From the NCBI GenBank assembly GCA_017482685.1, contig JAFUMP010000002.1:1-58345 (forward strand): 58,345 nucleotides of DNA, read 5' to 3'. A program made the translations under genes and the position numbers. The notes under the pieces are model-generated. The model was not told the DNA's origin. It searched no databases and saw only the letters and a list, made by a program, of their open reading frames with translations. Source of the DNA: a bacterium (lineage in GTDB: Bacteria; Cyanobacteriota; Vampirovibrionia; Gastranaerophilales; Gastranaerophilaceae). Shown piece after piece: positions 1 through 58,345 of the stretch. The first letter of the stretch is position 1; every line of letters starts with the position of its first letter.

Positions 1-93
1 GATAATATAGAAATGTATTATCCTCCAATAAAATCTCCCGAAAAAAAATGGCAAACAATATTAAGAAAACTATTTACCAACAAATCCATTTAA
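1..93 (+). CDS. 3' end of an unidentified CDS (truncated by window)
   Basis: Frame 1 is open from the first base and stops with TAA at 91-93, giving 30 residues ending in LRKLFTNKSI. It is basic and has no recognisable motif. The stop lies 16 nt before the metX ATG, so the two genes could be one transcript, although metX also has its own promoter-like boxes inside this tail. The identity cannot be told from this fragment. Confidence 0.5.
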   Translation, partial: DNIEMYYPPIKSPEKKWQTILRKLFTNKSI

Positions 94-101
94 GTTAAAA
101 T
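73..101 (+). promoter_or_regulatory. metX promoter, possibly leaderless
   Basis: TTTACC (73-78), a 17-bp spacer, then TAAAAT (96-101). The ATG at 110 begins 8 nt after the -10 box and no Shine-Dalgarno sequence precedes it, so the transcript would have almost no 5' leader. Co-transcription from the upstream gene is the alternative. Confidence 0.45.
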
Positions 102-109
102 AATCATTA

Positions 110-1210
110 ATGAATATTGTTGAAACAAAATATTATAAAATAAACGAGCCTATTTTATTAGAATCTGGGAAAGAAATAAAAGAAGTTGTAGTTGCTTACG
201 AGACCTACGGCAGTCTTAATGAAGCTGGCGATAATGCTATATTATTATTACACGCTCTTACAGGAGATGCTCACGCTGCGGGTTATCACAAAGGGGATAC
301 AAAACCTGGCTGGTGGAATGACATGGTTGGCTCAGGAAAAGCTTTTGATACAGATAAATTCTTTGTAATCTGCTCAAACATGCTTGGCGGATGCAAAGGT
401 ACAACAGGACCAAGTTCTATTAACCCAGAAACTAATAGAGAATACGGATTAAGCTTTCCTGTATTCACAATCGAAGATGTTGTAAAAGTACAAAAAAAAT
501 TAATAGATTTTCTTGGTGTTAAAAAACTAACCGTAGCTGGTGGCTCTATGGGAGGAATGCAAGCATTAGAATGGGCGTTAGCTCATGATTGTATGGTAGA
601 TAATGTTATTTTCATAGCTTCTACGCCACGGTTATCTGCACAGGGAATTGCATTCAATGCTGTAGGCCGAAATGCAATTTTATCTGATCCAAATTTTAAC
701 AATGGAAACTATTACGATAAAGAACGTCCAGAAAAAGGACTTGCCATAGCTAGAATGGTTGGCCATATAACATACTTGAGCGAAGAAGCTATGCATAATA
801 AATTTGCTCGAAGATTTCAAGATAAAGAGACTCCGAATTTTGATTTTGGAATTGATTTTGAAGTTGAGAGCTATCTTGCGCATCAAGGTCAAACTTTTGT
901 TGACAGGTTTGATGCAAATAGTTATTTATATATAACAAAAGCCGTTGATTATTTTGATATAGCACAAAAATACGGTTCTTTAGAAAAAGCTTTTTATAAC
1001 ACAAATGCTCGATATCTTGTAATATCTTTTTCTTCTGATTGGCTATTTCCATCTTGTCAATCAAAAGAATTAGTGAATGCGTTGATGCGAAACAAAAAAG
1101 ACGTATCCTATTGTGAAATTCAATCACCATGTGGACATGATGCGTTCTTATTAGAATTTGAAACACAAACAAGGATTATAAAATCTTTTTTATGTAATAA
1201 TAAAACTTAA
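110..1210 (+). CDS. metX: homoserine O-acetyltransferase
   Basis: This 366 aa alpha/beta-hydrolase-fold enzyme transfers an acetyl group from acetyl-CoA to homoserine in cytosolic methionine biosynthesis. The nucleophile elbow GGSMGG places the catalytic serine at residue 146. The C-terminal part carries the family DWLFP segment (catalytic Asp) and GHDAFL (catalytic His). Length matches the MetX family. The ATG at 110 has no ribosome binding site but sits just after a -10 box. A strong hairpin follows the stop. The family also contains succinyl-transferring members, and acyl specificity cannot be read with certainty from sequence alone. Confidence 0.92.
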   Translation: MNIVETKYYKINEPILLESGKEIKEVVVAYETYGSLNEAGDNAILLLHALTGDAHAAGYHKGDTKPGWWNDMVGSGKAFDTDKFFVICSNMLGGCKGTTGPSSINPETNREYGLSFPVFTIEDVVKVQKKLIDFLGVKKLTVAGGSMGGMQALEWALAHDCMVDNVIFIASTPRLSAQGIAFNAVGRNAILSDPNFNNGNYYDKERPEKGLAIARMVGHITYLSEEAMHNKFARRFQDKETPNFDFGIDFEVESYLAHQGQTFVDRFDANSYLYITKAVDYFDIAQKYGSLEKAFYNTNARYLVISFSSDWLFPSCQSKELVNALMRNKKDVSYCEIQSPCGHDAFLLEFETQTRIIKSFLCNNKT

Positions 1211-2676
1211 ATCCCAAGATTTAAAATTCCATAAGATTTAAATCTTGGGGTATTTTTTTGTTCAGGATTGTTGTTTATATAATTTTTTAACACACTACGA
1301 GCTTTCCAATATTTACGTTCTAAAACATAAATATTTGCTAAAGCTATTGTATAATCAATATTTTTAGGATTTTTAGAAATCAAATTAGAATACTCTACAA
1401 TAGCCTCATTTATTTTTCCTTCTCTCACTAAAATCTCACCCAAAAGATAACGTTTTTCCTCTAAGTCACTAATACTAAGTGATTTATTTAAATAATCTTT
1501 AGCTATATCGAGATTATCTACATAAAAATTTGTAAGAGCAAGATTATAATAAATCATACCTTGCACTTCTTCTGTATCAGCAAACTTCAAACCTTGTTCA
1601 AGTTTTTTAATTGCTCTATGGTAATCTTTAGACATAACAAATATCTCTGCTAAATCAATATATCCTGATGGTAAATTTGGTGCTTTTTTTACATAGTTAA
1701 AAGCTTCTTTAATTTTTTTGGTTAAAACCTCACCATCATTACCCAATACAAAATCTGGAAGATATTTTGCCCTATTATCCTCTGTATTTGTTATTTCAGG
1801 TTTTATTTCATACAACAATTTGAGCGTATTTATATCGGCTTCGGTAGGCTCTTGTCTAGAATCACTCAAAACAACTTTAGGATCTTTTGTTAAATACATT
1901 AAGTTAGATTTCCTTTGACTATGCCCCATAAAACCTAAAGCATGTACAATCTCATGTAATGCAGTATTATAGACTTGATTCTGTGAAAAATATTCACCTG
2001 TTGGAGTTTTTAAATAAAAATTTATTTCCATACTTTCTAATTGATTCAAATTAATTTTAGGTGATGTATACGCTACTACATATTTTTGATACTCATTATC
2101 TGCGGGATTAAATTCATCAAATAGAATTGTTATATTAGAATTTTTCTCAACTTCTTCAAACAAAATTTTGTGTTCAGTAAGTTTTTCCCATTTATTAAAC
2201 GCTTTTCTAAACTCTTCTAGAAAATAACTTGGCACATTCTCTTCATTCTCGAAAGCATAAGTAATAGGATTATTACCCCAACGCATAATATTATTATTAA
2301 ATACTGCATAAGAAATATAATTATTAGGATATTTTTCATGAATTTTTTGTTTAAAATCTGATATAAAATATTCCGCTCTAACTTTTGCACTATCATAAAC
2401 TGGCAATTCTATGAATTTTAATAATTTATCTTGTGCCTCAACTGTCAAAGGAGAATTTATAATTGAATTTACATAAATTTCTCGAGGCTTTGTTTCATTT
2501 AAACCTAATTCAAAAGCTCTTTCATAAAACCCCTGTGCTCTTGAGATTTCATTCTTTTTAAAATAATAATTAGCACAAGTTTCCATTATTTTATCTAAAT
2601 TTTTCAAAGTATGGTTATACATAAAAAACACAGTGCTAAATATAACAAAATAAATCCATAAGGATTTTTTATTCAT
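1207..2676 (-). CDS. membrane-anchored metzincin-type metalloprotease with TPR repeats
   Basis: Residues 8-20 form a hydrophobic N-terminal segment (signal anchor). The zinc-protease motif HEIVHALGFMGH (residues about 241-252) fits HExxHxxGxxH, and NLMY at 258-261 could be the Met-turn, as in M10/matrixin-like metzincins. The C-terminal 180 residues look like tandem TPR helices (for example the ALANIYVLERKYWKARSVL region). The ATG at 2676 is preferred: AGGTGAG lies 5 nt upstream, and a GTG nine nt further upstream is the alternative. It overlaps the scpB stop by 8 nt, so it is probably translated from the scpAB message. The substrate is unknown. Confidence 0.75.
   Translation of the reverse strand: MNKKSLWIYFVIFSTVFFMYNHTLKNLDKIMETCANYYFKKNEISRAQGFYERAFELGLNETKPREIYVNSIINSPLTVEAQDKLLKFIELPVYDSAKVRAEYFISDFKQKIHEKYPNNYISYAVFNNNIMRWGNNPITYAFENEENVPSYFLEEFRKAFNKWEKLTEHKILFEEVEKNSNITILFDEFNPADNEYQKYVVAYTSPKINLNQLESMEINFYLKTPTGEYFSQNQVYNTALHEIVHALGFMGHSQRKSNLMYLTKDPKVVLSDSRQEPTEADINTLKLLYEIKPEITNTEDNRAKYLPDFVLGNDGEVLTKKIKEAFNYVKKAPNLPSGYIDLAEIFVMSKDYHRAIKKLEQGLKFADTEEVQGMIYYNLALTNFYVDNLDIAKDYLNKSLSISDLEEKRYLLGEILVREGKINEAIVEYSNLISKNPKNIDYTIALANIYVLERKYWKARSVLKNYINNNPEQKNTPRFKSYGILNLGI
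1213..1259 (+). terminator. metX terminator inside the convergent CDS
   Basis: A perfect 13-bp stem (1213-1225 with 1237-1249) is followed by TATTTTTTT. The hairpin lies inside the last codons of the minus-strand gene ending at 1207, so the same DNA is both coding and a terminator. Confidence 0.85.
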
Positions 2677-3232
2677 TATTCTCACCTACAGATTCAACTT
2701 CTGTTTGCAAATCTTTTTCATTCGGCTCATCTTTTACGCCTGCATCAATATTTAAGGTTTTAACTAAAGAACGAACATCTCCTTTTAGTTTAAAATACTC
2801 TTTAAATTTCGCAGTTGTTTTAATATTAAAAGAACGCCCATTTTTGTCTTTATTTCTTGAAATCAAACCTTTTTCAAGCAATTCTGTAACGTGATCATAA
2901 GCATTTGACCCTCTTAAATCTTTTAAATAAGATTGTCTAATTGGCTCTTTTAAAGCAATTACAGTCAATGTTTTCAAAACAGGAGGACGTAATTCTACTG
3001 GACAAAGTTTTTCAACAATATCTAAATGCTCTTGTTTTACTTGTAAAATATAACCGTTTTCATCATCAATTTCTAAAGCTCCTTCACGAGATGCATAATC
3101 CATTATTAACTCCAAAAGAGCTTCTTCAACCATATCGGGCTCTTCACCTAAAATTTCTGCAATTTCGTTTATTTGAAGAACTTTTGCTGTTACAAACAGA
3201 ACAGCTTCAATTCTAGACTTCAACTGTTCCAT
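2669..3232 (-). CDS. scpB: segregation and condensation protein B
   Basis: This 187 aa winged-helix protein is the kite subunit that binds the ScpA linker in the SMC-ScpAB condensin. The family features seen are the N-terminal IEAVLFVTAK segment, a central LRPPVLKTLTVIALKEPI segment and an RGSNAYDHVTELLEKGLI wing region. The acidic tail of about 30 residues is not conserved. It overlaps scpA by 20 nt and the downstream protease by 8 nt, typical of a coupled operon. Confidence 0.93.
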   Translation of the reverse strand: MEQLKSRIEAVLFVTAKVLQINEIAEILGEEPDMVEEALLELIMDYASREGALEIDDENGYILQVKQEHLDIVEKLCPVELRPPVLKTLTVIALKEPIRQSYLKDLRGSNAYDHVTELLEKGLISRNKDKNGRSFNIKTTAKFKEYFKLKGDVRSLVKTLNIDAGVKDEPNEKDLQTEVESVGENNE

Positions 3233-4112
3233 CTTCAGTCTCCTTTTCTAAAATACTAGTAACGTTATTTACAGCATCAAAAATATTATCTTCTTCAATT
3301 TCTTGAGCTTCTGCGGGAACATAACGAATAACATATAAATCTCCGTAAAACTCATCTTGCATTAAATCATAATCACTATCAACAGTTAAAAACAACAACG
3401 AAATATACGCATTAACCTTATCCATGCCTAAAAGAGTTAATTCTGTTAACTCAATTTTATCTTGCCTGTTTAGGATTTCTTCTAGGTTAGCACGTAATCT
3501 TTGAACTCCATTTTCAATATATTCATCATGAGCAAGGTTAATAATATCATCTGGAGATAATCTTGCATAATTTTGAACCCTACGTTTAGCACGCTCATGA
3601 GCATTCTTTAATGAAGCTTTTTTATCAAGCATTTCATAGAATTCTAATTGACGAATCAAATCTCTCAAAGTTACAACACGATTATGATTCAAACGCACAC
3701 TTGTACGACGTTGAAGGACTTCATCAATTGATATCACATTATTTGTAGGAATATAATCTTCAGCATAATCTAAAGGTTCATCAGAATATTCCAATTCATC
3801 AATTTCTTGCTGAGGCTCAAAATCAAGAACATCAATACCTTCAAGAATATTTGATTTAAGTTTTAATAATATTGCTGCAAAAAGAATTGTCCTTCCTGTA
3901 AGCCTAAGATTTTGTCCCTTTGCTTGAAAAACTTGCATCATGTATTTATCATACACATCTACAATATCAACATTCCAAGGATCAATTTTCCCTTGTTTTG
4001 CCATGTTCACTAGAATTTCAATACCATCTACTTCTGCGTTTGGCGCAACTACCTGTGAGGATTTAACCCCAGATATACTCTTATTAAAACTATCTATATT
4101 ATTTACTGCCAT
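3213..4112 (-). CDS. scpA: segregation and condensation protein A (kleisin)
   Basis: This 299 aa kleisin bridges SMC heads in chromosome condensation. The diagnostic N-terminal segment is IEILVNMAKQGKIDPWNVDI, which contacts the SMC neck, followed by TGRTILFAAILLKLKSNILEG. The C-terminal winged-helix region includes ELTELTLLGMDKVNAYISLLFL. AAGGAGAT precedes the ATG at good spacing. It is the first gene of the scpA-scpB-protease set, with smc 580 nt upstream on the same strand. Confidence 0.93.
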   Translation of the reverse strand: MAVNNIDSFNKSISGVKSSQVVAPNAEVDGIEILVNMAKQGKIDPWNVDIVDVYDKYMMQVFQAKGQNLRLTGRTILFAAILLKLKSNILEGIDVLDFEPQQEIDELEYSDEPLDYAEDYIPTNNVISIDEVLQRRTSVRLNHNRVVTLRDLIRQLEFYEMLDKKASLKNAHERAKRRVQNYARLSPDDIINLAHDEYIENGVQRLRANLEEILNRQDKIELTELTLLGMDKVNAYISLLFLTVDSDYDLMQDEFYGDLYVIRYVPAEAQEIEEDNIFDAVNNVTSILEKETEDGTVEV

Positions 4113-4232
4113 ATCTCCTTGCTCCCCCTCTCCTTGAGGAGATGGATGGGGTGAGATGTCAATCCACTCCCAATTATTATTTCTATCTTAACTTATTTTT
4201 TTGAGGATTTACTCCTCTGTTTTGATGAAACC

Positions 4233-4267
4233 TATTATTGAGGTCGCAAATTGCGTTCTCAATAATA
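4233..4267 (-). repeat. inverted repeat after the 4271-4660 gene
   Basis: A perfect 10-bp inverted repeat (TATTATTGAG at 4233-4242 with CTCAATAATA at 4258-4267) has a second small palindrome GCAAATTGC in its loop. It lies just beyond the stop of the minus-strand gene. It may be a terminator, although no T-run follows on that strand. Confidence 0.45.
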
Positions 4268-4270
4268 AAT

Positions 4271-4660
4271 TTATAATTTTTCATATTCTTTTTTTAGATT
4301 ATCGAAATAATCATTGATAAAATTAAAAGTTTTCTTTTGACGTTCTTTGTAACTACCTTCGATTATTATATTCCCCTCATCTTTGAAAGAATTTATACCT
4401 TTCAACGCATGAATAATACTTATTCTAGTATGCCAACCTCCTAAATACTCATTGCCAATTTTATAAGCATGCCCTTCTTTTTTAGTAAACAATTTTGACA
4501 TAATTGCTATACTTATTAAATCATCTTTTGTTCCAATGGCTTCAGCTTTTTGTTTAAATATTTTTGAAGCATTTTTAGGCAACAAATTCTTTTCAGCAAT
4601 CAAAGAAAAACTTGCTTTTGAATTTATATTTTGACTATTATTAATTGGATTAATTTGCAC
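4271..4660 (-). CDS. hypothetical protein between scpA and smc
   Basis: I do not recognise this 129 aa protein. It starts with GTG at 4660, with AGGGGG 9 nt upstream. The first 20 residues are rich in N, Q and S (MQINPINNSQNINSKASFS) and look unstructured. The remainder is probably helical and ends in a charged LKKEYEKL tail. There is no signal peptide or membrane helix. Its N-terminal style (polar N/Q stretch, then a short aromatic motif) resembles the start of the AAA protein at 51373. Nothing suggests a condensin role except position. Confidence 0.6.
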   Translation of the reverse strand: MQINPINNSQNINSKASFSLIAEKNLLPKNASKIFKQKAEAIGTKDDLISIAIMSKLFTKKEGHAYKIGNEYLGGWHTRISIIHALKGINSFKDEGNIIIEGSYKERQKKTFNFINDYFDNLKKEYEKL

Positions 4661-4691
4661 TAATATTTCCCCCTAATATTTACCCCTACCC

Positions 4692-7600
4692 CTAATCACG
4701 GAGTTTTACCCCAGTAACTTTTGAGATACCTTTTTCTTTTTGAGTAACCCCAATTGTTCTGTTTGCAGATTCAATCATAGGTTTTCTGTGGCTAACAACG
4801 ATAAATTGTGTTGTTTCAGCTTGTGCTTGTACGATATGCGCAAGCTTTTCAACGTTAATACCGTCTAAACTTGCATCAACTTCGTCAAACGCATAGAAAG
4901 GAGCTGGCATGTATCTTTGAATCGCAAATACAAAAGATAAGGCTGTAAGTGCTTTTTCACCACCAGACATACCCGCAAGACGCTGTTTTTTCTTATCTCT
5001 AGGCTGAGCCTCGATATCAAGACCACCTGCAAACGGATTTTCTTCGTTTTCTAAGATAAGTGTACCTTCACCGTCAGAAAGTTTATGGAAAATATCTTTA
5101 AACTGCTCACTGATTGCGTTATAAGTCTTTAAGAAAGTTTCTTTCTTAAGATCTTCATAACCTCTCATTCTTTCTAAAATTTGAGCTCTTTCTGTAGATA
5201 AAGTTTCAATTTGTCGTTGAAGCTCTTGTTGACGAGCAAGAACTCTATCATAGTCTTCTAAAGCACGCATATTTACAGCACCCAATTCATCCATTCTGCG
5301 TTGAAGTCTTTGGATTTTAGCTGTAATTTCATCAATTGACATTTCAACAGGAGTTAATTCGTTAATATTTACACCTGCTTCTGTAAGAGTTGCACGAGTT
5401 TCTTCTAATTGAGGCTCCAATTCACGACGACGAGCTTTAAATGATTCGATTTGTTCTCCGATTTTTTCAATATCAGAAATTTTCAAATTCTTTTGAGTTT
5501 CCAAATCAACTAAATCATTATTTATAGCATCTCTTTGATCTAGAAGTTCTTTAAGTTTTTCAGTTATTTCTTTAATCTGCTCATCAAGAACTTCAAGTTC
5601 TGATTTTAGACCTTTAATCTCTTCTGTAAATTTAGCTTTATCAAGCTCTAATTCTTTATTATTAGCTAAAGAACGTTCAATTGTATCGTTATGACTTTTG
5701 ATTGTAGTATTAATAAAATCTATTCTTTGATGCAAGCCTTCAATTTCATTATTTGCATCAGCCATTTGTTTTTCATAACGCTTGATTTCAGCTTCAACTC
5801 CAGCAGTTTTTTCTTTCAAATCCTTTAAATCTGCATCATTCATAAGCTTTTCAACTTCACTTATTTCAGTTTGAAGATTTGTCATTTTTTCAGAAATCTC
5901 TATATGTTGCTCCTCTATTTTATCAAGAGTTTTTTCAAGATTAGAAATTTCTGGCTCTGTTAATTTTACCAATCCTTGTTTTTCTTCAATATCAGATTCT
6001 GTTTTGGCAAAATTAAACTCTAAACTTGTTAATTCAAGCTTAGCTTTATTAAATTCTGTTGTCGAAGAGGAGTATTTTCCCCTTACATCTTCCATTTTTG
6101 CTTCCAAACTTGAACGTTTTGAAATCAAAGCTGCATATTTTGATTCCATTTCTTTTAAACGTACTTTAAAGATATCAATTTCAGAATCTTGATTTTGTGC
6201 AAATTTTAAGCCTGTTTTACGAACAGCACCACCTGTAATTGAACCCGATTTTTCAAATAAATCACCAGATAATGTAACCATTCTGTATTTACCGATTAAT
6301 TTATTTGCAACACTTCTATCTTCAACAACAAGAGTATCACCTACTGCGTAATAAAATGCGTTTAAATATTCATCATCAAAATCAATTAAATTAATCGCAA
6401 AATCAATTACACCTTTTTCTTTAGGAAGATTTAAACTTTTTGGACATTTTACTATTTTATTCAAAGGCACAAAAGTTGCACGACCAGCATTAGAAGATTT
6501 TAAAAGCTCAATACAAGTCGAAGCGACATGTTCATCTTCAACAACAATATGCGCCATTCTTGCGCCAACTGCTATTTCCATTGCTGTAGAATACTCTTCA
6601 TCAACTTGACCTAACTTCATTAAAGGTGCGTGAACCCCACGTATATTAGCGTTTACAATGGTATCAACGGCACGTCCAAGATTAGCTTCTTCATTGGCTT
6701 GTTTAGTTGCTTCAAGCTGATAAATCTTTTTACGAGCAGCTTGCAGGTCATAGTCCAGATCCGTAATTTCATTTTTAGTTTTATCCAACTCATCTAAAGT
6801 GTTTTTAAGAATTATTTTAAAATCTTCTAACTCTTTTCCAAGTTGTTCAATCATCATTTCTTTAGAAGCTTTTGTTTCACTAAAATTAGCTTTAAACTCT
6901 TCAAGCTCAACTAATTTTACCTTAGTTTCTTCTAGTAATTTTTTCTTAGTAGATAATTCTGCTTCTAAAGGCGCTTGTTTTTGAATAAGCTTTGTTTCTT
7001 TATCTTGCTCAATTTCAAGATCTTTTCTTAAATTGTTTCTTTTTTCGATATGTTTTTCAGCTGTTTCATTAAGCCCTGACATATCTTCTAGAATCTTATG
7101 TAAAATTTTCTTCTGCTCTTCAATATTAGTTTCTATGCCAGTAATATTCTCTTTAGTTAAAGAGATTTTTAACTCAGCTTCTTTAATCTTGCCTTGCTGA
7201 ATTTCAATACCATTTTTTGTGTTTTCAACTGTTTTTAAGTTATCTTGAATCTGTTTATCAGCATAAGTAATAGAAGATTCTTTTCTTGATATTGAACCTT
7301 TAATTTCTTCAGCTTTCTGTTTCAACTCAATTTGATGAGCTTCACCTTTTTCTTTAATTGTTGCAGAAATTTCATCATATTTTTCACGAATAAGTTTTAG
7401 CTTTTCTTCTAAGTCTTTAGACTTCATTTCTTCTTCTTTTTTCTTTTTCGTGAATTCTAAAATATTCTCATGAGCCTTTTCAAGATTTCTTTTTAAATCA
7501 AAAAATTTAACAGTGTTAATTTGACTTTCTAAACCGGTCTTTTCATCTTTTAACTTCTGATATTTAAGCGCTACTTCTCGCTCTTCATTAAGCTGTTCAA

Positions 7601-8195
7601 GACGAGTATTAACTTCATTCAAAATCAATGTAGAGTTAACAACACGCTTCTCTACAGTTTCCAACTCTGCAGTTGCTTGATCTATTCTTCTGTCAAAATC
7701 TGCAACTCCAGCTATTTCATCAATAATCTTACGACGTTCATTAGGAGTACAATTCGTAATACTCATAACGTCACCTTGCATCATAACATTATAACTGTTT
7801 GGAGTAATATTGTATTTTTCAAGCTTTGCGTGAATATCAGAAAGTGTTACTACTTTATCATCAAGATAATAAACACTATTAAATCCAGATGAAGATTTTC
7901 TGATTCTTCTTGCAACAGAAAATTCTTCTGCAGCACCATTTTCACCAGCTTCTCCAAAAGTTACTTTTACAAAAGCTTCGTTCCTCTTATTATAGGTTGA
8001 TATTAAATGAAAGAGTTTTTCTGCACGTAAAGTCCTTGAAGTTGATAAACCTAACGCAAAAAGAATGCTATCAATAATATTACTCTTACCTGAACCATTT
8101 GGCCCTGAAATAGTAGTAAACCCTTTTAACATAGGTATTTCAACTTTATTCGCAAACGACTTAAAGTTATCAACTTCTAGTTGCTTAATGTACAT
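4692..8195 (-). CDS. smc: chromosome segregation protein SMC
   Basis: This 1167 aa condensin ATPase is full length for bacterial SMC. The Walker A GPNGSGKSNIID lies at residues about 33-44. Long coiled coils occupy about 165-500 and 670-1010. A hinge between them contains RGVHAPLMKLG and GRATFVPLNKI. At the C-terminus come the ABC signature LAGMSGGEKALTAL and the Walker B FYAFDEVDASLD. GGAAGGGA precedes the ATG. With ScpA and ScpB downstream, all three condensin subunits are encoded within 5.5 kb. Confidence 0.97.
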   Translation of the reverse strand: MYIKQLEVDNFKSFANKVEIPMLKGFTTISGPNGSGKSNIIDSILFALGLSTSRTLRAEKLFHLISTYNKRNEAFVKVTFGEAGENGAAEEFSVARRIRKSSSGFNSVYYLDDKVVTLSDIHAKLEKYNITPNSYNVMMQGDVMSITNCTPNERRKIIDEIAGVADFDRRIDQATAELETVEKRVVNSTLILNEVNTRLEQLNEEREVALKYQKLKDEKTGLESQINTVKFFDLKRNLEKAHENILEFTKKKKEEEMKSKDLEEKLKLIREKYDEISATIKEKGEAHQIELKQKAEEIKGSISRKESSITYADKQIQDNLKTVENTKNGIEIQQGKIKEAELKISLTKENITGIETNIEEQKKILHKILEDMSGLNETAEKHIEKRNNLRKDLEIEQDKETKLIQKQAPLEAELSTKKKLLEETKVKLVELEEFKANFSETKASKEMMIEQLGKELEDFKIILKNTLDELDKTKNEITDLDYDLQAARKKIYQLEATKQANEEANLGRAVDTIVNANIRGVHAPLMKLGQVDEEYSTAMEIAVGARMAHIVVEDEHVASTCIELLKSSNAGRATFVPLNKIVKCPKSLNLPKEKGVIDFAINLIDFDDEYLNAFYYAVGDTLVVEDRSVANKLIGKYRMVTLSGDLFEKSGSITGGAVRKTGLKFAQNQDSEIDIFKVRLKEMESKYAALISKRSSLEAKMEDVRGKYSSSTTEFNKAKLELTSLEFNFAKTESDIEEKQGLVKLTEPEISNLEKTLDKIEEQHIEISEKMTNLQTEISEVEKLMNDADLKDLKEKTAGVEAEIKRYEKQMADANNEIEGLHQRIDFINTTIKSHNDTIERSLANNKELELDKAKFTEEIKGLKSELEVLDEQIKEITEKLKELLDQRDAINNDLVDLETQKNLKISDIEKIGEQIESFKARRRELEPQLEETRATLTEAGVNINELTPVEMSIDEITAKIQRLQRRMDELGAVNMRALEDYDRVLARQQELQRQIETLSTERAQILERMRGYEDLKKETFLKTYNAISEQFKDIFHKLSDGEGTLILENEENPFAGGLDIEAQPRDKKKQRLAGMSGGEKALTALSFVFAIQRYMPAPFYAFDEVDASLDGINVEKLAHIVQAQAETTQFIVVSHRKPMIESANRTIGVTQKEKGISKVTGVKLRD

Positions 8196-8318
8196 TAAAT
8201 CCCTTCCCCAATTTGGCTAGTATAAAAGCCCTATAAATATATTTACCACTTTATTACACAACAAAATTCAAGGCATGTCAAACTTATACATACAATGTTT
8301 ACAATTTGAATTATATAA

Positions 8319-8936
8319 TTATAATGTCTTTATAATACTTACAATTTTACCTATTAAAACAAGCTCATTAGCTGTAGTTCCGTTTATCGTACGAACTCTA
8401 TAGTCTGGATTGTCAGATTTTATAATAATTTCATCCAAATTTTTAGAAAGACGCTTAACAAAAAACTCATTATTAAAACAAAATACATAGATTTTATTGT
8501 CTTGTATCTGATTTCCATTCCAATGCTCAACTATCAACTTATCTCCGTTCTCAATCGTAGGAGACATACTATTCCCAGAAGCATTAATCATAGAATACAT
8601 TTTTTTATTCGAAAAACCATTTATAAGCATAGTTGATACAGGTATTGAGATTTTTTCTTCCGAAAAAACTATATTGCCAGTGCCACAGCTTGCAAAAACA
8701 TCAGTATAATAATTTATTTTAACAATATTGTCATTAGAATTATTTGTATCTTCAAAAAGCCTTACTCCAAAAAAATTCTCTATTTTTTTTAATTCACTAA
8801 CCGTAACTTGGCTTTCATTTTTAATCCTATTACTTACCGTCTGCCTTGTAATTCCCAAACTTTCAGCCAAAAGTGATTGATTCACATAAGATTCTGTTTT
8901 TTTAGACAAAAGATTTAATAGTTCTTCTAATTTCAT
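8319..8936 (-). CDS. LexA/CI-like S24 repressor with HTH domain
   Basis: This 205 aa protein has an N-terminal helix-turn-helix (SLLAESLGITRQTVSNRI, residues about 21-38) and a C-terminal S24 self-cleaving peptidase domain. Ser123 in GNSMSPT and Lys161 in FFVKRL form the expected Ser-Lys dyad. Cys84-Gly85 in ASCGTG is a plausible autocleavage site, as in other S24 proteins that cleave at Cys-Gly. It is divergent from the 9117 gene, and five TTACA/TGTAA half-sites lie in the shared region. It is likely a DNA-damage-responsive regulator of a small prophage-like cassette. Confidence 0.88.
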   Translation of the reverse strand: MKLEELLNLLSKKTESYVNQSLLAESLGITRQTVSNRIKNESQVTVSELKKIENFFGVRLFEDTNNSNDNIVKINYYTDVFASCGTGNIVFSEEKISIPVSTMLINGFSNKKMYSMINASGNSMSPTIENGDKLIVEHWNGNQIQDNKIYVFCFNNEFFVKRLSKNLDEIIIKSDNPDYRVRTINGTTANELVLIGKIVSIIKTL

Positions 8937-8954
8937 GTTTCACCAAAAATTTAT

Positions 8955-9013
8955 TTACAAAAATTACACTTGACATTCGTATCATATTATCTTACAATAC
9001 TTACAAGATGTAA
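8955..9013 (+). promoter_or_regulatory. divergent promoter with TTACA operators
   Basis: On the plus strand TTGACA (8970-8975), 17 bp, TACAAT (8993-8998) forms a near-consensus promoter. TTACA occurs at 8955, 8964, 8992 and 9001, with TGTAA at 9009-9013. The last two form the palindrome TTACAAGATGTAA. These are plausible binding sites for the divergent S24 repressor and overlap the -10 and start region. Confidence 0.7.
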
Positions 9014-9017
9014 ACTC

Positions 9018-9040
9018 TTATATGATATTAAAACATATAA
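9018..9040. repeat. inverted repeat in the 9117 leader
   Basis: TTATATG (9018-9024) and CATATAA (9034-9040) form a perfect 7-bp inverted repeat with a 9-nt loop, just after the predicted transcription start. It is either a second operator or a leader hairpin. Confidence 0.45.
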
Positions 9041-9084
9041 TTTAACATCTGTCAATCGCTGATTATCACAAAATAAGTACAGCT

Positions 9085-9120
9085 ATGAGAACGTTTGGCG
9101 GAAGAGGATATTTAAAATGA
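9085..9120 (+). CDS. possible 11 aa leader peptide
   Basis: ATG at 9085 reads MRTFGGRGYLK and stops with TGA at 9118-9120, overlapping the ATG of the next gene in an ATGA. It could couple translation to the 9117 gene. No clear ribosome binding site is visible, so this is only a candidate. Confidence 0.25.
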   Translation: MRTFGGRGYLK

Positions 9121-9338
9121 ATTACAAATACAATGTATCATGTAGTGAGACAGTGTCTAAAAATTGGACTCCAACAGCTATGGATTGCTATTCTATTGGT
9201 TGTGTTTGTTCTAAATGCAATTTATACAAATTATATTTTGCAGATTCAAATATCAGATGTCGTATGAAAGATACAGTTATCGAACTTGTTAGAAGGTTAG
9301 GAGCACCACAGAAGGAGAATGTACATGAACCACAGTAA
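9117..9338 (+). CDS. small cysteine-rich hypothetical protein
   Basis: This 73 aa protein has six cysteines, including GCVCSKC and a later RCRMKDTVIELVRRLG segment. The spacing suggests a metal-binding or disulfide mini-domain followed by a helix. AGAGGA lies 8 nt before the ATG. It is under the divergent promoter opposite the S24 repressor and overlaps the next gene by 14 nt. It is not recognised as a named family. Confidence 0.65.
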   Translation: MNYKYNVSCSETVSKNWTPTAMDCYSIGCVCSKCNLYKLYFADSNIRCRMKDTVIELVRRLGAPQKENVHEPQ

Positions 9339-9618
9339 AGCAACAATTAATCGAATCAATGGTCAAAAAGGTGGCAGACCAAAACAAGACTCAAATATAC
9401 GCATAGAATTACCAAATATAGACTTAGTAATTCTCACCCCAATTCAGTATAGCTCATTATTAGAAAAATATGGTTATGAACTTTTAGAAAAAGCTCTACA
9501 TATTCTTGATAATTGGTTAAAATCGGGAAGCAAATATGCTGTTAAATACGTTGGCAAGAATAATTATGCACATTTTCGTGCAGATGGGTGGGTTGTAAAT
9601 GAAGCAAAGCGAAGCTAG
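9325..9618 (+). CDS. small GGRPK-motif protein, phage replication-like
   Basis: This 97 aa protein begins at ATG 9325, 7 nt after AAGGAG. An ATG at 9319 is only 1 nt from it and so is unlikely. It contains INGQKGGRPK near the N-terminus, and a helical end with LDNWLKSGSKYA, followed by a tryptophan segment. That end resembles the short C-terminal motif seen in some phage replisome-organiser proteins, but the match is weak. It overlaps the upstream gene and ends in a terminator hairpin. Confidence 0.6.
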   Translation: MNHSKATINRINGQKGGRPKQDSNIRIELPNIDLVILTPIQYSSLLEKYGYELLEKALHILDNWLKSGSKYAVKYVGKNNYAHFRADGWVVNEAKRS

Positions 9619-9640
9619 GCATTTGCTTAGCTTCTTTTTG
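9611..9640 (+). terminator. terminator of the 9117-9618 cassette
   Basis: GAAGCTA (9611-9617) pairs with TAGCTTC (9628-9634), followed by TTTTTG. The stem starts inside the last codons of the gene ending at 9618. Confidence 0.75.
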
Positions 9641-9656
9641 TTCTTATAAAAAAAGG

Positions 9657-9682
9657 ACACCTACTTGAAATCAAGCAGGTGT
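9657..9682 (-). terminator. flagellin terminator
   Basis: ACACCT and CTTGA on one side pair with TCAAG and AGGTGT on the other, with a single internal mismatch. On the minus strand the stem is followed by CCTTTTTTTATAA. It lies 33 nt after the flagellin stop. Confidence 0.8.
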
Positions 9683-9714
9683 ATTGAAAGGACATTTTTA
9701 TTAGTCTTAAATTA

Positions 9715-10839
9715 TTACAATAAATTTAATGCAATTTGTGGCATTTGGTTTGCAGTTGACAACAATGTTGCCGTAGATTGCTGTAGAATCTGATATTTAA
9801 TATAATTTGAAGATTCTGTTGCAACGTCTGCATCTTTCAATGTTGAAATTGATTGAGTTAAGCTTTCTCTTTGAACATCAGTAGATTCAATAGCTGATTC
9901 TAATCTGTTCATAAACGCACCAATTTCAGTAACCCTTAATGAGACATTGTCAATAGCCTTGTCTATGTTATTAATAAATTCTCTTGCAGATGCATCATTT
10001 CTATAGATTGCAGTACACATTTCATCAATAGTAAAGCTTTTACCAGCGACTAGCGTTGCACTATATACACCTGTACCACCAGTAAATTCAATAGTTCCAT
10101 TTTCAGCCAATGCTGCAGCCAAAGCAGAAGCATAGTAACCATCTTTATATTGAATGTTACCATTTCTATCTAAAACAGGTTTACCATCCGCACCTACTTC
10201 TCTAGCTCTGTGAGTATATATATCTGACTGAGTTGCACTTGCTCTTAAATCTAAATACCCTGGCTCTCTTTTTGTCGAATTTGCAGCTGTCTTAAATCCC
10301 ATGATTGTAGTTGTTTCTGCACTTTCAAACAAGAATTTATCCATAGTAATGATACAATTTTTATCAGAATATAGACCTACTTGAAGAATTATATCTTCAG
10401 TTCTTGAACCATCAAGCAAATAAGTATCATTAAAATCAGTAACGCTACATAGACGATTAATCTCTTCCATACGTTGAACTACTTCAGTTCTAATTGCATC
10501 CAAAGATGCCGAACCATAAGTTCCGTTTGCAGCTTGCATAGTCAAGTCACGTATTCTTTGTAAATATTCATTCAAGATATCCAAAACACCTTCTTGTGTT
10601 GTTAGCATATCTAAGCCCATAGAAGCATTGGTTTCAATAACGTCATAGCCGTTAATTTTTGCTTGCATCCCTTCTACAACAGAATAACCTGCCGCATCAT
10701 CCTTACCAGAGTTTATCTTGAAACCAGTAGATAACCTCTCCATTGCTGCGTTCATACCAGTAGTGGCATCACGTAAATACTTTTGAGCAATAAGGGATGA
10801 CAAATTCGTGTTAATTGTAATTGTTGAAGTTGACCCCAT
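9715..10839 (-). CDS. fliC: flagellin
   Basis: This 374 aa flagellar filament protein has the conserved N-terminal D0/D1 helices (ITINTNLSSLIAQKYL, then AMERLSTGFKINSGKDDAAG) and the C-terminal D1/D0 helices (DADVATESSNYIKYQILQQS, then NQMPQIALNLL). The middle of about 130 residues is variable. AAAGGA precedes the ATG. Expression from a sigma-28 promoter is indicated by the upstream boxes. No other flagellar structural gene is in the window. It would be exported through the flagellar type III apparatus, so no signal peptide is expected. Confidence 0.95.
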   Translation of the reverse strand: MGSTSTITINTNLSSLIAQKYLRDATTGMNAAMERLSTGFKINSGKDDAAGYSVVEGMQAKINGYDVIETNASMGLDMLTTQEGVLDILNEYLQRIRDLTMQAANGTYGSASLDAIRTEVVQRMEEINRLCSVTDFNDTYLLDGSRTEDIILQVGLYSDKNCIITMDKFLFESAETTTIMGFKTAANSTKREPGYLDLRASATQSDIYTHRAREVGADGKPVLDRNGNIQYKDGYYASALAAALAENGTIEFTGGTGVYSATLVAGKSFTIDEMCTAIYRNDASAREFINNIDKAIDNVSLRVTEIGAFMNRLESAIESTDVQRESLTQSISTLKDADVATESSNYIKYQILQQSTATLLSTANQMPQIALNLL

Positions 10840-10873
10840 AATAATGTTCCTTTCAAATTTCCTTTCACTATGT

Positions 10874-10900
10874 ATTACGGCAGAAAAATATTAGACTTTA
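10874..10900 (-). promoter_or_regulatory. sigma-28 (FliA) promoter of flagellin
   Basis: On the minus strand TAAAGTCT (10893-10900), an 11-nt spacer, then GCCGTAAT (10874-10881) closely matches the sigma-28 consensus TAAAGTTT-N11-GCCGATAA. It is about 35 nt before the start codon. Confidence 0.85.
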
Positions 10901-10916
10901 CAACTTTAGTTATAGA
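10900..10916. promoter_or_regulatory. operator-like motif copy 1
   Basis: ACAACTTTAGTTATAGA overlaps the upstream edge of the sigma-28 promoter. A nearly identical motif lies at 11015, differing only at two central bases. It is part of an imperfect palindrome around AACT...AGTT. Confidence 0.45.
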
Positions 10917-11014
10917 ATCCTCCATATAGAGGAGAAACCTATCTGTAACCCTTTAAAATCGAGGATTTTATTTTTCAAAATTTATCTTAAATTCACTTCA
11001 ACATGTATTTATCT

Positions 11015-11031
11015 ACAACTAAAGTTATAGA
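11015..11031. promoter_or_regulatory. operator-like motif copy 2
   Basis: ACAACTAAAGTTATAGA lies within a near-palindrome bounded by TCTA and TAGA, about 80 nt before the rubrerythrin gene and next to a possible -10 (GATAAT). It may regulate the rubrerythrin promoter and pair with copy 1. Confidence 0.45.
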
Positions 11032-11095
11032 TAATTGGAGAATAAATTTTCCATAAATTAAAGTAATAATATCAATACAAAAAGGAGATTTTATC

Positions 11096-11668
11096 ATGAA
11101 ATTAGAACAATCAGAAACTTTACAGTGTTTAATAAACGCTTTTGCAGGCGAATCACAAGCAAGAAATAGATACACTTTTTATGCAAAACAAGCAAAAAAA
11201 GATGGTTATGAACATATTTCACAAGTTTTTTTAGATACCGCAGAAAATGAAAAAGAACATGCCAAACTTTTTTATAAACACATACCGTCAGACAAACATT
11301 GGAAAGTTAATGCAGAGTATCCATTCTTCTTAGGCAATACTTGCGAAAATCTATTTGCTGCAGCAGAAGGTGAAAGAGAAGAATGGGAATATATCTATAA
11401 ACATGGTGCAAGAATTGCACAAGAGGAAGGGTTTGATGAAATATCAAAACTTTTTGCTGGAATTTTAGAAATAGAAAAGCGCCATTCTCATAGATTTGAA
11501 ACCCTAGCAGAGCAACTTAAACTTGATAGCTTTTTTAGTAAAACAGAGAATACTCAATGGCTTTGCAGAAAATGTGGTCATGTTCAGATTTCCCAATGCG
11601 CACCAAAAATCTGTCCTGTTTGCACACATCCACAAAGTTATTTTGAAATTTTTGTCGAAAAATTTTAA
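11096..11668 (+). CDS. rbr: rubrerythrin
   Basis: This 190 aa cytosolic NADH-linked peroxide reductase protects anaerobes. The N-terminal ferritin-like diiron domain carries ExxARxxY-type ligands (FAGESQARNRY) and ENEKEHAK. A second pair of ligand motifs is EAxx-like EEGFDEISKLF and EIEKRH. The C-terminal rubredoxin domain has CRKCGH and CPVCTHP, four cysteines for one iron. AAAAGGAG precedes the ATG. It overlaps the end of the convergent DUF4127 gene by 4 nt. Confidence 0.94.
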   Translation: MKLEQSETLQCLINAFAGESQARNRYTFYAKQAKKDGYEHISQVFLDTAENEKEHAKLFYKHIPSDKHWKVNAEYPFFLGNTCENLFAAAEGEREEWEYIYKHGARIAQEEGFDEISKLFAGILEIEKRHSHRFETLAEQLKLDSFFSKTENTQWLCRKCGHVQISQCAPKICPVCTHPQSYFEIFVEKF

Positions 11669-12993
11669 TCAATAACAACTTCAATTTCAAATTTTCTTTT
11701 CCAAGGATAAATATATTTAATAGAATCTTGAATATCATAATCAAAAATTTCTATAAGTCTTTCTTCATAGCTTTTAATTAAATTTGAAATATCACATGGT
11801 TCTTGTATTTGCCCTCTTATATTTGCCTGATAGGCCCAGTCATCTAAAAAACGAATTATTTGCAACTTTTTAAAAGCATGCTCATTATATTTTAAAGCTT
11901 CAAATCTTACTTTTAGCACAGCTAACAAACTTCCTAATGTGTTTGCAGATGTGTTCCAAGCTGAATAACCATAAAATTTATCTAAATCTATCTTTGGTAA
12001 TAATTTTTCTACTAAAACATTTTCAGCCCCATTTGCATAACGAACATCTGCTACACAATACAATTTATTCGGAGGTAAAAAATCACCCTTAAAGCTTCCT
12101 TGAGTTGGCCAATTCATAACTAATTCACCTTGTTTATCTACAAAATTATTTACAACAAGCACAACATCAGCTTCCTCTTGCGAGTTTACTACATTAAACC
12201 CACCTAACTCAAGCTGACCTAAAACAGATTTTTCTATAGAAACATCTTCGTAATTTGATATTAAATCTTTACAATCAGGCTCAGTATATTTAACAAAAAC
12301 TTTTATTTCTTTTTCTAACGCTTTGGCTAATAAAGTTAAAGGGATTTCATCAGCCCCTGTTTTTGTTTTCCCCCCTAAAGCTTCTAACTCTTTTGCCTCA
12401 TCCACATTAAATCCAAACTCAGCACAATCATCTTTTGAAAATATTAATGTATTAAAAAAGCCTTCTTTTTGCCATTCAAGGTAAAGTTTATTAATTTCAA
12501 AATTACGATTCCTAGTCGCTAAATAATCATCTAATATTTCTTGAGGAATATTTGAGCTATTAATTCCACCTGAATAAGAATATTCAAAAATCTTCTTTCC
12601 ATAATCTTTCCAATATTCTTTTTCCTCTTCATTATAATTATTATTAGAAATCCTCATAATACTAGAAAAAGCATAAATTTTAGCATCTTTTTCTATTAAT
12701 ATCTTTTTTAATTTATTAATTCGAATTTTTATTTCATCAAAACTTTCATTTGAACGTCGTGAAGGAATAAGTCCACCATAAGCAATCGTGTCTAAAGATA
12801 AAATAACAACATCACACTTAGGAGCATTTTTTAACCAATCAAAAAGAGCATCTATATCTGCATTTCTGTTCAAATCACCTAAATACGACCTAGGTGGCAT
12901 AAATAACTCTATTGACTCATCAATTGAGGCGATATCTTTCACTAAATTATAACAGACTGGACGATTATCAATTGGCAAAAAACAAATTCTCAT
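11665..12993 (-). CDS. DUF4127 family protein
   Basis: This 442 aa protein starts MRICFLPIDNRPVCYNL, the family's typical N-terminal strand and DxRP motif. It continues with MPPRSYLGDLNRNADI and VVILSLDTIAYGGLIPSRRS, all characteristic of DUF4127. There is no signal peptide. The biochemical role of the family is not established. There is no Shine-Dalgarno sequence; TAAAAT sits exactly 6 nt before the ATG on the minus strand. A bidirectional hairpin separates it from pilT, so it must have its own promoter. Confidence 0.85.
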   Translation of the reverse strand: MRICFLPIDNRPVCYNLVKDIASIDESIELFMPPRSYLGDLNRNADIDALFDWLKNAPKCDVVILSLDTIAYGGLIPSRRSNESFDEIKIRINKLKKILIEKDAKIYAFSSIMRISNNNYNEEEKEYWKDYGKKIFEYSYSGGINSSNIPQEILDDYLATRNRNFEINKLYLEWQKEGFFNTLIFSKDDCAEFGFNVDEAKELEALGGKTKTGADEIPLTLLAKALEKEIKVFVKYTEPDCKDLISNYEDVSIEKSVLGQLELGGFNVVNSQEEADVVLVVNNFVDKQGELVMNWPTQGSFKGDFLPPNKLYCVADVRYANGAENVLVEKLLPKIDLDKFYGYSAWNTSANTLGSLLAVLKVRFEALKYNEHAFKKLQIIRFLDDWAYQANIRGQIQEPCDISNLIKSYEERLIEIFDYDIQDSIKYIYPWKRKFEIEVVID

Positions 12994-12999
12994 AATTTA

Positions 13000-13005
13000 A
13001 TTTTA
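13000..13005 (-). promoter_or_regulatory. -10 box giving a leaderless DUF4127 mRNA
   Basis: TAAAAT on the minus strand, then 6 nt, then ATG (12993). The terminator hairpin lies immediately upstream, so transcription must start here. A weak -35 (TTGTGG) is 17 bp away. Confidence 0.6.
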
Positions 13006-13014
13006 CAATAAAAA

Positions 13015-13039
13015 AGCGGTTTCCACAATGGAAACCGCT
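13015..13039. terminator. bidirectional terminator after pilT
   Basis: AGCGGTTTCCA (13015-13025) and TGGAAACCGCT (13029-13039) form an 11-bp stem flanked by AAAAA on the left and TTTTTT on the right. On the minus strand it ends pilT transcription. Confidence 0.88.
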
Positions 13040-13057
13040 TTTTTATTACTATAATTA

Positions 13058-14128
13058 TTAAGAATTTTGTAATCCACGTTTGAATTCTTCAGGACGACTT
13101 GAACGAGCAAGCGCATCTTCTAACGTAATTTTCTTTTTCATATACAAATCTCTTAATGACATTTCAAGAGTCTGCATACCAAATCCAGAATTTGTCTGAA
13201 TTGTTGAATAAATTTGAGCAGCTTTCGCTTCACGAATCAAGTTCGCAATTGCAGGAATTACTAACATAACCTCTTGAGCCATTACACGACCACTCTTAGA
13301 ACCATCTGCTTGTAAAAGTGGCAATAAAGTTTGTGAAAATACAGCGACTAAAGAGTTTGAAAGCTGAACACGAACTTGTTGTTGCTGACCTTCTGGGAAT
13401 ACGTCAATAATACGGTCAATTGTTTGAGAAGCTGAAGAAGTATGCAAAGTACCAAATACTAAGTGACCAGTTTCAGCTGCAGTAAGCGCTAATCTAATAG
13501 TATCTAAATCACGCATCTCACCAACAAGAATGATATCTGGATCTTCACGAAGCGCTGCCTTAAGTGCATTAGCGAAACTTCTTGTATCTTGCCCCAATTC
13601 TCTTTGGTGAATAATAGATCTCTTTGACGGGTGAATAAACTCAATAGGGTCTTCAATCGTCAAAATGTGTTCTGAACGAGTTTCATTAATATAGTTAATC
13701 ATTGCTGCCAATGTAGTTGATTTACCAGAACCTGTTGGACCAGTTACTAACACCAATCCTCTTGGTTTTTCAGCAATTTTTCTAACTGTATCAGATAAAC
13801 CGAGCTCTTTAAAAGAAGGCACTTTAGAAGCAATTACACGAAACGCCGCAGCATAATTTCCTCTATCTTTATAAATATTAACCCTGAAACGACTTAGGCC
13901 TTGTACTCCATAAGAAAAGTCAAGCTCCCAATCTTGTTCTAGTTTACGTCTTTGTTCTTTATTAAGCATTGGGAATAAAAGCAATTCCACTTCTTCAGGT
14001 TTCAAAGCTGGCACATCCATTCTTTGAAGCTGGCCATCAATACGTACAACTGGTGGTAAACCAGCAGAAATATGTAAGTCTGAACCTCTTTGCTTAACAA
14101 CTACTTCCAAATATTTTTCTATAAGCAT
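13058..14128 (-). CDS. pilT: type IV pilus retraction ATPase
   Basis: This 356 aa hexameric secretion-type ATPase powers pilus retraction and twitching at the inner membrane. It has the N-terminal SDLHISAGLPPVVRIDG domain, Walker A GPTGSGKSTT, an Asp box (EDPIEF), Walker B (DPDIILVGEMRD) and a His box (TGHLVFGTLHTSSA). Length and motif order match PilT rather than PilB. AGAGGG precedes the ATG. No pilin genes are in the window. Confidence 0.93.
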   Translation of the reverse strand: MLIEKYLEVVVKQRGSDLHISAGLPPVVRIDGQLQRMDVPALKPEEVELLLFPMLNKEQRRKLEQDWELDFSYGVQGLSRFRVNIYKDRGNYAAAFRVIASKVPSFKELGLSDTVRKIAEKPRGLVLVTGPTGSGKSTTLAAMINYINETRSEHILTIEDPIEFIHPSKRSIIHQRELGQDTRSFANALKAALREDPDIILVGEMRDLDTIRLALTAAETGHLVFGTLHTSSASQTIDRIIDVFPEGQQQQVRVQLSNSLVAVFSQTLLPLLQADGSKSGRVMAQEVMLVIPAIANLIREAKAAQIYSTIQTNSGFGMQTLEMSLRDLYMKKKITLEDALARSSRPEEFKRGLQNS

Positions 14129-14211
14129 TTAAAAAGCCCTCTTTTTGCGCACTATAACACAAAATTATATTAACATAATTTATAAACCTTGTAAAGATTT
14201 ATTAACAAATT

Positions 14212-15576
14212 TTATTTTGCTAAAAATTCATTAATTGATTTTGCAGCTTTTTTACCAGCCCCCATTGCATTAATAGCATTTGAAGCTCCTACTGGTGCAA
14301 CATCACCACCAGCAAAGATTGTTGGAATTGATGTTTCACGAGTTATTTCATCAACAACAAAATACCCTCTTCTATCTGTATCGAATTCTAATCCATCAGC
14401 ACTTGCAGATTTCTGTATAATTGGATTTGGCCCAGTACCAAGCGCAACAATCACAGAATCAACATCTAAATCAGAATACCTTCCTGTTCCTACTGGACTT
14501 CTTCTACCAGATTCATCAGGTTCACCAAGTTCCATTATTTCAAATCTCATGCCTGCAACATAACCATCTTTTTCAAGAATTTCTGCAGGTGCATGTAAGA
14601 AAATAAAATGTACACCTTCTTCTTTAGCATGTCTTATTTCTTCCAAACGGGCTGGCAATTCTGGTTCTGTACGTCTATATACTATATAAACAGTTTCAAA
14701 CCCAACACGAACAGCGGTTCTTGCTGCATCCATAGCAACATTGCCACCACCAATTACAGCAACCGCTTTGCCAACTTTTAGCGGTGTTGGAGTTGTTTCT
14801 TCATTTGCTTGCATAAGATTAACACGAGTTAAAAACTCATTTGCTGAAAATACCCCATTTAAATTCTCTCCTGGTATATTCATCATTTTTGGAAGCCCAG
14901 CACCAGAGCAAATAAATATAGCATCAAACCCGTCTTCTTGAAGTTGTTTTAGCGTTATTGATTTACCAACAATAACATTTTTTTCAAACTTAACTCCCAT
15001 TTCTTTAAGGTTTGTAATTTCTCTATCCAAAACCGTTCTAGGAAGCCTAAATGGAGGAATTCCATATCTTAAAACACCACCAAAATTATGTAATGCTTCA
15101 AAAATAACGACTTCATGACCAGCTTTTCTCAAATCAGCAGCTGCAGTAATCCCAGCACAACCAGAACCAACAATCGCAACCTTTTTTCCTGAAGGAACAA
15201 TCTCTGCCTTTTTAGCCGAAGTATTATCCCCAACATATCTTTCTAAAGCTCCAATTGCAATAGCTTCACCTTTAATTCCTAAAACACAATTCCCTTCACA
15301 TTGACGTTCTTGAGGACAAACTCGACCACAAACAGAAGGTAGCATGCTAGTTTCACGAATTATATCACCAGCTTTTTCTAAATCATCTTCTTTAAGCGCT
15401 TTTATAAAATCTGGAATTTGAATATTAACAGGACAGCCTTTTACGCATCTAGGATTTTTACAATTTAAACACCTGCTTGCCTCAGCCTTCACCTGATCAG
15501 CTGTTAAATTTTCTTCAACAGCATCAAAATTATTTCTACGTTGAATTTTATCCTGTTCTACTGGTCTTTGTCTCAT
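14212..15576 (-). CDS. gltD: glutamate synthase small subunit / NADPH-dependent oxidoreductase
   Basis: This 454 aa flavoprotein supplies electrons from NADPH, typically to GltB to make glutamate. The N-terminal iron-sulfur domain has CLNCKNPRCVKGCP and CGRVCPQERQCEGNC. A FAD-binding GSGCAGITAA and a second NAD(P)H-binding GGGNVAMDAAR follow. GGAGGG precedes the ATG. GltB is not adjacent, so a role as a stand-alone GltA-like homotetrameric synthase or as the NfnB-type subunit is possible. Confidence 0.85.
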   Translation of the reverse strand: MRQRPVEQDKIQRRNNFDAVEENLTADQVKAEASRCLNCKNPRCVKGCPVNIQIPDFIKALKEDDLEKAGDIIRETSMLPSVCGRVCPQERQCEGNCVLGIKGEAIAIGALERYVGDNTSAKKAEIVPSGKKVAIVGSGCAGITAAADLRKAGHEVVIFEALHNFGGVLRYGIPPFRLPRTVLDREITNLKEMGVKFEKNVIVGKSITLKQLQEDGFDAIFICSGAGLPKMMNIPGENLNGVFSANEFLTRVNLMQANEETTPTPLKVGKAVAVIGGGNVAMDAARTAVRVGFETVYIVYRRTEPELPARLEEIRHAKEEGVHFIFLHAPAEILEKDGYVAGMRFEIMELGEPDESGRRSPVGTGRYSDLDVDSVIVALGTGPNPIIQKSASADGLEFDTDRRGYFVVDEITRETSIPTIFAGGDVAPVGASNAINAMGAGKKAAKSINEFLAK

Positions 15577-15662
15577 ATTTCGCCCTCCGTTAGCTATTTA
15601 TCAAAGTATACCAAAAACAAATACAAAGGTGTAGGTATAATAAAACTTCGAAAAGGCAAAAT

Positions 15663-15690
15663 TTACATAATATATGTTATGGGTACTATT
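15663..15690 (+). repeat. inverted repeat, left copy (28 bp)
   Basis: A 28-bp sequence starting TTACATAATATATG and ending GGGTACTATT. The reverse complement of 15860-15887 matches it at 27 of 28 positions. The 169 bp between the copies is AT-rich and noncoding. Confidence 0.85.
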
Positions 15691-15780
15691 CATAACGGCA
15701 TATTTTTGAAAAACTTTAATATTTTTGAATATATTGTTACAATTTTTTACATTTGTTTTCTTTCTCCTGAAAAAAGAGAT

Positions 15781-15786
15781 TATAAT
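15781..15786 (+). promoter_or_regulatory. possible -10 inside the inverted-repeat element
   Basis: TATAAT facing the plus-strand gene at 15927, located between the two inverted repeats. No good -35 is visible. Inversion of the segment would turn it toward gltD. Confidence 0.3.
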
Positions 15787-15859
15787 TGAATTTTCTTTTC
15801 TTTTTATTAATTAAAATTCTAGCTTTAAGCCTAAATTTTTAATCAAATAAGATCTCATC

Positions 15860-15887
15860 AATAGTACCCATAACATATATTACGTAA
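15860..15887 (-). repeat. inverted repeat, right copy (28 bp)
   Basis: The partner of 15663-15690, with a single mismatch (G for A in the outer TTACRTAA end). It lies 39 bp before the ATG of the 15927 gene. The pair could be a MITE-like element or an invertible segment. Confidence 0.85.
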
Positions 15888-15926
15888 ACCCAAATAGAAA
15901 GTTAGTAACAAAAAGGAGTAACACTT

Positions 15927-17030
15927 ATGGTAGATTTTAGCAACGTATCACAAGACTTAGCTAGTCGTATTCAAAAAATTATGCAGATTGATGGAGAAGA
16001 AGGACCTAATGCAGAGAAAATCAATAGTCGAGAGGAGTACAATCAGTTAGCTCAATTACTTTCAGGAGACAATAAAGTTACAGGAAAAGAAAAAATCTTT
16101 GTTGAAGGATTAATGGCAGACTATGAAGAAGAATACATGGTAAGTAAAGGTGTAAAAGACAGAGTCCTTGATATTATTAAATTTGGAGACTCTAAAAAAG
16201 CTGATGACAAAGCTGAATTGAATCAATTAAAAGATTATAAAAAAACAGATGGACTTACAAAAGAAGAAAAAAACTGGATTAAAAGAATTATTAATGGACG
16301 CAACGTAAAGATAGATACTACAGAAGCAAATGAGGTAGTTGAAGCTCAAAAAGGCAATAACAACAATTCATCTGAGAAAATTTCCCCAAAAGAAGCTCCA
16401 AAAGCAGAGCCTAAAACTAATCAAGAAACTGAACCAGCTTCACAATCAAAAACTAAATCCTCTCAAAAAGTAGAGGTAAATAATGAATATGCACCAACTT
16501 ATACCTTAAATAATAATAAACAAGTTAGAATTGGCGAAAATCAAATTAATATAAAAAATCATACTGGAACTATTAATATTTATACAGATAGCGATAAGGC
16601 TACAAATAAAAATACGTTACCTAAAGAAAGCTCTAAAGCGGGTTTAGATCAAGCATTACTAGATTCTTTAGCTAATCAAATCTTTGATGCAATAGATGGT
16701 GTTGGAACAAAAGAGCTACAATTAAACACTGCCTTAAAAAGTATTACTAAAGAAAATATTTTAGAATTATTGACAACATATAACGCTAAGCATTCTGATA
16801 TGTTTGAAGCTATTCTTGGCGATTTAAGTGGTATTGATTATACTATGGCTGCAGATTTACTAAAGAATGCTTTAGTAGATAGAGCTCAAGGAACTGATGT
16901 TACAGATCAAATTAGTGAACAAAAAGGTATAATCAATCACGAATTAAAAAGTGGAGTCAGAAGTGATGAAACTATTGTTAAAGCTTTAAATGAAATGGCA
17001 AGACTTATAAGACAAGAAGAATCAAAATAG
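15927..17030 (+). CDS. hypothetical multi-domain cytosolic protein
   Basis: This 367 aa protein is not recognised. Residues 1-120 are charged and helical with two similar blocks (NSREEYNQLAQLLSGDNKVTG and LNQLKDYKKTDGLTKEEKN), each a helix-loop pattern like a degenerate EF-hand repeat. Residues about 135-185 are low-complexity K/E/P/S/T linker. The C-terminal 130 residues (IFDAIDGVGTKELQLNTAL, then LELLTTYNAKHSDMF) are predicted helices that superficially resemble an annexin-type repeat. AAAAGGAG precedes the ATG. It has no signal peptide. Confidence 0.65.
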   Translation: MVDFSNVSQDLASRIQKIMQIDGEEGPNAEKINSREEYNQLAQLLSGDNKVTGKEKIFVEGLMADYEEEYMVSKGVKDRVLDIIKFGDSKKADDKAELNQLKDYKKTDGLTKEEKNWIKRIINGRNVKIDTTEANEVVEAQKGNNNNSSEKISPKEAPKAEPKTNQETEPASQSKTKSSQKVEVNNEYAPTYTLNNNKQVRIGENQINIKNHTGTINIYTDSDKATNKNTLPKESSKAGLDQALLDSLANQIFDAIDGVGTKELQLNTALKSITKENILELLTTYNAKHSDMFEAILGDLSGIDYTMAADLLKNALVDRAQGTDVTDQISEQKGIINHELKSGVRSDETIVKALNEMARLIRQEESK

Positions 17031-17038
17031 TAAATAAC

Positions 17039-17076
17039 AAAAGACGGATAATTAAAATTTAATCATCCGTCTTTTG
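17039..17076 (+). terminator. terminator between 15927 gene and wecB
   Basis: AAGACGGAT (17041-17049) pairs with ATCCGTCTT (17065-17073) and is followed by TT. It ends the upstream gene, which means wecB must be transcribed from its own promoter. Confidence 0.8.
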
Positions 17077-17091
17077 TTATAAATTTTGTAG

Positions 17092-17097
17092 TATAAT
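17092..17097 (+). promoter_or_regulatory. -10 box giving a leaderless wecB mRNA
   Basis: A consensus TATAAT, 6 nt, then ATG (17104). There is no ribosome binding site, and a terminator is just upstream. The -35 is weak. Confidence 0.6.
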
Positions 17098-17103
17098 AAT
17101 CTT

Positions 17104-18225
17104 ATGAAAAACATTATCTTTATCTTTGGAACACGTCCAGAAATTATCAAACTTGCTCCTGTAATCTTAGAGCTTCGCAAGTATCCTCAAGATTATAATG
17201 TTATTATCTGCAATACAGAGCAACAAAAAGAGCTTTCTAATCAAACTCTTGCATACTTTGGACTAAAAGCTGATATTAATCTTGATTGCATGAGAGATAA
17301 TCAATCTTTAAGTTCTGTACAAGCAAGAATTTTAACCTCTTTAGACAAAGTTTTTCAAGAAAATGAAATTGATGCAACAATCGTACAAGGTGATACGATG
17401 ACAGTGCTTTGTGGTGCATTAACGAGTTTTTATCATAAAAAACCGGTGTTTCACGTAGAAGCTGGACTTCGTTCGTATGATATTTATGAACCGTTTCCTG
17501 AAGAAGTTATGCGACAAATGACTTCAAGAGTTGCTGATTTACATTTCGCACCAACTGACGTAAACAAGCTTGCTCTTATGAAAGAAGGAATTTCTTTAGA
17601 TAAAATATTTGTTGTTGGAAATACCGTTATTGATGCTTTATTTTGCTTGTCAAAAGATGTTGTCGAAGATTCAAAAAATTTCTTTAAGACTCAAAATATC
17701 CCTATTGACGATAAATTGGTTTTAATTACTGCTCATAGAAGAGAAAACCATGGAGAACGGATTGATAGAATTATTGATGCAATTTTATATTTAGCTGAAA
17801 AATATGAAGATCATACTTTTGTAATTCCTGTTCATCCAAACCCAAATGTATATAACAAAATACATGAACGTCTAGGAAATTTAAAAAATATTTACTTATT
17901 AAAACCTTTAGACTATCCTTACTTAGTTTATTTAATGAAAAATGCAAAACTTATTCTTACTGACTCAGGTGGGATTCAAGAAGAAGCTCCAACTTTTGCT
18001 TGTCCAACTTTAGTTATGAGATACGAAACTGAGCGCAAAGAAGGTATCGAAGCTGGGGTTTCGATGCTTGTTGGCGCAGATTATGAAAAAATAATTAGTG
18101 AAAGCGAAAAAATCCTTGCTTCATCTAAAGGTACAACACGTTTAAAGGCACAAAACCCTTACGGTAATGGTACAGCTTCTGTGGAAATAGAAAAAATTAT
18201 TAGAGAGTTTTTTAATTTCACTTAA
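17104..18225 (+). CDS. wecB: UDP-N-acetylglucosamine 2-epimerase (non-hydrolysing)
   Basis: This 373 aa enzyme interconverts UDP-GlcNAc and UDP-ManNAc for surface polysaccharide synthesis. It has FGTRPEIIKLAPVI at the N-terminus, VQGDTMTV, HVEAGLRS, the PFPEEVMRQMT segment, TAHRRENHG, the HPNPNV segment and DSGGIQEEAP, all family signatures. Length is typical. The ATG lies directly after the -10 box. It overlaps the convergent small gene at 18222 by 4 nt. No other glycan genes are adjacent. Confidence 0.95.
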   Translation: MKNIIFIFGTRPEIIKLAPVILELRKYPQDYNVIICNTEQQKELSNQTLAYFGLKADINLDCMRDNQSLSSVQARILTSLDKVFQENEIDATIVQGDTMTVLCGALTSFYHKKPVFHVEAGLRSYDIYEPFPEEVMRQMTSRVADLHFAPTDVNKLALMKEGISLDKIFVVGNTVIDALFCLSKDVVEDSKNFFKTQNIPIDDKLVLITAHRRENHGERIDRIIDAILYLAEKYEDHTFVIPVHPNPNVYNKIHERLGNLKNIYLLKPLDYPYLVYLMKNAKLILTDSGGIQEEAPTFACPTLVMRYETERKEGIEAGVSMLVGADYEKIISESEKILASSKGTTRLKAQNPYGNGTASVEIEKIIREFFNFT

Positions 18226-18401
18226 GACAAACTATTATCTTTAATAAAATTAAAGAGGTTATCTTGAGATTGTTTAATTTTTAACTCAAAACGATGATGT
18301 CTTAATTGGTTCGGTTTTGACAAAAAGCTTTTTAAGCTTTTATGTCTAAGAGGTATAGTATTAAATTTTTGAGACGACAAAATTTGATTATTACTAATCA
18401 T
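18222..18401 (-). CDS. small hypothetical protein (59 aa)
   Basis: The minus-strand ORF starts at ATG 18401, 6 nt after AAAGGA, and stops at TAA 18222-18224. The product is basic and polar (MISNNQILSSQKFNTIPLRH...), with no membrane helix or known motif. The clean ribosome binding site and the TACAAT box upstream support it being expressed. Function unknown. Confidence 0.5.
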   Translation of the reverse strand: MISNNQILSSQKFNTIPLRHKSLKSFLSKPNQLRHHRFELKIKQSQDNLFNFIKDNSLS

Positions 18402-18530
18402 ACAAATCCTTTCGGGCTGTGTATTTAACTTCTCCTCCTTTGGGGTGGGTTTATTATTGTATCAAAAAACAGATAAAAAAAATACCCCTATTGGTGGATG
18501 AATATTATAATTTATATTGCGTAAAAAAAA

Positions 18531-18546
18531 GCCCTCAAAAGAGGGC
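18531..18546 (-). terminator. minus-strand terminator without an evident gene
   Basis: GCCCTC AAAA GAGGGC followed on the minus strand by TTTTTTTT. No minus-strand CDS of useful size lies between here and the tRNA at 18775, so it may end an unannotated small RNA or be a relic. Confidence 0.7.
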
Positions 18547-18702
18547 TTGGAATTAAGAATAGCTGGAAGTATGAAAAAGATTTAATGATTATATTTAACC
18601 GAAAGCAAAGAATTTTAACCATTAGATAATTTGGTAATATTAAAATAACAACTGTGGGATAATTATTTAAACAGTTGATTAATATTTTTTAAAACTAAGG
18701 TA

Positions 18703-18731
18703 TTGCAATTTTTTTTTCAGCATATTATATT
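18703..18731 (+). promoter_or_regulatory. tRNA-Asp promoter
   Basis: TTGCAA (18703-18708), a 17-bp spacer, then TATATT (18726-18731). It lies 43 nt upstream of the mature tRNA 5' end. Confidence 0.65.
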
Positions 18732-18774
18732 AAGAAGGTAGCCGAAAACTTGGTTATATTTGAAAGTTAAATAT

Positions 18775-18851
18775 GGGAGCGTAGCTCAGTTGGTTAGAGC
18801 GCATGCCTGTCACGCATGAGGTCGCGAGTTCGAGCCTCGTCGTTCCCGCCA
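18775..18851 (+). tRNA. tRNA-Asp (GTC)
   Basis: A full 77-nt cloverleaf. The acceptor stem GGGAGCG pairs with CGTTCCC (one G-T). The D arm is GCTC/GAGC. The anticodon stem CATGC/GCATG has loop CTGTCAC, so the anticodon is GTC. The T arm has TTCGAGC, followed by discriminator G and encoded CCA. Its last 21 nt plus one more base are repeated exactly at 46456-46477, marking it as the integration site of a genomic island. Confidence 0.97.
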
Positions 18852-18852
18852 T
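18831..18852 (+). repeat. attachment-site repeat, left (within tRNA-Asp)
   Basis: 22 bp covering the tRNA T loop and stem, acceptor 3' strand, CCA and one further T. It is identical to 46456-46477. Flanking bases differ on both sides, so the repeat unit is exactly this length. Confidence 0.85.
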
Positions 18853-18863
18853 ATTTAAAATTA

Positions 18864-18883
18864 GCACCTTCGGGTGCTTTTTT
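18864..18883 (+). terminator. terminator downstream of tRNA-Asp (island-borne)
   Basis: GCACC TTCG GGTGC followed by TTTTTT. It lies after the attachment repeat, so it would have been brought by the island to end tRNA transcription. Confidence 0.85.
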
Positions 18884-18950
18884 AGTGCTTGTAGCAAGGG
18901 TTCCAGCGAGTTCGATAGTTGAATTTTGATGTTCATTCGCTTGAGATAAT

Positions 18951-18973
18951 TATAGGGAAACAGGGCATTTGAT
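18951..18973 (+). repeat. direct repeat 1 near island left end
   Basis: A 23-bp sequence starting TATAGGGAAACAGG and ending CATTTGAT. It recurs 95 bp downstream at 19046-19068 with one mismatch. It could be a transposase-binding site at the end of the Mu-like module. Confidence 0.6.
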
Positions 18974-19045
18974 TATATATTGTCTATGTATTTTATTGTC
19001 CGTTTTGGTTTGTACGGATAGTGTGAAAATTTTGGGCAAAGCTAG

Positions 19046-19068
19046 TATAGGGAAACAGGACATTTGAT
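19046..19068 (+). repeat. direct repeat 2 near island left end
   Basis: The second copy of the 23-bp direct repeat (22 of 23 identical to 18951-18973). No third copy was noticed on the far side of the transposition genes. Confidence 0.6.
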
Positions 19069-19096
19069 ATAAGGGATTTTAATAAAAAGATAGACA

Positions 19097-19120
19097 AACA
19101 GGCAATTACAGCCTGTTTTT
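19097..19120 (+). terminator. terminator-like hairpin
   Basis: AACAGGC (19097-19103) pairs with GCCTGTT (19111-19117), followed by further T residues. No plus-strand CDS precedes it within the island, so it may insulate the transposase module from upstream transcription. Confidence 0.55.
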
Positions 19121-19146
19121 TAGTGTAGAGATTTGCGTCCGAATTC

Positions 19147-19270
19147 TTGCACATTTGTCCCTTTTCTTGCACAAAATTGCACTAAAAACCGTCACCCTGA
19201 ACTTGATTCAGGGTCTATCAAGCACAGTTACTAAACTTCCCCCAGTGCAAAAAAATGCAACTTTGTGCAA
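19147..19270. repeat. array of TTGCAC / GTGCAA motifs before the transposase
   Basis: TTGCAC occurs at 19147, 19167 and 19177. The reverse motif GTGCAA (or ATGCAA) occurs at 19245, 19255 and 19265. Spacings are 10 or 20 bp. The two sets point toward each other across the hairpin at 19194. This looks like a set of binding sites for a protein, possibly the adjacent transposase. Confidence 0.5.
19194..19214. repeat. palindromic ACCCTGAA/TTCAGGGT element
   Basis: An 8-bp perfect inverted repeat ACCCTGAA-N5-TTCAGGGT. Sequences of this style are widespread interspersed palindromes in bacteria. Here it sits between the two halves of the TTGCAC/GTGCAA array. Confidence 0.6.
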
Positions 19271-19381
19271 TTTTATTTTCTCTCACAAACTGATATGTGT
19301 CGAATTATCTCTGAGACTGCGATACAGGACTTGACTTTCTTTGAGACAAGAGTGATGAATGTGTCAGTAAGGATTTTTAAT

Positions 19382-21094
19382 ATGACTGAAACACTTGATA
19401 CAATCAAATTCACACCGGAAAAGTCAAAGCAAATTGCACTAGCGAGACTTGATTTAATCCACAAATGGCTTGAATTTAGGCGAAAAGCAAACAACAAACT
19501 CCAAGCTGATTATGATTTTGTGAATTTGCACAACACATCAAACTCCCACCTATTCCAAATCATAGGCAAAATTTCTCGTGGCTCATTGCACAGATGGCAC
19601 GCCATGCTTGGTGGAACTGACGATTATCAAAAGCTCCTTCCCCAATACAAATACGCTAGCATCAACGACTATCGTACTTGCCTTACAGACGAAGAAATCA
19701 AAATATTTATGGGCTTGCTTTTGCACCCAAACCGAATTTCTATCGGCAAAGCAACGGCGCTTACAAAATACAAACTGCGTGAGCAAGGGCAAAATTTTAT
19801 CCCTGCAGATATCACGTTTCGCCGTTACGCAATGTGGTTTAAGAACAATAATTACGACAAATGGGTACTTGCTCGAGATGGAGAAAAAGCCTTGTCGGAC
19901 AAAGTCGAGCCGTACGTAAAACGTGATGCAAGCTTGCTTGATGTTGGCGATATTTTGGTCGCAGACGGACATAAATTAGCGTTTCAGGTGATAAATCCAT
20001 TTACAGGCAAGCCAAGTAGGGCAACGCTTGTAGGGTTCTTGGACTGGAAATCGACAGCACTTGTCGGCTACGAAATTATGCTTGAAGAAAATGTTCAATG
20101 CATCGCATCGGCTCTCAGGAACGCAATTATAAACCTTGATATGATTCCAAAAATCGTCTATCAGGACAACGGCAGAGCTTTCAGAGCCAAATATTTTACA
20201 GACGACAAAGGCTTCGGCGAATTAGGGTTTTATGGTCTATATGCAAAACTAGGTATTGAAACTGTTTTTGCTAAACCCTACAACGCCAGAGCAAAAGTGA
20301 TTGAACGATTTTTCAAAGAGTTTCAAGAAGGCTTTGAAAAACTCTTGCCAAGCTATGTCGGCTCATCAATTGACAACAAGCCTGCATATCTTTTAAGGAA
20401 CGAAAAGTTGCACAAGAATTGGCACTCCGATTATGTTCCGACAATTGACGAGGCGATAAAAATGATTGATATGTGGCTGAATTTCAAAAACTCTCAGCCC
20501 TGCACAAACGCACCAAATTTGACAGTTGCAGAGGTTTTAGAGGCTCGAAAAAGGCAAAATATCGACACAAATCAGCTTGATGATTTGATGCTTGCAACAG
20601 AGGTCAAAACCATTCAGCGAAACGGCATTCGCTTTTTGAACTGCGATTATTTTGATGAGCGACTTTATGGGTTCAAAAGCAAAGTGCTTATAAAATACAA
20701 CCTTTTTGACCTGACGCATATCAAGGTCTACACCCTAAAAGGCGAGTTTTTATGCACGGCAGAACGTGTAACCGAAACGCATCCGATGGCAAAAATTTTA
20801 GGAACTGTCGAAGATATGGAAGATTTTAAGCAAAAAATTCAAAAACAAAAACGACTAAAAAGAAAGACGATAAATAGCCTCAAAGCCTATTTACCACAAG
20901 AAGAAATCAAGTTAATCGAGTATAAAATTGAACAGCCAGTCATTCAAACCGAGTTCAAAGAGCGTTCAAATATCGTTCAAGGAATGTTCAAAAACAATGC
21001 AGAAAAATACGAATACCTAATCAAACACAACCCTGACGATGCTTGGATTACAGAATTTAAAAATACAAAGGAGTATAAATTACTTTATGATTAA
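19382..21094 (+). CDS. Mu-type DDE transposase
   Basis: This MuA-like transposase of about 570 aa catalyses DNA strand transfer. An RNase H-fold catalytic core is visible. Counting from an upstream GTG at 19265, the acidic residues are D234 (LVADGH), D301 (VYQDNG) and E347 (KVIERFF), in DDE order with normal spacing. A basic C-terminal tail is typical for contact with the ATPase partner. ATG 19382 is preferred because AAGGA lies 8 nt upstream. The GTG at 19265 lies inside the motif array and has no ribosome binding site. Base composition is visibly less AT-rich than the adjoining Hachiman genes, which is a sign of separate origin. Confidence 0.88.
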   Translation: MTETLDTIKFTPEKSKQIALARLDLIHKWLEFRRKANNKLQADYDFVNLHNTSNSHLFQIIGKISRGSLHRWHAMLGGTDDYQKLLPQYKYASINDYRTCLTDEEIKIFMGLLLHPNRISIGKATALTKYKLREQGQNFIPADITFRRYAMWFKNNNYDKWVLARDGEKALSDKVEPYVKRDASLLDVGDILVADGHKLAFQVINPFTGKPSRATLVGFLDWKSTALVGYEIMLEENVQCIASALRNAIINLDMIPKIVYQDNGRAFRAKYFTDDKGFGELGFYGLYAKLGIETVFAKPYNARAKVIERFFKEFQEGFEKLLPSYVGSSIDNKPAYLLRNEKLHKNWHSDYVPTIDEAIKMIDMWLNFKNSQPCTNAPNLTVAEVLEARKRQNIDTNQLDDLMLATEVKTIQRNGIRFLNCDYFDERLYGFKSKVLIKYNLFDLTHIKVYTLKGEFLCTAERVTETHPMAKILGTVEDMEDFKQKIQKQKRLKRKTINSLKAYLPQEEIKLIEYKIEQPVIQTEFKERSNIVQGMFKNNAEKYEYLIKHNPDDAWITEFKNTKEYKLLYD

Positions 21095-21767
21095 GACTTT
21101 TGTTAAAACGCAGAATGTGCGAAATTTTATCGGACTTATTGAAAATTTGCAAAACAAACCGAAAAACATTCCCAAAATGGCGCTAGTTTATGGCGAACCT
21201 GGGCTCGGCAAATCGCAAACGGCACTTTGGCTTGCTTGCAAATATGACGCAATTTATTTAAGGGCTGCGAATTTGATGTCCGTCCGTTGGCTTTTAGAGG
21301 ATTTGGTCAAAGAAATGGACGAAATTCCAAGCTACTTGAGCTCAAATAATTTTAATATCATTGTTAAAAAGCTCAAAGCCAAGCCACAGTTGATTATTAT
21401 TGACGAAATCGACTACTTGATGAACGATTTTAAGACGATTGAAACGCTTAGGGATATTCACGACAAAACAGAATGCCCGATTGTGTTTGTGGGGATGAGT
21501 TTGGTGCATAAAAAGCTTGAACGCTACAAACATTTATATGATAGGTTTTCTGAAATTGTGAAGTTTGAAACCTTTGGGGTGGCTGATTTAAAGCAGATTT
21601 TCGATAGCCTTTCAGAAATCCCATTTACAACCGAAAGCATTGAATACATTCACCCAAAATACAATCGCTTTAGACAAATTGTTCAGCTTATTAACCAACT
21701 TGAAACTTATGCAAAAGACAACGGCATAACCGAATATACGCTAGAAACGATTAGAGGTTTATTATGA
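21087..21767 (+). CDS. AAA+ ATPase, MuB/TniB/IstB-like transposition partner
   Basis: This 226 aa protein has Walker A GEPGLGKS (residues 36-43) and Walker B LIIIDEIDYL, then a sensor-like CPIVFVGMS. It is the size and type of MuB-family target-selection ATPases that activate a DDE transposase. ATG 21087 overlaps the transposase stop by 8 nt. AAGGAG is 13 nt upstream, a long spacing that fits coupled translation. TniQ or Cas genes are absent, so this is not a CRISPR-associated transposon. Confidence 0.82.
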   Translation: MIKTFVKTQNVRNFIGLIENLQNKPKNIPKMALVYGEPGLGKSQTALWLACKYDAIYLRAANLMSVRWLLEDLVKEMDEIPSYLSSNNFNIIVKKLKAKPQLIIIDEIDYLMNDFKTIETLRDIHDKTECPIVFVGMSLVHKKLERYKHLYDRFSEIVKFETFGVADLKQIFDSLSEIPFTTESIEYIHPKYNRFRQIVQLINQLETYAKDNGITEYTLETIRGLL

Positions 21768-22318
21768 ACATAGAAAAATTAGCGAAACGATTGCGGGAAT
21801 TTACACTCGACGAAATCGAAATGATAGCCGAAACCGACGTTGAAACGGAGCTTGAACAGCTTTTGAACAAGGGTAAAATAGCATTTGAACAAGGCCGCTA
21901 CAAATACGTTGAAAAAGTAGAAACAATCGACTATGCGATATTTTCAGCCGAGGCTTTGAACGACGCGCCCTTGAATTTTGAAACAGCCGTCAAATTCTTT
22001 TTAGAAAAATATGCCAAAACTGCTTGCACTAAAAGAACTTACGAGACTTATGAATCGATTTTTAGAATAAATATTCTTCCGTTTTTTAGAGGCAAAATAG
22101 TTCAAGAAATTACAATGGACGACATTAAAGCCTTTTATGCAAGTTGCAAAACGAGGAATTTGGGACATCGACGGCTGAAAAATACTTTGACACAGCTCAA
22201 CCAACTTTTGAAATATTGTAAGTCGCAAGGCTTGGTCTCAAAATGCTGTAGTTTTCAGGTTAAGAGGCTTAATGTGAAAAATGAATTTAGTATGAATAGA
22301 ATAATTTTTGAGGATTAA
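21764..22318 (+). CDS. recombinase-like core-binding domain protein without catalytic domain
   Basis: This 184 aa protein overlaps the ATPase stop in an ATGA. Residues about 70-165 resemble the SAM-like N-terminal (core-binding) domain of tyrosine recombinases (FLEKYAKTACTKRTYETYESIFRINILPFF, ITMDDIKAFYASC, LNQLLKYCKSQGLV). The R-HxxR-Y catalytic half is missing: the protein stops just where it would begin. The N-terminal 60 residues are acidic and helical. It may be a DNA-binding accessory of the transposition complex, or a truncated integrase. Confidence 0.65.
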   Translation: MNIEKLAKRLREFTLDEIEMIAETDVETELEQLLNKGKIAFEQGRYKYVEKVETIDYAIFSAEALNDAPLNFETAVKFFLEKYAKTACTKRTYETYESIFRINILPFFRGKIVQEITMDDIKAFYASCKTRNLGHRRLKNTLTQLNQLLKYCKSQGLVSKCCSFQVKRLNVKNEFSMNRIIFED

Positions 22319-22319
22319 A

Positions 22320-22727
22320 ATGAGTAAAATGAAATATTATAAACAAGCTGAAGCGCTGTTTTTGCAAGACAATTTGTCAGTAGATGAAATTTGTAAAAAC
22401 TTAAACGTTTCTCGCCGTACACTTTTTTATTGGAGAGAAAAGTACGAGTGGGATAAGAAAAAAGCTGCGAAGTTTGCGAAAAAAGAGGCTTTTTCAAAAG
22501 AGCTGCAAGGGTTTGTGGAAAAACTGATGGCAAAAATCACAACAGATATGCAAAACAAAAAGCCTGTGAATCAATCAGAGTTTTATACCCTGACAAACTT
22601 GCTAAAATACTTGCCAGACTTGGTAAAATTGGAACTCAAAGAACAAACCCAAAACACAAAACCCACCGGCCAACTCTCTGAGGATTTCATCAAACAAATA
22701 GAAAAAGAGTTCTTTGGGATGGAATAA
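22320..22727 (+). CDS. HTH protein, DUF1804/Mu-gp27-like or terminase-small-subunit-like
   Basis: This 135 aa protein begins with a clear helix-turn-helix (QAEALFLQDNLSVDEICKNL, then NVSRRTLFYWREKYEW). It continues with a helical region and a C-terminal SEDFIKQIEKEFFG. The layout matches Mu-like phage DUF1804 proteins that recognise DNA. GAGGA precedes ATG 22320, which follows the upstream stop by 1 nt. It closes the four-gene module, after which the sequence becomes much more AT-rich. Confidence 0.65.
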   Translation: MSKMKYYKQAEALFLQDNLSVDEICKNLNVSRRTLFYWREKYEWDKKKAAKFAKKEAFSKELQGFVEKLMAKITTDMQNKKPVNQSEFYTLTNLLKYLPDLVKLELKEQTQNTKPTGQLSEDFIKQIEKEFFGME

Positions 22728-22791
22728 AATTGATTATTAATTATTAATTATTAATCTTTTTTATGATATTTTATGAACAAGGGGGAATAAA

Positions 22792-23592
22792 ATGCCATCA
22801 ACAGCTTTTGTTCATAATGAGTACATAGATGATTCAAATCATTTAGCAATCTACGTTATCGATTTAAAAGAAATAAACGCAGATTTAAAAAACACCATAG
22901 ATTCTCATATATTACGGGTTTGCGAGGGACGAAATCCTTATGGTACAACAATTAGTGAAGCAAAGTCAAAAATAAAAAGTTTTTTAGAAAACAAATTGGA
23001 TGATAACCCACAACCCGAAACTTTAAATAAGACATATATGGGAGCAGTTGCTGAATTTTTTGTCCATATATTTTTAAATCACTTAGGATTTGAACAAGAA
23101 TGTACTTTTAAAAATTTGGAAGAACGTTCTATAAAAAAGGGGTTTGATGGTTATTATTCAGATGATAATAAAACATGGATAATGGAAAGTAAGTCTGGCT
23201 TATCAACAAGTACGGATATCAGCCATGAAAGCAAATTAGCAGAAGCATATCGTCAATTAAATCATAAAATTACAACATGCAATAGTGAGGATAATAATCC
23301 TTGGGAAAATGCTTTTCATCATGCTAAAGTTGTTGATTCAAAAGAAAGCATATTAAAACAATTAAAAGAATTATCTAATAAATTTGTATCTCGAAAAATT
23401 AATAATAACATTGAAGATTTTAACCTTATACCTTGTTCTACAATTTTTTATTTTGAGAATTGGGAAGATGAAAGAGAACATATTATTATGAAAGCAAAAA
23501 ATTTCGCAACAACGAAATTGTATTCAAATATGATAATTATATGTTTGAATAAAAAATGTATGAATTTACTTCTTGATTATCTAGAGGGATAA
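22792..23592 (+). CDS. hamA: HamA-like nuclease effector of a Hachiman-type system (DUF1837)
   Basis: This 266 aa protein contains a PD-(D/E)xK-type pattern: GAVAEFF (Glu88), KKGFDGYY (Asp119) and MESKSG (Glu132, Lys134), the layout of the DUF1837 HamA nuclease. AAGGGGG precedes the ATG. The next gene begins 1 nt after its stop and encodes the helicase partner. In known Hachiman systems the HamAB complex senses DNA and HamA degrades it, killing or protecting phage-infected cells. Assignment rests on motif layout and gene pairing, without a profile search. Confidence 0.8.
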   Translation: MPSTAFVHNEYIDDSNHLAIYVIDLKEINADLKNTIDSHILRVCEGRNPYGTTISEAKSKIKSFLENKLDDNPQPETLNKTYMGAVAEFFVHIFLNHLGFEQECTFKNLEERSIKKGFDGYYSDDNKTWIMESKSGLSTSTDISHESKLAEAYRQLNHKITTCNSEDNNPWENAFHHAKVVDSKESILKQLKELSNKFVSRKINNNIEDFNLIPCSTIFYFENWEDEREHIIMKAKNFATTKLYSNMIIICLNKKCMNLLLDYLEG

Positions 23593-23593
23593 A

Positions 23594-26056
23594 ATGGATA
23601 AAAATGTAAAAACCAGTTTAACAAAACTAGGAAATCAAAATGAATATTTTAATACAGTAATGAAAAAACTTGTATTAAATGAACATCTGACTTCTTTTGA
23701 AGCAAGTTATATTTTAGCTTGCGCAAGACTTTTTATAAGAGAATATGAAAAGGACACTCTTAAAAATTCTTACGTTGAACTTGCATATTACATAATATTA
23801 AAATATTCTTTGAACTCAAACGATTATAAACCATTATATGATTTTTCGGTAAATTTTGGATATTATCCTATATCAAATTTTATTTTAAATAATAATCTTA
23901 TAGGAGAGTTATCTATAGAAGATTTAATAATTCAAAATAATATAAATGAATTTAAAAAAGCAAACATAATAGAAACTTTTGAACAAAACAAAATTCGAAA
24001 AGATATTTTTTCTGGTGATCAATTAAACCAAAGTTTTATAGCTCCAACATCATATGGAAAAAGCAGTATCATTATAGAGCATATAAAGAAACATAATTAT
24101 AGTAAGATTGGGATAATAGTCCCGACTAAATCTTTATTAAATCAAACATATAAAAATGTAAGAAAAAACATTGCTGATTATAAATTTATTTTACATGATG
24201 ATATGTATGATGGAGAAGAAAAATTTATTGGTATTCTTACGCAAGAAAGAGCTTTGAGACTTCTTGAAAACAATGAAGTCTTTTTTGATATTATCTACAT
24301 AGATGAGGCTCATAACTTACTAAAAAAAGATAAAAGAAGTATTTTGCTGTCTCGGTTAATCAGAAAAAACAAACAAAAAAATCCGATTCAAAATGTTTTA
24401 TACTTGAGTCCCTTGATTACAAATTCAGAAAATTTAAAAATTAATGAAAATGAAATAATCAAAGAATATAAAATAAAGCATAATTTAAAAGAACCAGAGT
24501 ACTATTTATACGATAATGATAACTTTTCTTATAAAAACAATAGATTTTTAGGTAAATATTATTTGCAAGCTCATTATGATGATTTATACCATTATATTAT
24601 AGAAAAATCTGTTAGTAAAAATTTTATATATCACAGGAGACCTATTAAAGTCGAAGAAATTGCTATAAATCTATCAAAAAATATTACTCCTATAATTAGC
24701 ACTGAAATTGATAATATAAAATCTATTTTAAAAGAAAATGTGCACAAAGATTTTAAACTTATTGAAACCATAGACAAAGGAATTATATATTTACATGCCA
24801 AATTGCCTGAAAATATAAAAGATTTTTTAGAGGAAAAATTTAAAAAGTTTCAAGACTTAAAATATATAGTTGCAAATGGTGTTATTCTTGAGGGTGTTAA
24901 TTTGCCAATTAAGTCTTTATTTATATTAAATACTCACTCTTTAAAAGAAAAAGAATTAACGAATTTAATTGGACGCGTAAATAGATTGAATGAAATTTTT
25001 GAAGCAGACGTAAATAATTTATCAATGCTTATTCCTCAAGTGCATTTTGTAAGTGATAAAGACTTTAATTCTAATGAAAATATGAAAAATAAAATAGATA
25101 AATTACGTAGCAATGTTTTTGAAGATTATGTAGAAAACCCTATTTTGTTTGCGTATGATATCGATAAAATTAAAATTAGTTATGACAAAGAAAAAGGCGA
25201 AACAAAAGCAAGCAAAAAAGAAGAATTACGAATAAAAAATGAGTTAATTAAAAATTTTGAAAGAATCGCCTTAAATGAAACAAATACACCAGAGGAAACC
25301 CTTTTATATTATTTAATAAAAAATGGAATAAATAATTTTTATAAAATAAATGATAACTTTATTCGTTTATTATTACAAAAAGTTGAAACATATAAGAATA
25401 ATCCATTAAACTTAAATAAGAATTTCTTGGAAAAATTAAATGAAGTTTTTATACAAGATTTTATTGAATATATTGATGACAATGAAATTAAGCGTTTACA
25501 AAATATAGAAGCTCGAAGTTACTATAAAGCTTTTATTAAACATAATCATCTTTCTTTAAAAGAAAAAATAACTCACCAATATCACTATTTCAACCACATA
25601 GTAAAAACGCGAGAGAATGCCTTTCATTATATGGGAGAATCTTTTGGCGAAAAAAAATTACAAACGACTGACTATGAAGACCCTAGAAAAGTATATGTTA
25701 ACTTAAAAGAAAAAACACCTAAAGAATTGGTTAATTTAGCAATTGTGAAAATAAAATTAGAAGAAGATTTTGTTAGCTTTAAATTGAATAATTATTTCAA
25801 TTTGATGATTGATCTTGAGCTTATATCTCAAGGAGAATATGAACAAATTGTTTATGGTACAAATGATGAAAGAAAAATTAAATACATTAATATGGGCTTA
25901 TCAATTAATATGATTAACAAATTAGAAAAAGATTCCCAGATAAATAATATTTCATTAGATGATTATAATAATTTAGTTGTAAATGAAGATTTTAGAGTTT
26001 ATATGCATAATTTAGATGAATATTCTCGTTTTAAACTCTCAAAAGTTATTTTATAA
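23594..26056 (+). CDS. hamB: HamB-like superfamily 2 helicase of a Hachiman-type system
   Basis: This 820 aa protein has motif I APTSYGKS (150-157), DEAH at 237-240, motif V-like ANGVILEGVNLP (427-438) and motif VI LIGRVNRLNE (458-467). The Ser-Tyr variant of Walker A is common in defence-type SF2 helicases. The C-terminal half is long, helical and very lysine/asparagine rich. It sits 1 nt after hamA, clearly one operon. It would unwind or translocate on DNA and gate the HamA nuclease. Confidence 0.82.
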   Translation: MDKNVKTSLTKLGNQNEYFNTVMKKLVLNEHLTSFEASYILACARLFIREYEKDTLKNSYVELAYYIILKYSLNSNDYKPLYDFSVNFGYYPISNFILNNNLIGELSIEDLIIQNNINEFKKANIIETFEQNKIRKDIFSGDQLNQSFIAPTSYGKSSIIIEHIKKHNYSKIGIIVPTKSLLNQTYKNVRKNIADYKFILHDDMYDGEEKFIGILTQERALRLLENNEVFFDIIYIDEAHNLLKKDKRSILLSRLIRKNKQKNPIQNVLYLSPLITNSENLKINENEIIKEYKIKHNLKEPEYYLYDNDNFSYKNNRFLGKYYLQAHYDDLYHYIIEKSVSKNFIYHRRPIKVEEIAINLSKNITPIISTEIDNIKSILKENVHKDFKLIETIDKGIIYLHAKLPENIKDFLEEKFKKFQDLKYIVANGVILEGVNLPIKSLFILNTHSLKEKELTNLIGRVNRLNEIFEADVNNLSMLIPQVHFVSDKDFNSNENMKNKIDKLRSNVFEDYVENPILFAYDIDKIKISYDKEKGETKASKKEELRIKNELIKNFERIALNETNTPEETLLYYLIKNGINNFYKINDNFIRLLLQKVETYKNNPLNLNKNFLEKLNEVFIQDFIEYIDDNEIKRLQNIEARSYYKAFIKHNHLSLKEKITHQYHYFNHIVKTRENAFHYMGESFGEKKLQTTDYEDPRKVYVNLKEKTPKELVNLAIVKIKLEEDFVSFKLNNYFNLMIDLELISQGEYEQIVYGTNDERKIKYINMGLSINMINKLEKDSQINNISLDDYNNLVVNEDFRVYMHNLDEYSRFKLSKVIL

Positions 26057-26059
26057 CAT

Positions 26060-26293
26060 TCACATTCTTTCAATGTACCAAACTGAATTTCCAAAATTAT
26101 TGAAGTTGTATCTTATCTGAAAATAAAAATTAAATTCAATAGAATTATCGTCTTTGTAGTTGTAGAAAGGTTTGTTTAATTCTGTTTTGCGAAAACTTTC
26201 AAAGGCAATTTGTATCTCTTTTGCAAACTTTTTTCTAAATTCAGAATATTCAATTTCTAAAGTTACTCGAGTTCTTTTATTTTTCAAAATCAT
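26060..26293 (-). CDS. small hypothetical protein (77 aa)
   Basis: Starts at ATG 26293 with GAGGA 8 nt upstream; a TTG two codons earlier is less likely. It is mixed-charge with an aromatic C-terminal half (FNFYFQIRYNFNNFGNSVWYI). It overlaps the upstream 66 aa gene by 17 nt, so the two are probably co-translated. It ends 3 nt from the convergent hamB stop. Function unknown. Confidence 0.55.
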   Translation of the reverse strand: MILKNKRTRVTLEIEYSEFRKKFAKEIQIAFESFRKTELNKPFYNYKDDNSIEFNFYFQIRYNFNNFGNSVWYIERM

Positions 26294-26477
26294 CTTCAAA
26301 TCCTCTTATATTATCAAGTTCAATGTTGTATCTTTTGCCTTGCCTATCAACACAAGTAGCGAAATCTACTTCCCTATCAGCAAATTTGTTTTTCCAAGTA
26401 CAAATTAACAAACCAATTTCTTGCGTTTTTAAATTCAAAACCTTAGTTCCATAAAGCGTATAATCTTTTTCTGTCAT
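26277..26477 (-). CDS. small hypothetical protein (66 aa)
   Basis: GAAAGGAG precedes the ATG at good spacing. The product (MTEKDYTLYGTKVLNLKTQ...) is beta-rich looking with TWKNKFADREVDFATCVDRQGKRYNI, suggesting a small SH3-like or barrel fold. It is the first of a two-gene unit and carries the shared GATTAATGTC promoter-like element upstream. Its antiparallel position beside the Hachiman genes is suggestive, but no function can be assigned. Confidence 0.6.
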   Translation of the reverse strand: MTEKDYTLYGTKVLNLKTQEIGLLICTWKNKFADREVDFATCVDRQGKRYNIELDNIRGFEDDFEK

Positions 26478-26498
26478 ATCTTGCTCCTTTCAAGCTAT

Positions 26499-26531
26499 GA
26501 CATTAATCACTCAACTAACGCAGAATTGGAA
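26499..26531 (-). promoter_or_regulatory. shared promoter-like element A
   Basis: Minus strand TTCCAA, 17 bp, GATTAATGTC, 31 nt from the G to the ATG at 26477. One of four elements of the same design in the island. Confidence 0.45.
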
Positions 26532-26629
26532 CTCCCAACGCAAGATTTCGTATCATTCCGACACAATTGGGGTAGGGGTAAATATATTATAATTTTATAT
26601 GCTATAATAAACTCAAAAGGAGTATTTGT

Positions 26630-27079
26630 ATGAAAAAAGTTTCATTGATTTTTTCTTTGTTTATATTGATTAGCTTACCTGCATATTCTGGAGAATTTAT
26701 GAATAAAGCATTAAATTCTTGGCTTGGATATTCTATTGATGACGTAATTGCAATATGGGGCTATCCTAAATCTGAAAAACAAATAGCAGGACGCAATCTA
26801 ATATATTGGACAAATAATCAATACCAAGTATCTGGAAATCAATACTATGTTTCTGGTGGTGAAACTTTTTGTAATAAAATTTTTGAAGTAGACAAAAAAA
26901 ATAAAATTATATCTTGGCAATATGAGGGGAATTCTTGTCCTAACTTCTATTTTACAGGTAAAGATTTAGTTAATCCTCAAAACGATGAATGGAAAATTAA
27001 TAAACAAGTAAAAAAAGAAGCTAGAGCTGAAAGAAAAAGGCTAAAACAAGAAGCTAAACTAAACAAAAAACAATTATAA
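26630..27079 (+). CDS. secreted hypothetical protein
   Basis: This 149 aa protein has an N-terminal signal peptide (MKKVSLIFSLFILISLPAYS, likely cut near residue 20). The mature part has a tryptophan-rich IDDVIAIWGYPKSEKQ segment, two cysteines (possible disulfide) and a very basic C-terminal tail of KKEARAERKR-type repeats. The GYP motif region resembles small outer-envelope assembly lipoproteins of the SmpA type only loosely. AAAAGGAG precedes the ATG and a TATAAT lies at 26603-26608. Confidence 0.6.
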   Translation: MKKVSLIFSLFILISLPAYSGEFMNKALNSWLGYSIDDVIAIWGYPKSEKQIAGRNLIYWTNNQYQVSGNQYYVSGGETFCNKIFEVDKKNKIISWQYEGNSCPNFYFTGKDLVNPQNDEWKINKQVKKEARAERKRLKQEAKLNKKQL

Positions 27080-27109
27080 TTCTTTTATTAAATTTTAGGG
27101 GTATTGCAT

Positions 27110-27508
27110 ATGAGTACTGATAACAAAATCCAACACTTACAATTCATTCAGAATGTCATTGCACGAATGTCAACGACATCGGCTGTTATTAAAGGTTTTG
27201 CCATTACAGTTACAATAGGTATATGCACTCAAATCACAACAGATATGATGGAAGATTGGGCAAAATTCACATTACTATTACCACTACTAGCACTAATGCT
27301 TCTTGATACATATTATCTATATTTAGAAAGAAATTATAGAATCCTTTATGATGAAATTAGAGAAGAAAAACTATCCGCAGATTTTTCAATGTCACTATCA
27401 AACATAACTAAAGAAAATTATTTTAGCTGTCTTAAATCAATTAGTATTTGGTTATTCTATGCTTTTGTATTTTTAATGCACATAATACTACTCAATGCGA
27501 CTTCGTAA
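27110..27508 (+). CDS. three-helix membrane protein, putative partner of the TIR-like protein
   Basis: This 132 aa protein has predicted membrane helices at about residues 24-42, 52-70 and 111-129, with charged stretches between them (YLERNYRILYDEIREEK). The N-terminal HLQFIQNVIARM segment is amphipathic. Such proteins are recurrent neighbours of DUF1863/ThsB-like genes in my recollection of bacterial genomes, but they have no settled name. The next gene's preferred start lies 10 nt after its stop. It is a plausible membrane-acting effector triggered by a TIR-made signal. Confidence 0.7.
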   Translation: MSTDNKIQHLQFIQNVIARMSTTSAVIKGFAITVTIGICTQITTDMMEDWAKFTLLLPLLALMLLDTYYLYLERNYRILYDEIREEKLSADFSMSLSNITKENYFSCLKSISIWLFYAFVFLMHIILLNATS

Positions 27509-27518
27509 AGGAATGATT

Positions 27519-28034
27519 ATGCCAAAAAGAAATGTTTTTTACAGTTTTCATTATGATAATGATGTTTTTAGAGTACAACAGATACGAAATATGGGAATTA
27601 TATCTGGCAATGAACCAGTAAAGCCAAATGATTGGGAAGAAATTAAGCGCAATGGGAATCTATCTATACAAAAATGGATAGATAATGAAATTTCAAAAAG
27701 CTCTTGCGTAGTTGTACTCATTGGTACAAACACATATTTGAGGCCGTGGGTCAAATATGAGATACTACAAGCTTGGGCACAAGGTAAAGGTTTGTTAGGA
27801 GTTTATATACACAACCTTAAAGACCCTAGAACAGAATCCACTAGTCCTCAAGGATATAATCCTTTTTCACTAATTACAGTTCCTCATAGAGGCTTTCAAA
27901 CCAATCTTTCACAGTTAGTTAGATGTTACAATCCACAACCAAACAATGCATATAATGATATATATTTCAATCTTGAGTCACTTGTCGAAGATGCAATTGC
28001 TTATAGATACAGATTATCAAGAGGACGACTTTAA
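27519..28034 (+). CDS. TIR-like (DUF1863/ThsB-like) domain protein
   Basis: This 171 aa single-domain protein shows the family pattern: FYSFHYDNDVFRVQQIRNM at the N-terminus, then SSCVVVLIGTNTYLRPWVKYEI and KGLLGVYIHNLKD. This is the fold of Thoeris ThsB, which makes NAD-derived signal molecules upon infection. ATG 27519 is chosen because AAAGGA is 6 nt upstream; an in-frame ATG at 27495 overlaps the upstream gene. No ThsA (SIR2-SLOG) gene is adjacent, so the effector here would be the membrane protein before it. Confidence 0.78.
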   Translation: MPKRNVFYSFHYDNDVFRVQQIRNMGIISGNEPVKPNDWEEIKRNGNLSIQKWIDNEISKSSCVVVLIGTNTYLRPWVKYEILQAWAQGKGLLGVYIHNLKDPRTESTSPQGYNPFSLITVPHRGFQTNLSQLVRCYNPQPNNAYNDIYFNLESLVEDAIAYRYRLSRGRL

Positions 28035-28146
28035 TCTCATATTTACCCCTAGGTTTAGATGTAAAAATGTTGTAACAATCCTTTTGTGGAAGATGCGAAT
28101 TGCTATAATTAGTGCGTTAATACTTCCAAAATAAGGATTTGCCCCA

Positions 28147-28980
28147 ATGTCAAAAACCACCCCAGAATATCATATCTTAAGCCTTTCAGGAGGAAAGGAT
28201 TCGACTGCGCTAGCTCTACTAATTAAAGAAAAGTATCCTGAAATTCACGAGCAGATTGAATATGTTTTCTTTGATACCGAGTGTGAATTAGAAGAAACTT
28301 ATGATTATTTAAATAAGTTAGAAGTTTTTCTTGAAAAACCTATAAAAAGAATAAAGCCTGAAAAGAGTTTTGATTACTTATATTCAATGTATAAATTTTT
28401 GCCATCAATACGTTTTCGTTGGTGCACAATTTATATGAAAACTGAAACTTTCAAGAAATATATGGATAGCAAAATCAAATCAGGTTGCAGTAAAATCCAT
28501 CTTTATATCGGTATTAGAGCTGATGAGCCTGAGCGTATTGAAAATTATCAGAGCAAAAACCTTGAGAGCGAAGACGGGATTTTAAATACAAGATATCTTC
28601 TTGCAGAAGAAGGTTTCTTTGAAAAAGATGTCTATAATCTCCTAGAAACAACAGGTATAGGTTATCCTAAATATTACGATTGGCGTTCTCGCTCAGGATG
28701 TTATTTCTGTTTTTACCAACGAAAAATTGAATGGATTGAACTCCTAGAACGTCATCCAGATTTGTTTGAAAAAGCTCTTCGATATGAGAAAAACGCTGGC
28801 AAAAATTTTACTTGGTGTCAGGATATGTCTTTAGAAGAACTTAAACAGCCTGAAACGGTTGCAAAAATCAAAGCAAAACATCAAGAAAAGGCCTCCAAGC
28901 ATAAAGAAGAGCGACAAACCTTATTTGATACGCTTGCTGTTAATGACGTTGATAAAACTTGTTTATTTTGCCATAAATAA
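28147..28980 (+). CDS. PAPS-reductase/ATP-pyrophosphatase family protein
   Basis: This 277 aa protein has the N-type pyrophosphatase loop SGGKDST (14-20), FFDTECELEETYDYL, RFRWCTIYMK and IGIRADEPERI, as in phosphoadenylyl-sulfate reductase and DndC-like proteins. It adds a cysteine cluster RSGCYFCFYQRK and a C-terminal CLFCHK that could bind a metal or Fe-S cluster. AAGGA precedes the ATG. The Dnd/Ssp phosphorothioation partners are absent, so sulfur chemistry on DNA is not supported. It overlaps the convergent PLD gene by 41 nt. Confidence 0.75.
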   Translation: MSKTTPEYHILSLSGGKDSTALALLIKEKYPEIHEQIEYVFFDTECELEETYDYLNKLEVFLEKPIKRIKPEKSFDYLYSMYKFLPSIRFRWCTIYMKTETFKKYMDSKIKSGCSKIHLYIGIRADEPERIENYQSKNLESEDGILNTRYLLAEEGFFEKDVYNLLETTGIGYPKYYDWRSRSGCYFCFYQRKIEWIELLERHPDLFEKALRYEKNAGKNFTWCQDMSLEELKQPETVAKIKAKHQEKASKHKEERQTLFDTLAVNDVDKTCLFCHK

Positions 28981-30805
28981 CTGAACTACAAGCATATTCA
29001 TCAAAGTCATACAAGCCATTATGATTATTATCAACTCCATCAAAGCAAGAATTTAAAGAATCAAAAGATTCTGCTTTTGGTTCAGATTTTAACCATTTTT
29101 CAGGTATTGCGTTCCATAATCTTATAAATTCATTTTTGAATTTTAAAGCGACGTCTTTGTTTTCTATTACGATAGTATTTTCGTCATTTGCTTTTTCTGC
29201 AGCTTTAGTCCAGTTCATAGAAGCGATTACGACATATTTATCGTCTGCAACTAAAGACTTCATATGCATTTTTCCGCCCCAATTTTCTGTTTTAACTTCG
29301 ATACCTTTTTCTCTTAGAAAATGATGTTTTGAGTATTTATTTGCTGATGAATTTGCATCAACAATAACTTTTACATCAACACCTCTAGCTTTAGCTTCAA
29401 TTAAACTTTCAATCACGCCACTATGAGTTAAGTAAAAAATCGGAGCATAAATATAGTTTTCAGCTTTATTGATTAAAGGAATTATTGAGCCTGTAATAGC
29501 TTTATCTTGTGGTGAGAAGTAAACCGAAACAGTCGTGTTATTATTTAGTTTTATGTTAGTTTTTGACAAATTAGTCTTTTCTTTTGTAACGTGATATTTC
29601 CCATCAAAATACATTTGATTAAATTCATTTTCATAAATTTTAGCTACTTGAGGAGCTTTAATTGCAACACTTACATTTGAGTTATAGCTTAGACAATTAT
29701 CAGTTACATTTGTTGAGCCAGTCCATAAATATTTGCTATCAACAACAAAAAATTTATTATGCATAATTGCTGAACGAATATCAAAACCCTCTGAGTTATC
29801 TTCTATATTTAGTGATTTTAGCTTTTTAAGTAACTCTTCACGCATCATTAAGTCAACTTCATAATCAGTATGAATATTTTTAATTTTAGATAATAAAATC
29901 GGAGTTTCGTGATACACGTTATAACCAAAAGCATCTCTATCAACTATACCGTATATTTTAACACCACGTTTTTCTGCATTAACTAAAGCCTCTAAAACTT
30001 CAGGTTCGCCAGAATAACCATAAATCGCAAATTTTATTGTATCTTTTGATTGATTAATCATATCAACTAATACAGCACAATTATCATTACAACAGCCGAC
30101 TTTTGGTCTTTTAAAAGCTGTTGGATCTGTAAAGTAGATTCCTATTTCACCATCTTTAAGACTTGAAAACTGCGAAGTAATATTGCAGTTAGATTTTTCT
30201 TGTGGATAAAATTGCTTAAAAAAGTTTTTATCAATAACCTCAAGACCTTTTTTTTCTTGAGCTTTTTTATCGTTAAGATTTAGTATTGTTCCTGAATATT
30301 TATTCAAGTAAGCAAGATTGAATTTCTTGGCAATATCTGCATTATTTTTAAATTTTGCTTGGTTAAAATATTGCTTTAAATTCTTATCATCAGTAGTTGC
30401 ATAACCTTCTTGTAAAACTACTTGCTCAAAATTTTTGCACTTACCCTTTTTGTAATAGGTCAGTGATGTTACATTTTTATCAGAATCATAAGCCAACCCA
30501 ACTGACTTGTTTTGAAGCTCAGCCCGTGCAAACCAACGCCCTAAATATGCAATGCCCAATATTTGATTTTCTGATAAGCCAAACGATTTTGCTTGAAGCT
30601 TGCTTATATCTGATGGCTTTCCAGCAAAAGAATTTATACCTTTAATGTGTATAAGCTCATTACTATCAGTTTTGTGATTTCCATTAAAATCTACATAAAA
30701 AGAATTAGCATCTAAAACTTTTAAGATTTTATGATAACTCTCAGCTTGTGCTGAACACACCGTCATCATTGATATAGCTAATAATGCAGTAACGAACTGT
30801 TTCAT
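28940..30805 (-). CDS. secreted phospholipase D-family protein with SNase-like N-terminus
   Basis: This 621 aa protein has a signal peptide (residues 1-21). Residues about 25-165 resemble a degenerate staphylococcal-nuclease fold (KVLDANSFYVDF, IHIKGINSFAG). Two PLD catalytic motifs follow: H349-x-K351-x4-D356 and H514-x-K516-x4-D521, both intact, with downstream GSTN and SMNW segments. The C-terminus has CFDGVDNNHNGLYDFDEYAC, a calcium-loop-like, cysteine-framed motif. It could be a secreted nuclease or phospholipase. There is no ribosome binding site; TATAAT lies 7 nt before the ATG. Confidence 0.82.
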   Translation of the reverse strand: MKQFVTALLAISMMTVCSAQAESYHKILKVLDANSFYVDFNGNHKTDSNELIHIKGINSFAGKPSDISKLQAKSFGLSENQILGIAYLGRWFARAELQNKSVGLAYDSDKNVTSLTYYKKGKCKNFEQVVLQEGYATTDDKNLKQYFNQAKFKNNADIAKKFNLAYLNKYSGTILNLNDKKAQEKKGLEVIDKNFFKQFYPQEKSNCNITSQFSSLKDGEIGIYFTDPTAFKRPKVGCCNDNCAVLVDMINQSKDTIKFAIYGYSGEPEVLEALVNAEKRGVKIYGIVDRDAFGYNVYHETPILLSKIKNIHTDYEVDLMMREELLKKLKSLNIEDNSEGFDIRSAIMHNKFFVVDSKYLWTGSTNVTDNCLSYNSNVSVAIKAPQVAKIYENEFNQMYFDGKYHVTKEKTNLSKTNIKLNNNTTVSVYFSPQDKAITGSIIPLINKAENYIYAPIFYLTHSGVIESLIEAKARGVDVKVIVDANSSANKYSKHHFLREKGIEVKTENWGGKMHMKSLVADDKYVVIASMNWTKAAEKANDENTIVIENKDVALKFKNEFIRLWNAIPEKWLKSEPKAESFDSLNSCFDGVDNNHNGLYDFDEYACSSVIYGKINKFYQRH

Positions 30806-30812
30806 AGGTTTT

Positions 30813-30818
30813 ATTATA
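30813..30818 (-). promoter_or_regulatory. -10 box of the PLD gene (leaderless)
   Basis: TATAAT on the minus strand, 7 nt, then ATG at 30805. It is divergent from and only 35 bp away from the -10 of the mmcQ-like gene. Confidence 0.5.
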
Positions 30819-30853
30819 AACTAATTTCACAAAAAGTGATAGTAGGATTATGC

Positions 30854-30859
30854 TAAAAT
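30854..30859 (+). promoter_or_regulatory. extended -10 of the mmcQ-like gene (leaderless)
   Basis: TGCTAAAAT is an extended -10 (TGnTAnAAT type). The ATG at 30866 is exactly 6 nt after it, and no ribosome binding site is present. Confidence 0.55.
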
Positions 30860-30865
30860 TAGGTT

Positions 30866-31216
30866 ATGAACAAAAAACAGCTTATTAAAAGATGCCTGAT
30901 TGATGCGGATGCGATTGAGACTTATCCTTTTGCGGATGATAAGTACAAAAACACGCCGATTTTGCGCCACGAGTCCAACAAAAAATGGTTTGGCGTAATT
31001 TTCGAACAGGACGGCAAACTTTTTATTAACCTTAAGGCTGAGCCAGAAACGATTTCGCTATTAAAAGAACAGTATCCTGAAAGCGTTTTCCCAGCTTGGC
31101 ATATGAACAAAACGCATTGGTGCAAAGTCGATGTAAACAAGATTGCGCCTGATGTTTTAGATGCAATTATCCGAAAAAGTTTTGATATAACTGCCCCAAA
31201 ACGCAAGAGAAAATAG
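30866..31216 (+). CDS. MmcQ/YjbR family protein
   Basis: This 116 aa small protein shows the family pattern: ETYPFADD near the N-terminus, RHESNKKWFGVIF, FINLKAEPE, the PAWHMNKTHWCKVDV segment and a final helix VLDAIIRKSFDI. It is a double-wing, CyaY-like fold thought to bind DNA, and is common as a stand-alone gene. Its molecular role is unclear. The start is supported by the -10 box directly upstream. Confidence 0.85.
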   Translation: MNKKQLIKRCLIDADAIETYPFADDKYKNTPILRHESNKKWFGVIFEQDGKLFINLKAEPETISLLKEQYPESVFPAWHMNKTHWCKVDVNKIAPDVLDAIIRKSFDITAPKRKRK

Positions 31217-31284
31217 GTCTTTTAAGAGGCTTGAAACCGACTTTTTTCAGCGATAAAATCGAAATATAGATTAAGGAGTTTTAT

Positions 31285-31818
31285 ATGAAAAAAGTTTTGA
31301 TATTATCAGGTAGCCCTAGAAAAGGCGGAAATTCAGATACACTTTGCGACGAGTTTATGAAAGGCGCTATTGAAGCTGGAAACGAGGTTGAAAAAATATT
31401 CGTTGCAGGGAAGAATATCGGCTATTGCAAGGCTTGCTACGCTTGCAAAGATTCAGGAGTTTGCGTAATTAAAGACGATATGGCTGAAGTTTTGCAAAAA
31501 ATGCTTGATGCTGATGTAATTGTGCTTTCAAGCCCTGTTTATTTCTATTCGATTTCTGCACAACTAAAGACTGTAATCGACCGAACTGTCGCTTGTTGGT
31601 TGGAGTTTAGGGATAAAGAATTTTATTATATTATGACTGCGGCAGAAGATGAAAAACGCACAATGGATTGCACTTTAGAGTGTTTTAGAGGACTAGCTGC
31701 GTGCCTTGAAGGCTCCAAAGAAAAGGGCGTAATCTACGCAAAAGGTGTTTACGAACGTGGCGAAATCAACGGCACAAAATTCATTCAACAAGCCTACGAA
31801 ATGGGCAAAGGCGTGTAG
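31285..31818 (+). CDS. NADPH-dependent FMN reductase / iron-sulfur flavoprotein-like
   Basis: This 177 aa flavodoxin-fold protein binds FMN through LSGSPRKGGNSD at the N-terminus. It has CKACYACKDSGVC, the compact cysteine motif of iron-sulfur flavoproteins and related reductases, then SSPVYFYSISAQLKTVIDR, the flavin-contacting loop. AAGGAG precedes the ATG. It is probably a cytosolic redox enzyme of anaerobic metabolism. Its specific substrate is unknown. Confidence 0.88.
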   Translation: MKKVLILSGSPRKGGNSDTLCDEFMKGAIEAGNEVEKIFVAGKNIGYCKACYACKDSGVCVIKDDMAEVLQKMLDADVIVLSSPVYFYSISAQLKTVIDRTVACWLEFRDKEFYYIMTAAEDEKRTMDCTLECFRGLAACLEGSKEKGVIYAKGVYERGEINGTKFIQQAYEMGKGV

Positions 31819-31824
31819 AACGAT

Positions 31825-31995
31825 ATGATTTTAAAAACTTCAAACTGGATAACTTTGATCGTGGTTGCATTAGCAATCGCAGGTTGTGTGAGGTTTTGTA
31901 ATTCAGAATTTATGCAAATTGACTCCTGCCTCGACCACGGCGGACGATGGGATTATGAAGCGAAAGTTTGTATTGATCCACCGCCAAGAGGCTAA
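31825..31995 (+). CDS. small membrane/lipoprotein-like protein (56 aa)
   Basis: This short ORF has one N-terminal hydrophobic segment (NWITLIVVALAIAGCVRF) ending in a possible lipobox cysteine, followed by SCLDHGGRWDYEAKVCI, a cysteine-framed motif seen in small bacterial envelope proteins. It starts 6 nt after the upstream stop, with no strong ribosome binding site, so it may be translated by coupling. Function unknown. Confidence 0.55.
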   Translation: MILKTSNWITLIVVALAIAGCVRFCNSEFMQIDSCLDHGGRWDYEAKVCIDPPPRG

Positions 31996-32069
31996 AATTT
32001 AATTCTATTCAAAGCTTTGAAAATATAATATAATTTAAGCAATTATTGTAGGAAGTTTGAGAAAGAAGT

Positions 32070-32837
32070 ATGAATTTTAATTTTAATAAAGAGCTTGCAG
32101 AAAATTATAAAGCTAATTCTCAAAAAATCAGAGTAATGAGTGAGGATTGGGTAGTTGAAAACGCTTATTGCGTCAAATGCGGTAATAAGCTCTCGCATTT
32201 TGAAAACAATAAACCTGTTGGCGATATGTATTGTTCTAAATGTAGAGAAGAGTTTGAAGTTAAAAGTAATAAAAATGAACTTGGTAAGAAAATTTTTGGA
32301 AGCGGCTATAATGCAATGATGGCAAAGATAGAACAAGGCACTATCCCTAATTTTTTCTATCTAAATTATTCTAAAGAAAACTTAGAAGTTAAAAATCTTT
32401 TAATTATTCCAAAACACTTTTTTACTAAAAGTATTGTTCAAGCTCGTCCACCACTTAAGCCAACGGCAAAACGTGCAGGGTGGATTGGATGTAATATCGA
32501 TGTGTCTTCAATTCCTGAAAAAGGAAAAATTTATATTGTCAAAAATGGTATAGAATGTGACAAAAAAGAAGTGCTAAGAGCTTTTAACTCTATGATTTTC
32601 GTACAAAATTATAAAATTGAGCCAAGAGGTTGGATTTTAGATATTATCAAATGTATAGAAATGCTTGATAAAAAAGAATTCACTTTAGATGATATGTACG
32701 CTTTTGAAGCTGTATTAAAACTTAAACATCCTAATAACAATAATGTTAGGGCTAAAATTCGTCAGATGCTACAGATACTTAGAAACGACAACTATTTAGA
32801 ATTTCACCAAAGAGGTATGTATCGAATTTTGGATTAG
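32070..32837 (+). CDS. dpnI: DpnI-type methyl-directed restriction endonuclease
   Basis: This 255 aa protein is similar along its whole length to DpnI, which cuts GATC only when adenine is N6-methylated. The zinc site is C34xxC37 with C55xxC58. The nuclease residues are Asp52, Glu63 and Lys65 (EFEVKS), each one position earlier than in DpnI as I recall it. The C-terminal winged helix for methyl-DNA reading includes PTAKRAGWIGCNID and FTLDDMYAFE. No DpnC/D partner is adjacent. The host chromosome must lack Dam-type GATC methylation for it to be viable. Confidence 0.93.
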   Translation: MNFNFNKELAENYKANSQKIRVMSEDWVVENAYCVKCGNKLSHFENNKPVGDMYCSKCREEFEVKSNKNELGKKIFGSGYNAMMAKIEQGTIPNFFYLNYSKENLEVKNLLIIPKHFFTKSIVQARPPLKPTAKRAGWIGCNIDVSSIPEKGKIYIVKNGIECDKKEVLRAFNSMIFVQNYKIEPRGWILDIIKCIEMLDKKEFTLDDMYAFEAVLKLKHPNNNNVRAKIRQMLQILRNDNYLEFHQRGMYRILD

Positions 32838-33013
32838 TTCAATCTTTCGACAAAGGCTTTTCTTACGTCTAAGTGAAGGTCTTCTAAATGGATTTCATCT
32901 TTTTTTAGAAGTTGTTCAATTGATTCATAATACTCTTCAAGCATTTCAATATCAGCTTGAATTTCGTCTTGTAGTTCGATTAATTTTTCTACGTCGTTTG
33001 GGGTTAGTTTCAT
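32834..33013 (-). CDS. small acidic hypothetical protein (59 aa)
   Basis: The minus-strand ORF reads MKLTPNDVEKLIELQDEIQ... and is a predicted amphipathic helix pair, strongly acidic. AGGAG lies 6 nt before the ATG. It overlaps the dpnI stop by 4 nt. Upstream lies shared promoter-like element B. Its charge would suit a DNA mimic or an antitoxin-like binder, which is speculation. Confidence 0.6.
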   Translation of the reverse strand: MKLTPNDVEKLIELQDEIQADIEMLEEYYESIEQLLKKDEIHLEDLHLDVRKAFVERLN

Positions 33014-33040
33014 ATCTGGCTCCTGTGCTTGTCTTACACT

Positions 33041-33073
33041 AACATTAATCGCTTACGTCGCAGCACAAATCAA
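33041..33073 (-). promoter_or_regulatory. shared promoter-like element B
   Basis: Minus strand TTGATT, 17 bp, GATTAATGTT, 37 nt from the G to the ATG at 33013. Confidence 0.45.
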
Positions 33074-33223
33074 CCCCAAAGACACAAAAGTTATCAATAT
33101 ATTAGTTTGAAATAAAAGATATCAAATTTTCTTGTTTAAATTGACGTATAATATGCCAAAAGTTATAATAAGTTTAATGAATTACAAATCAAATCTGACA
33201 GACTTTTTTGTAGGGAGGTAATA

Positions 33224-36200
33224 GTGTCTCAAACAATAGATTTAATTGAGCAGCATCTAAAAACACATTCCGAACGCTCAGCTGAAGACATCGCAGCTGT
33301 TTCAAAATTAAAAGCATTATTAGTATGTAATGGCAAAATAGCTACTAATTTTTCAGAAAACGATAAATGGCCAAATATAGATGGGACTTTTGAATATGTC
33401 CAAGATCCAAATATTTCAAGGTTTCCAAAACAAAACTTTTTTGTACAAATAAAAGGTACCGGTTCTTACAATGATTCAGATGGTATTATTAAATATACAT
33501 TAAAAACATTATCTTTTCCGGCCTATATACACAAACACGTTACATATGACCCAGGAATACTTTTTGTTGTTTTAAATCCTACTTCACGTGACAATACACG
33601 CATTTTTTGGAAATACATGTCAACAGAATTTTTAAATTCCATAAATTATGAGCATAAAAGTATAACAATTACATTTTCTCAAGACGAGGAAATTAAAAAT
33701 ACAAACGAGAGTGTCAATATTTTTTGCGAAAAGTTAAATGATATAACTAATAAGCATACCTTTATTAATCAAATTGACGATATCAGTTATACACCAAATG
33801 AAATTGAAAATATTATAAAAAACTGCGACAAAGAAATCTGTAAAAGTATTGAAAAAGATGAGATTTTAAATAGTACAAGAGATGATATTTCTAGAAGAAT
33901 TTTATCAAGACTTCAAGATTTATGTACAGCAACTTTAATTCTTAATGCAATGAAATATTCTCATGGAAAAGTTAATCTTCGTTTTGCTTGGGAATATTCT
34001 TTACTTAATATTGAAACAAAGTATTTAGGTTCTTTTTACAAAGCGTTGAAGTTTATAGGTAGAAGAATTCCAGAAGAGGGACAATCAGAACGTTTAATGC
34101 TAAAATACTATGATTTCTTATGGCAAATAAGAAATTTCTTAAAAGACCAGTTTAATTATAATATTTTACAGAATCTAGAAAATTTCCCCATAAATACAGA
34201 TTTACAAGATGAAACATACTATAAGTTAATCTCAGAAAGACTTAAAGATATTAAAACTGCTTCTGATACATTTAGAGATTCTCGATACTATATTCAGAAA
34301 AAAACCCCCTTCTATATTGGTACTGAAAGATATTATGAAATAACCTTACAACTAGCAGGAGTATATGCAACAAAATATAACAGAATCACGGCATATACAA
34401 AAGATAATATTTCTACGAATTATTCAATACAAATTGACTATGTAGACAAAACTATAGATTTATGGGGAATTGATACAAAAATCAAAATAATTACTAATTG
34501 GCGCGTTTCAATAGACCCTCTGTGTTTAAATAAAATAGGGAAAATATTACACATGCCGACAAAGCTAAATTCAAGACATAGAGAATACCTAAATTTAATG
34601 GATTTTCTTACAAGATCTGGTATTAATTTATTAGAATTAATTGATTTAAAAGAAATACAATTTAAAGCTATTATTGATGAAATTTATTCAACAACAAAAA
34701 CTGAAATTTACAAAGAAATATTATTAAAACTAAAAAATAATTACTCCAGTATTTCTAGAGTAAAAGGGCGTAATACAATTAGGTATTTATTAATAAATTT
34801 AAAAGAAGAAATTATAAAAGATGTATTACCGAATAAATTTACCCAAACATTTCTTAGTGATAAATTGCATATTTCTAGTAAATGTTTCCCTTTTGAAAAA
34901 AATCCCTACATATCAAATTTGGCGGGCAGAAAAACAAGTGATAATAATTTAAAACAAATACTAGATGTAGCTGGTATAGATAAAATGGATCTTGCATATC
35001 CTTATATATACATAAAGAAAAATATTAATGAAACGGGAGAAATATACTATAATCTCGATAAAATTTTAACAACAGAAAACATTGCACGCTATAATTTAAG
35101 TTTAGACGAATGGGAAAAAAGGCAAGGTTATGAAATTATTGCAGATAACGGCATTGTTTCTATTAATTCTTACGAAAAAAGTACGCTTTTTATATTAAAA
35201 AAGCTATTGGAACTATCTCATAAAACAAATAAAGGTCAAAAAGAAATAAATCAAAAATTTATAGAAGAAAATCCTATACGCTTAAATGATGATTTAAAAA
35301 AACAAGCAATAAAAAGTATCTTCATTGATTCTCAAATTTTATTAATATACGGTGCAGCAGGAACAGGAAAAACAACTTTAATTAATATTATCTCAAATTT
35401 ATTAGGCAATCGTAAGAAATTATTCCTTACCAAAACGCATACAGCACTGCAAAATCTCAAACGCAGAATTGAAAATCCCGGTACTAGATCAAGCTTTATA
35501 AGTATAGATAGTTTTACGCAAAGAATATCTGTTGAAGAGTTTGATATTATATTTATTGACGAGTGCAGTACTATCGATAATAAAAAAATGCAGGAATTCC
35601 TTAAAAAAATCAATCCAAATGCATTTATTGTAATGGCTGGGGATATCTATCAAATTGAATCAATCGATTTTGGCAATTGGTTTTTTTATGCAAAAGACAT
35701 TATTAAAAATTCAAATGCTAATATAGAATTACTAAACACATGGAGGACTGATGATGAATCGTTAATTGGCTTATGGGATGAAGTCAGGAACAGTGAAGAA
35801 TTAATAACTGAAAAACTTGTTATAAATGGTCCATACTCAGAAGAAATAGGTGCAAATATTTTAGAGCGTTCCGATGAGGATGAAGTTATATTATGCCTAA
35901 ATTATGATGGTAAGTTCGGTTTAAACAACATGAATAATTATTTCCAAAGCTCAAATACTAAAAGCGAAGCTATAACTTGGCAAGAATGGTCATATAAAGC
36001 TGGAGACCCTATTCTTTTCAATGATTGTGAAAGGTTTTCACTTTTATATAATAACTTGAAAGGACGAATTATTCATATACAGAAAGCAAAAACTCAAATC
36101 ACATTTATTATTGATATTGAAACGATACTTACTGAAAACGACTGTGAAAAAGAAGAATTTGATTTTATTGATATAGTAGATGGAAAAACTAGAATTAAAC

Positions 36201-36532
36201 TGACAATCTATGCATATGATAATAATGTAGCAGAAGAAGATTTTGAAATGATGAGACTTCGTTCTGTCATACCTTTTCAACTTGCCTATGCCATATCTAT
36301 TCATAAAGCACAGGGCTTGGAATATGATTCTGTTAAAGTAATTATACCTCGCAGTAATTCTGAAAAAATAACTCATGGTATTTTTTATACAGCAATTACA
36401 CGGGCCAAAAGAAAATTAAAAATATTCTGGAGTTCTGAAACAATGAAAGATGTAATTGAAAAATTTGGCACTAAAGATAGTAAAAAAAGGAGTTTAGAAA
36501 TAGTTAAAACCAAACTTGCTAAAGAGCAATAA
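33224..36532 (+). CDS. DUF4365 nuclease-like / SF1 helicase fusion
   Basis: This 1102 aa protein starts with GTG, with GGGAGG at 33213-33218. The N-terminal 120 residues match DUF4365: WPNIDGTFEY (Asp53) and FFVQIKGTGS (Gln75, Lys77), a PD-(D/E)xK-like pattern with Gln in place of Glu. A long alpha-helical middle (about 130-690) is unassigned. The C-terminal SF1 helicase has Walker A GAAGTGKTT (710-718), DECS at 779-782, SIHKAQGLEYDSV and motif VI TAITRAKRK (1056-1064), close to RecD/TraA-type helicases. It is a single-gene candidate defence system and the partner genes are not apparent. Confidence 0.82.
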   Translation: MSQTIDLIEQHLKTHSERSAEDIAAVSKLKALLVCNGKIATNFSENDKWPNIDGTFEYVQDPNISRFPKQNFFVQIKGTGSYNDSDGIIKYTLKTLSFPAYIHKHVTYDPGILFVVLNPTSRDNTRIFWKYMSTEFLNSINYEHKSITITFSQDEEIKNTNESVNIFCEKLNDITNKHTFINQIDDISYTPNEIENIIKNCDKEICKSIEKDEILNSTRDDISRRILSRLQDLCTATLILNAMKYSHGKVNLRFAWEYSLLNIETKYLGSFYKALKFIGRRIPEEGQSERLMLKYYDFLWQIRNFLKDQFNYNILQNLENFPINTDLQDETYYKLISERLKDIKTASDTFRDSRYYIQKKTPFYIGTERYYEITLQLAGVYATKYNRITAYTKDNISTNYSIQIDYVDKTIDLWGIDTKIKIITNWRVSIDPLCLNKIGKILHMPTKLNSRHREYLNLMDFLTRSGINLLELIDLKEIQFKAIIDEIYSTTKTEIYKEILLKLKNNYSSISRVKGRNTIRYLLINLKEEIIKDVLPNKFTQTFLSDKLHISSKCFPFEKNPYISNLAGRKTSDNNLKQILDVAGIDKMDLAYPYIYIKKNINETGEIYYNLDKILTTENIARYNLSLDEWEKRQGYEIIADNGIVSINSYEKSTLFILKKLLELSHKTNKGQKEINQKFIEENPIRLNDDLKKQAIKSIFIDSQILLIYGAAGTGKTTLINIISNLLGNRKKLFLTKTHTALQNLKRRIENPGTRSSFISIDSFTQRISVEEFDIIFIDECSTIDNKKMQEFLKKINPNAFIVMAGDIYQIESIDFGNWFFYAKDIIKNSNANIELLNTWRTDDESLIGLWDEVRNSEELITEKLVINGPYSEEIGANILERSDEDEVILCLNYDGKFGLNNMNNYFQSSNTKSEAITWQEWSYKAGDPILFNDCERFSLLYNNLKGRIIHIQKAKTQITFIIDIETILTENDCEKEEFDFIDIVDGKTRIKLTIYAYDNNVAEEDFEMMRLRSVIPFQLAYAISIHKAQGLEYDSVKVIIPRSNSEKITHGIFYTAITRAKRKLKIFWSSETMKDVIEKFGTKDSKKRSLEIVKTKLAKEQ

Positions 36533-36579
36533 TAATTTTGTACAAAACTATTTATTAAATTATGTTAAATAAAATATAA

Positions 36580-36585
36580 TATAAT
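36580..36585 (+). promoter_or_regulatory. -10 box of ogt (leaderless)
   Basis: TATAAT (an overlapping second TATAAT at 36575-36580), 6 nt, then ATG at 36592. No ribosome binding site is present. Confidence 0.5.
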
Positions 36586-36591
36586 TGTATC

Positions 36592-37065
36592 ATGTCTAAC
36601 AAACTTCATTACAAATCTACCATTGGTGTTTTAGAAATCAAACTCGAAAACGACTTTATTTTAGGACTTAAAGTCGTTGAAAGTTGTGACAACGTTTCTG
36701 AAGTAACAGGCTATTTTGCTCAAGTTGCAAAACAACTTGACGAATATTTTGCTGGGAAAAGAACTAAATTTGAGCTAAAAATTTCACCTAAGGGAACTGA
36801 ATTTCAGAAAAAAGTTTGGGCTGAATTATTGAAAATCCCTTATAGTAAAACGAAATCTTATCAAGAAATCGCTGAAGCGATTGGAAAATCTAGCGCACAA
36901 AGAGCTGTTGGCTCAGCGTGCAATAAAAATCCAATTTTACTCATCATTCCTTGCCATAGAGTTGTTTCAAAAACCGGCAAACTAACAGGTTTTGCTTGTG
37001 GTGTTGATAGAAAAGAACAACTTTTGAAATTGGAAGCTAATCGATGCTTTCAGGATAATTTATGA
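36592..37065 (+). CDS. ogt: methylated-DNA-protein-cysteine methyltransferase
   Basis: This 157 aa suicide DNA-repair protein takes the methyl group of O6-methylguanine onto Cys. The active-site motif is PCHRVV, in the segment ILLIIPCHRVVSKTG. A helix-turn-helix-like YQEIAEAIGKSSAQRAVGSA precedes it. Length is standard. It overlaps the convergent gene at 37037 by 29 nt. Confidence 0.96.
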   Translation: MSNKLHYKSTIGVLEIKLENDFILGLKVVESCDNVSEVTGYFAQVAKQLDEYFAGKRTKFELKISPKGTEFQKKVWAELLKIPYSKTKSYQEIAEAIGKSSAQRAVGSACNKNPILLIIPCHRVVSKTGKLTGFACGVDRKEQLLKLEANRCFQDNL

Positions 37066-37252
37066 AAAATGCATTAACTTGGTCTGCATCACGACGAAGA
37101 TTTTTTACAATTGGTGCGAGGTTATAAAGTTCTTCATATTCCTTTTGTGACGAGCAAAAATAATCAATCACAACCGCTGTGTTGTAAATATTTTCAGCAT
37201 ATCGCTCTAACTTTTTAAAATCTTTTCTTTTGATAACAAATCTTTCTTCCAT
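37037..37252 (-). CDS. small hypothetical protein (71 aa)
   Basis: ATG 37252 is chosen because AAAGGAGGTT lies just upstream. An extension of nine codons to 37279 would begin inside the promoter-like element. The product (MEERFVIKRKDFKKLERYA...) is helical with a conserved-looking VVIDYFCSSQKEYEELYN, charged, without membrane segments. Function unknown. Confidence 0.6.
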   Translation of the reverse strand: MEERFVIKRKDFKKLERYAENIYNTAVVIDYFCSSQKEYEELYNLAPIVKNLRRDADQVNAFFINYPESID

Positions 37253-37274
37253 ACACAACCTCCTTTTAGGTTGT

Positions 37275-37307
37275 AACATACATCAATTGGGAGTAGGTGG
37301 AAGTCAA
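37275..37307 (-). promoter_or_regulatory. shared promoter-like element C
   Basis: Minus strand TTGACT, 17 bp, GATGTATGTT, 32 nt from the G to the ATG at 37252. Confidence 0.45.
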
Positions 37308-37314
37308 GTAAATT

Positions 37315-38631
37315 TTAAAACATACCATACGTATTAAAGAACACTACTTTATGATTATCTTTAAAAGCTTCCTTAATATCTTTTGAAGGTTGATTGAAAC
37401 ATCCTACATAGATTTTTTCTAAATTAGTGTTATTATTTATTGCTTCAATAATATGCTTGTCGCTATTCATGAAAGATAATCCATGAGTAAGTAACGTTCC
37501 GCTTAATGTTTTAAACTCGTTGTAGCACTTGGTTAGATAAGGGGATTTGCTTATTCTTTCTACTTTTGCTTCTGGAGTACTTTCTAAAACAGTTAGAGGT
37601 TCAAAACCAGAATCCCATTTTTGCTTTATCTTATCAACCATCTTGTTGAATTCTTCAGCTTTTACTTTGATTGTTTCTTCATTATTTTCTATCAAATGAA
37701 ATGCTCCATGTAAGTAAAAAATAGTCTGTTTGTTTCGTTCATTCCAAGTTTCACTTAAGAAACCATCTGTAACAGAAAGCTTCATTTCTTCTTTGTTCTG
37801 TTCAACTGATTGAAGTTTTGTTTCTAATGCCGATGTTGCTATAGTATCTAATTTATTGCTTTCTTCCCCTAATAATTCACTTTCTGTTTTCTTTGCTTCA
37901 AATGCTTTATAAACTTCAGGAATAACTTTTGTCCAACCGCCTAAAATTTTCCCTTCCGATTCTGCAATGCTCTTTTGTAATAATATTTCATCTTTACAAG
38001 ATATACTTAGCTTATAGTCTTCATTCTCTTTCATATACTTTGCAAACATTTCATTTCTGACAGATTTTATACATTTATCATTAGTTGAATCCAGTTTTTT
38101 CTTCGTGTCAGTATATTCTTTTGTACCTTCTGGGATTGAGTTTAATTGTTCTTTGAGGTTTGAATAATCTACTATATCTTTATCGCCAAAGTTAATAAAT
38201 CTCATGGTCATCCAATATAACAATGGGTCATAGTTTAGTGTAAAAACTTTGTTAAAACAGTTGAAAAAATCCTTATATTTAGCAAGCTTCTCGTCTGTAA
38301 AATCTTCGATATCATTTAAAGATTTTGGCATAAGATTATATAACGTATCAATAAATTCTTTATGCAACTGGCTTTTTATCCAACGATCAATTATAACTTT
38401 TGGAACAGTTAAACTTGGATTATCATCACTAACTTTTGCTTGTGTTTGTTCTATGCACTTTTCAATATCAACAATTTCTTTCAAATCTTGTAATGAAGGC
38501 ATATGTTGCAAGATTTGATATTGATTAAATGCTTGATTACAATAACTCATTGAAAAACCATTTCCTAATAAAACACTACAATTAGTACCTAATTCTTTCT
38601 TTACATCTTCCCAAGTTAATAAATCTGTCAT
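37315..38631 (-). CDS. DUF4917 (SIR2-like fold) protein next to the RM gene
   Basis: This 438 aa protein shows the DUF4917 order: VLLGNGFSMSY near the N-terminus (Rossmann loop), VFTLNYDPLLYWMTMRF, FYLHGAFHLIE and LLTHGLSFMNSDKHIIEA. These blocks are those of SIR2-like domains that bind and may hydrolyse NAD+. A helical insertion of roughly 120 residues lies between the second and third blocks. AGGAGG precedes the ATG. It is 61 nt downstream of the RM gene on the same strand, probably one operon. It is likely a nucleotide-depleting or guarding component; this is inferred. Confidence 0.75.
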   Translation of the reverse strand: MTDLLTWEDVKKELGTNCSVLLGNGFSMSYCNQAFNQYQILQHMPSLQDLKEIVDIEKCIEQTQAKVSDDNPSLTVPKVIIDRWIKSQLHKEFIDTLYNLMPKSLNDIEDFTDEKLAKYKDFFNCFNKVFTLNYDPLLYWMTMRFINFGDKDIVDYSNLKEQLNSIPEGTKEYTDTKKKLDSTNDKCIKSVRNEMFAKYMKENEDYKLSISCKDEILLQKSIAESEGKILGGWTKVIPEVYKAFEAKKTESELLGEESNKLDTIATSALETKLQSVEQNKEEMKLSVTDGFLSETWNERNKQTIFYLHGAFHLIENNEETIKVKAEEFNKMVDKIKQKWDSGFEPLTVLESTPEAKVERISKSPYLTKCYNEFKTLSGTLLTHGLSFMNSDKHIIEAINNNTNLEKIYVGCFNQPSKDIKEAFKDNHKVVFFNTYGMF

Positions 38632-38692
38632 AGTAAATTCCTCCTAAACCTATTATTTAGGAAGAGTTGTTTTTATTCAAGTTCATGTAAAT

Positions 38693-41128
38693 TTATTTAA
38701 TATACTCTAGGTATTCGAGCAATTTTTTCTGCTCAAGATATTTCATGTAGTCTTCCATGTATTTATAGTCTGGTTCACCTTTTGAGTTTACTGGAAGCAT
38801 TATTTTTTGGCGCAACATTCTTGATTCACAAAATTTATATCCATACATATATTTACTCTTTTGCTTAAGGATTACTGATTTCATAAAAAGTAGAACATAC
38901 TTGTTATCAGTATAATTTTTAAGATGGAAACGTTTCACTGAATCTGTAAACAAACAAGAATATGGATGATAAAAGCTTATTGCAACACCATTTCCGTCAT
39001 AATTAACTCCTAGAACATTTTTATCTAACGAAGAATTTGTATTATTTACATAATTTGTTATTCCATTTCCATTATCTGTTGCACCGATAAAAGGGGTTAC
39101 ACCCTCAACCATTTTTGATGTCGTTAATCGTTTCCCAGATTTTATTATAAATATATCAGAAATTTCAAAAGACTCCCATTTTTTTAGTAAATCCAACTTA
39201 TAAACATTACTTCTTGATATTTTTTGTTTTGCATCTTTAAAGAGGTATTTTTTACCAGTAATAACTTTTTCAAATTCAAATGTTAAGTAATCTGTTATTG
39301 CTTGTTCAAAGTAATTTTCATCAGGAATTTCATCATTAAAATAATAAAAAGAGTGAAGCCATTCATCATCTGGTTTAATTGTAGATTTAACTATAAAATC
39401 AATTGGGGCATTAATTCTATCAAACCACACGTCAAGTAGATGTTGTTTCTTGTCTTTAGCATATTCTGTCTCTATCAATCCAACGTGCGGAGCGACTTTG
39501 AAACCATCGTTTTTGAAATTTATAAATTTACACTCTTTGTTAACGGGATGAGGTTTATGTGCAGTAAAAATTGCAATACAAGTATGCACACCTACTCCAA
39601 AAAATGTATTTTCACTTAAAGTTATAACGCCTTCTAAGGTATGATGTTTTAATATGCTTTCTTTATAGTTTTGTTCATCTTTTGTCTTACCAGTTAAAGA
39701 AGATTGAGGAATAATTACAATAGCTTTACCATCTTCTGCCAATGAATCTAGTAAGTGTTCAACAAAACTTATTTCATATAGTGATGGGTTAGCTTTTGAA
39801 CCTTGACTATATGGTGGATTCATCATGCCGACAGTTGCACCTTTTAATTGTAATTCTGAATCTTTACATCTTAAGAAATCTTCATCTACAAGGTTACTTT
39901 TACCATCACCACGAATAATCATGTTTGATGTAGCAATAGTAAACATATAAGGTTGAAGTTCGATACCATGAAGTTGGTTTTTACGAATATTTTCCCTTTG
40001 GTTGTCATCCTTAGCTTTCTTCAACATATTATGCATTGCTGCAATAAGGAATCCAGCTGTACCACAACAAGGGTCAAGCACGACATCATCAGGTTTTAAA
40101 TCTACCAAATCACAAAACAGTTGAGTTATATGTTTTGGAGTAAGAATAATACCTAACGTTTGTCCATCACCACCAGAATAACTCATAAATTCACCGTAAA
40201 ATCTGCCTAAATAATCTTCTGCGGTTTTTGTGTATTTTATAGTTTTGTAGATATTATCATAAATTTGTTCTGCATAGTATTTAAGAGGTGTTTTACCTAA
40301 TGTTTTGTTCTTTTCATTAAGGATTTTAGTATCTCTTATGACAGCAAATTGTGTTAATAGCTTATCTTTCTTGACCGTCGGTGATACTTTCGAGCGTTGA
40401 AGATTTTTATCAATAGCTGCATAAATCTTACTACCATCTGTATCTATGTCATCACCGTTTAATTGCTCAAGATTAAAAGAGCCTTTCTCAATTTCCCTAA
40501 GAGCAAGTAATATACCAGATACAACAAGAGGTTTTTGAGTATCTTGCAAGTTTCCATAATTGCGTAAATCTTCATGTAGATTCTTTGCAAACTTAAGAAT
40601 TTCAGTAGTTTCTTTTTGTAAATCGGTATTTTCACCTAAAACTTCTCTAGTGTAGTATTCATCTATATTTTCTTCATTGAAGATATAGAAAGATTCAACA
40701 TCAGGCATTACTTTGCAATATTCACGTTCATTTATAAAGAGAGGTGTTATTTTGTGATGTTTTTCATTGCCAGATACACCAAAGGCAATAATCTTTTTGT
40801 TGTGAGTATTATTTATAAGGTGCTTACCATAGAAATAAGCCCCATTGACTGCATAATCTGTTACAGACTTTGTTTCAGTACATATTAACTCTTTTTCGTT
40901 ATACTTTACATGTTTTGATAAATCAGATTTATCTTCTATAACAAGTAAAAAATCTTTGACAGCACCAACATATTCTGGATAACCAACATTGCCAGTACCT
41001 TTTTTAGAAGCAGTTTTTAGTGCTTCATCAACTTCTTTAATTGAACATCCTTGTGGGTCAAGACAAATACCAGCTTCTTTAAGTAGGTCATAAACCCAAA
41101 GGTCAGTTTTAACTTCTCTCTTTGCCAT
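38693..41128 (-). CDS. single-chain restriction-modification protein (nuclease, N6-adenine methylase, specificity domain)
   Basis: This 811 aa protein has a nuclease-like N-terminus (Pro51-Glu52 in GYPEY, Glu65-Asp66-Lys67 in LLVIEDK). A gamma-class DNA methylase follows with DPCCGTAGF (352-360) and NPPY (437-440). From about 660 there is a target-recognition domain resembling type I HsdS (KWESFEISDIFIIKSGK, LTTSKMVEG). This is the type IIG/IIB-like R-M-S fusion design. AGAGGTG precedes the ATG. No separate HsdR or HsdS is adjacent. Confidence 0.85.
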   Translation of the reverse strand: MAKREVKTDLWVYDLLKEAGICLDPQGCSIKEVDEALKTASKKGTGNVGYPEYVGAVKDFLLVIEDKSDLSKHVKYNEKELICTETKSVTDYAVNGAYFYGKHLINNTHNKKIIAFGVSGNEKHHKITPLFINEREYCKVMPDVESFYIFNEENIDEYYTREVLGENTDLQKETTEILKFAKNLHEDLRNYGNLQDTQKPLVVSGILLALREIEKGSFNLEQLNGDDIDTDGSKIYAAIDKNLQRSKVSPTVKKDKLLTQFAVIRDTKILNEKNKTLGKTPLKYYAEQIYDNIYKTIKYTKTAEDYLGRFYGEFMSYSGGDGQTLGIILTPKHITQLFCDLVDLKPDDVVLDPCCGTAGFLIAAMHNMLKKAKDDNQRENIRKNQLHGIELQPYMFTIATSNMIIRGDGKSNLVDEDFLRCKDSELQLKGATVGMMNPPYSQGSKANPSLYEISFVEHLLDSLAEDGKAIVIIPQSSLTGKTKDEQNYKESILKHHTLEGVITLSENTFFGVGVHTCIAIFTAHKPHPVNKECKFINFKNDGFKVAPHVGLIETEYAKDKKQHLLDVWFDRINAPIDFIVKSTIKPDDEWLHSFYYFNDEIPDENYFEQAITDYLTFEFEKVITGKKYLFKDAKQKISRSNVYKLDLLKKWESFEISDIFIIKSGKRLTTSKMVEGVTPFIGATDNGNGITNYVNNTNSSLDKNVLGVNYDGNGVAISFYHPYSCLFTDSVKRFHLKNYTDNKYVLLFMKSVILKQKSKYMYGYKFCESRMLRQKIMLPVNSKGEPDYKYMEDYMKYLEQKKLLEYLEYIK

Positions 41129-41217
41129 ACTACACCTCTGCTACAAGGATTATATAAAAATTTTTATATAATCAAATCCTCTAAACAGTTTAATAATACT
41201 ACTTTTGAAGTTGATTC

Positions 41218-41757
41218 TTACAAATAAAAATCCCTATACACTGCATCAATATCTTCCTGTTCGATGCCGATGTAGCGGAGGGTGATTTGGGGTGAAGAAT
41301 GATTAAAAATCTTCTGTAGCAGCACGACATCGTCGTATTTTTGGTAGCAATGGTATCCAAATGTTTTCCTCAATGTATGTGTGCCTATCCGTCTTGTTAT
41401 TCCAACCGCCCGTGCGGCTTTATTTAAAATCTTATACGCTCTGCTCCGCTCCATTCGTCTTCCCTTTTGTGTATAAAACAACGGTTGATCCTCCGGCATT
41501 CCTTTAGTAAATTCTTCAATCTCCTTTTTCAACCTATCATTAATTGGAAATACTTTCCGTTTGCCAGTTTTCAGTTCTCTAATTTCAATATACTCTTTGC
41601 CCCTAACATCCCCGACATTAAGTGCAAGTATATCAGAAATTCTTAGTCCGCTATTTATCCCAAAGCTAAAGAGCAAAGCGTTCCTCGGCTTTTTTGCCAA
41701 GAATTCTTTCATTTTTCTAATATCGTCAAGGCTTTTTATTGGGTCAACAGCATTCAT
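41218..41757 (-). CDS. short tyrosine recombinase (catalytic domain only)
   Basis: At 179 aa, this is only the catalytic half of a tyrosine recombinase. The first Arg lies in NSGLRISDI, HTLRKTFGYH carries HxxR, and FNHSSPQITLRYIG carries the second His and the nucleophile Tyr. All are intact. The usual N-terminal core-binding domain is missing. AAAGG precedes the ATG. Element D is upstream. It may be a recombinase acting alone (short forms exist) or a remnant of the island integrase. Confidence 0.82.
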   Translation of the reverse strand: MNAVDPIKSLDDIRKMKEFLAKKPRNALLFSFGINSGLRISDILALNVGDVRGKEYIEIRELKTGKRKVFPINDRLKKEIEEFTKGMPEDQPLFYTQKGRRMERSRAYKILNKAARAVGITRRIGTHTLRKTFGYHCYQKYDDVVLLQKIFNHSSPQITLRYIGIEQEDIDAVYRDFYL

Positions 41758-41774
41758 CTACAAACCTTTCGAGC

Positions 41775-41807
41775 AACATACATCACTCAAAAGCAGGAGA
41801 AAGTAAA
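41775..41807 (-). promoter_or_regulatory. shared promoter-like element D
   Basis: Minus strand TTTACT, 17 bp, GATGTATGTT, 27 nt from the G to the ATG at 41757. Confidence 0.45.
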
Positions 41808-41830
41808 GTGGGAAAGGGCAAACGAACAAA

Positions 41831-41862
41831 AACGCCTTTTAAATATCTTTTAAAAGGCGTTT
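41831..41862 (-). terminator. bcp terminator hairpin
   Basis: AACGCCTTTTAA pairs with TTAAAAGGCGTT. On the minus strand it is followed by a T-run. It contains the first copies of the phased TTTAAA array. Confidence 0.6.
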
Positions 41863-41898
41863 AAATTCTGTTTAAAATACGTTTAAAAAGTGTTTAAA
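41838..41898. repeat. TTTAAA array with 11-bp period, left of bcp
   Basis: TTTAAA begins at 41838, 41849, 41860, 41871, 41882 and 41893: six copies at exactly 11-bp steps, four of them as GTTTAAA. It is noncoding up to the bcp stop at 41899. Confidence 0.8.
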
Positions 41899-42345
41899 TT
41901 ATGCATTTAAATAATCAATTACTTCATCAACGTGGCCTTTGACTTTTACTTTGCGCCATTCTTTAATAATATTTAAGTTTTCGTCCAGCACAAAAGTTGA
42001 GCGTTCGATGCCCATATATTTTCTGCCATACATAGATTTTTCAGTCCAAACATTAAACGCTTCGGCAAGTTTGTGTTCTGGATCAGAAAGTAAAATGAAA
42101 TTAAGACTTTGTTTTTCTTTAAATTTCAAGTGGCTTTTGATGCTATCCGGGCTAACGCCGATTACAGTTGCGAAACTTGTTAATCTATTTATGTTATCTC
42201 TAAAATCGCACGCTTCTTGTGTGCAGCCTGACGTATTATCTTTTGGGTAAAAGTACAAAATAACTTTTTGCCCTTTAAAATCATTTAAAGAATATTCTTT
42301 TTCTATGCCATCGACATCAATGCCTTGTAGTTTTATATTATTCAT
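41899..42345 (-). CDS. bcp: thioredoxin-dependent peroxiredoxin (Bcp/PrxQ)
   Basis: This 148 aa thiol peroxidase reduces peroxides. The motif TSGCTQEACDFRD has the peroxidatic Cys and a resolving Cys five residues on, as in atypical two-Cys PrxQ. It continues with VIGVSPDS, SDPEHKLAEAF and RSTFVLDE, all family typical. TGGAGA precedes the ATG. It is flanked by phased TTTAAA arrays on both sides. Confidence 0.95.
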   Translation of the reverse strand: MNNIKLQGIDVDGIEKEYSLNDFKGQKVILYFYPKDNTSGCTQEACDFRDNINRLTSFATVIGVSPDSIKSHLKFKEKQSLNFILLSDPEHKLAEAFNVWTEKSMYGRKYMGIERSTFVLDENLNIIKEWRKVKVKGHVDEVIDYLNA

Positions 42346-42406
42346 AATTTATCTCCAATTTTCTTAAATCATAGCATAAGTTTAATGATTTTTGATTCTA
42401 CAGATG

Positions 42407-42455
42407 TTTAAATGGCGTTTAAAACTCGTTTAAAAGGGGATAAAAAGTTTTTAAA
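42407..42455. repeat. TTTAAA array with 11-bp period, right of bcp
   Basis: TTTAAA begins at 42407, 42418 and 42429, 11 bp apart, with a further copy at 42450 (21 bp on). Three are GTTTAAA as in the left array. It lies upstream of the bcp promoter region. Confidence 0.75.
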
Positions 42456-42476
42456 TTAAGGCTCTTATTTTTGAGG

Positions 42477-42770
42477 TTAAAAGAAATTTTTATATCTAAA
42501 ATCTTGTGCGTATTTTTCCATTATTTCTAAAACTGTTTGAGCAAATTCTGTTTTGCCTTCAAAGTTTTGAAGTTCCCATAGGCTAATAATATTATTACCA
42601 TCAGCATCAGCTGCTTTAATATCGTCCAAATTATTCATAAATTCATCAGGAAATTTTGTTGCAGGAGTCGAGCTTTCAACAGTCATTCCATCATCACGAG
42701 TTTTATTCAAAGGCATTACAATATAAGGATTATTGTTATAGCCCATATTCATTGGGATACTTGAGACCAT
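42477..42770 (-). CDS. small EF-hand-like protein
   Basis: This 97 aa protein has one canonical EF-hand loop, DADGNNIISLWE, with ligands at positions 1, 3, 5 and 12, flanked by helices (EFMNNLDDIKAA and LQNFEGKTEFAQTVLEIMEKY). The N-terminus is polar and rich in N and M, with no signal peptide. GAGGAAGG precedes the ATG. It probably binds calcium; its role is unknown. Confidence 0.65.
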   Translation of the reverse strand: MVSSIPMNMGYNNNPYIVMPLNKTRDDGMTVESSTPATKFPDEFMNNLDDIKAADADGNNIISLWELQNFEGKTEFAQTVLEIMEKYAQDFRYKNFF

Positions 42771-42844
42771 AGTTTAACCTTCCTCCGAGGTACATGATAA
42801 AGGGTTTGAAATTACTTTTGTATCGTAGAAATAAATGATTTTCT

Positions 42845-42858
42845 GTTGTTAATACAAC
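42845..42858. promoter_or_regulatory. palindrome upstream of the CoA-disulfide-reductase-like gene
   Basis: GTTGT TAAT ACAAC is a perfect 5-bp inverted repeat about 60 nt before the gene at 42917 and could be an operator. Confidence 0.3.
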
Positions 42859-42916
42859 TGAATTTTTTTGCTAAATATGTTAATATTTATACAGTTAACA
42901 ACCAAAAGAGGTGTTT

Positions 42917-44536
42917 ATGAGGGTAATTATTATTGGTGGCGGTGCAGCAGGTGCAAGTTGTGCAACAAGATTAAGAAGACTAAATGAAGACGCTGAAATA
43001 ATCATTCTAGAGCGAACAGGCGAAGTCTCAATCGCCAATTGCGGTCTTCCGTATTACATTTCTGATGTTATTCCAAATAGAGATAGTATCCTTGTATCAA
43101 CCCCTCAAAAGTTCAAATCTTGGTTTAATATTGATGTCCGCTTAGAAACAGAAGTCGTTGAAATAAACAAAGAAGAAAAATTTGTTCTTACAAGTTTTAA
43201 TGAAAAATTAAGTTATGATTATTTAGTTTTAGCAAACGGTGCGAACCCTATTGTCCCTGATTTTGCGGGCTTAAATAAAGACAAAACTTTTGTTGTAAGA
43301 ACTTTAAGCGATGCTGATAGAATCAAAAACCATATTAAAAATAATCCCATTAAAAAAGTTGCGGTCATTGGTGGCGGTTTTATCGGGATTGAAATAGCTG
43401 AAAACCTTATAGAAATGGGGTTAGATACAACTTTAATTGAGCTAAATAACCAAATTCTAGCACCTGTTGATTTTGAAATCGCCAAAATTGCACAAGATGA
43501 AATGATTAAAAAAGGCGTAAAATTGATTTTATCTGATGGGGTTCAAAAGTTTAGCGAAAATCAGATTATTCTAAATTCAAATAACGCAATTAACTATGAT
43601 TTATGCATTTTAGCAATTGGGGTTAAGCCTGAAACCGATTTAGCACGCAAAGCAGGATTAGAAACAAATCGAGGGATTATTGTTGATGAGTATTTAAAAA
43701 CTTCAAATGAGTTTATTTATGCTGCGGGCGATAATATTGAAGCGAAAGATTTTGTAAGCGGACAAAACACTCTATTACCTCTTGCAGGGCCTGCTAATCG
43801 TCAAGGTCGAATTGTTGCGGATAATATTTGCGGATTTAATTCGACTTATAAAAATACCCAAGGCACAAGTGTCGTAAAGATTTTCGACTTAACTGTTGCA
43901 AGTAGCGGAAATAATGAAAAACAGTTAAAACAAAAAGAAATTCCTTACTGGAAAACTTACGTTTACGGTCGCTCTCATGCCGGATATTATCCTAATTCAG
44001 ATATGATTTTGTACAAATTATTATTCTCGAATGACGGTAAAATTCTTGGTATTCAAGGAATTGGCGAAAGCGGTGTTGAAAAAAGAGTCGATGTAATTGC
44101 AACAATTGTGCGAAATAATGGCACTGTGCAAGATATGATTGACGCTGAATTGTGCTATGCTCCGCCATATTCTAGTGCAAAAGACTCTGTAAATATTTTA
44201 GGAATGAGTGCTGATAATATATTAAAAGGGCGTGTTAAGCCTGCTTATTTTGAAGATTTGAGAGATGCGTATGTTATTGATGTTCGACCTAATATGATTT
44301 ATAAAATGGGTACAATTGAGGGTGCTATAAATATTCCTATCGCTGAAATTAGAGAAAGGCTTGATGAAATTCCTAGAGATAAAAAAGTGATTTTATCTTG
44401 TAATACAGGCTATACAAGCTATTGTGCATCAAGAATATTAGCTCAAAAAGGGTTCAATAATGTTTATTCTTTTATGGGCGGATATGAATTGTATAAGGAA
44501 TTAGTAAATGAAAGTGCCAAATTAAATCTTGTCTAA
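42917..44536 (+). CDS. FAD-dependent CoA-disulfide reductase-like with C-terminal rhodanese
   Basis: This 539 aa protein has the FAD motif IIIGGGAAGASCA at the N-terminus, the single redox cysteine in IANCGLPYY and a second NAD(P)H-binding IGGGFIGIEIA. A C-terminal rhodanese domain of about 100 aa has the active-site loop SCNTGYTS. This CoADR-RHD architecture reduces CoA disulfides, persulfides or polysulfides with NAD(P)H. ATG 42917 is preferred over GTG 42911 because AGAGG is 5 nt upstream of it. Confidence 0.88.
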   Translation: MRVIIIGGGAAGASCATRLRRLNEDAEIIILERTGEVSIANCGLPYYISDVIPNRDSILVSTPQKFKSWFNIDVRLETEVVEINKEEKFVLTSFNEKLSYDYLVLANGANPIVPDFAGLNKDKTFVVRTLSDADRIKNHIKNNPIKKVAVIGGGFIGIEIAENLIEMGLDTTLIELNNQILAPVDFEIAKIAQDEMIKKGVKLILSDGVQKFSENQIILNSNNAINYDLCILAIGVKPETDLARKAGLETNRGIIVDEYLKTSNEFIYAAGDNIEAKDFVSGQNTLLPLAGPANRQGRIVADNICGFNSTYKNTQGTSVVKIFDLTVASSGNNEKQLKQKEIPYWKTYVYGRSHAGYYPNSDMILYKLLFSNDGKILGIQGIGESGVEKRVDVIATIVRNNGTVQDMIDAELCYAPPYSSAKDSVNILGMSADNILKGRVKPAYFEDLRDAYVIDVRPNMIYKMGTIEGAINIPIAEIRERLDEIPRDKKVILSCNTGYTSYCASRILAQKGFNNVYSFMGGYELYKELVNESAKLNLV

Positions 44537-44571
44537 GAATCGACATTTAAAATCAGTTACTGTATTTAAAA

Positions 44572-45039
44572 TTATAGTTTCCATAGGTTATAAAAGCTTT
44601 CTAATTCTTTAGCTCGTTCTTCGATTATTCCGCTTTTAAGACCTACTGCAACATTTTGGTGCATTGTACCATCTTTTTTGAGCATAATTTCTGCGACTCT
44701 GAATTGAGCCTCTTTGTATTCTTCCCATTCTTCTTGGGATTTTTCAATTTTTTCAAAGTCTTCTTCTGGTAAAGTTGATTTTAATAAGTTCAAATATTTA
44801 TCAATTTCTTTTTCCCAAGCTTTCATCCCTTCATACACACACTTATTCATCCCGACAGTTGAATAATCTTTATCAATACAATCACGAACTTTCTGTTCGA
44901 TAGGATGTAGTTTTTCTGCGACTTCTTCTGTAGATACATTTTGTGCTTCATTTGTTTCAATAACAACTTCAGGTTGTTTATTAGAACAAGCACTGGCTAA
45001 AAATAGAATAGTAAGAACTATTAATAATAAGTTTTTCAT
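44572..45039 (-). CDS. lipoprotein with LprI-like (DUF1311) domain
   Basis: This 155 aa protein has a signal peptide ending in LASAC, a lipobox (lipidated Cys18). The domain has C-x-D-...-Y....M..C (DCIDKDYSTVGMNKC), then AWEKEIDKYLNLLKS and a SQEEWEEYKEAQ segment, the DUF1311/LprI pattern of lysozyme-inhibitor-like proteins. There is no ribosome binding site; TATAAT lies 6 nt before the ATG. Confidence 0.8.
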   Translation of the reverse strand: MKNLLLIVLTILFLASACSNKQPEVVIETNEAQNVSTEEVAEKLHPIEQKVRDCIDKDYSTVGMNKCVYEGMKAWEKEIDKYLNLLKSTLPEEDFEKIEKSQEEWEEYKEAQFRVAEIMLKKDGTMHQNVAVGLKSGIIEERAKELESFYNLWKL

Positions 45040-45045
45040 AAAAAT

Positions 45046-45051
45046 ATTATA
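45046..45051 (-). promoter_or_regulatory. -10 box of the LprI-like gene (leaderless)
   Basis: TATAAT on the minus strand, 6 nt, ATG at 45039. It diverges from the 45099 gene's own TATAAT at 45074-45079. Confidence 0.55.
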
Positions 45052-45098
45052 ACAAAATTTACAAAAAGTAGGTTATAATAATTTTTGAGGTAAATATT

Positions 45099-45677
45099 AT
45101 GTTTAAATTTATAAAAAATAAAATTAAATTTCATAAAATTGAAAAAAGACAATTTAGTCAGCACGTTATTTTTATGGCTCAAACTGCTGGCGAATATTTT
45201 CTATTCTCAGAAGAAGAACGTTGGAAACATTTACCTCCAAAAACAGAAAACTTTAAAGTTAATTTTGAGGTTACAGAAGATTCTAGAATCTTAAAAATAA
45301 TTTTAGATATTGATAACAACAAGTATGTCTTAAATATAGATACAAAAACTGAAAGTGCAGTTTATTTTATCAATTTTCTTGAATCCATTTGGTGTTTTAA
45401 AAATTGGGATTCTCTTGTGTATGTATCTTCTACTGATAATACAAATGATTTTTTATGCTTAAGAAATGTTGAAGCAGATACTTTTACTCAAAGATTAGCA
45501 ATAATGTTGGATGCTAATGGTGAAAAGAGAATTGTTGATATTTGTATTGATTCACAACTTTTTGCACAAGAATTTATTTATCCGTTATATGAGTGTGAAC
45601 CATTTGCAAAATTTGTCAAAGAAGCTCAATTATTAGAAAAATATTCACCCCAAAAAGTAAAAATGCCATTACCATAA
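45099..45677 (+). CDS. hypothetical protein
   Basis: This 192 aa protein is not recognised. It begins with a basic MFKFIKNKIKFHKIEKRQF stretch. A beta-rich body follows (FEVTEDSRILKIILDIDNNKYVLNID, FINFLESIWCFKNWD) with no signal peptide. GAGG lies before the ATG, which distinguishes it from the leaderless divergent neighbour. Confidence 0.6.
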   Translation: MFKFIKNKIKFHKIEKRQFSQHVIFMAQTAGEYFLFSEEERWKHLPPKTENFKVNFEVTEDSRILKIILDIDNNKYVLNIDTKTESAVYFINFLESIWCFKNWDSLVYVSSTDNTNDFLCLRNVEADTFTQRLAIMLDANGEKRIVDICIDSQLFAQEFIYPLYECEPFAKFVKEAQLLEKYSPQKVKMPLP

Positions 45678-45737
45678 ATAAAAATGGCAACATAACATTC
45701 TGGAAATGTTTTTTTAAGCAAGAGTGCGCATTATTAA

Positions 45738-46322
45738 TTACAGCTTATCGTATTCTCTTTTTATTTCCTGAATATCCTGCCACATCAACCATTTCGGACT
45801 GCCTTTTTCCCGAGAATCGTTTCTTAAAAGATATGATGGATGGAAAATTGGCATTAATTTTGCTCCATAAACAATGTCACTTCCCTGAAACCATTTACCT
45901 CGTATTTTTGTTATTCCACCAGCATTTGGTAATATTGACTGAACTGCAACATTCCCACAAAGCAAAATTATTTTAGGTTTTATAATATCAATTTGGGCTT
46001 TTAAATATTCCCAGCAAGCTTCTTTTTCTTCTGGCAAGGGATTTCTATTCTCAGGCGGACGACATTTTAAAGTATTACAAATATAAACGTGTTCTTTACG
46101 AGTTAGACCTACCGATGCAAAAATTTTATCCAAAAGTTGCCCTGCTTTTCCTACAAAAGGTTTTCCTTGCTGATCTTCATAAAACCCAGGAGCTTCGCCA
46201 ATTAGCATTAACTTCGGGTTAGCTAATCCATCATCAAAAACAATATTTGTTCTTGTTTTACACAAAGAACATTTTTGACAAGATAAGCATTTTTCTTTTA
46301 TTTTTTCTAACTCTTTTTGCAT
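45738..46322 (-). CDS. type-4 uracil-DNA glycosylase
   Basis: This 194 aa repair enzyme removes uracil from DNA. CLSCQKCSLC provides iron-sulfur ligands. The family-4 motif 1 is GEAPGFYEDQQGKPFVGKAG, followed by NTLKCRPPENRNP, LCGNVAVQ and HPSYLLR. It is a type-4 rather than type-1 enzyme because of the Fe-S cysteines. There is no ribosome binding site, and the ATG lies 8 nt after the -10. Confidence 0.94.
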   Translation of the reverse strand: MQKELEKIKEKCLSCQKCSLCKTRTNIVFDDGLANPKLMLIGEAPGFYEDQQGKPFVGKAGQLLDKIFASVGLTRKEHVYICNTLKCRPPENRNPLPEEKEACWEYLKAQIDIIKPKIILLCGNVAVQSILPNAGGITKIRGKWFQGSDIVYGAKLMPIFHPSYLLRNDSREKGSPKWLMWQDIQEIKREYDKL

Positions 46323-46330
46323 AATTCAAA

Positions 46331-46359
46331 ATTGTAACATCCATTATTTTTTGATGCAA
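46331..46359 (-). promoter_or_regulatory. promoter of the UDG gene (leaderless)
   Basis: Minus strand TTGCAT (46354-46359), a 17-bp spacer, TACAAT (46331-46336), then 8 nt to the ATG at 46322. Confidence 0.6.
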
Positions 46360-46455
46360 TATCAAGTATGAGATCTTTGTATTAACTGAATCACAAAGTT
46401 TCTAATATTTACAAGTTCTATTGCTAAACTTTCCGAGCGTAGAGGAAATCCAAGA

Positions 46456-46477
46456 CGAGCCTCGTCGTTCCCGCCAT
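46456..46477 (+). repeat. attachment-site repeat, right
   Basis: 22 bp identical to the tRNA-Asp 3' end at 18831-18852, including CCA. The 5' half of the tRNA is absent here, so it is not a functional gene. Confidence 0.85.
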
Positions 46478-46484
46478 TAAAAAA

Positions 46485-46510
46485 GAGTTCATATATTATG
46501 AACTCTTTTT
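46485..46510 (+). terminator. probable original tRNA-Asp terminator
   Basis: GAGTTCAT (46485-46492) pairs with ATGAACTC (46498-46505), followed by TTTTT. It lies 7 nt after the right attachment repeat, as expected if the island separated the tRNA from its terminator. Confidence 0.75.
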
Positions 46511-46542
46511 ATTATTTGATATTATAAATTACTCTATTTTAA

Positions 46543-47091
46543 TTAAGGAGTTAATTTATCAATATATTTGTATGTAGAACTATTTCTTAAAATCATATCT
46601 TTATCTCGAACTCCACGAGACGCTCGACCACAAAAATCGTTTCGCCAGTAAAGCCAATTATCCATTTTACCATCTAAATTAGCATCAATATTTACATAAA
46701 GATCTATTCTTGGTTCGTTCCATCCTAGTGTTTTAGTAATGCCCCAACGTTCATCTTTTTCTTTTCCGTAAACATCTCTACGAAAAAAATCAGCCTTTCC
46801 GTCTAAATCATTATCTTCTAAATATTCTTCTACTGTTATGCCTTCATAATCATATTTACATGTTGAAGTTCTAGAGGTATCACTGTCATATTTAGGCATT
46901 TTTATTTTGCTACCATTATAGAAACCTTCAAGCATTGCTAATTCATTTTCATTAGTAATTATTCCATCTATATCTTTTTCTATAAAATCCATAATTGATA
47001 CATATTTTTTTCGTTCAATAGTTCCATTATCAAGTTCTTTTTTTAATGTTGTTTGTAATTTTTGTAAATTCATTCCTATTGAAAAATTCAT
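46543..47091 (-). CDS. hypothetical protein with repeated DxDxDG calcium-loop motifs
   Basis: This 182 aa protein carries three loops of similar type: IEKDIDGIITNEN, DNDLDGKADFF and NIDANLDGKMDNW, like dockerin or EF-hand loops, the last two followed by aromatic residues. The N-terminus (MNFSIGMNLQKLQTTLKK) lacks a classical signal peptide. GGAGA precedes the ATG. It is probably a calcium-binding protein. Its role is unknown. It lies next to the island's right end. Confidence 0.65.
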   Translation of the reverse strand: MNFSIGMNLQKLQTTLKKELDNGTIERKKYVSIMDFIEKDIDGIITNENELAMLEGFYNGSKIKMPKYDSDTSRTSTCKYDYEGITVEEYLEDNDLDGKADFFRRDVYGKEKDERWGITKTLGWNEPRIDLYVNIDANLDGKMDNWLYWRNDFCGRASRGVRDKDMILRNSSTYKYIDKLTP

Positions 47092-47262
47092 AAATCTTAT
47101 TTCTCCTTTTTCTTAATGTAAACTCGTGTATATCTTTATAAAGTTTTTTAAGAAAAGAGAATTGCCTCGCCCCATCACATCACATAATATCATATCAAGC
47201 ATTATAACTGAATTTCAGCACTAAAAAACTCACATTTACAAAATTTAATATTTATGTTTAGA

Positions 47263-47291
47263 TTGACTTTGTGTACTGCATACAGTACAAT
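47263..47291 (+). promoter_or_regulatory. higBA promoter with overlapping operator
   Basis: TTGACT (47263-47268), a 17-bp spacer, TACAAT (47286-47291). A perfect palindrome TGTACTG-CATA-CAGTACA (47272-47289) covers the spacer and most of the -10. It is an ideal site for autorepression. The ATG at 47298 is 6 nt after the -10. Confidence 0.82.
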
Positions 47292-47297
47292 ATTAAT

Positions 47298-47624
47298 ATG
47301 AATAATTATGAAATTGAATATCTAATTTTACCAAATGGTAAGGCTCCAATTATCGAATGGCTAAATTCTTTAGACAGTATTACAAGAAAACGTATTAACC
47401 AAAGAATACTTAGAATTGAAGATGGCAACTTCGGAGATTACAAAAAGCTATCAGAAAATATCTCGGAATTACGTTTTTCTTTTGGCAAAGGTTATAGAAT
47501 TTATTACACAGAAGAAAATAATAAAATCATTTTATTAATTAACGGTGGTGATAAATCAAAGCAATCAAAAGATATCGAAAAAGCACATGAACTTTTAGAA
47601 CAATGGAGAATAAAAAATGACTAA
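47298..47624 (+). CDS. higB: HigB/RelE-family toxin (Gp49-like)
   Basis: This 108 aa mRNA-interferase-type toxin has APIIEWLNSLD near the N-terminus and the family pattern ELRFSFGKGYRIYYTEENNKIILLINGGDKSKQ, as in the HI1419-like/Gp49 group. The start at 47298 is forced because upstream in-frame codons lie between the -35 and -10. There is no ribosome binding site. It overlaps the antitoxin by 8 nt, and toxin-first order is normal for this family. Confidence 0.9.
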   Translation: MNNYEIEYLILPNGKAPIIEWLNSLDSITRKRINQRILRIEDGNFGDYKKLSENISELRFSFGKGYRIYYTEENNKIILLINGGDKSKQSKDIEKAHELLEQWRIKND

Positions 47625-47913
47625 ATCAAAATCTTTTAACGAATATATTTTAAACGATTTAAAGACAGATGAAGATATTAAAGAATGGATTAATATCGGG
47701 TTTCAAGAGTTTTTACAAGATAATGACTTAAATGCATTTGTAAAAGCTTTAGAATATGCAGTAAGAGCAAAGGACTCTATTCTAGGAATATCTAAAAAGA
47801 CAGGAATTTCTAGAAGTAATCTTTATGCTATTTTTAACGGAGAACAACAACCACAATTATCAACCGCTTTGAAGATTATCAAAGAGCTTGGATACACTGT
47901 TCAAGTTGCTTAA
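47617..47913 (+). CDS. higA: HigA-family antitoxin with HTH
   Basis: This 98 aa protein contains a C-terminal Xre-type helix-turn-helix (ILGISKKTGISRSNLYAIFNGE, then LSTALKIIKELGYTVQV). The N-terminal acidic part (DLKTDEDIKEWINIGF) wraps the toxin in the family. It probably binds the palindrome at 47272. Confidence 0.9.
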   Translation: MTKSKSFNEYILNDLKTDEDIKEWINIGFQEFLQDNDLNAFVKALEYAVRAKDSILGISKKTGISRSNLYAIFNGEQQPQLSTALKIIKELGYTVQVA

Positions 47914-47924
47914 ATTTATTATAT

Positions 47925-48085
47925 CGGGCGAGATTGTTTGCAAAACTTTGAACCAAAAGTTCGAGCGATTTGTGAGCGGAGTGCGGAGAGATTTTGCAAA
48001 GAGTTGAAAACTCCGTAGCAAAACTCGTAGACACGTTCAACGCAAACAAGTCAAGACAATCTGTAAGCGTCAGCCACGCCATTTA
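47925..48085. other. GC-richer noncoding block
   Basis: About 160 bp between higA and the alcohol dehydrogenase terminator has clearly higher GC content than its surroundings, with several nearly complementary segments (for example AGATTGTTTG with CAAACAA and ACAATCT). It may be a structured RNA or a decayed repeat. No promoter or ORF with a ribosome binding site was found. Confidence 0.35.
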
Positions 48086-48095
48086 CATTAAAAAA

Positions 48096-48112
48096 GAGTC
48101 CATGATGAACTC
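48096..48112. terminator. terminator after the alcohol dehydrogenase
   Basis: GAGTCCAT G ATGAACTC is an imperfect stem flanked by AAAAAA on the left and TTTTTT on the right, so it works in both directions. Confidence 0.7.
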
Positions 48113-48145
48113 TTTTTTAGTTATCAATCTAAAGCACCAAGCAAT

Positions 48146-49333
48146 CTATAAAGAATCTCTATAAATTTCCTCAACCGCTTCTTTTGTTGCTTTTGTTGGT
48201 GCAATACTTAACAAGCCATCTAAAGAAGGAGTTGTAAATGCAAGATTTACAAGATTTTCAATATCAGCCTCAGTAAAACCTTCGTCTTTTAGCTTATTAG
48301 GAACTCCTACTGATTTTAGCCAATTATAAATTCCAGCTTCAGCTTCTTCTGCAGTTTCAACTTCTCCTGCTAATGGTTCTAATATATATTTAAGAGTTTC
48401 TTTTCTTGATTCAAAAATATTTTTTACAACAGCTGGAAGTAAGATTGCTAGACCAAGTCCATGCGAAAGTTCATGTTTAACAGCACTTAACGGGTGTTCT
48501 AAAGCATGGGTATAATGCAATAACCCATTATCAAAACAAACACCAGCCATCATAGCAGCATAAGCCAAGAAATATCTAGCTTCTAAGTCTTCTGCATTTT
48601 CGATTGCTTTTGGTAAATATTTTGCAACAAGAGTTGTTACTTCTCTTGCAAGAGTAACTGCATAAGGAGATGTAACTGTTGATGTCGCAGCTTCAACAAC
48701 ATGATTTACAGCATCTATTGAAACATATCTTGTTTGTTTTGGTGATAATTTAGTCATTAAAACTGGATCGTCAATCGCATAAGTAGGATAAATGCAATCA
48801 TACGCTATAGCAGGTTTGTAATCTTTTTCAGGCAAAGTAACAACCGCAAATCGATTTGTTTCTGTGCCAGTTCCATGAGTTAAATTAATTGCAACGATAG
48901 GAACAGCTTCTGTTGGAGCGAATTTAAACTCATATAAATCATTCGCATTTTTATCAGGATATTTTAAAAGAATAGCAACTGATTTACCAGCATCAGTAGG
49001 AGATCCACCACCTATTGCAATAACAGCCTTAGCACCAAATTCTTTAGCTAATTGTGTTGCTTCGTTTACCGCTATTGAATCTGGATTTGGAGTAACTTTA
49101 TCATAATTAATATATTCAATGTTGTTTTCTTTAAGAGCTTTTTCAACAACATCCCACGCACCAGTTGATTTATAAGCATTTTTACCACTCATAACAATTA
49201 ATTTATCAAGACCTTTTGTTTTAAAATCTTTAGCAATGTCATTAATTTTATTAATTGCTCCACAGCCAAAATAAACACAAGTACGAGTTCTAATTTCACG
49301 TACCTCATGGATATTAATATCCTTTTCCCACAT
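48146..49333 (-). CDS. iron-containing alcohol dehydrogenase
   Basis: This 395 aa type III NAD(P)-dependent alcohol dehydrogenase has the cofactor-binding GGGSPTDAGK. The metal-binding residues are in DAVNHVVEAA and HALEHPLSAVKHELSHGLGLA. It is probably fermentative. AAAGGAG precedes the ATG. The neighbours offer no pathway context, so the actual substrate (ethanol, butanol or others) is open. Confidence 0.92.
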   Translation of the reverse strand: MWEKDINIHEVREIRTRTCVYFGCGAINKINDIAKDFKTKGLDKLIVMSGKNAYKSTGAWDVVEKALKENNIEYINYDKVTPNPDSIAVNEATQLAKEFGAKAVIAIGGGSPTDAGKSVAILLKYPDKNANDLYEFKFAPTEAVPIVAINLTHGTGTETNRFAVVTLPEKDYKPAIAYDCIYPTYAIDDPVLMTKLSPKQTRYVSIDAVNHVVEAATSTVTSPYAVTLAREVTTLVAKYLPKAIENAEDLEARYFLAYAAMMAGVCFDNGLLHYTHALEHPLSAVKHELSHGLGLAILLPAVVKNIFESRKETLKYILEPLAGEVETAEEAEAGIYNWLKSVGVPNKLKDEGFTEADIENLVNLAFTTPSLDGLLSIAPTKATKEAVEEIYRDSL

Positions 49334-49414
49334 AATATTTCTCCTTTCCTATAAACACTACTTGTACATTATATCATATTTTTTGTTAAGTAATATTAAA
49401 TTTATAAAAAAAGC

Positions 49415-49442
49415 TTGCAAAAATAGAAACAATGTGTATAAT
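49415..49442 (+). promoter_or_regulatory. HU gene promoter
   Basis: TTGCAA (49415-49420), 16 bp, TATAAT (49437-49442). It implies a 5' leader of about 60 nt before the ATG at 49512. Confidence 0.7.
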
Positions 49443-49511
49443 AGAGCTATAAGATATGTGAATGCTAGTGATAGCACGCATAAGAGAGTAATAGTGTATA
49501 GGAGATTTATC

Positions 49512-49784
49512 ATGAACAAAGAAGAATTAGTAAAAGAGATTGCTAAAAAGACTAAATTATCTCAAAAAGTATCTTCTGATGTATTATCAGCTACATTAGA
49601 AATCATCCAAAAAACAGTTGCTAAAGGTAAAAAAGTTACTTTGGTTGGTTTTGGTACTTGGGAAGCTCGTAAAAGAGCAGCTAGAACTGGCAGAAACCCA
49701 CAAACTGGTAAAGAATTAAAAATCGCTGCAAAAACAGTTCCTGCATTCTCTGCTGGTAAAAACTTCAAAGAATTAGTAAAATAA
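49512..49784 (+). CDS. hup: DNA-binding protein HU
   Basis: This 90 aa nucleoid protein starts MNKEELVKEIAKKTKLSQK and contains VTLVGFGTWEARKRAARTGRNPQTGKELKI, the DNA-inserting arm with the conserved RNP tip. The family-typical PAFSAGKNFKELVK end is present. GGAGA precedes ATG 49512. A longer in-frame reading upstream would run through the promoter and is rejected. Confidence 0.95.
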   Translation: MNKEELVKEIAKKTKLSQKVSSDVLSATLEIIQKTVAKGKKVTLVGFGTWEARKRAARTGRNPQTGKELKIAAKTVPAFSAGKNFKELVK

Positions 49785-49811
49785 TTACTTTTTTAAAAGT
49801 TTAAAAAGGAG

Positions 49812-49836
49812 GCGGATTTTCCTTCGGAAAATCCGC
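49812..49836 (+). terminator. HU gene terminator
   Basis: GCGGATTTTCC TTC GGAAAATCCGC is a perfect 11-bp stem with a TTTATT tail. Confidence 0.85.
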
Positions 49837-49870
49837 TTTATTATTTCCAAAAGAAAGAAGCGATTTCAAT

Positions 49871-51100
49871 TTAAGATTCTTTTATTTTTACCGTTAAACT
49901 ATGCGATAATGGTATTCCTCCTTTTACTTGAGGTTTATTTACAATATCACCATTAACATACATTACAGTTGAGCCTCCGCCGTCAAGATTCATAGCATTT
50001 ACGCATCCAAATTCTTTCATTAAATAAGCTAGCTCCATAAGCGTTAGGCCAATAGAAGAGCCTTCACGTCCGTCAGCAGTTAACATAATCAAGTGATTAT
50101 CTTTAGTGTAACCTATTGCAGTTCTTGGGTTCCTACCGCCAATAGCTGTAAGCTTTTGAGCTGTCATATCAACAAAAATCTCATTGTTTTTGATTAAATA
50201 CGGGCCACCACTTATTACGTGCTTAACCTCATTCCATTCAGGGTTAATCTTTACATCAAGCTTGATTTTTTTTGCATTAGCAAATTTTTCAAGCGATTTT
50301 TGAGGACCAACAATAACATAACCGTTCTCAGGAATAACGCTATTGTATGGCGTAAACTTAACAATTCTATCATTTTCAACAACTAATTGCGCACCATACT
50401 TAGGAGAAGGCGGAGAAATTTCACCCCAATCTCTCGTATATACAATTGTGTGAGTCGATAGCATTCTGGGCTGATTAATGTTGTCAATTTTAAACCCTCC
50501 TATATTTGTATTTACTACTGCTTTTAATTTAACTCTTGCCATTGCATAACCTTCATCAAAAATACCCATTGCAACTCTGTCATAAATTGGTCCTGTATAA
50601 ACCTTTTTATCAATCATTAACGTACCTAGAGGAACTCCTGTTTGTGGTTTAAAATAACCTCCATTAATTGCTACTATAGCATTGTTTTTTTGTGCAATAT
50701 TAGCGATTTTTGATTTAGAAGCCAAATTTTCTGATGCGATTACAGGCTCTATTCTAATATTGTGATTAACACCTTTTGAAAGTTCGATAACATTAATTCG
50801 TACTGGTCGATTATTATAATAACGAATCATTCTGACATGTTTTATACCTTTTTCTACTTCTACAATTTTTCCACCGAAATATTTATTTTCTATATTTTTT
50901 TCAAAAACTCGTTCTCGTTCTTTCTGATTTTCGATTAATTCATTTAATGTTGGAGATATACCTGTATAAATTCCGACTCCTAAATCTTTTGCTGATAAAA
51001 TATTATTTTGAAACAAGAGTATTACTACAAGAATAGCCATTCCCACTGCACTTGTTGCAGTGCTAATTATTTTTTTACGGGGTAATGTTATTGTATCCAT
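49871..51100 (-). CDS. phosphodiester glycosidase (NAGPA) family membrane protein
   Basis: This 409 aa protein has one N-terminal membrane anchor (about residues 15-32). The exported domain has the NAGPA pattern: IAINGGYFKPQTGVPLGTLMI, VISGGPYLIKNNE, GGRNPRTAIGYTKDN, TADGREGSSIGLTL and NLDGGGSTVMYVNG. Family members cleave sugar phosphodiesters in exopolysaccharide metabolism. AAGGTG precedes the ATG. The long leader upstream contains a hairpin. Confidence 0.85.
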   Translation of the reverse strand: MDTITLPRKKIISTATSAVGMAILVVILLFQNNILSAKDLGVGIYTGISPTLNELIENQKERERVFEKNIENKYFGGKIVEVEKGIKHVRMIRYYNNRPVRINVIELSKGVNHNIRIEPVIASENLASKSKIANIAQKNNAIVAINGGYFKPQTGVPLGTLMIDKKVYTGPIYDRVAMGIFDEGYAMARVKLKAVVNTNIGGFKIDNINQPRMLSTHTIVYTRDWGEISPPSPKYGAQLVVENDRIVKFTPYNSVIPENGYVIVGPQKSLEKFANAKKIKLDVKINPEWNEVKHVISGGPYLIKNNEIFVDMTAQKLTAIGGRNPRTAIGYTKDNHLIMLTADGREGSSIGLTLMELAYLMKEFGCVNAMNLDGGGSTVMYVNGDIVNKPQVKGGIPLSHSLTVKIKES

Positions 51101-51146
51101 TGGTCTGCACCTTGAATTAAGTAACCGTAGATACCTTTTTTATTTA

Positions 51147-51173
51147 AGAGTGGTGTGGGGTTATTAACACTCT
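51147..51173 (-). promoter_or_regulatory. leader hairpin of the NAGPA gene
   Basis: AGAGTG pairs with CACTCT in a leader of about 130 nt. Its promoter has an extended -10 TGCTATAAT (minus strand, -10 at 51237-51242). No known riboswitch class was recognised. Confidence 0.35.
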
Positions 51174-51326
51174 AGGGTTAATGTAATAGTCTCCAGTATT
51201 TCTTACCTCGTTTTATGTACATTACGCTCTACTAATATTATAGCATACACTTATCATCGCCACAAGTTCGCATTAGTAATACTTTTGAGCTATTTTTAAA
51301 ATGTTAATTATACACTTAATACAAAA

Positions 51327-51354
51327 AACAGGACAGTTTATCTACTATCCTGTT
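51327..51354 (-). terminator. terminator of the AAA ATPase gene
   Basis: AACAGGA (51327-51333) pairs with TCCTGTT (51348-51354). A T-run follows on the minus strand. The rest of 51101-51372 holds only the NAGPA leader and promoter. Confidence 0.75.
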
Positions 51355-51372
51355 TTTTAAGTATAAACTAAC

Positions 51373-52683
51373 TTATGCAGCTAACTTTTTTATTGAATCT
51401 GGCACATGCCAATTTGCTTCTTCAGCATGTTTAATTATTGCTTCTTTTAAATGACTAACTGTTGCTGGTTTTATTTCACCACTATTAATACCAGCGATTA
51501 ATTCTTCTTGTGTTAAAACTTTTTCTAAAGAACCTTCATGAGTTGCCAAACTATTTAACTTGCTTGTAATTTTATTTAAATCTCTAAAAGAGGCATTGTG
51601 GCTTGAATCTGTTACATAATCAAATAATTGTTTAATTGCCTTGTTGTTTTCATCTAAAAGTTGCTCATTAACAAGCTTTTTATCAACATCCTTGAATTTA
51701 CCAATCATAGCTTTAATCATTTGTTCTGTATTTGGTAATGGAACGTGAACATATTCATTAATTCTGTTCATAATAGCTTCGTCAAGTAGTTTTGTAAGTG
51801 ATTCACCTTTTGCAGCCTTGTTTGTTGCAAAAATTATGTTTGTGTTTGGTAAATCCATTGCTTCAAAAATTCTCTTAAATACGTTTTGCATTTTTTCGTT
51901 TCTAGCTTCATCAGGTCCTGTTGATTTTCTTGCGAACGTATCAAATTCATCTATAAATAAAGTATGTTGCACATTAGGTTCAGTTTTTGCTTTTGAAATA
52001 AAGTTTTCAATATAGCCTTGAACATTTTTTTCTGCACCATCTTTATATATTGATCCAGTTTTGGTAGGATCTAATTCATAAAATTTTGAACCAGGAACTC
52101 TAATTTCCAATTCTTTTGCAATAGACCTTGTCCATTGTGTCTTACCACCACCCGGTAAACCATATAATAAAGCATTTACACCGGATGTCTCACCCCTAGC
52201 TGCTAATTCATAAGCTTTATTTAATCTTAAAATTACATCGTCAGTTTTTTCTCTTAATTCTTTGCCTAAAACCAATTCTGATAATTTAGGTGTCTTACTT
52301 AAATCAATAGGAATAGCTTGTTGAGCTTCAGCCATGGCTTTTTCAACACCACTTACGCCACCAGCACCTTTCATAGCTTTTAATTGCATTGCTACCATTG
52401 CAATAATTGCCAGACCAGATGCAATGCCAATACCCCAACTAAGATTTTGTTTTAATTTAGCTTTTTTTTGTTCTTCTTGCTGTTTTTCCAGCATTCTAGA
52501 TAAAGGATCTTGTTGAGGTTGTTGTTGTAAAATTGCGGGACGAGTTTGATTACCACCACGTCTTACGAATTGATCCCCATCAGCTTTAAAATTTACTCTA
52601 TATAAGTTATTTTGTTTCTGTTCAACTTGTGGTTGAGGTACATTTTTTACTACTACATTTCCTACATTTTGAATACTATTCAT
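51373..52683 (-). CDS. membrane-anchored AAA+ ATPase
   Basis: This 436 aa protein has a polar N-terminal 80 residues with the YRVNFKADGDQ motif and a Q-rich linker. A predicted membrane helix lies at about 84-103 (LSWGIGIASGLAIIAMVAMQL region). The AAA+ domain has Walker A LYGLPGGGKTQW, Walker B HTLFIDEFDTFARK, a sensor NIIFATNKA and an arginine-finger-like INEYVHVPLPN. It resembles FtsH or ATAD3-type membrane AAA proteins, but no protease domain is present. Function unknown. Confidence 0.75.
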   Translation of the reverse strand: MNSIQNVGNVVVKNVPQPQVEQKQNNLYRVNFKADGDQFVRRGGNQTRPAILQQQPQQDPLSRMLEKQQEEQKKAKLKQNLSWGIGIASGLAIIAMVAMQLKAMKGAGGVSGVEKAMAEAQQAIPIDLSKTPKLSELVLGKELREKTDDVILRLNKAYELAARGETSGVNALLYGLPGGGKTQWTRSIAKELEIRVPGSKFYELDPTKTGSIYKDGAEKNVQGYIENFISKAKTEPNVQHTLFIDEFDTFARKSTGPDEARNEKMQNVFKRIFEAMDLPNTNIIFATNKAAKGESLTKLLDEAIMNRINEYVHVPLPNTEQMIKAMIGKFKDVDKKLVNEQLLDENNKAIKQLFDYVTDSSHNASFRDLNKITSKLNSLATHEGSLEKVLTQEELIAGINSGEIKPATVSHLKEAIIKHAEEANWHVPDSIKKLAA

Positions 52684-52848
52684 AATAACTCCTTACACAG
52701 AAATAACACTTCTAAAATAATAAAAACATTTTCTTCTCAAAAATTGCCCTTTTTGTAAAGAATTGTAAAAATTGTTTTAAAATCATTAAAGTTTTTCTAA
52801 AAAATGCCGATATAAATATTACTAAAGGAAAAATAAAGGACATAAAAA

Positions 52849-53844
52849 ATGGGATTAGCCTGCTCACAAGCTAGATTATTAACATTGACTGCTCGAAAAG
52901 CTGATTGCGAATTGGGCATATCAATTGATTCTATGCATAAAATGGCGCTCACTCGTGAGATGTCACAACTTTCGCAGGAATATTATAGCCGTTTACAGTC
53001 AAAACAAATTTCTTATTACGCAAATGGTCAATACAACCAAATGAATTATAACTACCTAATGGGATATGGAAGTAATTATACTGCAATTTTAAATCAGGAC
53101 AAATTAGCATTAAAAAGTGAAAATTCAATGATACTAACAGATTACAACGGCCAAGTTGTTATGTCTGACGATTATGCTAAAGCCATAACTTCAGTACTAG
53201 GTGCTGGCGCTATGGACAAAGACGGAAGAGGTGGAACTTTTTCTACAGATAACATTCCCGCTATTTTAGCAACTCTTTGCCCAGGTTTTGATGAAGATGC
53301 ATTTAAAAATGTTATTAATAATACCAAATCAGCAAGTGCTTATGATGCACATCACGTTAACACACTTACAGGTGAAGATACACAAGACTCTATAACCGTT
53401 GACAATACAGATACTTTGGCAGAAAAAATTCAAGCTATTGTAGATTTTTACTATCCAATTTTTTCAGCTGCTGCGACTAATGGCTGGACTACTGAATACA
53501 ACAAAGATATGGCTTTGAATGAAGACTACGTATCAGATGCCCTTGTAACTGGTTCTTTTCAACTCGCAACTGTAAATGAAGTTGGCGAATATGATGAAGG
53601 CGGAAGTTTAACATATTTCTTAACTAGGGGATATATTGCAGAAAACAATAGTTCAGATGCTAGAGAAGAAGTGACAGCTTGGTACAATGCAGAAAAAGAA
53701 CGTATTAGCGAAAAAGAAAACATGATAGATTTACATTTAGATGATTTGTCAACTGAATTAGAAGCTATTAAAACAGAAATGCAATCAATACAGTCATTAA
53801 TTGATGATGCAATTAGCTCAGTATTTGACTGGGGATCAGGCTAG
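52849..53844 (+). CDS. lineage-type hypothetical protein
   Basis: This 331 aa protein starts MGLACSQARLLTLTARKAD, a strong N-terminal motif that I associate with proteins of Gastranaerophilales-like genomes. A Y/N-rich segment (QYNQMNYNYLMGYG) follows, and a C-terminal coiled coil (EKENMIDLHLDDLSTELEAIK). It is probably an extracellular or filament-associated protein, exported without a signal peptide. GGAAAAATAAAGGA lies before the ATG. Function unknown. Confidence 0.65.
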   Translation: MGLACSQARLLTLTARKADCELGISIDSMHKMALTREMSQLSQEYYSRLQSKQISYYANGQYNQMNYNYLMGYGSNYTAILNQDKLALKSENSMILTDYNGQVVMSDDYAKAITSVLGAGAMDKDGRGGTFSTDNIPAILATLCPGFDEDAFKNVINNTKSASAYDAHHVNTLTGEDTQDSITVDNTDTLAEKIQAIVDFYYPIFSAAATNGWTTEYNKDMALNEDYVSDALVTGSFQLATVNEVGEYDEGGSLTYFLTRGYIAENNSSDAREEVTAWYNAEKERISEKENMIDLHLDDLSTELEAIKTEMQSIQSLIDDAISSVFDWGSG

Positions 53845-53874
53845 AGGTACAGGGGTAAAGAGGTACAGGGGTAA
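53843..53874 (+). repeat. tandem 16-bp repeat
   Basis: AGAGGTACAGGGGTAA occurs twice in direct tandem (53843-53858 and 53859-53874), overlapping the stop of the 52849 gene. The GGGGTAAATAT core recurs in other intergenic regions. Confidence 0.7.
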
Positions 53875-53961
53875 ATATAAAGTAATAAACCTCAAACCTA
53901 TTAAAAAATTATTCTGCACATTATGTGCAAAACCTTTATTTTCCTTTTTCTTTTATTTAAA

Positions 53962-53983
53962 AAAGGTCAGTTCAAACTGACCT
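53962..53983. terminator. bidirectional terminator between 52849 gene and aspS
   Basis: AAGGTCAGTT CA AACTGACCTT is a perfect 10-bp stem with flanking A and T runs, serving both convergent genes. Confidence 0.85.
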
Positions 53984-54082
53984 TTTCTTTTTATTGTACT
54001 ACGTACGTAGATATTTGGTTCGCTAGTTGGTGCTAATTTTTATATTATTTCTATACTACAAGCCCGCTACTAGACTTTATTA

Positions 54083-55861
54083 CTAAACATCTTTTCTTAC
54101 AGTAGATTTGATGTGTAATTCTCTCAACTGTTGAAGAGAAGCTTCACCAGGAGCATCAGACATTAAACATTTAGCACTTGCGTTTTTAGGGAATGCAATA
54201 ACATCACGGATTGAATCTGTTCTGCAAAGTAATGCAACTAATCTATCTAAACCAATTGCTAAACCAGCATGTGGAGGTGTACCGTATTGAAGAGCGTTAA
54301 CCATAAATCCGAATTTTTCAACAGCTTCTTCTTCTGTTAAACCTAATGCTTTAAAGATTTTTTGTTGAACTTCAGAAGAGTGGATTCTTACAGAGCCACC
54401 ACCCAATTCAGTACCGTTATAAACGATATCATAAGCAATTGATTTAATATTACCTAAATCACCACTATCTAATTTATCAACATCTTCTAAGTTTGGAGAT
54501 GTGAATGGGTGGTGCATTGCCATATATCTGCCTTCTTCTTCAGAGTATTCAAACATAGGGAAGTCTACTACCCAAAGAAGGTTATGTTTGTTTTCGTCGA
54601 TTAGATTTAATGATTTACCAAAATGCAATCTTAATCTACCCATAATATCGTAAACAGCTTTTGGTTTATCAGCTACAAAGAAAATAATATCACCTGCTTG
54701 AGCTTGTGCTCTTTCTTGAATAGCTTTTGCTTGGTCTTCTGTAACGAATTTAAGAACAGGAGATTTTGCAGTTCCATCTTCGTTGTAAATAATATTAGCC
54801 AAAGCTTTTGCACCAAATGATACAGCAAGTTTTGTAATATCATCAATATCTTTTCTAGAATAGCTTGCGCCACCTGGAATTCTGATACCACGAACAATAC
54901 CGCCTGCTTGAAGAGTCTTCTTAACGATTTCGAATTCTGATTCTAAGATAATGTCACCAAGGTCAAACAATTCCAAGCCAAATCTTGTATCAGGTTTGTC
55001 TGAGCCATATCTATCCATAGCTTCTTGCCAAGGCATTTGGATAAATGGAGGTTTAATTTCAACACCTGCTGCTTTGAAAGCATCAACTAAAAGACCTTCA
55101 ACAGTTTCAATTACGTCTTGTTGTTCTACAAAAGATAATTCCATGTCGATTTGAGTGAATTCAGGTTGTCTGTCAGCTCTTAAATCCTCATCACGGAAAC
55201 ATTTTGCAATTTGATAATATCTTTCAATACCACCAACCATTAATAATTGTTTAAAAATTTGTGGTGATTGAGGAAGCGCAAAGAATTTACCTTCTTGAAC
55301 ACGAGATGGAACTAAATAATCTCTAGCGCCTTCTGGAGTTGTTTTGATTAAAATTGGTGTTTCAACTTCTAAGAAGCCTTGTCCATTCAAGTAATTTCTA
55401 ACAGCTTGGCAAATATTATGTCTTGTAGTTAAATTGTGAAGCATTTTTTCGTTTCTAATATCAAGGTAACGATATTTCAAACGAACGTCTTCAGAAACAG
55501 ATTCATCACCTAAAACAAAAGGTAAAACTTTTGATTCAGAAAGAATTTCAACAGACTCAGGATACATTTCAACTTGTCCAGTTGGATATTTTTCGTTATA
55601 TGTTTCTTCTGGACGACGAGTAACTTTACCTTTAGCTGTAATAACATATTCGCTTCTCACTCTTTCTAAAACTTTATGAACCTCAGGATTAACTTGAGGA
55701 TTAGCTACAATTTGGAAAAATCCACTTCTGTCACGTAATTCTATAAACAAAATTCCGCCTAGGTCACGAACTGTTGAAACCCAGCCAGATAATACTACTT
55801 CTTGATTTTCAAGAGCTAAATTCATTTCGCCACAATTGTGTGTTTTTAATCTAGTTTTCAA
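54083..55861 (-). CDS. aspS: aspartyl-tRNA synthetase
   Basis: This 592 aa class II synthetase attaches aspartate to tRNA-Asp. The N-terminal anticodon-binding OB fold includes VVLSGWVSTVRDLGGILFIELRDRSG. The catalytic motifs include FLEVETPILIKTTPEGARDYLVPSR, CFRDEDLRADRQPEFTQIDMELSF and GLAIGLDRLVALL. The bacterial-type GAD insert is present. It starts with TTG at 55861, with GGGAG 9 nt upstream. Confidence 0.96.
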   Translation of the reverse strand: MKTRLKTHNCGEMNLALENQEVVLSGWVSTVRDLGGILFIELRDRSGFFQIVANPQVNPEVHKVLERVRSEYVITAKGKVTRRPEETYNEKYPTGQVEMYPESVEILSESKVLPFVLGDESVSEDVRLKYRYLDIRNEKMLHNLTTRHNICQAVRNYLNGQGFLEVETPILIKTTPEGARDYLVPSRVQEGKFFALPQSPQIFKQLLMVGGIERYYQIAKCFRDEDLRADRQPEFTQIDMELSFVEQQDVIETVEGLLVDAFKAAGVEIKPPFIQMPWQEAMDRYGSDKPDTRFGLELFDLGDIILESEFEIVKKTLQAGGIVRGIRIPGGASYSRKDIDDITKLAVSFGAKALANIIYNEDGTAKSPVLKFVTEDQAKAIQERAQAQAGDIIFFVADKPKAVYDIMGRLRLHFGKSLNLIDENKHNLLWVVDFPMFEYSEEEGRYMAMHHPFTSPNLEDVDKLDSGDLGNIKSIAYDIVYNGTELGGGSVRIHSSEVQQKIFKALGLTEEEAVEKFGFMVNALQYGTPPHAGLAIGLDRLVALLCRTDSIRDVIAFPKNASAKCLMSDAPGEASLQQLRELHIKSTVRKDV

Positions 55862-56030
55862 TTTCTTAATCTCCCTATAAATAGTTGCATTTGCTCTAAA
55901 ATTTTACCAAAAACATAGATAAAATCAAAGTAAATTTTTATGATAAAATAATTTTACTAATATGAATATAAAATTTTGAACATAAATAATTTATTATCGT
56001 TTTAAAATTAGAAGATCTCAAAGGAGCTAA

Positions 56031-56717
56031 ATGGCGTTAATCGAAGTTAAAAATGCGATAAAAACATATCAAATGGGTGATGAATTATTTTATGCAATGA
56101 ATAATATTTCTTTTGAAATAGAACAAGGTGATTTTGTTGCAATTATGGGTGCTTCTGGTTCAGGCAAATCTACTTGTATGAATATGCTCGGCACTCTTGA
56201 TAAACCTAACAGCGGTGAATATTATCTTGATGGGGTTAATGTACTATCACTAACTCAAGACGAGCTATCAGATATTAGAAACAATAAAATCGGCTTTGTG
56301 TTTCAAGGGTTTAATTTAATATCGAGAACTTCTGCTATTGATAATGTAATGATGCCTATGATTTATAAAGGAATACCAGAAGAAGAGAGATTTGAGCGAG
56401 CAAGACAAGCTCTTAAAATTGTAGGTCTTGAGAAGAAAGAAAACAATCTTCCTTCTCAAATGTCTGGTGGTCAACAACAACGTGTTGCAATTGCTCGAGC
56501 TATCGTAAACGATGCACCACTTATATTAGCAGACGAACCTACTGGAAATTTGGATACAAAAACCAGTATTGATGTTATGGAGTTTTTTGTGAATCTTAAC
56601 GAAAAATTCGGCAAAACCATAGTGCTTGTAACTCACGAGCCTGATATTGCAGAATATACAAAACGAACTTTGCGTTTTAAAGACGGAAAAATTATCGAGG
56701 ATATAAGAAAAAAATGA
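56031..56717 (+). CDS. ABC transporter ATP-binding protein (MacB/LolD type)
   Basis: This 228 aa nucleotide-binding subunit has Walker A GASGSGKST, the Q-loop in VFQGFNLI, the signature MSGGQQQRVAIARAI and Walker B ILADEPTGNLD. It works with the permease gene that overlaps it by 4 nt. AAGGAG precedes the ATG. The substrate (lipoprotein, peptide or drug efflux) is not specified by sequence. Confidence 0.93.
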   Translation: MALIEVKNAIKTYQMGDELFYAMNNISFEIEQGDFVAIMGASGSGKSTCMNMLGTLDKPNSGEYYLDGVNVLSLTQDELSDIRNNKIGFVFQGFNLISRTSAIDNVMMPMIYKGIPEEERFERARQALKIVGLEKKENNLPSQMSGGQQQRVAIARAIVNDAPLILADEPTGNLDTKTSIDVMEFFVNLNEKFGKTIVLVTHEPDIAEYTKRTLRFKDGKIIEDIRKK

Positions 56718-57940
56718 TAGATTTTAAGTCAACTCTTAAAATAGCTTTAAACTCTCTAAAGGTAAATAAAATGCGCTCGGCACTGACTAGCTTGGGTATA
56801 ATCATCGGTGTTGCAGCTGTAATCGTTATGCTTGCAATTGGTGAAGGTGCAAATAAACAAGTTCAAGCAAATATGGAATCAATGGGCTCAAATTTACTTA
56901 CAATCCGTTCTGCAACAGCAAAAACTGGTGGTGTTTCAATGGGTATGGGAACAAAGCCTACTTTAAGCATTAAAGATGCAGAAGCTATAAAAAAAACAGC
57001 CCGTGGTATCGAAGCTGTAGCTCCACTTATGAGCTCTTCAAAACAAGTTATGTATGGAAACCAAAACTGGTCAACGACCGTATATGGGATTACCACCCCA
57101 TATTTATATGTAAAAAACTATGAAATGGAGCTTGGGCGTCCAATAAATAAAGATGACGATAACAATGCTTCAAAAGTTTGTTTAATAGGTAAAACTGTTG
57201 AAAGAGAGCTTTTTGGAGATGTAAATCCGATTGATAAAACAATTAGGATAGGGAATGTTCCTTTTAGAATTATTGGAACTCTTAAAGGTAAAGGACAAAT
57301 GGGGCCTATGGATCAAGATGATTTGATTTTCATACCTCTTTCTACTGCTCAAAGAAAAGTTTTTGGTACAGATTTCCCTGGTGCAGTTAGCCAAATAATC
57401 GTAAAAGCATCTTCAATTGAAGAAACAAATATCGCACAAACTGATATTAAAGATATTCTTCGCCGACGTCATAATCTTGGAAAAACTCAAGAAAACGATT
57501 TTGAAATTCGAAACAGCGCAGAATTTCAAGAAAAAATGAAATCAACAGTTCAGACTTTTGCAATATTACTTGCTTCAATAGCTTCTGTATCATTATTAGT
57601 TGGCGGTATTGGTATTATGAATATAATGCTTGTATCTGTAACAGAAAGAACAAAAGAAATCGGTATCCGTATGGCAATAGGCGCTAGAGCAATGGATATA
57701 AGAATGCAATTTTTGATAGAAGCACTTGTATTATCACTTTTAGGTGGACTAATCGGAGTACTTACTGGTATTGGAATTGCGCTATTTATTGGCATAGCTT
57801 TTAAAACTAATGTTGTTATATCTCTTGCTCCAATTCTTTTATCTTTCGGTTTTTCAGGACTTGTTGGAATCGGATTTGGTTATTATCCTGCCTATAAAGC
57901 ATCTCTCCTTAATCCTATTGACGCATTAAGATATGAATAA
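56714..57940 (+). CDS. MacB-type ABC transporter permease
   Basis: This 408 aa protein has the MacB/FtsX design: an N-terminal membrane helix (MRSALTSLGIIIGVAAVIVMLAI), a periplasmic MacB-PCD-like domain of about 220 aa, and three C-terminal helices. These helices include LLASIASVSLLVGGIGIMNIMLV, with TERTKEIGIRMAIGA following. It starts with an ATGA overlap with the ATPase gene. No MacA-type membrane-fusion gene is adjacent, so the pair may use another partner. Confidence 0.92.
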   Translation: MIDFKSTLKIALNSLKVNKMRSALTSLGIIIGVAAVIVMLAIGEGANKQVQANMESMGSNLLTIRSATAKTGGVSMGMGTKPTLSIKDAEAIKKTARGIEAVAPLMSSSKQVMYGNQNWSTTVYGITTPYLYVKNYEMELGRPINKDDDNNASKVCLIGKTVERELFGDVNPIDKTIRIGNVPFRIIGTLKGKGQMGPMDQDDLIFIPLSTAQRKVFGTDFPGAVSQIIVKASSIEETNIAQTDIKDILRRRHNLGKTQENDFEIRNSAEFQEKMKSTVQTFAILLASIASVSLLVGGIGIMNIMLVSVTERTKEIGIRMAIGARAMDIRMQFLIEALVLSLLGGLIGVLTGIGIALFIGIAFKTNVVISLAPILLSFGFSGLVGIGFGYYPAYKASLLNPIDALRYE

Positions 57941-57976
57941 GACGTATGTATAATTTAGAAAAATTTAAATTCAAGT

Positions 57977-57982
57977 AATAAT
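57977..57982 (+). promoter_or_regulatory. -10-like box of the MlaD-like gene (leaderless)
   Basis: AATAAT, 6 nt, then ATG at 57989. There is no ribosome binding site. A weak -35 (TTTAGA) is 17 bp upstream. Confidence 0.35.
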
Positions 57983-57988
57983 TTTTCT

Positions 57989-58345
57989 ATGTTAAAAAAA
58001 TATTTAATTCCAGCAATATTAGTAATAATTTTTCTATTTTATCTTTTTTATATTCTTGGCACAACAAAAATAAAAATACATTTTAACGACCTGGAACCAT
58101 TAAAAGGACACTTACCTGTTTATTATAACGGATTTAAAATAGGACACACTACTAGCATTTACCCAAGTAGTGATTACAAATCAACAATTGTTGACATAAG
58201 AATTTTATTAAAAAAATTAAAACTCCCAGCTAATACAACTGCTGTATTAAGACGAAAAGAAAAAAAAGATTATATTGAACTCGAATATCCAGATGCGCCA
58301 TATCTTCAAAATTTACGAAATAATGACATGATAGAAGGACATTTA
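57989..58345 (+). CDS. MlaD/MCE-like protein, 5' part (window ends)
   Basis: The open frame runs to the window end, 119 residues. It has an N-terminal membrane helix (YLIPAILVIIFLFYLFYIL) followed by an MCE-like beta domain beginning KIKIHFNDLEPLKGHLPVYYNGFKIGHT, the usual anchored architecture of lipid-trafficking MlaD/PqiB family proteins. The ABC genes before it are of the MacB type rather than Mla type, so they need not be partners. Confidence 0.7.
   Translation, partial: MLKKYLIPAILVIIFLFYLFYILGTTKIKIHFNDLEPLKGHLPVYYNGFKIGHTTSIYPSSDYKSTIVDIRILLKKLKLPANTTAVLRRKEKKDYIELEYPDAPYLQNLRNNDMIEGHL

Follow-up and report, generated by a model that had tools for sequence, protein, structure and literature searches.

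The gene and its surroundings

The window, i.e. the whole stretch of 58,345 nucleotides that was analysed, represents all of contig C26 and belongs to a gut-bacterial source genome of 1.5 Mb (74% complete). It carries a reading frame of 1102 codons without interruption, whose GTG start is preceded by AGGGAGG as a good ribosome-binding site (Table 1). An earlier interpretation made from the letters alone (hereafter the sequence-only reading) had proposed a single-gene fusion of DUF4365 and an SF1 helicase, which is confirmed by the one intact frame and by the domain profiles. Since four homologues share all of the architecture of DUF4365 domain, middle region and helicase, and since the dN/dS between two of them is low, this arrangement is not a product of chance.

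Table 1. Coordinates of the fusion gene, its parts and associated features (window positions unless a locus is named)
Feature	Position	Strand	Details
Whole gene, DUF4365-PDC-S53 fusion	33224..36532	+	1102 aa; GTG start; 4 full-length homologues, 55-60% identity
DUF4365 (DREN/RecB-like PD-(D/E)XK) domain, residues ~15-180	33266..33763	+	predicted active site D53, Q75, K77; E57 invariant too
PDC-S53 core, residues 193-1098	33800..36517	+	PADLOC PDLC05035, 958 bits, model positions 3-894 of 900
Conserved middle without known fold, residues ~190-545	33791..34858	+	no Pfam family at E<=1; AlphaFold2 secondary structure
SF1B helicase, RecD2/RecD/Dda/Pif1 type, residues ~546-1102	34859..36529	+	profiles, motifs, fold matches
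DpnI-like methyl-directed restriction enzyme, co-inserted neighbour	32070..32837	+	PF06044 245 bits; mREase_II 326 bits
Insertion interval, DpnI and fusion gene, ~4.78 kb	31820..36600	.	missing from closest relative G146
Gene preceding the core in the phage clade	L013 4137-4973; L014 5137-5973; L021 3176-4120; L022 3092-4039; L026 3096-3935

The direct neighbours of the fusion gene are the genes for DpnI and Ogt. In the closest relative, G146, which shows 85-95% nucleotide identity to the window across the main shared stretches, the flanking genes for an FMN reductase and Ogt lie only 38 bp apart, so that the DpnI gene and the fusion gene together constitute an insert of about 4.8 kb. In the alignment of the flanks, L069 917-1464 corresponds to window 31273-31820 (92%) and L069 1510-2219 to window 36601-37310 (85%). 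No homologue of the fusion protein was found elsewhere in G146 (99% complete).

The genes for FMN reductase and Ogt represent fixed points between three variable intervals (26571-31273, 31820-36600 and 37310-41218). In the window, the first of these contains PDC-M50A, a ThsB-type TIR/PDC-M50B, SspD and a PLD-family protein, and the third contains PDC-S21 and a type IIG restriction-methylase. At the swapped neighbouring intervals, G146 has PDC-M33ABC together with a C5-methylase and an HNH nuclease. Since all three intervals differ from G146, each with defence genes, the region is a defence hot spot.

The N-terminal DUF4365 domain

When the first 183 residues were searched alone, they matched Pfam PF14280 (DUF4365) with an E-value of 5.1e-6 and 27.0 bits, the curated cut-off being 24.3 bits; the family was absent among the best 25 of the 31 families from the whole-protein Pfam scan. 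The motif residues of the window protein read as D53 and Q75-I76-K77, and D53, E57, Q75 and K77 are unchanged in 8/8 aligned DUF4365 proteins, comprising five fused proteins and three others from related genomes. These residues had been named correctly in the sequence-only reading. However, it took the glutamine as an oddity that pointed to an altered nuclease or a binder, and this does not hold, as D-QxK is the catalytic set of DUF4365/DREN nucleases (PMC12205087, PMC10810196). In NbaSPARDA, the active site comprises D41, Q60 and K62, with Mg bound by D41 and Q60; cleavage is abolished by D41A and Q60A and impaired by K62A (PMC12205087). For a second DUF4365 system, TmuRE Q62A/K64A served as the inactive mutant control (PMC10810196). 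Since Q60A abolishes SPARDA cleavage and Q75 is invariant in all eight proteins, a nuclease that is dead or altered on account of its glutamine was rejected. Judged by these residues, the DUF4365 domain of the fusion should be an active DNase. By analogy to SPARDA, whose DREN domain is monomeric and inactive when isolated and has to form tetramers (PMC12205087), this DNase is probably gated.

When the fused N-termini and other DUF4365 proteins were combined in one profile, it matched PDB entry 9qbq ('DUF4365 domain-containing protein', E 4e-4) with the D and QxK aligned. Since three ordinary DUF4365 proteins are part of this profile, the match results partly from its construction; it supports the alignment of the motifs and is no proof of homology by itself. 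A PDB sequence search with the N-terminus alone gave no match, and the five-row profile of the fused proteins gave none that was credible. The structure prediction that had been suggested for this domain was run with AlphaFold2 from three sequences and resulted in a pLDDT of 35. It thus gave no confirmation, and the assignment of the nuclease fold rests on the sequence profiles; the original proposal stands as regards motifs and profile, whereas the fold was not confirmed by prediction. PADLOC additionally reported a PDC-M02A match on the N-terminus (E 0.003), which was set aside; PDC-M02B had no match anywhere in the window's genome (74% complete).

The PDC-S53 core, the middle region and the helicase

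Behind the nuclease domain, the window protein matches the whole length of the PADLOC model PDC-S53, a widespread candidate family (Table 1). Since the core is a catalogued candidate with an existing name, the helicase half is not new. The profile search for the architecture therefore gave a divided answer: the core is already assigned, whereas the fusion lies outside the 900-position model. Neither this model nor the core-only relatives carry the N-terminal DUF4365 domain, and because of its 190 extra N-terminal residues the window protein is a variant of PDC-S53 and not a plain member. From the sequences, what appears to be new is the rare DUF4365-PDC-S53 architecture with its five intact members. 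A search of the open-access literature, with most preprints and subscription papers outside its coverage, yielded no description of a DUF4365-RecD-like fusion and no paper naming PDC-S53.

The part between nuclease and helicase had been described as an uncharacterised helical middle of about 560 residues. A conserved middle is indeed present, but both its size and its all-helical nature have to be corrected. Since the RecD2-like match starts near residues 520-555, about 350 rather than 560 residues lack a recognised fold. In the AlphaFold2 model, helices (about 191-341 and 432-546) enclose a strand-rich block at 354-428. The middle is conserved in the core-only relatives as well, e.g. SERLMLKYY at 288-296, and residues 190-545 thus belong to the family core and do not represent a private insertion. 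No fold was assigned to these residues; as the structure searches were dominated by the helicase, the missing match says little. The model of the full protein reached a mean pLDDT of 64; it is of good quality across much of 190-535, of modest quality in the helicase and useless for 1-187.

For the C-terminus, the RecD/TraA-like helicase proposed before was recovered by AAA_30, UvrD_C_2 and the RecD/RecD2/TraA models. Its motifs are intact and conserved, with Walker A GAAGTGKT (G715, K716), DE at 779-780 and GDxxQ at 806-810; SIHKAQGLEY (1025-1034) and TAITRAK (1056-1062) are likewise intact. The Walker A lysine is accordingly K716 and not residue 717 as had been given. Foldseek matched the helicase to RecD and RecD2 with E-values of 1e-14 to 1e-13, and VIA-align gave Z 15 to RecD2 and Z 12 to Dda and Pif1, with a range of Z 12-15 for the RecD2/RecD/TraI/Dda fold. 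From its grouping with RecD2, Dda and Pif1, a 5'-3' polarity is expected.

Distribution of the fusion and of core-only relatives

Homologues of the window protein are present in 7/383 genomes of the host's order. Intact fusions were detected at five loci, namely in the window, G202 (same family as the window's genome; same contig as L002), G138, G383 and L003. The last is one contig from a metagenome-assembled genome labelled Bacilli, which may be mis-binned; the fusions occur mostly within the host's Gastranaerophilales family. When 386 genomes of the phylum were searched with a profile built from the N-terminal domain of the fusions, nothing beyond the known fusions was detected except a broken piece in G293. 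This remnant (contig 110, 2881-3392; L080, L081) has a stop codon, and no core was found behind it.

In a maximum-likelihood tree, a long branch with a support of 100/100 sets the five fusions apart as one clade, which makes a single fusion event the simplest reading. Between G138 and G383, dN/dS amounts to about 0.10 in the nuclease domain, and the middle and the helicase give values of about 0.13 and 0.08, respectively. With values of about 0.1, all parts are under selective maintenance in these two genomes.

The fused gene of G138 directly follows four homologues of the Mu-like transposition genes that lie at window 19265-22727, and it adjoins a type I restriction gene; it is apparently a cargo of this gene set. 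In G383, the fused gene is close to two or three homologues of the same transposition genes. The window differs in this respect, as the transposition genes are followed there by a helicase that matches Hachiman HamB.

The core-only relatives comprise 900-935 aa, lack the N-terminal domain, start where the PDC-S53 match starts and share about 32-38% identity with the window protein. They were found on plasmids of Sporosarcina, Phocaeicola, Lactiplantibacillus and Rhodococcus, in phages of Erysipelothrix and Terrisporobacter, and also in the phylum and family to which the host belongs. The phage-borne relatives adjoin restriction/methylase genes, and some phage relatives are annotated as Dda-like or RecD-like helicases. 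In IMG/VR, an alignment query detected 9 core relatives, and the window protein as lone query gave no match. Since the plasmid, phage and bacterial relatives of about 900 aa lack the N-terminal domain, the nuclease is seen as an add-on to a free-standing core. A Rosetta-stone pair, i.e. a stand-alone DUF4365 gene beside the core, was rejected for the members examined, as none of their upstream genes matched DUF4365.

PDC-S53 behaves as a single gene, with unrelated neighbours around the relatives examined and a conserved upstream gene in one phage clade only. There, a gene of 278-315 aa (phrog_6948; weak or absent in L026) precedes the core, possibly as a regulator or second component.

Proposed function and alternative explanations

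With a probability of roughly 0.6, the fusion is a one-gene effector against mobile genetic elements, in which a PDC-S53-type SF1B helicase/translocase has gained a DUF4365 (DREN-type) nuclease. The one-gene nuclease-helicase defence system put forward in the sequence-only reading is thereby supported as a candidate by the PDC-S53 core and by the polymorphic insertion together with DpnI in a hot spot, whereas the altered nuclease is abandoned. A defence role is the most likely one for the protein, and for its nuclease activity and choice of target we infer the following course. The helicase, together with the family-specific middle, would recognise the DNA of an invading phage or plasmid, or its replication intermediates, and load onto it. 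The DUF4365 nuclease would stay silent until the protein assembles on or moves along the foreign DNA, where ATP-driven movement, or several copies assembling on the invader DNA, could bring the DUF4365 domains together. Such gating by oligomerisation is suggested by the SPARDA DREN domain. The nuclease would then cut DNA with little sequence preference, and either the invader would be destroyed or the infected cell stopped.

The main rival arises from the fact that most members lack the nuclease. The PDC-S53 core alone could be the defence module, for example by remodelling or blocking phage replication forks, with DUF4365 as an optional booster or a module for DNA binding or oligomerisation. 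This fits the relatives of about 900 aa without an adjacent DUF4365 gene (in those examined) in plasmids, phages and the same host family, as well as the fusions being one clade on a long branch. Against it, 5/5 fused proteins keep the active-site residues of the nuclease unchanged, and purifying selection acts on this domain as it does on the other parts, so this explanation is considered unlikely. Since most of the family works without the nuclease, whatever its role, the domain may nonetheless be accessory or regulatory.

The RecD2/RecD fold and the Dda-like or RecD-like annotation of phage relatives would also suit a helicase-nuclease for DNA repair or replication of mobile elements, RecD2- or Dna2-like and with no dedicated defence role; carriage of core relatives by phages is equally compatible with a role in replication or superinfection. 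However, the gene is missing from the closest relative, occurs in few genomes of the order, was inserted with DpnI amid other defence genes and has a core that others assigned as a PADLOC candidate, which makes a pure repair or replication function quite improbable. For an inactive or decaying gene with DUF4365 as a dead DNA binder, the glutamine in place of glutamate and the mere broken piece in G293 could be cited. Given the catalytic role of this glutamine in DUF4365/DREN (PMC12205087, PMC10810196), the intact reading frame and the dN/dS of about 0.1 between relatives, we regard decay as very improbable indeed.

A wider extension of the effector reading is offered only tentatively and is itself rather doubtful: PDC-S53 could serve as a modular platform that acts as sensor and translocase, and one lineage of the Gastranaerophilales could have added a collateral nuclease of the SPARDA type to it. 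The resulting system would consist of a single protein and work without a guide, its otherwise silent DREN domain being switched on by DNA translocation or by assembly on the DNA of the invader. If the fusion protects, a DREN nuclease would be gated by a helicase instead of an RNA-guided Argonaute, and the core-only family would be suggested to act on the same DNA substrate. With three nuclease positions, one helicase position and a removable N-terminus, this natural fusion with known nuclease residues would make the two predicted activities separable.

Comparison with known systems

Compared to the DREN/DUF4365-APAZ protein of SPARDA, the window protein shows the same N-terminal DUF4365 domain with a D and Q-x-K active site and is likewise a predicted nonspecific DNase. 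The domain is, however, fused to an SF1B helicase core and not to APAZ: the residues that follow DUF4365 are part of the PDC-S53 core, and no Piwi match was found in the genome (G000, 74% complete). RecD2, RecD, T4 Dda and Pif1 share fold and motifs with the C-terminal 550 residues (Z 12-15), to which the window protein adds the 350-residue middle without known fold and the nuclease domain.

Hna and Gabija follow a similar logic of nuclease and helicase/ATPase in anti-phage defence, but neither has the DUF4365-PDC-S53 domain combination. Gabija requires a separate OLD-TOPRIM nuclease, GajA. At the locus, the helicase gives weak partial GajB matches only and the neighbours are DpnI and Ogt, so that a GajA + GajB pair is not present. 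Hna is described as a 3'-5' ssDNA exonuclease that forms an autoinhibited dimer (PMC13381803).

Further observations on neighbouring genes

At window 18775-22727, a tRNA-Asp is followed by MuA/MuB-like genes (phrog_310, phrog_296), a protein with a SAM-like integrase domain and an HTH protein. Members of this Mu-like transposase family occur in 83/146 genomes of the host family. Upstream of the transposase, near-identical 23-bp repeats TATAGGGAAACAGGNCATTTGAT lie at 18951-18973 and 19046-19068, which are possibly end repeats bound by the transposase; the transposon ends were looked for at this locus and were not delimited.

Of the two genes that form a unit at 22792-26056, the second encodes a DEAD helicase of 820 aa with a match to HamB (146 bits). 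The product of the first has 266 aa and showed no convincing HamA match and a weak SAVED match only. A gene for an SspD-like PAPS-reductase protein (303 bits) is located at 28147-28980, and no other Ssp protein was matched among the neighbouring genes scanned. At 27104-28034, an overlapping gene pair matches the PADLOC candidate PDC-M50A/B, the B gene also being a ThsB-type TIR.
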